Part shown: one piece after another, positions 1 to 32,229 of the stretch
How the letters are laid out: every line of letters begins with the position of its first letter
How positions within the stretch are numbered: the first letter of the stretch is position 1
Assembly (NCBI GenBank): GCA_016871535.1
Contig: VHCZ01000046.1
Span: forward strand, 1 to 32,229
Origin: Verrucomicrobiota bacterium
GTDB lineage: Bacteria; Verrucomicrobiota; Verrucomicrobiia; Limisphaerales; SIBE01
DNA: 32,229 nt
Reading direction: 5' to 3'
The notes under the pieces: model-generated
What the model was told of the DNA's origin: nothing
Databases searched by the model: none
What the model saw: only the letters and a program-made list of their open reading frames with translations
Program-made: the position numbers and the translations under genes

Positions 1-135
1 TTTTTCGCCAGACTTCGTTGCTTGCTCCTTACAGATCCACTTCGGGATATGCTCGTCGCTCGCGCCTCGTCTGGCCGAAAAATCCCTTGCCGCGAACGTG
101 AGCGTATTTATGAAATGGACCACTTAGCCTTGTCT
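1..135 (-). repeat. Dispersed repeat element, copy A
   Basis: No credible gene is seen before position 212. Read on the minus strand, this stretch has the same order of short motifs as 31876-32010: GGCCAGACGAGGCGCGAG, then GAGCATATCCC, then GAGCAAGCAACG, then a second (T)CTGGC. The other copy reads GGCCGGATGCAAGGCGCGAG, GAGCATCCCC, CGAGCAACG, GCCGGCC. The shared order suggests one family of roughly 75-bp imperfect palindromes with flanks. The alignment was made by eye, so the boundaries are approximate. Confidence 0.45.
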
Positions 136-211
136 TTGCAGCCACTGAGGCAAATACCCTTCCTTGGCACGACGGATGCGAATCGTCTCTCCAACACAGA
201 CCATTGCGTAA

Positions 212-1315
212 ATGGACATCGCTCGGCCAGAATTCAAAAAAAGACGCTGCCGTCGGCAGATCATTTATGCCGTGAGCAGTCTGATCGGTCTTGCGCTGGT
301 GACGATGGGGCTGCAGCGGCTTCAGCCCGCTGCGCCTCTGGTGGAGAATGCGCTGTTGGGCACGGTCGAGCGCGGCCCGATGCCGCGGAAAGTGCACGGC
401 AACGGCACGCTGGTGCCCGAAGAGATTCGTTCCATCACCGCGGCCTACTCAGGCAGGATCGAAGAGCTTCCGATCAAGGTTGGCGCCGCGGTCAAGGCCA
501 ACACGGTTCTCGTCAAGCTCAGCAATCCTGAACTCGAACAAGCGGCATTCGACGCGGAATGGACGCTCAAGGCCGCCGAGGCGCAGTTGACCAACCTCAC
601 CGTGACCCTGGCCAGTCAGAAGCTCACCCAACAAGCCAACGTGGCCATGGCCGAAGCGAATTACAATCGCGCCAAAGTCGAAGCCGAAGTAAACGAAGAG
701 TTGGCGAAGATTGATCTGGTTCCTGCGCTCACGCTGAAACAGTCCAAGACCAACGCCGCGGAATTGAAACGGCTCAGCGATATCGAACACGAACGGCTGA
801 GAATCAGCGCCGATGCCGCGGCGGCGCAACTCGCGGTGCAAGAGGCGCAGGTCCGCCAATTGCGCGCGCAACTGGAACTCAAGCGGCAGCAAGTCGAGGC
901 GCTGAAGGTGCGGGCGGGCATCGACGGCGTCTTGCAACGACTGGGCGATCAATCCCTGCTGCAATTTGGCGAGCAAGTCGCCGCAGGTTCTCTCGTGGCG
1001 CGCGTGACCAATCCGAAGAAACTGATGGCAGAGTTGAAGATTCCTGAAACGCAGGCGCGGGACGTCGAATTGGAGCAGACGGCCGAGATTGATACCCGCA
1101 ACGGCGTGGTGCCCGGAGTAGTTGTCCGCGAACCCACCGGAAACCTCGATTCCAAGAACGGCGAGGCAGTGATGGATCTCCTGCGCGAATTGCACCGGGA
1201 AGGCGCGACGATCTGCATGGTCACGCACGATCCGCGCTTCGCTCGCTACGCCGAACGCACCGTGCATCTCTTCGACGGCCGGATCGTCGAAGAAAGCGTG
1301 GAGGCGGGAGGGTAG
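212..1315 (+). CDS. Chimeric ORF: HlyD-type efflux adaptor fused in frame to the tail of an ABC-transporter ATPase
   Basis: Residues 1 to about 303 are a membrane-fusion (HlyD/MacA-like) adaptor. They comprise one membrane anchor (about 17-33), a first biotinyl/lipoyl-like half (about 60-105), a long alpha-helical hairpin rich in Ala, Gln and Glu (about 110-235), and the second half with its beta-barrel start. Such adaptors link an inner-membrane ABC permease to the outer membrane. The barrel stops abruptly. From about residue 306 the protein is instead the C-terminal end of a MacB/LolD-type ATPase: EPTGNLDS (Walker B Glu and D-loop) at 307-314 and the H-loop VTHD with His339. Walker A and the ABC signature are missing, so this part cannot bind ATP alone. 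No permease follows. The simplest reading is a deletion that removed the rest of the adaptor, the permease and most of the ATPase. The product is probably non-functional. Confidence 0.8.
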   Translation: MDIARPEFKKRRCRRQIIYAVSSLIGLALVTMGLQRLQPAAPLVENALLGTVERGPMPRKVHGNGTLVPEEIRSITAAYSGRIEELPIKVGAAVKANTVLVKLSNPELEQAAFDAEWTLKAAEAQLTNLTVTLASQKLTQQANVAMAEANYNRAKVEAEVNEELAKIDLVPALTLKQSKTNAAELKRLSDIEHERLRISADAAAAQLAVQEAQVRQLRAQLELKRQQVEALKVRAGIDGVLQRLGDQSLLQFGEQVAAGSLVARVTNPKKLMAELKIPETQARDVELEQTAEIDTRNGVVPGVVVREPTGNLDSKNGEAVMDLLRELHREGATICMVTHDPRFARYAERTVHLFDGRIVEESVEAGG

Positions 1316-1520
1316 TAATCAGTAATCAGTTGTCAGTTGCCAGTTGTCAGTTGCCAGTTGTCAGTTGTCAGTTGCCAGTTGTCAGTTGTCAGTTGTCCGG
1401 CGCGTGGCATCAGTGTTGGATCGCCAAAGGAGTTGAATCACTGAAGCGAAAATCCCGGCTGATCATTGTACACTGATCGCCGCACACTGATAACTGACTG
1501 CTGACCACTGACAACTGGCT
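1313..1520. repeat. Heptad array 1, inverted two-arm, intergenic
   Basis: Ten uninterrupted 7-bp units (CAGTTGT or CAGTTGC) fill 1327-1396, preceded by two weaker units. After about 73 bp of unique sequence, a right arm at 1469-1520 also has a 7-bp period (units such as CACTGAC and AACTGGC) and is roughly the reverse complement of the left arm. The interval between the flanking genes (1316-1619) holds no credible ORF. The array begins at the stop codon of the chimeric adaptor gene. Confidence 0.9.
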
Positions 1521-1646
1521 GTCAATCAGAATAACTCTCTCGGACTGAGCTTTACTTCTGGCGAGTGCGCGGCGCCAGGTGTAACGTGGGCGCCAAGGAA
1601 AGCGGTTCGCGAATCGTGCGTGGGCAGGCGCGAGCAGTTGCCGAAG

Positions 1647-2300
1647 ATGTTAGACCGGAAACTCAAGAGTGCTGAAGCCGGGATGGAACTCCTGGGGGAG
1701 CTCCATCGCTTCGCGGAGCAATTGGGTTGCCCGCAAGAACTGGCCGCGCTGGGAACCATGCCCCTGCCACTGGAGATGGTGCGCGGAGACGGTTCGTTGT
1801 CGTTTCAAGGATTTCTCGAAACCTACTGCGCCCAAGTCCTCGTTCCGCACGAGTTGCCCGCGATTCACAAGGCTTACCTTCACGCCACGCGTTACGAAGT
1901 CCGAGAGTTGATCGAATCGGATTGGAAACTGAGCCAGGAGCCGAAGCTGCGGCGCTTTGCGGGAGTGAGCCAATGTCTGGGGACAAGCCAGCTCCAGAGA
2001 CTCAGGCCGCTGCGGGACCAACGCCTGGTGCGCCGCTACTGGGAAGCCGTGGAAAACGGCGAGGCGCACGGTTGGCACACGATCGTCTATGGCCTGGTCC
2101 TCGCGCTTTTCTCTCTGCCGCTGCGGCAGGGCCTGCTGAATTACGGACAACAAGTCATCCGCGGCTTCATCGACTCCGGCAGTTGCGCATTCAAGCTTTC
2201 CCCGGAGGAATCCGCCAGGCTTCACGCCAAGCTTTGCGCGCCGTTGCCACAAGCTATCGAACGGCTTCTCTGCGCCCAGGCGGTCGTGTTCGCAAGGTAG
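1647..2300 (+). CDS. UreF-like urease accessory family protein
   Basis: This mostly helical protein of about 217 residues fits the UreF pattern. It has an ATRYEVREL-type segment followed by a basic stretch, then the signature region of UreF's second half: AHGWHTIVYG, a hydrophobic run ending in LPLRQ, and a long helix containing NYGQQVIRGF. UreF normally acts with UreD and UreG to deliver nickel to urease. No urease or other accessory gene is in the window, so the role here is open. An alternative GTG start lies 27 bases upstream at 1620. ATG was preferred, though neither has a clear ribosome-binding site. The assignment rests on recalled pattern similarity only. Confidence 0.5.
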   Translation: MLDRKLKSAEAGMELLGELHRFAEQLGCPQELAALGTMPLPLEMVRGDGSLSFQGFLETYCAQVLVPHELPAIHKAYLHATRYEVRELIESDWKLSQEPKLRRFAGVSQCLGTSQLQRLRPLRDQRLVRRYWEAVENGEAHGWHTIVYGLVLALFSLPLRQGLLNYGQQVIRGFIDSGSCAFKLSPEESARLHAKLCAPLPQAIERLLCAQAVVFAR

Positions 2301-2320
2301 GCGCCGCATCTCTACTGGGA

Positions 2321-2390
2321 ATTGCGGAATGCGGAATGCGGATCAAGACGCGATCCAAACTGCAATCCGCAATCTGCAATCCGAAATCAC
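2321..2390. repeat. Heptad array 2, intergenic
   Basis: Ten consecutive 7-bp units: ATTGCGG, AATGCGG twice, three transition units, then CAATCCG, CAATCTG, CAATCCG and AAATCAC. The right half is approximately the inverse complement of the left half. The rest of the interval 2301-2594 shows no convincing gene on either strand. Confidence 0.88.
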
Positions 2391-2594
2391 CCCAGGTAAC
2401 CAATTGAACAGAACTGCGTCTCTAATCGTCAGAATCTCGAATGAACGCCGCAAGTTTTTCATCGTGCGGAGGGCCAGCCATATCCAGGAAGCTGGCCACT
2501 GAACTCGACGTGGAACTTCATTATAGCAGGAGCGACGCCGCTTTGCGGGATCGAGGATTTCGAGGCACGACCGAGACAACGCCAGTCTAAGCGC

Positions 2595-3797
2595 ATGACG
2601 GATTCCGGCGCGCATTCTCATCTTCCGCCCCTGGCCTCCTTTGACCATCAGCCGCGCACGCGCCTGATTTTTGGCGTGGGCAGTGTGGGGCGCGTCGGTG
2701 AATTGGCGCGCGAGTTTGGCGCGAAAAAAGTCTTGCTCGTCACCGATGCCGGGTTGGTCGCAGCCGGCCACGCCGGTCAGGTGCATCGCATTTTGGAGGC
2801 CGCGGGTTTGGCGGTTACCGTCTTCGACAAGGCCCTGGAAAACCCTACCACCCGGTGCGTCGATGAGTGCGCGGCACTGGCCAGGAAATCGGAGATCGAA
2901 TTGATCGTCGGGCTGGGCGGTGGCAGTTCGATGGACACAGCCAAAGGCTGCAATTTCATCCTCACTAACGGCGGAAGAATGCAAGACTACTGGGGTGTCG
3001 GCAAAGCGACCAAACCGATGCTCCCGTTGATCGCCATTCCGACGACCGCCGGGACGGGCAGCGAATGCCAGTCTTCCGCTCTGATTGCGGACGAGCATAC
3101 GCACCAGAAAATGGCGTGCCTGGATCCGAAGGCCACCGCGCGCGTAGCGATCCTCGATCCGGCGCTCACTGTTTCCCAGCCGTTGGCCGTGACCGCGCAC
3201 ACGGGGATCGACGCCATCGCCCATGCCGTGGAAACCACCGTGACGCGCAAGCGCAATCCACTTTCTTTGATGTATTCGCACGAAGCGTTCAAACTCACGG
3301 CCACGAGTCTGGATCGCGCGCTCACAACACCGGACGACCTTGAAGCCCGCGGCCGAATGCTGCTCGGCGCCGCCTACGCCGGGATGGCCATCGAGAATAG
3401 CATGCTGGGCGCCGCTCACGCTGCGGCCAATCCGTTGACCGCACACTACGACGTCGTGCACGGCGAGGCCGTCGGGCTCATGCTCCCGGCCGTCGTCCGA
3501 TTCAACGGACAGGATCCGGCAATTTGCCAGGCTTACGCTGAACTGGCTTCCGCGTCTGAAATTGCCTGCGTGAGCGACAACGTGAAACCGGCGTGGGAAG
3601 CGTTGGTCGCGCGGTTAGAATCGCTGCTCAACGCAGCCAAAATCGCGCGCTCACTCGCCGATTGCGGCGTCGAGCGTTCCATGATTAAGACGCTGGCCAA
3701 GGAAGCCTCGAAACAATGGACCGCCACTTTCAATCCGCGACCACTCACCGTGGACGATTTCGCCGCCCTCTACGAAGCGGCCTTTCGGCCGCGGTGA
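2595..3797 (+). CDS. Iron-containing (group III) alcohol dehydrogenase
   Basis: A full-length 400-residue member of the Fe-ADH family, which oxidises alcohols or reduces aldehydes with NAD(P) in the cytoplasm. The N-terminal nucleotide-binding domain carries the family GGGSSMD motif at 108-114 and the PTTAGTGSE motif at about 149-157. The C-terminal helical domain has the expected metal ligands: Asp206 and His210 in GIDAIAHAVE, His275 in LGAAHA, and His289 in HYDVVHGEAVG. The substrate cannot be predicted. The gene stands alone between the UreF-like gene and a convergent cysteine desulfurase. Confidence 0.92.
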   Translation: MTDSGAHSHLPPLASFDHQPRTRLIFGVGSVGRVGELAREFGAKKVLLVTDAGLVAAGHAGQVHRILEAAGLAVTVFDKALENPTTRCVDECAALARKSEIELIVGLGGGSSMDTAKGCNFILTNGGRMQDYWGVGKATKPMLPLIAIPTTAGTGSECQSSALIADEHTHQKMACLDPKATARVAILDPALTVSQPLAVTAHTGIDAIAHAVETTVTRKRNPLSLMYSHEAFKLTATSLDRALTTPDDLEARGRMLLGAAYAGMAIENSMLGAAHAAANPLTAHYDVVHGEAVGLMLPAVVRFNGQDPAICQAYAELASASEIACVSDNVKPAWEALVARLESLLNAAKIARSLADCGVERSMIKTLAKEASKQWTATFNPRPLTVDDFAALYEAAFRPR

Positions 3798-3804
3798 AAC
3801 GCAG

Positions 3805-3823
3805 GACAGGCGTCCAGCTTGTC
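3805..3823. terminator. Possible bidirectional terminator hairpin
   Basis: GACAGGC (3805-3811) pairs with GCTTGTC (3817-3823) with one weak pair and a 5-base loop. It sits exactly between the stop codons of two convergent genes. There is no clear T-tract, so this may instead be another intergenic palindrome. Confidence 0.35.
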
Positions 3824-4975
3824 TCAATGGATTGTGCTTTGGATTCCGCGGTGAACTTTCACTAACGCCTCGAGCAACGCAGTCCATTCATCCTCCGCAG
3901 TCTCCCATCCACTGCTAAAGCGCAGCACGCGCCCGGCTTCGGCGGACGAATAGCCCATGGCCGCGATCACATGCGACGGTTCCTCTTTGCCGCTCGCGCA
4001 GGCGGAACCAGTCGAAACGGCAAAGCCCAATTTATCCAGCTTCACGACCCAGCGTTGCTGGCAATCCGCCTCCGGCATCAACGCGGAAACCGTGTTCCAG
4101 AGCCGCGCGGCATTCACGCCGACGATTTCCGATCCGGGCAGCGCCGCCAGCAACCGTTTCTCAAACGCCGCGCGCGCCTGCTCCATCGTCCATCTTCCGT
4201 CTTCCATCCTCGACTTCTTCAACGCCTCCTCGCGCACCTCCAGCGCCGCGATCATCGCCAGCACTCCCGCGACGTTCTCAGTCCCGGCCCGGCGTCCTTC
4301 CTCCTGCAGGCCGCCGCGCAGCAGCGGTTCGACGCGGCCTTTCGCGGGACACTTCAAAAAACCGACTCCTTTGGGTCCGCCGAATTTGTGCGCCGAACCG
4401 CTGACAAAATCGCATTCGCCCAGCCCGACCGCCGGTAGCTTGCCGATCCATTGCGTCGCGTCGCAAAAAAAGGGAACCTCCCGTTCACGGCAAAGCGCCA
4501 ATACTTCGCGCCACGGCTGGAGAACGCCCGTCTCATTATTCGCGGCCATCACCACGACCGCGCCAGGCGGTCGTTTGGCCAATTCATTTCGCAACCAATC
4601 CAAATCGACGACCCCGGAGCGCAGGACCGGAATGAGCCGGTGACGCCGAGGAAAATAGTGCTTCGTCGCTTCGAGCACGCACGGATGTTCGACCGCTGAA
4701 ATCCAAATCTCACTTTTTGCATCGATCGCGCGCGCGAAGTGATGCAGCGCCATGTTGTTCGACTCGGTCGCGCCCGAGGTCCAGACCAGATCAAGCGCAT
4801 CGCAGCCGAGGAAGCTCGCGAGTTTTTGGCGGGCTTCCGCCAGCGCCGCGTCCGCCCGGCTGCCGACGCGATGCGGACTGGACGGATTGCCAATGAATTT
4901 CTCGACAGCTTCCAGCCAGGCCTGCCGCGCCGCCGGGTGCATCGGCGAAGTGGCGTTGTGATCGAAGTAGACCAT
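3824..4975 (-). CDS. Cysteine desulfurase (NifS/IscS-like, PLP-dependent)
   Basis: This 383-residue class-V aminotransferase-fold enzyme removes sulfur from cysteine for Fe-S clusters and thiocofactors. Visible landmarks are the N-terminal YFDHNATSP, ATESNN at 70-74, His97 in the VEHP segment, DATQ at 172-175, the PLP lysine Lys197 in SAHKFGG, and the persulfide cysteine Cys326 in STGSACASGK. The GTEN segment (231-234) is also present. Residues 255-266 (RMEDGRWTME region) are encoded by heptad-repeat DNA and lengthen a surface helix relative to what I recall for the family. Fe-S proteins occur in the nearby plus-strand cluster, but this gene is not co-transcribed with them. Confidence 0.93.
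   Translation of the reverse strand: MVYFDHNATSPMHPAARQAWLEAVEKFIGNPSSPHRVGSRADAALAEARQKLASFLGCDALDLVWTSGATESNNMALHHFARAIDAKSEIWISAVEHPCVLEATKHYFPRRHRLIPVLRSGVVDLDWLRNELAKRPPGAVVVMAANNETGVLQPWREVLALCREREVPFFCDATQWIGKLPAVGLGECDFVSGSAHKFGGPKGVGFLKCPAKGRVEPLLRGGLQEEGRRAGTENVAGVLAMIAALEVREEALKKSRMEDGRWTMEQARAAFEKRLLAALPGSEIVGVNAARLWNTVSALMPEADCQQRWVVKLDKLGFAVSTGSACASGKEEPSHVIAAMGYSSAEAGRVLRFSSGWETAEDEWTALLEALVKVHRGIQSTIH
4180..4214. repeat. Heptad array 3, inside the cysteine desulfurase gene
   Basis: Five 7-bp units on the plus strand (GCTCCAT, CGTCCAT, CTTCCGT, CTTCCAT, CCTCGAC) read on the coding strand as ATGGAAG-type units. They encode part of a helix connecting two conserved regions, and the reading frame stays open. 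Confidence 0.8.
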
Positions 4976-5205
4976 GAGCGCAAATAGGAAAACGCCGGTG
5001 ACTCAACTATTCAATTCTGAACCGGAGAAAACTGAGCAAACATTTGCTCCTGTTCTGCCGTCTGAGTTGTCCCCGATGGCCACATTCAGAAGTCGGGCGC
5101 CGGGAATCCGTTCAAAGATAATGTGCCGCGCGAAATTCACCCAGCGCTGGCATCGGTCAAGCACGCTGCCGTCGGACGTGGCAATGTCTCGCAGCGACTC
5201 TGGCG

Positions 5206-5241
5206 GGCAAGTTGCCCGGCAGTACGGGCTGGTAGCCCGTT
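5206..5241. repeat. Tandem palindromes in a gene-free interval
   Basis: Two small perfect or near-perfect palindromes lie next to each other: GGGCAAGTTGCCC (5206-5218) and ACGGGCTGGTAGCCCGT (5225-5241). They sit in the interval 4976-5327, where ORFs exist on both strands but none has protein-like composition or a recognisable family. This looks like an intergenic palindromic repeat, not a regulator binding site. Confidence 0.6.
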
Positions 5242-5327
5242 CCACCCTTATCCTTCCGAGAGGCTGTGACGTATGACTTCGCTGGCGGCAGTTGACGCCT
5301 ATTGCAGCCAGACGGTAGGCTACGCGC

Positions 5328-5873
5328 ATGGGAACGCTGACGATTGAACTTCCGCCGCAGTCCGTGCAAACGGATTTCAATTCCCGCCGCTGGGCCGAGC
5401 TTCTGGCGGATGCGGAACTGGCCCGGTTCGAAGGCCGCATCGAAACCGATCGTCACGGCCACATCATCATGAGCCTGCCCCCTGCTCCAAGCCACGGCAG
5501 CTACCAAGCCGAAATCGGCCACCTTCTCCGAACACTCATGCCTCGTGGACGCGTTCTCACGGAGTGCCCCATCTCGACGGCCGACGGAGTCAAAGCGGCT
5601 GACGTAGCCTGGGCGTCACCGGAATGCCTGCGCGAGCTGGGTAACCGTGTCTGTTTCCCTCGATGTCCGGAAATCTGTGTCGAAGTGATCTCGCCGAGGA
5701 ATACAGAAGCGGAGACGCGGGAGAAGATGGCGCTGTATTTCGACGCGGGCGCTCTGGAAGTCTGGCTTTGTTCGGGCACTGGAAAAATGAGTTTTTGGTT
5801 AGCCGGCGCAAACCGTCCGAGGCCTGCCTCCAAGCTTTGCCCGCACTTTCCCAGGCAGGTCGAGCTCCGTTGA
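5328..5873 (+). CDS. Uma2-family (DUF820) putative restriction-like endonuclease
   Basis: A 181-residue protein with the compact PD-(D/E)XK layout of Uma2 proteins. It has an N-terminal ELLADAELARFEGRIE-like segment, Asp92 in AADVAWAS, Glu119 in CVEVISP, and Lys133 in AETREKMALY, followed by EVWLC. These proteins are abundant in cyanobacteria and Verrucomicrobia and are predicted DNases of unknown role. The gene starts the plus-strand run that continues with the GcvH-like gene 39 bases downstream. Whether it belongs functionally to that set is unknown. Confidence 0.85.
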   Translation: MGTLTIELPPQSVQTDFNSRRWAELLADAELARFEGRIETDRHGHIIMSLPPAPSHGSYQAEIGHLLRTLMPRGRVLTECPISTADGVKAADVAWASPECLRELGNRVCFPRCPEICVEVISPRNTEAETREKMALYFDAGALEVWLCSGTGKMSFWLAGANRPRPASKLCPHFPRQVELR

Positions 5874-5912
5874 ACGGCGCTGACGAGTTACGCCCTGAAA
5901 CCCGACCGGAGC

Positions 5913-6389
5913 ATGGGAGCGCCGCAATCGAAAACGCTTTTCTACAAACGCTCGCGTTTCGTCACGCATCTGCCCGTGGACTATCTTTATAGCCCCTCCC
6001 ATTCGTGGATCGCGCGGCACGATACGCCGGAGCTCTGGCGAGTCGGCTTGACGAAGTTCGCCACGCGCATGCTCGGCGAGATGGTCGATCACGGATTTGA
6101 AGTCGAGGCCGGCGCGCCCGTCCAACTCGGCCAGGTCGTCGGCTGGGTCGAAGGGTTCAAGGCGATCTCAGATATCTTTTGTGTTGCCGAGGGAAACTTC
6201 GGCGGCGCCAATCCCGTCCTGAAAGAGAAAATTACGCTGGTGAACAAAGACCCGTATGGCGCGGGCTGGTTGTATCTGGTAAAGGGGAAGCCGGATGAGA
6301 AAGGCGTGGATGTCCATGCTTATATGCGCATCCTCGACAAAACCATCGACAAAATCCTGGAACGGCAGAAAGGCGAAGAGATCAAGTGA
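5913..6389 (+). CDS. GcvH-like lipoyl carrier protein (not in a glycine cleavage operon)
   Basis: This 158-residue protein has the H-protein fold signature: HSWI near residue 31, VGLTKFATRMLGE at 44-56, and the lipoyl-attachment motif VEGFKAISD with Lys83. GWLY follows at 118-121. True GcvH carries aminomethyl groups between GcvP and GcvT, but neither of those genes is present. The usual ESVKA context is changed to EGFKA, and the C-terminus extends into a helix. The stop codon overlaps the GTG of the GTPase gene, indicating translational coupling. A carrier role in another redox or C1/sulfur pathway, as for the lipoate-binding proteins of sulfur-oxidising sHdr systems, is an inference from context. 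Confidence 0.88.
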   Translation: MGAPQSKTLFYKRSRFVTHLPVDYLYSPSHSWIARHDTPELWRVGLTKFATRMLGEMVDHGFEVEAGAPVQLGQVVGWVEGFKAISDIFCVAEGNFGGANPVLKEKITLVNKDPYGAGWLYLVKGKPDEKGVDVHAYMRILDKTIDKILERQKGEEIK

Positions 6390-7618
6390 AGACGACAGGC
6401 AGAGGGCGGAAGGCAGAAGGCGCTGGCGGGGCGAGCGTTGAGCGTCGAGCGTCGATCTCAGATCAATCGCCAATCGCCAATCGCCAATCCCAAATCCCCA
6501 AAGCGCGCTACATCATGATCGGCGGGTTCCTGGGCGCGGGCAAGACGACGTCGGTGGCGAAGCTGGCCGAACGCCTGACTCGGCAAGGTCTGCGCGTCGG
6601 GCTGATCACCAACGATCAGGGCAGCGAACTGGTCGATACAGCCATGCTGCGGTCGCGCGGTTTCGCCACGGAGGAAATTCCCGGCGGCTGTTTCTGCTGC
6701 CGGTTCAATTCGCTCGTGGACGCCGCGAACAAGCTGACGGCGGCCTCGCGTCCGGACGTTTTCATCGCGGAGCCTGTGGGCAGTTGCACGGACCTCGCGG
6801 CGACCGTGACGTATCCGCTGCGACGCATGTACGGCGACCAATTCACCATCGCGCCATTGAGCGTGCTGGTCGATCCGATCCGGGCCTCGCGGGTGTTCGG
6901 CCTCGAACGCGGCAGCCAGTTTTCCGAGAAGGTGCTTTACATTTACCGCAAGCAACTCGAGGAGGCGGACCTCATCGTGATCAACAAGTGCGAGTTGCTC
7001 GACGCGAGCCAGCGCCCGTTGTTGCGCGCGAAATTGGCCGAGGAATTTCCGCGCGCGGAGATCGTCGAGGTTTCGGCGCGGCGCGGCGATGGGCTTGACG
7101 CGTGGTTCGACCGGATCATCGCCACCGAACAGGGCGCGCGCGCGGTCATGGGAGTCGATTACGAGGTGTACGCGGAAGGCGAGGCTTTGCTCGGTTGGTT
7201 GAACGCCACCGTCCAGCTCGCGGCTCGCGAGGGGTTCATGGCCGACGCGGTGATGCGGGCACTGGCGAGTCAGATTCAATCCCACTTGCAGCAGCGGAAC
7301 GCCGAAATCGCGCATCTGAAAATGACCCTCAGCCCGGACGGCGGCCTGGGTGAAATCGCGGTAATCAATCTGGTGCGGAACGATGTAGTGCCGGAACTCT
7401 CGCAGACGCTCGACGAACCGGTCGAGAGCGGGCAACTCATTATCAATCTTCGCGCAGAAGCCGCGCCGGAGGTTTTGCGCGAAGCGGTGGCCAGCGGCCT
7501 CGAGTTGGTCTCGCGCGGCTTCCACGGTTTCCGCGCGACGATCGAGCATTTGGAGCACTTTCGCCCTGGCAAACCCACCCCAACCCACCGAATCACCGCC
7601 CTGGCGGGCTTCCCATGA
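6386..7618 (+). CDS. CobW/G3E-family GTPase (metallochaperone-like)
   Basis: The G3E GTPase core has the P-loop GFLGAGKTT at 47-55 (counting from the GTG start), the metal-binding GCFCC motif at 101-105, and NKCE at 200-203 for guanine recognition. The C-terminal half does not look like the standard CobW C-domain, and its role is unclear. Family members use GTP to load metals (Zn, Co, Ni) into client proteins. The first about 40 residues are encoded by a heptad array and are low in complexity. The only in-frame ATG (6515) falls inside the first core beta-strand, so translation probably starts at the coupled GTG or at another upstream codon. The stop codon lies in the flank of a palindromic element. 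Confidence 0.88.
   Translation: MKTTGRGRKAEGAGGASVERRASISDQSPIANRQSQIPKARYIMIGGFLGAGKTTSVAKLAERLTRQGLRVGLITNDQGSELVDTAMLRSRGFATEEIPGGCFCCRFNSLVDAANKLTAASRPDVFIAEPVGSCTDLAATVTYPLRRMYGDQFTIAPLSVLVDPIRASRVFGLERGSQFSEKVLYIYRKQLEEADLIVINKCELLDASQRPLLRAKLAEEFPRAEIVEVSARRGDGLDAWFDRIIATEQGARAVMGVDYEVYAEGEALLGWLNATVQLAAREGFMADAVMRALASQIQSHLQQRNAEIAHLKMTLSPDGGLGEIAVINLVRNDVVPELSQTLDEPVESGQLIINLRAEAAPEVLREAVASGLELVSRGFHGFRATIEHLEHFRPGKPTPTHRITALAGFP
6399..6503. repeat. Heptad array 4, encoding the N-terminus of the GTPase
   Basis: Fifteen consecutive 7-bp units can be laid out without a break: GCAGAGG, GCGGAAG, GCAGAAG and so on, through AGCGTTG and AGCGTCG twice, to GCCAATC three times, CCAAATC and CCCAAAG. 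The array ends just before the codons for the P-loop strand. It encodes the peptide around IANRQSQIP. Confidence 0.88.
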
Positions 7619-7745
7619 GCCGTCTCTTCGGACCGTGGCCTTCAGGCCGCTTCAACGCCGAACTCCAGAGCAGGGCCGGAAGCAGCCTGAAGGCTGCGGT
7701 CCGCGCAGTGCTCGGTTCATGGGCAGTGGGCATGGTCCTGAGACC
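7608..7745 (-). repeat. 75-bp double-hairpin element (copy 1) with conserved flanks
   Basis: The core, 7629-7703, starts CGGACCG and ends CGGTCCG. It contains two short hairpins built around GGCCTTCAGGCC and AGCCTGAAGGCT. Its reverse complement matches 15973-16047: the outer 26 and 31 bases are identical except for one base, while the central 18 bases differ. Flanks are shared too: CATGGGAAGCC (minus strand, 7608-7618) overlaps the stop codon of the GTPase gene. The other flank, around TTCATGGGCAGTGGGCATGG (7715-7734), resembles a sequence near 23514. Two ORFs of about 60 codons here are translations of the repeat and not genes. Confidence 0.85.
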
Positions 7746-7782
7746 CAGGGAGCTTTCCATGAAACCTCCCCGCAAATTCAGG

Positions 7783-7819
7783 GCGACCACAAATTGAAGA
7801 GGAACAAATTCGTGGTCGC
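7783..7819. repeat. Inverted repeat (long stem-loop)
   Basis: GCGACCACAAATT (7783-7795) faces AATTCGTGGTCGC (7807-7819) with one unpaired base, giving a 12-13 bp stem with an 11-base loop. It lies in the 307-bp gap (7619-7925) between the GTPase and the HdrA-N-like gene, which otherwise contains only repeat sequence. It could be an attenuator or terminator splitting the cluster, but no T-tract follows. Confidence 0.6.
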
Positions 7820-7925
7820 TCCGAATTCGTGGGGGATAACCTCTCGTTCATGGGCCGAGTGCATGGCGCGCAACCGGGCCGGAAAATCGCTGGCGCTCCC
7901 GCTGATCCGCGATAATCTTTGAGCC

Positions 7926-8348
7926 ATGTCAGATCAACCGCGCATCTTGTATTGCCACTGCGCTTACGCCCAGGTCGTGCCGAAAGAGGTCAAGGAAGCG
8001 GTCTTGCGCAAGCTGTGCGAATCAGGCGTGGCGTTCGATGCGGTCGCTGACCTTTGCGAAATGTCCGCGCGGCAGGACGCGGCGCTGAAGCGGCTGGCCG
8101 ATGGCGGCGCGGTCAAGATCGCGGCTTGCTATCCGCGCGCGGTGAAGTGGCTGTTCGCCGCAGCCAAAGCACCGTTGAGCCTCCAGTCCACCGAAGTTTG
8201 CAACATGCGTGTGGAGTCCGCCGAACGGGTTTGCGCTTCGTTGTTCGATTCCGAAGTTAAAGCCAATCTGCCCGCCGGAAAAGCGACCCAGCCTTCGGCC
8301 GACGAGTTGCCAAGGCCCGAAGCCAACCCCCAAATGACGAATGCTTGA
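7926..8348 (+). CDS. Small cysteine-rich protein resembling the HdrA N-terminal domain
   Basis: This 140-residue protein begins with ILYCHCAYAQVVP, then has Cys31, Cys44 in ADLCEMS, and Cys68 in KIAACYPRA, with Cys92 and Cys103 further on. The order 'CHC near the N-terminus, a C-M-S segment, a short helix, then a strand ending in AAC-PR' recalls the N-terminal domain of heterodisulfide reductase subunit A. That is recalled similarity, not a search result. Known HdrA proteins continue into an FAD domain, and this one does not. It sits directly before a 2[4Fe-4S] ferredoxin, fitting an electron-transfer partner. The last residues (around QMTNA) are encoded by the start of a heptad array, suggesting that the original C-terminus was altered. 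Confidence 0.6.
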   Translation: MSDQPRILYCHCAYAQVVPKEVKEAVLRKLCESGVAFDAVADLCEMSARQDAALKRLADGGAVKIAACYPRAVKWLFAAAKAPLSLQSTEVCNMRVESAERVCASLFDSEVKANLPAGKATQPSADELPRPEANPQMTNA

Positions 8349-8506
8349 GTCGAATGACGAATGACGAAATCCCAATGACGAAAGAATGTCGAATGACGAA
8401 ATCCGAATTGCTCCTCAGCGGCACTGTGGCTGCCCTTTGGGGCATCCGACATTCGGATTTCTTTTGTCCTTCGTCCTTCGTCATTAGACATTCCCCAACC
8501 ACCTGA
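8330..8506. repeat. Heptad array 5, inverted two-arm, over a gene end
   Basis: The left arm (about 8333-8405) is built from units such as GAATGAC and GAAATCC. The right arm (about 8449-8499) has units such as TCGTCCT, TCGTCAT and TAGACAT, and is roughly the reverse complement of the left. About 45 bp of unrelated sequence separates them. The left arm includes the stop codon of the preceding gene, and the right arm ends just before the ferredoxin start codon. Confidence 0.85.
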
Positions 8507-8509
8507 ATT

Positions 8510-9382
8510 ATGTCGCTCAAGGACCAGACGACCCTCCGCATTGTCCTTTACGAAGGCCGCGGCGCCCAACCGCTCGAAGCCGCCCACCGATTCACCACCC
8601 TGGCCGGGTTGTTGGAGAAGGGATTTGCGGTTACGCGTGTCGGGCGTGAGGGTCGCGTGGCTCCCGCCGACGGCACCTCGCTTTTGGTCCTGGGCCGATT
8701 TGACGACGGCCAGCCGCCACGAATGGAAGACGCCGCCGGTCACGTGGACCTTCGGTTTCAGGACATCACGGACCTGGACTTGAATCGGCTCGGCGAGTCG
8801 GTCGAAACGGCCCGCGCCAGCGCCAACGCCGCGAAGCACGGGGAATGGAAGCCGTGGTTCCCGGTCATCGACTACGACCGCTGCACGAATTGCATGCAAT
8901 GCCTGAGCTTTTGTTTGTTCGGCGTCTATGGCGTGGACGAGCAGCAGCGCATTCAGGTTGACAACAATGACAACTGCAAGACGAACTGTCCGGCGTGTTC
9001 GCGCGTCTGTCCCGAAGCCGCGATCATGTTCCCGAAATACAAATCCGGCCCAATCAACGGCGACGTGGTGAGCGACGCGGACCTTCAGCGTGAAAAGATG
9101 AAGGTCGATATCAGTTCGCTGCTCGGCGGCGACATTTACTCGATGCTGCGCGAGCGCAGCGAAAAGGCGAAGTCGCGTTTCTCGAAAGAGCGCGATTCCA
9201 ACAAAGCGCTGCAAGAGCGGCAGAAGTGCCTGGTCAAACTCGCGCAAGCGGGCGACATCCCGGCCGAAGTGCTGATGAGTTTGCCGTCCCCCGAAGAAAT
9301 CGCGCGCCGGGCGGAGGAAGCGAAGGCCAAGGCGCAGGCGGCGTTGCAAAAGCAGACTCAAACGGCGACGCATCAGCCATGA
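8510..9382 (+). CDS. 2[4Fe-4S] ferredoxin-domain protein with novel N- and C-terminal regions
   Basis: The 290-residue protein has a ferredoxin module at about 119-175. Its two cysteine sets are Cys125, 128, 131 and 135 (CxxCxxCxxxC) and Cys156, 160, 163 and 167 (CxxxCxxCxxxC), expected to bind two [4Fe-4S] clusters. Residues 1-110 form an alpha/beta region I do not recognise. Residues 195-290 are a charged, Ala/Glu/Lys-rich helical, possibly coiled-coil tail. No signal peptide is seen, so it should be cytoplasmic. The gene overlaps the next small ORF by ATGA. Its neighbours suggest that it supplies electrons within the GcvH-like/radical SAM cluster, which is inference. Confidence 0.85.
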   Translation: MSLKDQTTLRIVLYEGRGAQPLEAAHRFTTLAGLLEKGFAVTRVGREGRVAPADGTSLLVLGRFDDGQPPRMEDAAGHVDLRFQDITDLDLNRLGESVETARASANAAKHGEWKPWFPVIDYDRCTNCMQCLSFCLFGVYGVDEQQRIQVDNNDNCKTNCPACSRVCPEAAIMFPKYKSGPINGDVVSDADLQREKMKVDISSLLGGDIYSMLRERSEKAKSRFSKERDSNKALQERQKCLVKLAQAGDIPAEVLMSLPSPEEIARRAEEAKAKAQAALQKQTQTATHQP

Positions 9383-9432
9383 GCAATGCCGAACTGAAAC
9401 GTTACGTGGATAAGCGCATGACAACGCTATGA
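9379..9432 (+). CDS. 17-residue micro-ORF coupled on both sides
   Basis: The ORF encodes MSNAELKRYVDKRMTTL. Its ATG overlaps the ferredoxin stop codon (ATGA), and its own stop overlaps the next ATG in the same 4-base manner. This double coupling is unusual. It may be a real leader-like peptide that couples translation, or the surviving N-terminus of a larger protein cut off when the Uma2 gene arrived. The peptide is helical and charged. No function is assigned. Confidence 0.4.
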   Translation: MSNAELKRYVDKRMTTL

Positions 9433-10064
9433 GTGCGGTGGCCCGGCACACAGGTTGGATTTCCCCGGAGGAATACCTCGTGGGTGAGCACACATCCGAA
9501 GTCCGCCACGAATACGTGAACGGGCATGTTTATGCGATGGCCGGTGCGAGCGACGACCACAATCGCATTGTGGGCAACATCCATGGCGAGCTTCGTGAGC
9601 GGCTGCGTGGGAAGCGCTGCGAGCCATTCATGGCCGACATGAAAGTTAAGATCCCTCCAACTTTCGAAGATATCTATTATTACCCCGACGTGATCGTTGT
9701 TTGCGATCCGGCGGATGATGCGAAGTATTACCGGGAACGGCCGAGCGTCATCCTCGAAGTTCTTTCGCCGGAGTCCGAAAGGACTGACCGCCGGGAAAAG
9801 GCGATCGTATATCGTCTCATCCCTGGGCTCGAGGTCTATGTCCTCGTCGAGCAGGACCGTATGGCCGCGACTGTCTTACGGAGGGCTGAACCCGGCTGGC
9901 AAAGTGAAATTCTGGCCGGCGCAGGCGCCATCCTGAAACTTGAAAACATTGGGGTGTCTATTCCACTGGAGCGGCTTTACGAGCGGACCGCGGTTGTCGG
10001 CGCCAACCGTTCCACATCGGCGCGCACTGGAGAAACTCTTGATCAATCCCTATCAAAAGCCTGA
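9429..10064 (+). CDS. Uma2-family (DUF820) putative endonuclease, second copy
   Basis: A 211-residue Uma2 protein only distantly related to the one at 5328. It shows SPEEYL at 12-17, Glu29 in HEYVNG, Asp87 in YYPDVIVVC, Glu110 in LEVLSPESE, and Lys124 in TDRREK, the PD-(D/E)XK catalytic set, followed by VYVLVEQD. The family fold normally ends near the IPLERLYERTAV segment. The last about 22 residues look like added sequence. The gene sits between the micro-ORF and the radical SAM gene and may be an insertion into an older operon. Confidence 0.85.
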   Translation: MSAVARHTGWISPEEYLVGEHTSEVRHEYVNGHVYAMAGASDDHNRIVGNIHGELRERLRGKRCEPFMADMKVKIPPTFEDIYYYPDVIVVCDPADDAKYYRERPSVILEVLSPESERTDRREKAIVYRLIPGLEVYVLVEQDRMAATVLRRAEPGWQSEILAGAGAILKLENIGVSIPLERLYERTAVVGANRSTSARTGETLDQSLSKA

Positions 10065-10203
10065 TTACCAGGAGCACCATGATTCGGGCCGCGCTCTGGG
10101 CGTCGTGTTGACCGGGCCGTGGGCCATCACATTTTGGCTCGATCATTTCGTAAGGGAGATTCGCGTTGTAAGCGTAGAAAAGGCCGATCGCTAACAGTGG
10201 AAC

Positions 10204-11496
10204 ATGCTTCCCTCCCTCGTCCATCGCACCCTCCGCACCGCTGACAAACGGTGCATCGCGAAGTTCCTCTGGAACTTCGGCGTAAAAGGCTTGCTGTCGG
10301 TCGAAAAATTCAAGCGCCGGATCAAGCGCGGCGAATACTTCCCGCCCTTCCTTTACCTCTCGATCATCAACTCCTGCAATCTCCGTTGCCAGGGTTGCTG
10401 GGTGGACGTCGAGGAGAAGGATGCCATCGATCTCGACACGTTGAACCGCACGATCACGGACGCCAAGCGGCACGGGAATTCGTTCTTCGGGATTCTCGGC
10501 GGCGAACCGTTCATGCACCCGCAGCTTCTCGAAATGCTCGCCGCGCATCCGGATTGCTATTTCCAACTGTTCACGAACGGCCAGTTCATTACCGAGAAGA
10601 TCGCGGATCGTTTGCGCGAGCTTGGGAATGCGACGCCGCTGGTGAGCATCGAAGGCCGCGAAATCGTCAGCGACGAACGGCGCGGGCGAAGCGGCGTCTT
10701 CAGCAAAACCATGCGCGGGCTGGAGAATTGCCTGCGCGCGCGGCTCCTCACAGGCGTCGCGACCAGCGTGTGCCAGACGAACATCGACGAGTTGCTCACG
10801 GAGGAATGGCTTCGCGAACTGATCCGCCGGGGCGTCCATTACGTCTGGTACCACTCGTACCGTCCGGTCGGCCCGAAACCGAATTTCCAACTCGCCCTGC
10901 GTCCGGACCAGCTCGTGCGTACCCGCCGCTTCGTCGTCGAGATGCGCGCGAAAGTGCCCATCGCGATTATCGACGCTTACTACGACGACCGCGGGCAGGC
11001 GCTGTGTCCGATGGCGACCGGCATCAGCCACCACATCAGTCCGCGCGGCGATATCGAGCCGTGTCCCATTCTGCAGTTCGCGGTGGAAAATATCCGCGAC
11101 GAGCGCGGCTTGTTCGAGACCATGCGCCAATCTTCTTTCTTGCGCGACTTTCGAGAGCTTCCGGCCAAAGCCACGCGCGGCTGCGTCGTCCTGGAACGGC
11201 CCGACCTGGTCAGGGAACTCGTTCTCAAGCACGGCGCCCGCGACACGACGGCGCGCGGCACAGCCATGGCGGAATTGGAAGCCATGACGCCGCGGTTCAG
11301 CCAATGGTTGCCGGGCGAAGAAGTGCCGGAAAAGCATTGGATGTACAAACTGGCGAAGCGATTTTGGTTCAACGATTTCGACGCTTACGCTCGGGCAGAG
11401 CACGATGCGACTGCCTCGGCCAAGGCTAAAGAGTTGATGGAATTTGACGATGAACAAGATGTGGGACGCGTGATGGGGACCTTGGACAAAGGTTAG
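10204..11496 (+). CDS. Radical SAM protein with SPASM-like C-terminal cysteines
   Basis: The radical SAM cluster motif CNLRCQGC (Cys58, Cys62, Cys65) sits in the first strand-helix of the barrel, followed by GGEPF at 99-103 for SAM binding. A C-terminal region contains Cys268 in ALCPMA, Cys287 in EPCPIL and Cys327, which may hold an additional Fe-S cluster as in SPASM/twitch enzymes. The N-terminal about 45 residues are basic and amphipathic, and a tail of about 90 residues follows Cys327. The substrate is unknown. As the last gene of the plus-strand cluster it could act on, or with, the lipoyl-like carrier. It begins about 140 bases after the second Uma2 gene, so it may have its own promoter. 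Confidence 0.88.
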   Translation: MLPSLVHRTLRTADKRCIAKFLWNFGVKGLLSVEKFKRRIKRGEYFPPFLYLSIINSCNLRCQGCWVDVEEKDAIDLDTLNRTITDAKRHGNSFFGILGGEPFMHPQLLEMLAAHPDCYFQLFTNGQFITEKIADRLRELGNATPLVSIEGREIVSDERRGRSGVFSKTMRGLENCLRARLLTGVATSVCQTNIDELLTEEWLRELIRRGVHYVWYHSYRPVGPKPNFQLALRPDQLVRTRRFVVEMRAKVPIAIIDAYYDDRGQALCPMATGISHHISPRGDIEPCPILQFAVENIRDERGLFETMRQSSFLRDFRELPAKATRGCVVLERPDLVRELVLKHGARDTTARGTAMAELEAMTPRFSQWLPGEEVPEKHWMYKLAKRFWFNDFDAYARAEHDATASAKAKELMEFDDEQDVGRVMGTLDKG

Positions 11497-11512
11497 CGGT
11501 CTGCAGGATTCT

Positions 11513-11671
11513 GTGAGCGCTCTTACAGTTTGGCGCCAGCGATGCTTGGCGCAGCGGCTGATTCTTTTGGCCGCGCTTGGATTGGTCCTGGCGATGAGGC
11601 CAGGAACATCTGCAGCAGCACAATCCCTCCTTTCCCGCTCGTTTGGGGGCTTGAGCCGATATTCATCCTGA
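11513..11671 (+). CDS. Possible short exported-peptide ORF or N-terminal remnant
   Basis: A GTG-initiated ORF of 52 codons encodes a basic start, a hydrophobic stretch (LILLAALGLVLAM) and a small-residue site near TSAAAQS, which together look like a signal peptide. Almost nothing follows the cleavage site. It lies between the radical SAM gene and the large LamG-repeat gene and may be what is left of a secreted protein. The rest of the interval 11497-11797 shows nothing recognisable. A chance hydrophobic reading frame is a real alternative. Confidence 0.25.
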   Translation: MSALTVWRQRCLAQRLILLAALGLVLAMRPGTSAAAQSLLSRSFGGLSRYSS

Positions 11672-11797
11672 TTGGTCGCAGAAAGCAATGCTGAAGTAAC
11701 CCCTCTTGAATCATCCGCGCCACCCGGCGGCGAGTTTTGGTTTGCACGGGCCTGTCGTGCTCGTTATCCTCCGGCTCATCCTGAAGCCTGCAAACCT

Positions 11798-14700
11798 ATG
11801 TGTATCCAAATGCAATCCATTGGCGGCCGCGTTCGGCGTCCGATTGACAAACTCTCACTAAACAGAGCGCTCCGGGCTTGGTTTCTCGCCCTTGCGGCTT
11901 TCGTCGCGGCCTGTGGGATGCCGCACGCTTCCGCGCAAATCCCGGCTGTTGTGTTCACGGACGATTTCTCTTCGAACACGATCGATCCGGCCAAGTACCA
12001 GCCGGACGCGCCGTTCTTTGAAGGCGGCAAGGGCGATATTCACGCCGAGGCCGGCAACGGCGTCTTTAAATTCGTCGGGACGACCAGCCAGCAATGGTGG
12101 TCCGGCGGCACCCTTCGCATCACCCAGACGTTCGAGGCCACGGAGCAGACTCCGGTCAAGATCACCATCGACCGCGTCGCGGAGGCCGGCGTGGGCACGG
12201 CGTCGCGCAGCGCGCTGTGGATTCTGAACGAAGAGAAAGACAAGTACGTGCTCTTCGCCGATGTCCGGGGCGAAGGCGGCTGGCGCTTCAACCGCAAGAT
12301 CGGCGAGACCGGCGACGTGCCCACGGGCAGCGGAACGGACATTGCAGCTTTCAATGGCGGCACTTTCGACGACGGCGGATTGCACCGGATGCAAATGGTG
12401 GCCAACGGCAGCACGGTGAAACTGATCCTGGACGGCATCCAAGGGCCGGAGGTGAAATTCCCGTTTTCCAAAGTCATATTCCAATTCGGGAGTTACGCCC
12501 GGGCGAACAACGATACGGCTGATACGACCTGGGATAATTTGAAAATCGAGACCAATTTGAAGACCTCCGTCGTTTTCTCGGACGACTTTTCATCCAACAC
12601 GCTGCCGGCCAGCAAATATGAGCCGGATGCTCCGTTCTTTGAGGGGGGCAAAGGCGACATTCACGCCGAAGCGGGCAACGGCGTCTTGAAATTCGTCGGA
12701 ACGACCAGCCAGCAATGGTGGTCCGGCGGCACGGTGCGCGTCGTGCCGGCGTTCACGGCCACTCAAGAGACGCCGGTGTCCATCTCGATCGATCGCGTCG
12801 CCGAAGCCGGCGTCGGCACCGCCTCCCGCAGCGCCCTGTGGATTCTGAATGAGGCGAAGGACAAATACGTGCTCTTCGCCGATGTCCGCGGCGAAGGCGG
12901 CTGGCGTTTCAATCGCAAGATCGGGGAGACCGGCGACGTGCCCACCGGCAGCGGCACCGACATCGCCGCCTTCAACGGGGGCTCGTTCGACAACGGCCAG
13001 TTGCACCGCATGCAAATAATCGCGGACGGCAAGACCGTGAAACTGCTCCTGGATGGTATCCAGGGCGCGGAAGTGAAGTTCCCATTCTCCAAGGTGATCT
13101 TCGAAATCGGAAGCTACGCCCGAGCCAACAACGACACGGCGGATACGACGTGGGACAACTTGAGAATCGAGACCGTGGTCCGGAAAACCAGCGTCGTCTT
13201 CGCAGACGACTTTGCCGCGAATACCATCGACCCCGCCAAATACCAGCCCGACGCTCCGTTTTTCGAAGGCGGCAAAGGGGACATCCACGCCGAAGCCGGG
13301 AATGGCGTGTTGAAATTCGTCGGGACCACCAGTCAGCAGTGGTGGTCGGGTGGAACGCTAAGGATCGTGCCGACCTTTGCGCCGTCCGAGGGAGAAACGA
13401 TCACGCTGTCCATCGATCGGGTGGCCGAAGCCGGCGTCGGCACCGCCTCCCGCAGCGCGTTGTGGATACTCAATGAGGCGAAGGACAAATACGTCCTCTT
13501 CGCCGATGTGCGGGGCGAGGGCGGCTGGCGTTTCAATCGGAAGATCGGCGAGACCGGCGACGTGCCCACGGGCAGCGGCACGGACATCGCCGCCTTCAAC
13601 GGAGCGGCCTTTGATGATGGAGGATTGCACCGCATGAGCATGATCGCGGACGGCAAGACGGTGAAACTCCTTCTGGACGGCATCCAGGGCACGGAAGTTA
13701 AGTTTCCTTTCTCGCCGGTTGTCTTCGAGTTCGGGAGTTACGCGCGAGCCAACAATGACACAGCCGACACCACTTGGGACAATCTAAGAATCGAAACGGC
13801 CGGGGGAACGACTTTCTCGCCGACCGCGATGAGCGTGCGTGTTGGACAACTCAGTCCGCCGGTGACTTTGCGCATTCCGCAGGGGCTGAATTCGCAGGCT
13901 CCGGTTCAGGTTCGCGTCGTCAGCAGCGACGCCAATCTCGCGGTCCCCGACGGCGGAACCGGGGCGAGTCTGAACGTAACGTTCCCAGCCGGAGGAGCAA
14001 ACACGGCCACCTTCCGCATCCGCGGCGCGGGTTTGGGAACCGTTCAGTTTGCCGCGGAAGGCGACCTTCCGGGCGCCAACCGGCTGGCTGTGGCGGTCAT
14101 CTCGGGGCCGGGCGTTGTGCTCGAAGAATCGTTCGCCGGAGCGACGATCGACACGGCGAAATGGCAAATCTCCAATCGAGCGTTCGAGGTCGGCACGGGT
14201 ACCTACACCGTCACCCAGACCGGCGGCCAGCTTAACATCACCGGGGCGGGCGACTCCGATTTCTGGTCGGGCGCTTCGTTGAAGACGGCCAAGAGCTACG
14301 TCGCCACGAAAGACATCAACCTCGCCGTGGAAGTGGACCGCGTTTCCAACGAGCAAGTGGGCACCGCCGGGCGGACCGGCGTATTCATCACCAACGGCGA
14401 TCGAAGCCGGTTCGTGTTCTTCGCGCACAACCTCGGCGAGAACGGCTGGCAAGTGAACGTGAATCCCGGAAACCCCACCGGCGGCGGCAGCAACCTGGCG
14501 GCCTTCAATGATCTCGATCTCGATCCGGGCCGGCACAAGATGAAGCTCGTGGCGGACGGTTCGATGGTCGAAGTGTTTCTGAATGGCGTTTCCGGCGGTC
14601 GCTTCCCGTTTGAGGTCACTTCGGACATTTACGTGGAATTCGGAGCGTATGCCCGCGCCACGGGCGATTTGATCACAGGCAAGTTTGACAACGCCAGAAT

Positions 14701-15871
14701 CGAATACGTGCTGCCGTGCTCGAGCTTCTCCGAACGAAGCGTGTCGATGACACTGGCTGTTTCCGGCAAACCGGTCTCGGTCACGATTCCCCAGTTGCTC
14801 AACGACGCCGCCTCCGCCACGGTGACGGTGACCAGCCGCAATCCGGGGATTGCCATTCCGTCCGGCGCCGTGAATGGCGTGCTGACTTTGAACTTCGCGG
14901 CCGGATCGCCGAACACTCAGACGATTACCGTGACTCCGGTAGGGTTGGGTTCGACGACTTTTGAAATTGCCACTTCGCCGGCGAATTGCGCGGCCGGTTC
15001 CCTCGGCGTCGAGGTGGTTTCCATCCCGCAAGTGCTGTTGACCGACGACTTCACCGCAAGCACGATCGACGCGACAAAGTGGGTGCTCGACCAGACACCG
15101 TTCCAGGATGGGGCCGCCACCGCGGAGTCGGCGCTGACGATTGCGAACGGACAGGTGAAGATCGATGTCACGGCTGAAACCGCGACGTGGCCCGGTTTCG
15201 CGCTCGTCACGGCCAAGACCTACACCGCCTCGGCCACGGCTCCGGTAACCTTCGAAGTTGATCGCGTGCTTTTGGACTTCGTCCTGGTCACCGGCACCGG
15301 AGCCCGGCAGCGCACGGGAATTTGGATCAAGGAGCCTGGCGGCAACTTCTTGTTCTTTTCCGATCACGCGGCGTGGGACGGCAACAACTTCGGCTGGCGC
15401 TACAACAAGGTGACCGGCCAGGCGGACGATAATCCGAACGACGCCGGCATTAACATCGCCGCCTTCGATCCCGCCCAGTACAACGACCAGAAGAACCATC
15501 GCGTCAAAATGGTGGCTAACGGAGCGACCGTGAAACTCTACGTGGATGATGTCTTCGGAGCGGAGGTCGCCTTCCCGTTCGCGCAAGGGCTGACCTTTGG
15601 CTTCGGCGCCTACGTGCAGCAGGCATCCAACGTCGTGCGCGGTTACTTCGACAACGCCAGGATCACGGGCGGTTCGGCGCCTTTGCCTCCCAAACTCACC
15701 GCCGTCCTTCAAAGCGGGAACGTGGTAATCTCCTGGACCGGCGACGGCACCCTGCAATCGACCGATTCACTCGTGCCGGCGAACTGGCAGAACGTGACGC
15801 CGGCGCCGACGGGCAAGTCGATCACGACGTCGGCGAGCGCAGGCGCCAGATTCTACCGCCTCCGCCAATAG
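11798..15871 (+). CDS. Giant secreted protein with five LamG-like (jelly-roll) domains
   Basis: From the ATG at 11798 the protein is 1357 residues. It has a signal peptide (hydrophobic ALRAWFLALAAFVAACG, likely cut after ASA). Three nearly identical domains of about 207 residues follow, each starting with VVF-DDF and ending YARANNDTADTTWDN. Next are an Ig-like spacer, a divergent fourth copy (14114-14708), a second spacer, and a fifth copy (about 15030-15672). The end is a short domain with VVISWTGDGTLQSTD and a final FYRLRQ, a layout common at the C-termini of Verrucomicrobial exported proteins. Concanavalin-type domains usually bind glycans. No catalytic site is seen, so an adhesin or carbohydrate-binding role is inferred. 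A longer reading frame starts upstream at a TTG (11672), but it would bury the signal peptide. Confidence 0.8.
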   Translation: MCIQMQSIGGRVRRPIDKLSLNRALRAWFLALAAFVAACGMPHASAQIPAVVFTDDFSSNTIDPAKYQPDAPFFEGGKGDIHAEAGNGVFKFVGTTSQQWWSGGTLRITQTFEATEQTPVKITIDRVAEAGVGTASRSALWILNEEKDKYVLFADVRGEGGWRFNRKIGETGDVPTGSGTDIAAFNGGTFDDGGLHRMQMVANGSTVKLILDGIQGPEVKFPFSKVIFQFGSYARANNDTADTTWDNLKIETNLKTSVVFSDDFSSNTLPASKYEPDAPFFEGGKGDIHAEAGNGVLKFVGTTSQQWWSGGTVRVVPAFTATQETPVSISIDRVAEAGVGTASRSALWILNEAKDKYVLFADVRGEGGWRFNRKIGETGDVPTGSGTDIAAFNGGSFDNGQLHRMQIIADGKTVKLLLDGIQGAEVKFPFSKVIFEIGSYARANNDTADTTWDNLRIETVVRKTSVVFADDFAANTIDPAKYQPDAPFFEGGKGDIHAEAGNGVLKFVGTTSQQWWSGGTLRIVPTFAPSEGETITLSIDRVAEAGVGTASRSALWILNEAKDKYVLFADVRGEGGWRFNRKIGETGDVPTGSGTDIAAFNGAAFDDGGLHRMSMIADGKTVKLLLDGIQGTEVKFPFSPVVFEFGSYARANNDTADTTWDNLRIETAGGTTFSPTAMSVRVGQLSPPVTLRIPQGLNSQAPVQVRVVSSDANLAVPDGGTGASLNVTFPAGGANTATFRIRGAGLGTVQFAAEGDLPGANRLAVAVISGPGVVLEESFAGATIDTAKWQISNRAFEVGTGTYTVTQTGGQLNITGAGDSDFWSGASLKTAKSYVATKDINLAVEVDRVSNEQVGTAGRTGVFITNGDRSRFVFFAHNLGENGWQVNVNPGNPTGGGSNLAAFNDLDLDPGRHKMKLVADGSMVEVFLNGVSGGRFPFEVTSDIYVEFGAYARATGDLITGKFDNARIEYVLPCSSFSERSVSMTLAVSGKPVSVTIPQLLNDAASATVTVTSRNPGIAIPSGAVNGVLTLNFAAGSPNTQTITVTPVGLGSTTFEIATSPANCAAGSLGVEVVSIPQVLLTDDFTASTIDATKWVLDQTPFQDGAATAESALTIANGQVKIDVTAETATWPGFALVTAKTYTASATAPVTFEVDRVLLDFVLVTGTGARQRTGIWIKEPGGNFLFFSDHAAWDGNNFGWRYNKVTGQADDNPNDAGINIAAFDPAQYNDQKNHRVKMVANGATVKLYVDDVFGAEVAFPFAQGLTFGFGAYVQQASNVVRGYFDNARITGGSAPLPPKLTAVLQSGNVVISWTGDGTLQSTDSLVPANWQNVTPAPTGKSITTSASAGARFYRLRQ
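11948..13799 (+). repeat. Three tandem intragenic repeats of about 620 bp
   Basis: Copies begin at 11948, 12569 and 13193, so the periods are 621 and 624 bp. The encoded domains are almost identical over about 205 residues. Examples are the shared GGKGDIHAEAGNG, TSQQWWSGG, RSALWILNE, EGGWRFNRKIGETGD and SGTDIAAFNG segments. The fourth and fifth domains of the protein are far more diverged. This points to recent duplication or ongoing gene conversion of the first three. Confidence 0.92.
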
Positions 15872-15951
15872 CAACTCGGCGATTGCGGCAAGCGGCCATT
15901 CATTCCTCACCGAAGCGGGTGTCTCCAACCGGCACTCGTTTCATGCGCATG

Positions 15952-16070
15952 GCCCTTGAACCGAAAACCGTGCGGACCGCAGCCTTCAGGCTGCTTCCGC
16001 GCACTCCCCGCAGTCGGGCGTTGAAGCGGCCTAAAGGCCACGGTCCGGGAAGTGCGTTCATGGGAAGCCT
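15952..16070 (+). repeat. 75-bp double-hairpin element (copy 2), supplying a start codon
   Basis: The core 15973-16047 begins CGGACCG and ends CGGTCCG, exactly 75 bp as in the inverted copy at 7629-7703. The arms contain CAGCCTTCAGGCTG and GCGGCCTAAAGGCC hairpins. The central 18 bases (15999-16016) differ completely from copy 1. The conserved right flank CATGGGAAGCC (16059-16069) contains the ATG used as the likely start of the next gene. Confidence 0.85.
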
Positions 16071-19000
16071 GCGAGCTTCAAAATGCGGATCGGTTCCCTG
16101 GCAGCTCGTTTGGTTTTTGTGTGTTTGGTGGGTTCCGTGGGCTCAACTAACGGACGGCACTCAAGCAGGCGATCTGAATTGGCAAACGCATGAGGGCCAC
16201 CGGCGCGCCCCGCTGATCCTGACTCCTGGTGGAAGAACCGGTTTCACCGACGTGGCGGCCACCGCCGGGATAACGTTCACCAACCGCCTGAGCGACGAGC
16301 GTTCGCTCACCAACCAGATCTTTCTCAACGGTTCGGGAGTCGCGGCGGGGGACGTCGATGGAGATGGCCTGTGCGATCTTTACTTCTGCGGTCTGGATTC
16401 TCCAAACGCGCTCTTTCGCAATATCGGAGACTGGCGTTTCCGTGATGTAGCGGCGGAAGCGGGCGTCGCCTGCGCCGATCAAGCGTCCACCGGCGCCGCG
16501 TTTGCCGACGTCGAGGGCGACGGCGATCTCGATTTGTTGGTCACCGGAGTCTTTCGAGGTCCGCGGCTTTTTCTGAACGATGGCCGGGGGCGCTTTCGCG
16601 AGACCACCGATGAATCAGGGCTCCGCGGAACGAACGGAAGCGTGACGATGGCGCTGGCCGACATCGATGGCGACGGTCTGCTCGACCTGTATGTCGTCAA
16701 TTACCGCAACGACACCATGCGGGACATGCCAGGAATCCGTTTCGAGGTCGGCGTCACCAACGGTGTTTATCATCTCCTGACCGTGAACGGGCGGGCGGCA
16801 ACGGCCCCAGACCTGGCTGGCCGTTTTTCCTTCGATCGATCGGGCGGCGTCCTGGAGAACGGTGAAGCGGACGCCCTGTTCCGCAACACGGGACAAGGCC
16901 GGTTCGCAGCGGTGAGCTGGACCGACGGCGCTTTTCTCGATGAGAACGGCGCGGCGATCCGCGTTCCCTACGATTGGGGATTGACCGCCATGTTCCGCGA
17001 CTTGAACGGCGACCGCGCGCCCGATCTCTACGTCTGCAACGATTTCCAGTCTCCCGACCGCATCTGGATCAACAATGGCCTGGGCCGGTTTCGAGCCATC
17101 ACCAGAACGGCGATTCGCCAGACCAGCTTGTTCTCCATGGGCATCGATTTCGCGGACGTGGACCGCGACGGCCAGGATGATTTCTTTGTCGCGGACATGC
17201 TCAGCCGCGAACATGCGCGCCGCCAGGTCCAGGTGATGGATCGGATGGCTTTCGCGCAGTTTCGCAATACGGCGGACGACCGCCCTCAGTTCGCGCGCAA
17301 CATGCTCTTCCACAATCGCGGGAACGGCACTTACGCTGAAGTCGCGCAATTCGCGGGTCTCGACGCGTCGGATTGGTCTTGGTGCCCGGCCTTTCTCGAC
17401 GTGGACCTCGACGGGTATGAAGACTTGCTCATCACCACCGGCCATTGGCGCGACGCGCAGCATGCGGACATCGCGCGCGAGTTGGACGACGCCGCAGCGC
17501 GGAAACGGATGCCGCCTCTGGAACAACTGCGCGCGCGCCGCCGGTTCCCGCGACTCGACACGCCAAACCTTGCCTTTCAAAACCGGGGCAATCTGACGTT
17601 TCAGGAAATCAGCGCCGCGTGGGGTTTCGAGTCGCGCCGCGTCTCGCAAGGCATGGCTCTCGCCGATCTCGACAACGATGGCGATCTCGACGCCGTCATC
17701 AACTGCCTCAACGACGCCCCGCTGGTTTACCGCAACGATTCGCCGAACCCGCGAGTCGCCGTCCGCCTGCGCGGGCGGGCGCCCAACACGCGCGGCGTCG
17801 GCGCGAAGATCCGCGTCTGGGCGCCTGGTCTGCCCGTTCAAAGCCAGGAAATGATCTGCGGCGGGCGATATCTCTCCGGCGATGATTTTGAGCGCACCTT
17901 CGCCGCCGGCCGCGCGACCAATCGGATCACAATCGAAGTCGCGTGGCGCAGCGGGAAGCAGAGCAAGATCGAAGGGGTGCCGGCCAATTGCGCCTATGAA
18001 ATCGACGAAGCAGGCGCGGTGTCGGCCGGCGAGGCGTTAAAGCGTGAAAGCGTTGAAGCGTCCTCGCGCCATTCACGCCTCACGCCCCACGCTCCCACGC
18101 TCTTCCAGGACGCCAGCCATCTGCTCGGACATCAGCATGCGGACGAACCCTTCGACGATTTCACGCGCCAGCCCCTTTTGCCGCACAAGCTCAGCCAGCT
18201 CGGCCCCGGCGTGACGTGGCTCGATTTCAACAGCGATGGCTGGGACGATCTGATCGTGGGCGCTGGGCGCGGCGGACGGATGGCCGTGTTCCGCAACGAC
18301 GGTCGCGGCCAATTCATCCGGCAGCGGGCGAAGTTTCTCGAAGTTCCCGCGGAACGAGACCTCACAGCGGTCCTTGGGTGGCAGCCCGATCCGACCAATC
18401 TGGTCCTGCTCATCGGACTGGCCAATTACGAGGACGGCTCCACCAACGCGCCGTCGCTTCGGCAATTCTCGGTCGTAAACGGCGCTGCCGACGACAACCT
18501 GCTGCGCTCGGCGGCCAGCACGGGTCCGCTAGCGCTCGCGGACATCGATCGCGATGGCGACCTCGACCTGTTTGTCGGCGGGCGCGTGATTGCGGGCCGG
18601 TATCCCGAACCGGCTTCATCGGTCCTGCTGCGGAATGAGCGCGGGCAACTCAAGTTCGACCCGGCAGCCAGCCGGCCACTCTCCAACATCGGCCTGGTCA
18701 GCAGCGCTCTGTTCACTGACCTCGACGCCGATGGCTGGCCGGAATTGGTTCTCGCCTGCGATTGGGAGCCGCTTCGAGTTCTGAGAAACGACCGGGGCAC
18801 GTTCACGCCTTGGAACGCGCCCCTTCGATGGACCAATCAAGTCCCGCTCAACGCGCCAGCCTCCACTGCTTTCAACGCCCAGCGATTTCCCACTCTCAAC
18901 TCGCTCACCGGCTGGTGGAACAGCGTCGCGGCGGGCGATCTCGATGGCGATGGCCGGCAGGACCTGGTCGCGGGAAACTGGGGCCGTAACACGTCGCGGC

Positions 19001-19923
19001 GGCGATTTCTGGCCGAACCCATCCGGCTTTATTTTGGCGAGACGGGCGGGTCGCGTGACCTGGCGTTGATCGAAGCCCGTCGCGATCCGGGCTTGGCCCA
19101 GTGGGTCCCGGCGAGAGATTGGGCGGCATTGAGCAGCGTGTTTCCGATGTTGCGCGAGCGTTTTCCGAGCTTTGCCGCTTTCAGCGCCGCCACCGTTCGT
19201 GACGTGCTTGATGCCGGCTTGCCCCCTATGCGCGAAGCGGCCGCGGCCACTCTCGACTCAGTTCTCTTGCTCAATCGCGGCGATTACTTCGAGGCCGGTC
19301 CGCTCCCGGATGAAGCCCAGCTTTCCCCGGTCTTCGGCATTGCGGTGGGGGACCTGGATGGCGACGGCCATGAAGATTTGTTCCTGGCGCAGAATTTTTT
19401 CGGCGTCGCGCCTTCGGAGAGCCGCCATGATGCCGGCTGTGGCCTCTGGCTCCGGGGGACCGGAGCGGGACGTTTGGCCGCGGTGCGCACGAACGAAAGC
19501 GGTTTCGCAGTCTATGGTGAAGGGCGCGGCGCTGCCCTTTGCGACTTCGACCATGACGGACGGCTCGATCTCGCGATCGGGCAGAACAACGGTCCGACGG
19601 CACTCTTTCGGAATGTGCAGGCGCGTCCGGGACTACGGGTCCGGCTGCGGGGTTCGGCAGAAAACCCGCAAGCGATTGGCGCCGTCCTGCGAGTCGTGTT
19701 TCGCGGGGGCAATCTCGGACCGGCGAAGGAGATTAGGCTTGGCGAGGGTTACTGCTCGCAGAATTCGACCGAGGTTGTCCTTGGGTTGCCCGACGAACCG
19801 GAGGCGCTGGAGATCCGCTGGACCGATCAGACTAAAGAGATCGTGAACGTGGCAGCAGGCGTCCGCCAGATTTCGCACCAGCAGTTGAGCCCACGAAATA
19901 CACGAAAAACCCAAAAGGAGTGA
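16060..19923 (+). CDS. Large exported FG-GAP/VCBS repeat protein with two ASPIC/UnbV domains
   Basis: From the ATG at 16060 the protein is 1287 residues with an N-terminal hydrophobic signal (VPWQLVWFLCVWWVPWAQL). It is a double-length protein. The first half has FG-GAP-like calcium-binding motifs (DVDGDGLCDLYF, DVEGDGDLDLLV, DIDGDGLLDLYV, DLDNDGDLD) and ends in an ASPIC/UnbV domain at about 560-655. The second half repeats the plan (DFNSDGWDDLIV, DIDRDGDLDLFV, DLDGDGRQDLV, DLDGDGHEDLF) and ends in another ASPIC/UnbV domain at about 1186-1280. The two halves are joined by a linker encoded by a heptad array. Such proteins are exported, propeller-forming and probably carbohydrate- or surface-binding. 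In-frame sequence upstream of 16060 only translates the palindromic element. The last residues (PRNTRKTQKE) come from a short CACGAAATA-type tandem repeat. Confidence 0.88.
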   Translation: MGSLRASKCGSVPWQLVWFLCVWWVPWAQLTDGTQAGDLNWQTHEGHRRAPLILTPGGRTGFTDVAATAGITFTNRLSDERSLTNQIFLNGSGVAAGDVDGDGLCDLYFCGLDSPNALFRNIGDWRFRDVAAEAGVACADQASTGAAFADVEGDGDLDLLVTGVFRGPRLFLNDGRGRFRETTDESGLRGTNGSVTMALADIDGDGLLDLYVVNYRNDTMRDMPGIRFEVGVTNGVYHLLTVNGRAATAPDLAGRFSFDRSGGVLENGEADALFRNTGQGRFAAVSWTDGAFLDENGAAIRVPYDWGLTAMFRDLNGDRAPDLYVCNDFQSPDRIWINNGLGRFRAITRTAIRQTSLFSMGIDFADVDRDGQDDFFVADMLSREHARRQVQVMDRMAFAQFRNTADDRPQFARNMLFHNRGNGTYAEVAQFAGLDASDWSWCPAFLDVDLDGYEDLLITTGHWRDAQHADIARELDDAAARKRMPPLEQLRARRRFPRLDTPNLAFQNRGNLTFQEISAAWGFESRRVSQGMALADLDNDGDLDAVINCLNDAPLVYRNDSPNPRVAVRLRGRAPNTRGVGAKIRVWAPGLPVQSQEMICGGRYLSGDDFERTFAAGRATNRITIEVAWRSGKQSKIEGVPANCAYEIDEAGAVSAGEALKRESVEASSRHSRLTPHAPTLFQDASHLLGHQHADEPFDDFTRQPLLPHKLSQLGPGVTWLDFNSDGWDDLIVGAGRGGRMAVFRNDGRGQFIRQRAKFLEVPAERDLTAVLGWQPDPTNLVLLIGLANYEDGSTNAPSLRQFSVVNGAADDNLLRSAASTGPLALADIDRDGDLDLFVGGRVIAGRYPEPASSVLLRNERGQLKFDPAASRPLSNIGLVSSALFTDLDADGWPELVLACDWEPLRVLRNDRGTFTPWNAPLRWTNQVPLNAPASTAFNAQRFPTLNSLTGWWNSVAAGDLDGDGRQDLVAGNWGRNTSRRRFLAEPIRLYFGETGGSRDLALIEARRDPGLAQWVPARDWAALSSVFPMLRERFPSFAAFSAATVRDVLDAGLPPMREAAAATLDSVLLLNRGDYFEAGPLPDEAQLSPVFGIAVGDLDGDGHEDLFLAQNFFGVAPSESRHDAGCGLWLRGTGAGRLAAVRTNESGFAVYGEGRGAALCDFDHDGRLDLAIGQNNGPTALFRNVQARPGLRVRLRGSAENPQAIGAVLRVVFRGGNLGPAKEIRLGEGYCSQNSTEVVLGLPDEPEALEIRWTDQTKEIVNVAAGVRQISHQQLSPRNTRKTQKE
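18034..18103. repeat. Heptad array 6, at the inter-domain linker of the FG-GAP protein
   Basis: Ten 7-bp units: GCGTTAA, AGCGTGA, AAGCGTT, GAAGCGT, then two transition units, then CGCCTCA, CGCCCCA, CGCTCCC and ACGCTCT. The right half is roughly the inverse complement of the left. It encodes the unconserved linker (around ESVEASSRHSRLTPHAP) precisely between the first ASPIC/UnbV domain and the start of the second half. Confidence 0.82.
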
Positions 19924-20048
19924 GGCTGCCAGCCGCAACGAGGTTCTTGTTTGAATTCCGGAAGTTACCGGCACACCTGGCTCTCCGCTTTACGCGGTCT
20001 TCGGAGATGAATACACTTTCGTCCGAATTCACCAAACCCGTCTCCTTT

Positions 20049-21308
20049 ATGAACAACTCTTTCTCCGACCCGCGCCCTGCCAGCCGCAGAGAATTCCTCA
20101 AACGCGCCGGCCTCGCGCTGGCCGCCGCGCCGTTCTGGTCCGGAATTATTCCCGAATCACAGGGAGCGAAAATCCCGGAAGGCATCAAGATCACGGATCT
20201 CAAATCCCTGATCGTCGAGGATGAAGTTTATCTCAAGGTCTTCACCGATGCGGGCGTGATCGGCGAAGGGCACACGTCGGTCCATCGCAAAGCTCCGACG
20301 TGCAAAGCGGCCGTCGATGATCTGGCGCGGGTTCTCTTGGGACGCGATCCGACACGGGTCGAGTTTTTGTGGCAAGCAATGTATCGCTGGCCGCGCTGGC
20401 GCGGCGGCCCAGTGCTGAACGCGGCCATCAGCGGCGTCGATCTGGCGCTCTGGGATATTCTGGGAAAATTGCTGGAGGTTCCCGTCTGGCGGCTGTTGGG
20501 CGGCGCGGCGCGCGAGCGGATTCGGCTTTACGTTCACGGCAGCGGCAAAGAAGGAGTGCAACGCGCCAAAGAAATGGGTTACACCGCGATCAAGACCAGC
20601 CCGGTCGTCGCCGATATGATCGACGGGCGCCGCGTCATCAAACGCCCGTGGAACTTGAAGCGGGCCGTGAAGATCATCGAAGACATGCGGGCTGCCGCCG
20701 GCGATGACTTTGATATTCTGATCGACGCGCACGGTTTGTTGACGCCGACGATGGCGCTGGAATTTGCCAGGGCGATCGAGCCGCTCCGAATCCTGTTTCT
20801 CGAAGAACCGATTCAACTCGAAGGCAACGACACGCTCGAATGGCTGGGCAAGCACACCACCGTTCCTCTGGCGACTGGCGAACGGCACACCACGAAATGG
20901 ATGTTCGAAGACATCATCAGCCGCCATCTGGTGAGTTACGTGCAGCCGGATGTGATCCAGTGCGGCGGGATCACCGAGATTCGCAAGATCGCGGCCATGG
21001 CCGAGGCGCAGTTCATCGAAGTCGCCCCGCACGGGCCGGGGAGCCTTTCCACGGGGCTGGGATTGGCGTCGCTCCACGTGGATGCGAGCACTTCCAATTG
21101 CGTGATCCAGGAATCGCACCCCAATCCGACCGGCTGGCAACTCGATTTGTTCAACGGGCGGACGGTGACGATCAAGGACGGTTACGCGGAATTGCCGCGC
21201 TGGCCGGGTCTGGGCCTGCACCTCAATGAAGACGTGGCCCGGAAACACCCGCATTCCAATCCGAACCCGTCGATCTATTTCGAGGATGGATCGGTGGCGG
21301 ATTATTGA
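20049..21308 (+). CDS. Tat-exported mandelate racemase/muconate lactonizing (enolase superfamily) enzyme, galactonate-dehydratase-like
   Basis: From the ATG at 20049 the protein is 419 residues with a twin-arginine signal (SRREFLKRAGLALAAAPF). The capping domain runs to about residue 125 and the barrel follows. The expected metal ligands are Asp226 (LIDAHG), Glu252 or Glu253 (FLEEP) and Glu278 (TGER), with His228 and His328 (VAPHGPG) positioned as acid/base residues as in sugar-acid dehydratases of the GalD/ManD type. The likely reaction is dehydration of a sugar acid in the periplasm, though the substrate is not predictable. An upstream ATG at 20007 is directly preceded by GGAG and would give a longer n-region. 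The gene follows the FG-GAP gene, which fits polysaccharide use. Confidence 0.87.
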   Translation: MNNSFSDPRPASRREFLKRAGLALAAAPFWSGIIPESQGAKIPEGIKITDLKSLIVEDEVYLKVFTDAGVIGEGHTSVHRKAPTCKAAVDDLARVLLGRDPTRVEFLWQAMYRWPRWRGGPVLNAAISGVDLALWDILGKLLEVPVWRLLGGAARERIRLYVHGSGKEGVQRAKEMGYTAIKTSPVVADMIDGRRVIKRPWNLKRAVKIIEDMRAAAGDDFDILIDAHGLLTPTMALEFARAIEPLRILFLEEPIQLEGNDTLEWLGKHTTVPLATGERHTTKWMFEDIISRHLVSYVQPDVIQCGGITEIRKIAAMAEAQFIEVAPHGPGSLSTGLGLASLHVDASTSNCVIQESHPNPTGWQLDLFNGRTVTIKDGYAELPRWPGLGLHLNEDVARKHPHSNPNPSIYFEDGSVADY

Positions 21309-21351
21309 ACGTGGCCTGAGAAGAAAAGTCAGCACGAACTGCTCGAACTGC

Positions 21352-21543
21352 TCAGCTGGCCGTGCCTAGTTCGCGTTTCAGCATGGCCTTAAAGACCCGC
21401 TTCCAGCGTGCCTTCTGGCGAAAGACAGGCTCCTTCGGGTCGAGCCGTTTCTCCAAGCATAGCCCTGACTCTGACTCGCTAAAACGCAGGATGCGCGCGC
21501 CATCCGCTAGCTTCAGCAGGAGCATTTCGATGTCGCCTTTCAC
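21352..21543 (-). CDS. Small conserved-looking hypothetical protein (63 residues)
   Basis: A basic, compact protein beginning MKGDIEMLLLKLADGARILRF. No family is recognised. It lies 15 bases downstream of another minus-strand small gene (60 residues), and the pair has the size and spacing of a toxin-antitoxin or regulator pair. Nothing in either sequence proves such a role. Confidence 0.5.
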   Translation of the reverse strand: MKGDIEMLLLKLADGARILRFSESESGLCLEKRLDPKEPVFRQKARWKRVFKAMLKRELGTAS

Positions 21544-21558
21544 AGGGTAATCTTAAAT

Positions 21559-21741
21559 TCAAAAACCGAACTCTGCCAACATCTGATTCAGCGTTTCGGG
21601 TGATGCCATTCCGAGTCGCCGGTGAGCCGCCTGCGCGGCCTGCTCGAAATCGCCCTCGTTTAATTGAACCACGGCAGCGGGTAACTGTTCCATGGCCACC
21701 GTCGCCGCCTCCAACACCTCGTGGTAGAGGGAGACAGACAT
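21559..21741 (-). CDS. Small hypothetical protein (60 residues), partner of the preceding gene
   Basis: Starting at the ATG at 21741 it encodes an acidic helical protein (MSVSLYHEVLEAATVAMEQL at the start; ASPETLNQML near the end). The same frame is open upstream to 21933. The added part is less protein-like and would start in the spacer after the secreted-protein gene, so the shorter form was chosen. No function is assigned. Confidence 0.5.
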   Translation of the reverse strand: MSVSLYHEVLEAATVAMEQLPAAVVQLNEGDFEQAAQAAHRRLGMASPETLNQMLAEFGF

Positions 21742-21936
21742 TTCTCGTTCGTCCAAGTCGGCCCGGAGGAAGATGTGGAAGCGGCTTGCGCGAATGATGG
21801 TTTGGGCGGTCGCAGCTCGATCGAGCGGGTCAAGCAATGGCTGCGCCGTAAGGCGGACTTCGACGAGTGTGAAACCGCCGCGCAGTTGCAAATGCTGAAA
21901 CGGGCCAAGGTCGAGCACACCGACAGCATGCACCAG

Positions 21937-23373
21937 TCAATCAACCATTGGAAGAAGTCCAGCCGACCTTGCTCGACCCTGTTGAGCCAGCTTCAGCGCC
22001 GGATCATCCAGGTCGAGGCGGTAAAGAATCTGATTATAATCATAGCGCGGCGTGGGCGCGGGTTTATCGGCGAACTGCATCGTGTAAGTCCCCTCGAAGA
22101 TCAGCACCGGCGAGTCGGTTGGCGTAAATTCAGGGTGCAGCCGCGGATTGTAGAACGTGTAGTTCTCGTGCGTCAGGATTTTCACGGCCTTGCCCCACGG
22201 ACCGGTCGGCGCGTCGGCTTCGGCATACCAGAGTTCGCCAAAGGCGGACGGCTTGCCGAAGGTTTCCATGAACACCGTCACCCAGCATTTGCGAAATCTG
22301 TTCCAAGCGATCGAGCCGCTGTGCGGCTTTACGGGCTTGCCGTCCGCGGCGGACGCGAGGCTTTCTTGCGGCTTCAGGACTTCCCAGGTCGAAGAATCCT
22401 GCCAGGCCTCGAAGCTCGCGGGACAGCGCAGCGCCGGCAGCGGGTTGCCGAAGAGCACCCAATCCTTTCCGCGTTCGTCCTTCCAAAACGCCGGATGGCC
22501 TTCGGGGACGGGCGGCGGTTTTGGCGCGGCGTCGGATTTCGTCCAGAGGACGTGCAGCGGCTCGAAGTTCGCCGACTCGTCCTTCCAGACGCAGAGCCCC
22601 CATTGATACGCTTCCATCGGCGGTTTGACTTTCATGTAGCTGCCCACGAGCCGCGCGTTGCCATTCTCGTCCGGCAGACTCACGTAGCCGGTGACCCAGG
22701 TTGGCCCGCTGCCCGCCATCTTGGCGATGCCTCGCGGCAGGCTTTTGGCGTCCGTGAAATAATCGAGCTTCAGCCGAATGGGCGGTTCGAATTTCGCCAG
22801 CGGCTTCACGGCGGAAGTCGCGCTCGTACCGTCGAAGATGCCAAGCGGATAGCGCGCGATCGTCGTGTCGCCCCAGAGCCAGAACAGGCGCCCGCGATGG
22901 ACGGCGTTCTGGACGCTGTCGCAGCCAAGAATGCCGGAATCGCGCCAATCCAGCGCCTGGCCTAGTTTCTGGCTTTCCGCGAAAAGCCCGCCGCCCGTGA
23001 GACGGCCCAGGCGTTTGGCGATGATGGTGCGATTGACTTCGACGCGCAGCGTCTTGCCCGGCTCAGGCGTCAGGCGCACTCCGCGGCTGCCAAAACCATC
23101 CTTGGGCACTTCATAGCCGTGGCCGAGGACATCGAACCACGTCTCGCGTCCCATTAACTCCGGCAAATCAAAGGCGATGACGCCCGCGTTGTCCGATACG
23201 AACCGCGCATGATGTGTCGTGCGCAACTCGACGAGCGGCACGGGCCAACCGCTTCCCTTCTCGACGACCTCGATGCGGCAAGGCTCCAAAGCCAGCGCCT
23301 CGTGGGGCAAAACCACAAGTCCGAGCAGACCTGGCAGCAACCTGCGAACAAGAGCGTGTAATGAATCTGTCAT
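21937..23373 (-). CDS. Secreted beta-propeller-like protein of unknown function
   Basis: From the ATG at 23373 the product is 478 residues with a signal peptide (LVRRLLPGLLGLVVLPHEALA). A small beta-rich domain of about 100 residues, possibly carboxypeptidase-regulatory-like (PLVELRTTHHARFVSDNAG), precedes a larger domain. That domain has repeated aromatic strand motifs such as LFWLWGDT, GPTWVTGYVSLPDE, DWVLFGNPLP, GELWYAEAD and PVLIFEGTYTMQF. These resemble five-bladed glycosidase-type propellers (GH43 or DUF4185-like), but no catalytic triad could be assigned with confidence. It is probably a periplasmic or surface sugar-related protein. Confidence 0.65.
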   Translation of the reverse strand: MTDSLHALVRRLLPGLLGLVVLPHEALALEPCRIEVVEKGSGWPVPLVELRTTHHARFVSDNAGVIAFDLPELMGRETWFDVLGHGYEVPKDGFGSRGVRLTPEPGKTLRVEVNRTIIAKRLGRLTGGGLFAESQKLGQALDWRDSGILGCDSVQNAVHRGRLFWLWGDTTIARYPLGIFDGTSATSAVKPLAKFEPPIRLKLDYFTDAKSLPRGIAKMAGSGPTWVTGYVSLPDENGNARLVGSYMKVKPPMEAYQWGLCVWKDESANFEPLHVLWTKSDAAPKPPPVPEGHPAFWKDERGKDWVLFGNPLPALRCPASFEAWQDSSTWEVLKPQESLASAADGKPVKPHSGSIAWNRFRKCWVTVFMETFGKPSAFGELWYAEADAPTGPWGKAVKILTHENYTFYNPRLHPEFTPTDSPVLIFEGTYTMQFADKPAPTPRYDYNQILYRLDLDDPALKLAQQGRARSAGLLPMVD

Positions 23374-23702
23374 GCCTCCATTGAGAACAGAGCACGAACC
23401 AAGAATCAAATCGGTTCCGAGACGGTAGGGCAAGCCTGTCCCCAGCGAGCCGAGTCGGACGTGTTCCAAGCGCGTGGAGCAGCTCGCCGGGACGGACTCA
23501 TACCGGCGATCGTTTCATGGGCCGTGGGCATGGTTCCGAGACCAAAACGTGCAGGGAACGAGCGGACTGCCGCACTCCAAGACTCCAAGACGCTGCCGCG
23601 TGACACGTGAAGCCAAGCGCTTCAGAGTTCAGAGCTCCGTCATGGCCCCCAGGATGATTTGACTGGAGCGACGGATCATTCGTAGATTGCCCCCGAACTT
23701 CT
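23374..23702. repeat. Gene-free interval with dispersed repeat fragments
   Basis: A copy of the flank motif seen at 7714 lies around TTTCATGGGCCGTGGGCATG (23514-23533), continuing GTTCCGAGACC. A second palindrome-like piece with ACGGTAGGGCAAGCC occurs near 23422. Short ORFs on both strands are translations of these repeats. Divergent promoters for the secreted-protein gene and the DCC gene should lie here, but no clear -35/-10 pair was recognised. Confidence 0.5.
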
Positions 23703-24119
23703 ATGGGATCGAACCCGTACATCGTTCTATACGACGACGCCTGCCCGCTGTGCACATTTCAGATGAAAGTGCTGACTTGGCTCGACTGGTTCAACGTCGT
23801 CCGCCTCCTGCCGCTTTCACACCCGGAGGCCGGCCAGATCGCTCCGCAACTGACGCGCGAAGACTTGCTGGAAGCCATGCATTGCGTGACGCCGGAACGG
23901 CGGGTTTATCGCGGCGCCCGGTGCATCCGGTTTGTCGGCCTGCGCATGCCGCTGCTCGTGCCGCTCGCGCTGTTCCTCTGGATTCCCGGAGTCATCTGGA
24001 TCGCGGAAAAAGTTTACGCCTGGGTGAGCCGGAACCGGCATCTCCTGAGCCGGCTGTTCGGATGCAAAGAAGCGTGCGCCGTGATGCCGGCGCGCAAACG
24101 CGAAAAGGATCTCGTCTGA
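23703..24119 (+). CDS. DCC-family thiol-disulfide oxidoreductase-like protein (DUF393)
   Basis: A 138-residue protein with the family motif LYDDACPLC near the N-terminus (Cys14 and Cys17, DxxCxxC). It has a thioredoxin-like alpha/beta stretch, then one hydrophobic segment (MPLLVPLALFLWIPGVIWIAE) that may associate with the membrane, and a basic tail. The biochemical role of the family is not settled. It lies about 150 bases before the squalene-hopene cyclase gene on the same strand. Confidence 0.88.
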   Translation: MGSNPYIVLYDDACPLCTFQMKVLTWLDWFNVVRLLPLSHPEAGQIAPQLTREDLLEAMHCVTPERRVYRGARCIRFVGLRMPLLVPLALFLWIPGVIWIAEKVYAWVSRNRHLLSRLFGCKEACAVMPARKREKDLV

Positions 24120-24129
24120 ATGCGTCCCT

Positions 24130-24256
24130 GGGTTAAAAGGGTTAAATGAGTTGAATGAGTCAATTCGTTAAAAGGATTGAAGCTCCAGAGCCGTCACGCC
24201 GCGGTAACCTTGTAACGATTTAACTCATTCAACCCATTTAACGATTTAACAATTTC
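24130..24256. repeat. Nonamer array, inverted two-arm, upstream of the cyclase gene
   Basis: The left arm (24130-24183) reads as 9-bp units: GGGTTAAAA, GGGTTAAAT, GAGTTGAAT, GAGTCAATT, CGTTAAAAG, GATTGAAGC. The right arm (about 24211-24256) has units such as AACTCATTC, AACCCATTT and AACGATTT and is close to the inverse complement. The spacer is about 27 bp. The organisation matches the heptad arrays, but the period is 9. It occupies the whole upstream region of the cyclase gene. Confidence 0.82.
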
Positions 24257-24272
24257 ACACAGCGGCACCCCT

Positions 24273-26156
24273 GTGATCGCGGGAGTGAAACGAACTGAGT
24301 TTCGGCGACGTCTCACGGCCGCTTTGACCCAAGCGCGCCGGGAATTGCTCGGCGCCCGTGCACCCGGCGGCCATTGGGTCGGGGAACTTTCCAGCAGTGC
24401 CCTTTCGACTGCCACCGCAGTCTGCGCCCTTGCCACCGTTGAAAAACATTCCGCACTCCGCACTCCGCACTCCGCACTCCTGATCGAGCGCGGACTGGAG
24501 TGGCTCGCCCAACACCAGAACTCCGACGGCGGCTGGGGCGACACGACCATCAGTGTTAGCAACATCAGCACGACGGCATTGTGCTGGGCGGCGTTCGGGA
24601 TCGTGCAGGGGAGCGACGCAAAGTTCCGAAGCGTCGTTGCGCGCGCGGAAAACTGGCTGGCTGAAAGGGCTGGAGGGATCGATCCTGAACACCTTGCGCC
24701 GGCCATCATCCGGCGCTACGGAAAGGATCGCACTTTCTCCGTTCCGATCCTCCTGACGTGCGCGCTGGGCGGACGACTGGGGCCGATGGCCGGGGCGTGG
24801 CGCCGGATTCTGCCGCTGCCCTTTGAACTGGCGGCTTGCCCGCATCAATGGTTCGCGGCGCTGCGGCTGCCCGTGGTCAGCTATGCGTTGCCGGCGTTGA
24901 TCGCGATTGGCCAGGCGCGGCATCATCACTTGCCTTCGAGAAACCCTCTCGCGCGCTTTGTCCGGGCTCTGACGCGGAGCCGGACGCTCGCCGTTCTTCA
25001 GAGCATTCAACCTTCGAGCGGCGGATTTCTGGAGGCCACGCCGCTGACGAGCTTCGTCGTCATGAGCCTCGCCTGCGCCGGGAATGTGGCCCATCCGGTC
25101 ACAAGACACGGCCTCGAATTTCTCGAGAAATCGCCGCGTCCGGACGGAAGCTGGCCCATCGACACGAATCTGGCGACGTGGGTCACCACGCTCGCGCTCA
25201 ATGCGCTCGGGCCGCGGCCAGCGATTGATTCGGGAGTGAGCGCGCTGGCTTTGGAACCCAACGATCTCCGGGCCATCCGAGAATGGCTTCTCGCGCAGCA
25301 ATACCGCGAGGAACATCCCTACACGCACGCCGCGCCGGGCGGCTGGGCCTGGACGGATTTGCCGGGAGGCGTTCCGGATGCCGACGACACAGCCGGAGCA
25401 TTGCTCGCGTTGCACAGTCTGGGCGAGATCGGTGACTCGACACGCGCCGCGGCGCTGGCGGGGATCCATTGGCTGTTGAACCTCCAGAATCGCGACGGAG
25501 GGATTCCCACGTTCTGCCGGGGCTGGGGCGCGCTGCCGTTCGACCGCAGCAGCCCGGATTTGACCGCGCACGGCTTGCGCGCCTGGGCGGCGTGGCGCGC
25601 GGACGTCCCATCAAACGTGCGAACGCGGCTCGATCAGGCCACCGTTCGAGCGGTGGAATACTTGCGGCAAACCCAGCGCGAAGATGGCTCGTGGGTTCCG
25701 CTCTGGTTCGGAAATCAATTCGCCCCGGACGACCAGAACCCGACCTATGGAACCGCGCGCGTCGTGCTCGCACTGGAAAAACTCGCGGCGCTCGGAATCA
25801 AATCAGGCGAGGGACCGCGGTCGCGGGGAATCGAGTGGTTGGTGCGCGCGCAGAATCCGGACGGCGCCTGGGGCGGCTTCAAGGGCGGTCCGGGTTCCGT
25901 CGAAGAGACCGCGCTCGCGCTGGAGGCCCTGGCAAGCACAACCAAGAACGGCGCTGGCCAAGAAATGGGAGAAGTCCGGTCTGCGATCACGCAGGGCACG
26001 ACCTGGCTGGTGGAACAAGTGGAGAATGGAACCTGGAAGAATCCATCGCCGATCGGTTTCTACTTTGCCAGGCTTTGGTACCACGAGCGGCTCTACCCGA
26101 TGGTTTTCACGGTCGGCGCTTTGAACGCCGCGGAACGGTCCTGTCGCGAGGGTTGA
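24273..26156 (+). CDS. Squalene-hopene cyclase family triterpene cyclase
   Basis: This 627-residue protein of the alpha/alpha-barrel cyclase family has the catalytic acid motif DADD at 369-372 (in VPDADDTAGA). It carries several QW repeats: QNSDGGWGD at 82-90, PDGSWP at 290-295, QNRDGG at 405-410, QREDGSW at 468-474 and QNPDGAWGG at 527-535. It should cyclise squalene to hopene or a related triterpene at the membrane. Residues about 58-70 (HSALRTPHSALL) are encoded by a heptad array and interrupt the first helical repeat. Start is GTG at 24273, with an in-frame GTG at 24285 as an alternative. No other hopanoid gene is adjacent, but ispH lies about 740 bases downstream on the same strand. Confidence 0.92.
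   Translation: MIAGVKRTEFRRRLTAALTQARRELLGARAPGGHWVGELSSSALSTATAVCALATVEKHSALRTPHSALLIERGLEWLAQHQNSDGGWGDTTISVSNISTTALCWAAFGIVQGSDAKFRSVVARAENWLAERAGGIDPEHLAPAIIRRYGKDRTFSVPILLTCALGGRLGPMAGAWRRILPLPFELAACPHQWFAALRLPVVSYALPALIAIGQARHHHLPSRNPLARFVRALTRSRTLAVLQSIQPSSGGFLEATPLTSFVVMSLACAGNVAHPVTRHGLEFLEKSPRPDGSWPIDTNLATWVTTLALNALGPRPAIDSGVSALALEPNDLRAIREWLLAQQYREEHPYTHAAPGGWAWTDLPGGVPDADDTAGALLALHSLGEIGDSTRAAALAGIHWLLNLQNRDGGIPTFCRGWGALPFDRSSPDLTAHGLRAWAAWRADVPSNVRTRLDQATVRAVEYLRQTQREDGSWVPLWFGNQFAPDDQNPTYGTARVVLALEKLAALGIKSGEGPRSRGIEWLVRAQNPDGAWGGFKGGPGSVEETALALEALASTTKNGAGQEMGEVRSAITQGTTWLVEQVENGTWKNPSPIGFYFARLWYHERLYPMVFTVGALNAAERSCREG
24447..24481. repeat. Heptad array 7, inside the squalene-hopene cyclase gene
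   Basis: Five 7-bp units: CATTCCG, CACTCCG three times, CACTCCT. A short inverse-complement segment follows at about 24488-24501 (CGGACTGGAGTG). The array stays in frame and adds a short Ser/Ala/Leu/His/Pro-rich loop before the first conserved QW-type motif. Confidence 0.82.
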
Positions 26157-26414
26157 AGCTGATCTGCGGTCAATGGCTGCAGCGGGGCGCTGATTCGGAA
26201 ACTCTCCTTCGATCTTAACAAAACCGAGTGACGACGCTAACCAATACACCAAAAAGGCCATGGCGAAGAGCACGGCGGCAAATGCCAAGAAACTCGCCGC
26301 AATCTGCCAGTGTTTAAGACAAGCCTCGTTCACCGCCAATCGAACCACCATGCGCCGTTCCCTTTTCGGCAAGCTCGCAAGTTCGGGAATACTCTCTTCC
26401 CACAGCGTTTTCAT
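25803..26414 (-). CDS. Possible small membrane protein with an improbable tail antisense to the cyclase gene
   Basis: From the ATG at 26414, the first about 75 residues look like a real protein: MKTLWEESIPELASLPKRER, a helical stretch, then one hydrophobic segment (IAASFLAFAAVLFAMAFLVYWLASS). Beyond that the frame runs antisense into the 3' end of the cyclase gene to 25803 and has shadow-like composition. A frameshift near 26190 or a truncation of the original gene would explain this. No function is assigned. Confidence 0.35.
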   Translation of the reverse strand: MKTLWEESIPELASLPKRERRMVVRLAVNEACLKHWQIAASFLAFAAVLFAMAFLVYWLASSLGFVKIEGEFPNQRPAAAIDRRSASTLATGPFRGVQSADRENHRVEPLVVPKPGKVETDRRWILPGSILHLFHQPGRALRDRRPDFSHFLASAVLGCACQGLQRERGLFDGTRTALEAAPGAVRILRAHQPLDSPRPRSLA

Positions 26415-26666
26415 CCTGGTTTTCTGCTGGGCAAAGCCGGTGCCCAAGAAGTCCGCGGAGTGAGGTGGGGGGCGCTGGTTCGACGCTCCATGACCCCTTA
26501 GCCCGACTGGGATCGGTAGTCGCGGCTCGTGGTTCGAACTCGGCGCAGCCTCGCCGGATGATCGCGAGGAGGAAGTTAATCCAGGGCGTGATTTCGTGCC
26601 GGCCTTCATGCCCAGTGCGTCCACGAGTTGTCGCCCATTAGAGCGCGGTCAGTGATCGCCGTCCAC

Positions 26667-26800
26667 GTAGCGCAGAGTTCCACTCTGCCGTATCGCAGAT
26701 TTGGAATCTGCGGCACACCGGCCAATCCGGCGCGGTCGGGTGAGTTTGTCGCGTAGCTGACTACAAGTCAGCGATACAGCAGATTGAAAATCTGCGCTAC
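26667..26800. repeat. Four-hairpin palindromic module with terminal inverted repeats
   Basis: Four hairpins of 17 bp occur: 26672-26688 (GCAGAG/CTCTGC), 26695-26711 (GCAGATT/AATCTGC), 26756-26772 (GCTGACT/AGTCAGC) and 26779-26795 (GCAGATT/AATCTGC). The whole is bounded by GTAGCGC (26667-26673) and GCGCTAC (26794-26800). It lies in the gene-free interval 26415-26898 before ispH. The remainder of that interval shows no convincing gene. Confidence 0.88.
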
Positions 26801-26898
26801 GCTTCACCGCCAACTTGCGGACGCACCTTTCATGCCGGCGCGGCGAAATCCTGTCTCGACGATCCGGCGGGCACTGTTAGACTCCGCACCATCGAATT

Positions 26899-28125
26899 AT
26901 GTCAACCCTAGCGCCGAGTGCGCCGCGAAAGATCAATCTCCGCCGGCCCGATGTCATGGCCGCGGTCCAGGCTCAGGTGCTGTCGCATTACCGAAGCGAA
27001 TTGATCGACCAAATTCGGGCGAAAGGCCTGGTCGTGTCCGCGGAAGGGCGGCTCACGGTCAAGCTGGCCAAGGAGTTCGGGTTTTGCTACGGCGTCGAGC
27101 GCGCGATTGACCTCGCGTACGCGGCGCGGAAGGTCTTTCCCGATCAGCCCATCTACATCCTCGGCGAGATCATTCACAACCCGGAAGTCAACGACCAGAT
27201 CCGGGCCATGGACATCAAGTTCCTTTCCGGCAAGGAAAGGAACGCCAACCTCGACGACTTGAAGCAAGGCGACGTGGTGATCATTCCCGCGTTCGGCGCC
27301 GAGACTTCGACGATGGAAAAACTGGAAGCGAAGGGTTGCCTCTTTGTCGATACGACTTGCGGGGACGTGATGAGCGTCTGGAAACGCGTCCGCCAGTACG
27401 CGAACGACTCGGTCACGAGCATCATCCACGGCAAAGCCTGGCACGAGGAAACGAAGGCCACGAGTTCCCGCGCCACGGCCAGCGGCAAGGGGCATTACCT
27501 GGTCGTCTTCACGCTGGCCGAGACGGACTACGTCTGTCACTACATCCTGACCGGCGGCAACAAAGCGGAATTCCTCGAGAAGTTCAAAGGCGCGTACTCG
27601 CCCGGCTTCGATCCGGACGTTCATCTCCAGGCCATCGGCGTGGCCAACCAAACGACGATGCTGCGCGGCGAAACCGAAGAAGTGCAGCGCCGGCTCAAGG
27701 CGGCCATGGAGAAAAAATACGGCGCGGTGGAACTGGACAAACATTTCCGGTTCTTCGACACGATCTGCGGCGCGACGCAAGACCGCCAGGATGCGCTGGA
27801 GAAATTGCTGGCCGAGCCGCTGGACCTTTTGCTCGTCATCGGCGGCTACAATTCGTCGAACACGTCGCATTTGGCGGAGATGGGCGAAGCGAAGCTGCCG
27901 ACTTTTTTCATCAAGAACGCCTCGAAGATGATCTCGGACGGTTTGATCGTGCACTTCGACCAGCACACGCACGCGGAAATCGAAACCAAAGCCTGGATGC
28001 CGCCGGGCCAAATCACGGTGGGCGTAACAGCCGGCGCGTCGTGTCCGAACAATTTGATCGAGGACGTGATCCGGCGGCTGTTTGAGCTGCGCGGCGTGGC
28101 GGTGCAGAATTTGTTGGCGAATTAG
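26899..28125 (+). CDS. 4-hydroxy-3-methylbut-2-enyl diphosphate reductase (IspH/LytB), long form
   Basis: IspH performs the last step of the MEP pathway, reducing HMBPP to IPP and DMAPP with a [4Fe-4S] cluster. The three cluster ligands are visible: Cys63 in FGFCYGVERA, Cys154 in DTTCGDV, and Cys290 in DTICGATQDRQ. Other conserved points are GEIIHNP at 89-95, SNTSHL at 320-325 and VTAGASCPN at 376-384. At 408 residues it is longer than the roughly 316-residue E. coli enzyme, with an N-terminal extension of about 50 residues and internal insertions like those of cyanobacterial and plant types. The product feeds squalene and hopanoid synthesis by the upstream cyclase. hicB follows after 9 bases. 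Confidence 0.95.
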   Translation: MSTLAPSAPRKINLRRPDVMAAVQAQVLSHYRSELIDQIRAKGLVVSAEGRLTVKLAKEFGFCYGVERAIDLAYAARKVFPDQPIYILGEIIHNPEVNDQIRAMDIKFLSGKERNANLDDLKQGDVVIIPAFGAETSTMEKLEAKGCLFVDTTCGDVMSVWKRVRQYANDSVTSIIHGKAWHEETKATSSRATASGKGHYLVVFTLAETDYVCHYILTGGNKAEFLEKFKGAYSPGFDPDVHLQAIGVANQTTMLRGETEEVQRRLKAAMEKKYGAVELDKHFRFFDTICGATQDRQDALEKLLAEPLDLLLVIGGYNSSNTSHLAEMGEAKLPTFFIKNASKMISDGLIVHFDQHTHAEIETKAWMPPGQITVGVTAGASCPNNLIEDVIRRLFELRGVAVQNLLAN

Positions 28126-28134
28126 AAGGCGTTT

Positions 28135-28350
28135 ATGATGTTTCATGTCAATCTGGAGAAGGCCGAGGACGGTTGGATTGTCGCGGAGTGTCCGGCGCTG
28201 CCGGGATGCGTTTCGCAAGGCCTCGATGAAAAGGAGGCTCTCGAAAACATCAAAGAGGCGATTACAGCTTGGCTTTGGGCCGAAGACCAGAAGGCGAATG
28301 CGAAACGGTCACGCCGATCCCGGCAACGGTCGGTCGTGGTGGCTGTGTAG
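28135..28350 (+). CDS. HicB-family antitoxin
   Basis: A 71-residue protein with the HicB partial RNase-H-like fold: FHVNLEKAEDGWIVAECPALPGCVSQG, then EALENIKEAITAW. An AGAAGG Shine-Dalgarno-like sequence lies 6 bases before the tandem ATG codons. The C-terminus is a basic tail (KRSRRSRQRS) instead of a recognisable DNA-binding domain. The expected role is to bind and neutralise the HicA toxin encoded 3 bases downstream. The order is antitoxin first. Confidence 0.9.
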   Translation: MMFHVNLEKAEDGWIVAECPALPGCVSQGLDEKEALENIKEAITAWLWAEDQKANAKRSRRSRQRSVVVAV

Positions 28351-28353
28351 GCC

Positions 28354-28575
28354 GTGGGCAGGTTGGCGAACATTTCTGGCAGAGAAGCCGTGCGCGTATT
28401 TCACAAAGCCGGGTGGCAGAAAGCCGGACAGGTTGGCAGCCATTTGGTGATGGTTAAGCCGGGTGTGAAAGCGAATTTGTCCATCCCTCAACATCGGGAA
28501 CTCTCTGCCGGAACCCTGCGGGCATTGATCCGGCACTCCGGTTTAACCGTGGAGGAATTTCTCTCTCTGCTCTGA
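28354..28575 (+). CDS. HicA-family mRNA interferase toxin
   Basis: A 73-residue double-stranded-RNA-binding-like protein. It has the family pattern SGREAVRVFHKAGW, then GSHLVMVKPG with the catalytic His30, then LSIPQHREL and a C-terminal helix. HicA cleaves mRNA and tmRNA when free of HicB. The likely start is the GTG at 28354, 3 bases after the hicB stop, with coupled translation. It ends 6 bases before the dGTPase start. Confidence 0.9.
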   Translation: MGRLANISGREAVRVFHKAGWQKAGQVGSHLVMVKPGVKANLSIPQHRELSAGTLRALIRHSGLTVEEFLSLL

Positions 28576-28581
28576 TTTCCG

Positions 28582-29727
28582 ATGGCCTGCTGTCGCGAAG
28601 AGCTTGAGAAGCGTGAGCGCCGCTTCCTCGCGCCCTGCGCGCAATTCAGCGCCGAAACCCGCGGGCGGAAGTTCGACGAGCCGCCTCCGGAGTGGCGCAC
28701 GCATTTCCAGCGCGACCGCGACCGCGTCATCCACTCGCGCGCGTTCCGCAGACTGGAATACAAAACCCAGGTTTTCCTGAACGGCACCGGGGATCATCTG
28801 CGCACCCGCCTCACCCACACCATGGAAGTGGCCGCGGTCTCGCGCAATATCGCCCGCGCGCTGCGCTTGAACGAGGACCTGGCCGAGACTATCGCGCTCG
28901 CGCATGACCTGGGCCATCCGCCCTTCGGCCACAAAGGCGAGACGGTGCTCAACAAGCTGATGAAGAATCATGGCGGATTCGAGCACAACCTCCATAGCTT
29001 GCGCATCGTCGAGGAACTGGAGCAAAAGTATCCGCTCTTCCCCGGTTTGAATCTGACCTGGGAAGTTCGCGAAGGACTCGCCAAACATTTCACCAGCTAC
29101 GATCATCCCAGCCGGCGCGCAGGATTCGAGGCCAAATCCTCCTCGCTCGAAGCGCAGGTCGCCAACCTCGCCGACGAAATCACTTATTACAGCCACGATC
29201 TGGACGATGGACTGGATGCGGAGTTGCTGAACGAAAAGGATCTCCGCCGGAATGCGCGCATTTGGGGGGAAGCCGCGCGGACCGTACGGAAGGAATACGG
29301 CGATTTGCCCGACGAATGCCGCCGCTACTTCATCATTCGTTGCGTCATCGATGGCCAGGTGAAGGACGTCGTTTCCACGACGGAACAGCGGTTGAAAAAT
29401 GCCGGCGTTCAGTCCGCGGACGAAGTCCGTCTTTTTCCCCGAGCGCTCGTTCAATACAGCGCGTCGCGCCGAAAGCAGAATCGGGAGCTGCGCGATTACC
29501 TGTACCAGAACCTTTATTACAACCCGAAAGTTCACGAACCGAACTTGCGCGCCGTGAGAATGATCGAAGAGCTTTTCCGGTATTGCCTGGCGCATCACGA
29601 AGCGGTCGGCGAACAATCCCGCAAACGCGCCCGCCAGATCGGCTGGCCCCGCGCGATCTGCGACTACATCGCGGGCATGACAGATCGGTACATTAGCCTG
29701 GAATATCAGCGATTGGTTGTCGGTTGA
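28582..29727 (+). CDS. Deoxyguanosinetriphosphate triphosphohydrolase-like HD protein (dGTPase family)
   Basis: A 381-residue HD-superfamily enzyme expected to hydrolyse dNTPs to nucleosides and triphosphate. The N-terminal HSRAFRRLEYKTQVF motif at 51-65 is characteristic. Metal ligands are His79 (RLTHTMEV), His108-Asp109 (ALAHDLGHPPFGH) and Asp198 (NLADEITYYSHDLDDG). The following helical region (VREGLAKH, RRNARIW) matches the dGTPase type 2 group by recall. It is closely linked to hicBA and ispH upstream and ends in a slight overlap with a convergent WD40 fragment. Confidence 0.93.
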   Translation: MACCREELEKRERRFLAPCAQFSAETRGRKFDEPPPEWRTHFQRDRDRVIHSRAFRRLEYKTQVFLNGTGDHLRTRLTHTMEVAAVSRNIARALRLNEDLAETIALAHDLGHPPFGHKGETVLNKLMKNHGGFEHNLHSLRIVEELEQKYPLFPGLNLTWEVREGLAKHFTSYDHPSRRAGFEAKSSSLEAQVANLADEITYYSHDLDDGLDAELLNEKDLRRNARIWGEAARTVRKEYGDLPDECRRYFIIRCVIDGQVKDVVSTTEQRLKNAGVQSADEVRLFPRALVQYSASRRKQNRELRDYLYQNLYYNPKVHEPNLRAVRMIEELFRYCLAHHEAVGEQSRKRARQIGWPRAICDYIAGMTDRYISLEYQRLVVG

Positions 29728-30407
29728 GGAGGCCCGCTCCGGGAAAGCCGAGTTTCGTCTGGATACGTGGTCCGCAGTTTCCACCATCCATTGCTCAGGA
29801 CCGTCGCTTCCAGAGGCATGAACGCCCCTTTCGTCGTGAGTTTGTGTCCGGCGAGAACTTGAGCCAACAGCACCAAGTCTTCCACCGCGTGTTGGTCCCG
29901 GGGAAGTTTCCAGACGCGGGCTTTGCCATCTCGATATGCTGCGACCAGGTACCGGCCATCTGCGGACAGGCTGCCCTCAGCGGCTTCAGCGGAAAGCGAG
30001 AGAAGGGGGGTGATTGGCTCCCCTGTCGCTGCGTCCAGAACTCTCGGCCGCCTGTTCTCATCCAACCTAAAGACCATCGTGCCGTCCCGACTGAAGGAAG
30101 TGCCATTGGCCAAATTCTTGAAGAAGGGAGTCAGCAACTCGCCTGTGCGGGCATCCCAAACGGCTCCCACGCCAAAGCCGTCTGAAGCCCTGGTCGAGAC
30201 TCGCCGACCGTCCGAACCAAATTCAGCGCGCGTGATCCGGCCGCCGTGCCCTCTCAGAACAGCGATGAACTCGCCTGACTGAACATTCCAGATGGGCACA
30301 GTGCCATCATCGGCCCAGCCAGCGAGTCGTTGACCGTCTGAACTGAAAGTCAGGCCGTTCAATCCAGCAGCATATGTGAGCTCCCGCACCCTCGATCGAA
30401 CTGGACA
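29706..30407 (-). pseudogene. C-terminal fragment of a WD40-repeat protein
   Basis: About 230 residues contain three to four WD40-type blades, for example LTFSSDGQRLAGWADDGTV followed by WNVQSGE, then VWDARTGELL, VLDAATGEPITPL and LSADGRYLVAAYRDGK followed by VWKLP. No start-proximal region is present. The frame opens only just after a stop at 30408-30410 and enters directly in a blade (VRELTYAAGLNGLTF). Family members in these bacteria are often long, with a protein kinase or cytochrome domain upstream, so a large N-terminal part seems lost. The break point coincides with that of the plus-strand prepilin-like fragment. Confidence 0.72.
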
Positions 30408-30955
30408 TCAAGAAAAGTCCGCTCTGGCCTTATTGCCAGTCCACCGCGATATGGAAATGTCCGGCAGACCGTTCCGCAGTCAAACCGAGCTCCGGCCCAT
30501 TCAAAGGCCAGCCTGTGCCGCGGGTGCGCAGCATGTCGATGAATTATTGGTTCGGCGCAGTGGATGGAATCGACCTCTATGAATATGTTTGGGGACGCGG
30601 TTGGCGGATTTACAACCGGTTTGGAGATCTGATTGATCCGGGGCCGTCGCGAACCTTTGTGCTCCTGGACGCGCGCGAAGACGGCATCACCAGCGGAGGC
30701 TTCGGTGTCAATATGGCGGGCTATCCGGATCAGCCGACCAAGACCGCGTTTTTCCAGGATTATCCCGCTAGTTACCACAACCGAGCTGGCGGATTATCCT
30801 TCGCGGACGGGCATTCGGAAATCAAACGCTGGCTCGACCCGCGAACGATGCCGCCGATCAAGAAGGGCGGTTTCCTCTCCTTCGATCCCGTGGCGTCGTC
30901 CAATAACAAGGACATCCTCTGGATGCAGGAACGAAGCACGAGAAAAATCCAATGA
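30380..30955 (+). pseudogene. C-terminal fragment of a DUF1559/H-X9-DG prepilin-like protein
   Basis: The open frame begins at 30380 right after an in-frame stop. It reads as the second half of a pseudopilin-like protein: DIKKSPLWPYCQS, WKCPADRS, RSMSMNYW, and finally HNRAGGLSFADG (His at 30776), the exact H-X9-DG spacing. The usual N-terminal type IV pilin signal, FTLIELLVV-like, is absent, and nothing similar lies upstream. Without it the product cannot be processed or inserted. It abuts the WD40 fragment on the opposite strand. Confidence 0.8.
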
Positions 30956-31006
30956 GCCGCCGTTTTCTCAGTAGAGAAAATTCCCCGATTGCTGCACGAT
31001 GCCGGC

Positions 31007-31873
31007 ATGAACCAGAGCAGCGGCCCTAAACGCCTTCGCCAACTCCTCACCCAATCGGGCATCATCCGCAGCCTGGGAGCGCACGATGTCTTCACCGCCC
31101 TCGTTGTCGAGCAAGCGGGATTCGAAACGGTCTTCATCGGCGGCTTTGGGACCAGCGCTTCCATGCTCGGTCTGCCGGACATCAACTTCCTTTCCGTGAG
31201 CGAAATGGCCGATGCCGTCCGCCGCATGGCGGCGCGCGTTTCCATACCGGTCATTGCCGACGGCGATACCGGCCACGGCGACCTGCACAACGTCCAGCGG
31301 ACGGTCGAACTGTTCGAGTCCGCCGGCGCCTCGGCGATCTTGCTGGAAGATCAGGTGATGCCGAAACGCTGCGGCCACTTCGCGAACAAACAGGTCGTCC
31401 CAACTGAGGAAATGGTCTTGAAAATCAAGGCGGCCGTCCGCGCCAAAAGCGACCCGAGCTTTGTGATCTTCGCCCGCACGGATGCCCGGCAAATGAACGG
31501 GCTGGATGACGCGATCGACCGCGTCAACCGCTGTTGCGACGCCGGAGCGGACATCGCCTTCATCGAAGCGCCCGAATCGCTGAAGGAACTGGAAGAGATT
31601 CCGAAGCGTGTCAAACACCCGCTGTTCGTCAACATGCTGACGGGCGGTGTGACGCCGATCTTGTCCGTCAAGGAACTCGAACAGCTCGGCTACAAAATCG
31701 TGGTGTGCCCCATCGAATCGCTCATGGTTTGCGCCCGCGCCATGCGCGACCTGTGTGAGTCGTGGAAGACAACAGGCCGCGTCGATAAACTGGCGACGGC
31801 CGCGATGAGCTTTGCCGAGGTGAAGAAGTTGCTCGGGGTGGAGGAGTTTTTGAAGTTGAGGGAACGGCTCTAA
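31007..31873 (+). CDS. Isocitrate lyase/PEP mutase superfamily protein
   Basis: From the ATG at 31007, 288 residues form a (beta/alpha)8 enzyme. Active-site landmarks are GGFGTSAS at 45-52, DGDTGHG at 85-91, Glu114-Asp115, and the KRCGH loop at 120-124 with Cys122, as in isocitrate and methylisocitrate lyases. FARTDAR follows at 155-161. Likely substrates are 2-methylisocitrate, dimethylmalate or a related oxo-acid. The exact reaction cannot be fixed from sequence. A TTG 18 bases upstream is a weaker alternative start. The gene looks intact although both sides hold gene debris. Confidence 0.92.
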   Translation: MNQSSGPKRLRQLLTQSGIIRSLGAHDVFTALVVEQAGFETVFIGGFGTSASMLGLPDINFLSVSEMADAVRRMAARVSIPVIADGDTGHGDLHNVQRTVELFESAGASAILLEDQVMPKRCGHFANKQVVPTEEMVLKIKAAVRAKSDPSFVIFARTDARQMNGLDDAIDRVNRCCDAGADIAFIEAPESLKELEEIPKRVKHPLFVNMLTGGVTPILSVKELEQLGYKIVVCPIESLMVCARAMRDLCESWKTTGRVDKLATAAMSFAEVKKLLGVEEFLKLRERL

Positions 31874-31875
31874 GG

Positions 31876-32010
31876 GACTGTGCAAAAATAACTTCCGGTT
31901 TTGGCGGGAGCGCCGCCTGGCCGGATGCAAGGCGCGAGGAGGGAGCATCCCCGTTTTGGGGCTGTGACCGACGAGCAACGCCGCAGCCGGCCAGGCCCCG
32001 CCCCGCCCCG
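31876..32010 (+). repeat. Dispersed repeat element, copy B
   Basis: The sequence begins near GACTGTGCAAAAATAACTTC and contains an imperfect palindrome from GGCCGGATGCAAGG to CGCAGCCGGCC, with GAGCATCCCC and CGAGCAACG inside. It has the same motif order as the minus strand at 1-135, so the window is bracketed by two oppositely oriented copies. It is not coding. An ORF reading through it only picks up the downstream protease fragment. Confidence 0.5.
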
Positions 32011-32020
32011 GAAGGCTGGG

Positions 32021-32212
32021 GATCGCGATGAACTTTACCGAAAAGCGCATGAGCTTCGCCCCAAACATTCAGCCATCCTGTTTACGGGCAGAACGCCGAA
32101 AGATATGGCCATCGATGGATTGCTTGGTCTGGACTTCCTGAGAAATCGAATTCTGACCATGGACTTCAAAAGGGGCCGGATTTCGCTGAGGCGCTTTCGT
32201 GATGGCGCCTAA
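32021..32212 (+). pseudogene. C-terminal remnant of a retropepsin-like aspartic protease
   Basis: The last about 60 residues match the end of bacterial retropepsin-like (aspartyl protease family) proteins: ILFTGRT, then IDGLLGLDFLRNRILTMDF and RGRISLRRF. The conserved DG-LG-DFL turn is typical. The DTG/DSG active-site half is absent and is replaced upstream by repeat element copy B. The fragment is therefore probably inactive. Recognition is by recalled motif only. Confidence 0.55.
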
Positions 32213-32229
32213 ATCTGGACTAAAGTTAT

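Follow-up and report, generated by a model that had tools for sequence, protein, structure and literature searches.

A conserved gene neighbourhood of Verrucomicrobiota that links a radical SAM enzyme and an HdrA-N/ferredoxin pair to probable terpenoid biosynthesis

Genes of the locus

The window (the whole stretch of 32,229 nucleotides that was analysed) carries a block of five neighbouring genes encoding a GcvH-like lipoyl-carrier protein, a G3E GTPase, a small HdrA-N-like protein, a ferredoxin and a radical SAM enzyme (Table 1). All five are present at the places and on the strand reported in an earlier note on this DNA, with Pfam matches for the GcvH-like, G3E and radical SAM proteins. A gene for a squalene-hopene-cyclase (SHC)-like class II terpene cyclase is displaced from the block by about 13 kb. 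One of two Uma2-family genes separates the ferredoxin gene from the radical SAM gene; since the median gap between these two genes is 4 nt in relatives, it is probably a local insertion.

Table 1. Features of the window, with positions counted from its first nucleotide
Feature	Position	Strand	Basis or remark
Fe-dependent alcohol dehydrogenase	2595..3797	+	PF00465/PF25137; peripheral
NifS/IscS-type cysteine desulfurase	3824..4975	-	PF00266; divergent from operon
Uma2-family gene 1	5328-5873		upstream of block
GcvH-like lipoyl-carrier protein, putative lipoyl-Lys83	5913..6389	+	PF01597, 66.6 bits
G3E (COG0523/CobW-type) GTPase, GGCFCC metal motif	6386..7618	+	PF02492, 87 bits
HdrA-N-terminal-domain-like protein, 4 conserved Cys (CxC..DxC..ACxPR)	7926..8348	+	orthologue alignments
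2x[4Fe-4S]-type ferredoxin	8510..9382	+	Fer4 families; PorD/KorD-like 43 bits
Uma2-family gene 2	9429-10064		between ferredoxin and radical SAM genes
Radical SAM enzyme with auxiliary-cluster cysteines	10204..11496	+	PF04055, 54.8 bits
SHC-like class II terpene cyclase, DADD motif	24273..26156	+	PF13243/PF13249
IspH/LytB, isoprenoid precursor enzyme	26899..28125	+	PF02401, 234 bits

Relatives were surveyed at 80 named loci, the best 80 of more than 569. Among these 80, the Fe-dependent alcohol dehydrogenase was found in 2 (one of them weak), and in one relative, L206, it occupies the same position as in the window. No IspH gene stands beside the operon in any of the 80 loci, and the IspH/LytB of the window, whose linkage is not conserved, may possibly supply the pathway. 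The cysteine desulfurase scored 278 bits against TIGR03402 (NifS), under the equivalog cut-off of 531; its gene adjoins that of the GcvH-like protein in 21 of the same best 80 loci, divergently in 20, and the catalytic loop GSAC[SA]SG is kept in 20 of the 21.

Lipoyl carrier and GTPase

The GcvH-like protein scored 69.1 bits against the TIGR00527 GcvH equivalog, below its cut-off of 115.9, and a canonical GcvH is encoded separately in the same genome (contig C325; 155 bits to PF01597). Lys83, for which the earlier note had proposed a test of lipoylation, is kept in every in-frame orthologue aligned (n=30), as is E80, in an EGFKA/EGLKA context (ExxKA type), and no cysteine is invariant or nearly so in these 30 sequences. 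PF03099 proteins were found in all 11 genomes bearing the GcvH-like gene; the earlier note had advised looking for lipoate-ligase genes near the cluster in relatives, and among the PF03099 matches listed for these genomes none adjoins it.

Translational coupling of the GcvH-like and G3E genes by stop/start overlap had also been proposed. It stands as a true overlap of 4 nt in L206 (GcvH gene at 5560-6033, G3E ATG at 6030), whereas the 4-nt overlap of the window (GTGA) depends on a GTG start that adds about 38 non-conserved residues, the conserved sequence running from near 6500. The GTPase retains the P-loop GGFLGAGKTT and the motif GGCFCCR, and CxCC is invariant in 20 orthologues. Close orthologues of the GTPase occur in the identical 11 of 241 Verrucomicrobiota genomes as the GcvH-like protein, with the genes dispersed in some.

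HdrA-N-like protein, ferredoxin and radical SAM enzyme

The small protein of the window has no Pfam match. Residues C10, C12, D42, C44, C68 and R71 are invariant phylum-wide, and the motif previously read as CHC proved in alignments across the phylum to be CxC. The cysteine pattern presumably agrees with that of HdrA, whose N-terminal Fe-S domain has a Rossmann-like fold and the pattern CxC...C...AC. In a structure comparison with the AlphaFold model (pLDDT 90.6), HdrA chains took ranks 1, 3, 5, 8 and 9 with Z of only 5.5-6.4, a weak though consistent signal of the proposed likeness to the HdrA N-terminal domain; a sequence-profile search of the PDB for HdrA relatives of this protein gave nothing relevant. 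The ferredoxin, the presumed electron donor, adjoins or is fused to HdrA-N in all loci of the phylum, and fusion is the arrangement in most deep lineages.

In 19 divergent orthologues of the radical SAM enzyme, CxxxCxxC and C268, C287 and C327 are invariant. The protein had been called radical SAM/SPASM-like; the radical SAM assignment with auxiliary cysteines holds, but a full SPASM domain would carry a seven-Cys motif and only these three C-terminal cysteines are invariant, so that the auxiliary site is, judging from the alignment, twitch-like. Its PDB relatives include SkfB, BlsE and, after these two, the lipid enzyme GDGT-MAS (7tol), whose match of 31 bits covers the radical SAM core only. 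Like GDGT-MAS/Tes-type enzymes, which act on isoprenoid lipids, the protein combines a radical SAM core with a putative auxiliary cluster.

Isoprenoid genes and conservation of the neighbourhood

The operon extends beyond these five genes to a fusion of DUF116 with a polyprenyl diphosphate synthase (DUF116-PPS), a small alpha-toroid protein and the class II cyclase. In named genomes the same-strand order is GcvH, G3E, HdrA-N, ferredoxin, radical SAM, DUF116-PPS, toroid protein and cyclase, with median gaps of -16 to +42 nt, and the same tight order is found on the planctomycete chromosome CP050848. The DUF116-PPS and toroid genes of the window's own genome lie on another contig (C45). Deep lineages have further genes in the operon, which encode an ABC/FtsX exporter, membrane ferredoxins and beta-propellers, and one family also has a NuoEFG-like protein there.

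DUF116-PPS contains the motifs DDIED and DDLxD, with D317, D318, D321, D464 and D465 invariant and D468 nearly so, and PDB prenyl synthases were matched by both sequence and fold. Having a DDxxD FARM and a second DDxxD, the fusion partner of DUF116 is assigned by its motifs as a trans-polyprenyl diphosphate synthase. The DUF116 domain itself has low confidence in the structural model of the fusion. Standalone DUF116 copies adjoin genes that appear, from sequence, to encode IspH and CrtI-like proteins. The cyclase matches SHC structures at 2e-40, and its DxDD protonation motif (D369-A370-D371-D372) is invariant.

Among the best 80 loci of more than 569 relatives, 50 carry HdrA-N and ferredoxin, 45 the downstream synthase, 32 GcvH and 30 G3E; with this selection, distribution outside Verrucomicrobiota is under-sampled. 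In Brevifollis (Prosthecobacter) gellanilyticus NBRC 108608, the genes for the radical SAM enzyme, HdrA-N and ferredoxin share one locus (L259). The radical SAM enzyme was found in 41 and the cyclase in 44 of the 241 Verrucomicrobiota genomes, DUF116-PPS accompanying the radical SAM enzyme in 41/41 and the cyclase in 40/41; four genomes, some of them fragmented, have DUF116-PPS and cyclase with no radical SAM enzyme detected. Fisher p values for gene pairs ranged from 1e-9 to 1e-47 over genomes that are not phylogenetically independent. Since co-occurrence extends to genomes in which the genes are dispersed (family f8 and the window's own genome), a chance neighbourhood was ruled out. The 11 genomes with the GcvH-like gene and a close G3E all fall inside the 41-genome pathway set, of which 30 lack both. 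These two genes are dispensable for the core and are accessory and lineage-specific. No PF00494 squalene/phytoene synthase was found in 30 of the 41 carriers, and the substrate of their cyclase is thus probably a linear prenyl diphosphate; the remaining 11, the window's own genome included, have one.

The five families described in the earlier note are accordingly a real functional neighbourhood, conserved in related genomes (80 loci, 241 genomes). Of the two phyla in which the note advised looking for co-occurrence, Verrucomicrobiota confirm it and Planctomycetota contributed one complete genome (L275); the gene set is carried by about a sixth (~17%) of the sampled Verrucomicrobiota plus this one planctomycete. 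The five genes do not make up a pathway by themselves, as had been suggested, but form the redox and carrier arm of a larger set, in which the isoprenoid genes (DUF116-PPS, small toroid protein and class II cyclase) are the invariant core. A search of the openly accessible literature, subscription journals lying outside it, yielded no description of the gene set and nothing specific on the combinations GcvH/CobW/radical SAM or Verrucomicrobiota/cyclase/radical SAM; literature on DUF116 contained nothing relevant to the set, and a survey of COG0523 mentions neither GcvH nor polyprenyl genes.

Proposed pathway and alternatives

We consider it likely that the block belongs to a conserved, apparently undescribed terpenoid biosynthesis gene set. 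If its enzymes serve a common product, i) the DUF116-fused trans-polyprenyl diphosphate synthase would make a medium-length prenyl diphosphate (perhaps ~C25-C35), ii) the SHC-like cyclase, helped by the small toroid protein, would close rings on the linear chain, and iii) the radical SAM enzyme would then introduce a radical modification, its low-potential electrons probably coming from the HdrA-N/ferredoxin pair or fusion. One set of lineages, to which the genome of the window belongs, adds the GcvH-like lipoyl carrier, the G3E GTPase as a putative metallochaperone and the cysteine desulfurase, which probably provide a single step or enzyme with sulfur or some carried group and with a metal. 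The product is probably a ring-closed isoprenoid lipid, either a membrane lipid or a redox lipid. The Bacillus sesquarterpene (sporulene/baciterpenol) pathway, consisting of HepST, YtpB and SqhC, would be a parallel, since there too the squalene-hopene-family cyclase receives its substrate from a polyprenyl diphosphate synthase and squalene is bypassed; it is not known to include the radical SAM enzyme, HdrA-N/ferredoxin, DUF116, lipoyl carrier and G3E protein found here, and no YtpB-like gene was recognised in the present set. A fuller version, in which an HdrA-N/ferredoxin-fed radical SAM enzyme modifies a cyclised non-squalene polyprenyl chain and the lipoyl carrier delivers sulfur or another group, giving a new redox lipid for extracytoplasmic electron-transfer proteins, is offered only tentatively.

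Because the operons of deep lineages include membrane redox and export genes, the pathway may end in a part of the respiratory apparatus and not in a lipid as such. The product could be a quinone-like membrane redox lipid that serves an electron-transfer chain encoded next to it, made up of NapG/NapH-like ferredoxins and beta-propellers anchored in the membrane, to which one family adds a NuoEFG-like NADH module. Such electron-transfer genes do lie close to the set in several deep lineages. The N-terminus of the NapG-like protein is twin-arginine-like, and hydrophobic anchors are present in the NapH-like, c12 and propeller proteins. We nevertheless find this rather unlikely, because the class to which the window belongs keeps the biosynthetic core with flanks free of redox genes, and no gene for ring-forming aromatic chemistry was seen. 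Ordinary hopanoid biosynthesis with an HpnH-like radical SAM enzyme (HpnCDE, SHC, HpnH) likewise has a class II SHC-family cyclase whose terpenoid product is then modified by a radical SAM enzyme, and the radical SAM enzyme of the present set is weakly similar to HpnH; its score of 40.8 bits, however, is far from the HpnH cut-off of 225, the operon has a dedicated polyprenyl synthase together with extra redox and carrier genes, and the lack of PF00494 in 30/41 rules this pathway out for most carriers, making it very improbable overall.

Sulfur chemistry offers two further explanations. The desulfurase might load sulfane sulfur onto the lipoyl arm, from which the radical SAM enzyme would pass it to the isoprenoid to give a thio-terpenoid. 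A NifS gene with intact catalytic loop adjoins GcvH in 20 of the named loci (best 80 of more than 569), and sHdr sulfur oxidation needs lipoyl proteins as partners (PMC6067878). Against this, 30 of the 41 core carriers lack GcvH and a close G3E, NifS may feed Fe-S assembly only, and no sulfur-relay protein was identified in the set, so that we judge sulfur insertion distinctly unlikely. The other explanation is a sulfur-oxidation or lipoate-assembly module like sHdr, with which the earlier note had drawn a parallel; such a module would have in common with the present genes the linkage of a GcvH-like gene to genes for an Hdr-type Fe-S protein and a radical SAM enzyme. The parallel fails on the defining genes of sHdr, and the note was right that the two sets differ. 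The sHdr-LbpA systems come with sLpl(AB)/LipS1/LipS2 (PMC6067878, PMC10332631), and the linked LbpA has, some archaeal LbpAs excepted, two strictly conserved cysteines besides the lipoyl lysine (PMC6067878). Here those cysteines are missing, only an HdrA-N-like domain is present, the operon has one recognised radical SAM gene and no dedicated lipoate ligase, and the strictly linked partners are isoprenoid enzymes. No HdrB- or HdrC-like gene was found among the neighbours scanned with Pfam; at the level of whole genomes, CCG matches map to contigs other than that of the cluster, and the frames that hold them in the window's own genome have 428, 474 and 1152 aa, nearer in size to GlpC/GlcF. Gene content and the missing cysteines led us to reject such a module, which is the least probable of all these explanations.

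Under the terpenoid reading, an orphan gene set that recurs across the phylum is connected with isoprenoid chemistry, and several orphan families acquire a context that can be tested: DUF116, HdrA-N as a free-standing domain, a paralogue of GcvH and a subgroup of COG0523. The SHC-like genes of these bacteria may be taken for hopanoid genes; since most sampled carriers have no recognisable squalene synthase, inferences drawn from the presence of SHC in lipid-biomarker work and genome mining would have to be revised. Should the lipoyl carrier indeed act on an isoprenoid, this would be a new use of protein-bound lipoate.

Conserved gene set and its disruption in the window

All five genes claimed in the earlier note (encoding a GcvH-like protein, a G3E GTPase, a small HdrA-N-like protein, a ferredoxin and a radical SAM enzyme) were confirmed in position and strand. 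Pfam matches were obtained for GcvH, G3E, ferredoxin and radical SAM, while the Pfam scan gave none for the small HdrA-N-like protein. The five-gene block is real, but it is only half of the full gene set, the remainder lying elsewhere in the genome. A genome scan with the radical SAM alignment gave >569 relatives, the best 80 of which are the named loci. Among these the neighbourhood, whose conservation the earlier note had proposed to check, usually has the conserved order cysteine desulfurase (divergent), GcvH, G3E, HdrA-N, ferredoxin, radical SAM, DUF116-polyprenyl diphosphate synthase, small alpha-toroid protein and squalene-hopene cyclase (SHC)-like cyclase, with median spacings of -16 to +42 nt (approximate, being taken from alignment envelopes). 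Clear examples are L206, L221, L230, L254 and L275, the last a complete planctomycete chromosome (CP050848). The gene set was not described in any paper found, most subscription journals being outside the search.

Contig C46, from a 6.67-Mb draft genome, corresponds in full to the window. In this genome the operon is broken up: the DUF116-synthase fusion and toroid genes are on contig C45, the cyclase gene is in the window, followed by IspH, and two Uma2-family genes lie around the block.

Location of features in the window and in named loci of relatives
Feature	Location	Strand	Remark
Uma2-family genes, putative restriction-endonuclease fold	window 5328-5873 and 9429-10064	+	flank and interrupt conserved block
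SHC-like cyclase	window 24273-26156		about 13 kb downstream of block
Standalone DUF116 gene beside apparent IspH	L108 506-1953		read from sequence
Standalone DUF116 genes beside apparent CrtI-like desaturase genes	L098, L119		read from sequence
NuoE-NuoF-NuoG-like fused NADH-oxidising protein	L307 4669-7620	+	extended operon, family f20
Membrane-anchored propeller, Tat-like NapG-type ferredoxin, NapH-like protein	L049 5973-9403	+	upstream of biosynthetic operon

Co-inheritance

The genes of the set are linked. In 241 Verrucomicrobiota genomes, the radical SAM enzyme had 41 strong matches and one weak, DUF116 in a long frame occurred in 45 and the cyclase in 44; the fusion was checked by alignment in 26 loci and 38 named loci, not in each genome. 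The radical SAM genomes carried the fusion in 41/41 cases and the cyclase in 40/41. The GcvH-like protein (11 strong matches) and the close G3E (11 of 18) occupy the same genomes, all within the radical SAM set. Fisher tests gave p from 1e-9 to 1e-47, which is descriptive only, since related genomes are not independent; more telling is that the window's genome, like family f8, retains the whole set even though its genes are scattered. In family f20, more distant G3E homologues lie ~19 kb from the radical SAM gene on the same contig. Used as a query, the small HdrA-N-like protein was found in 30 of the 241 genomes, adjoining or fused to ferredoxin in every case and usually with the radical SAM gene adjacent.

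Properties of the encoded proteins

The GcvH-like protein is not the genome's glycine-cleavage H protein: its score falls well short of the equivalog threshold, and a canonical GcvH is on contig C325. Lys83, singled out in the earlier note, is kept, K83 and E80 being invariant in 30 orthologues. The P-loop and GGCFCC of G3E are invariant, and the cysteine desulfurase has the GSAC[SA]SG catalytic loop in 20/21. The proposed likeness to the sulfur-oxidising sHdr-LbpA system does not hold, either in the genes present or in the cysteines of LbpA (PMC6067878, PMC10332631).

The AlphaFold model of the small protein is Rossmann-like and confident (pLDDT 90.6). Its best VIA-align match is an HdrA subunit, and five of the nine top-ranked matches are HdrA chains (Z 5.5-6.4, weak and not decisive by itself). 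Together with the pattern CxC...C...ACxPR, this fold comparison is best read as indicating a putative HdrA-N-like Fe-S domain. Since one ligand of the HdrA N-domain cluster comes from a partner chain, in addition to the N-domain cysteines (PMC9012536), the small protein may not form a complete cluster site alone.

The radical SAM enzyme has CxxxCxxC and three invariant C-terminal cysteines; its nearest PDB relatives are SkfB and BlsE, with a weaker match to GDGT-MAS, a lipid enzyme. In the fusion, seven DUF116 cysteines are invariant and the synthase has both aspartate motifs. Chain-length rules relate residues preceding the first aspartate motif to product length; Ala five residues before it and mostly Phe eight before suggest a C25-C35 product. 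DADD is invariant in the cyclase, whose nearest relatives are SHC structures; the toroid protein (PF00432) lacks DxDD.

Possible pathway

A squalene/phytoene synthase domain is missing from 30 of the 41 carriers, whereas the operon has its own prenyl synthase, and the cyclase substrate in these 30 would most simply be a linear prenyl chain; in the window's class, PF00494 proteins are present in addition. The neighbours of standalone DUF116 genes elsewhere in the phylum hint that DUF116 in general has an isoprenoid role. We infer that a prenyl chain would be made, cyclised by class II chemistry and modified by a radical reaction driven by an HdrA-N/ferredoxin donor; in some lineages GcvH, G3E and NifS would contribute a further function, as carrier or involving metal or sulfur.

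That the product is a redox or exported lipid is a real alternative, because NapG/NapH-like ferredoxins, membrane-anchored beta-propellers and FtsX-type exporter proteins occur in the neighbourhood in several deep lineages, and one family further has a NuoEFG-like NADH module and an ABC ATPase. The propeller, NapG and NapH proteins of L049 are a possible user of the pathway product.

Other genes in the window

Directly 3' of the radical SAM gene, where relatives have the DUF116-synthase fusion, is a 1399-aa secreted-looking protein (11672-15871, +) with three nearly identical ~200-aa repeats. The window ORFs that were scanned include a UreF-like one (1620-2300, +; PF01730, 36 bits) but no further recognised urease gene. 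The HlyD-type membrane-fusion protein at 212-1315 (+), whose final ~60 residues resemble an ABC ATPase C-terminus (LolD/MacB type), looks as if two genes were joined by deletion or an assembly join.
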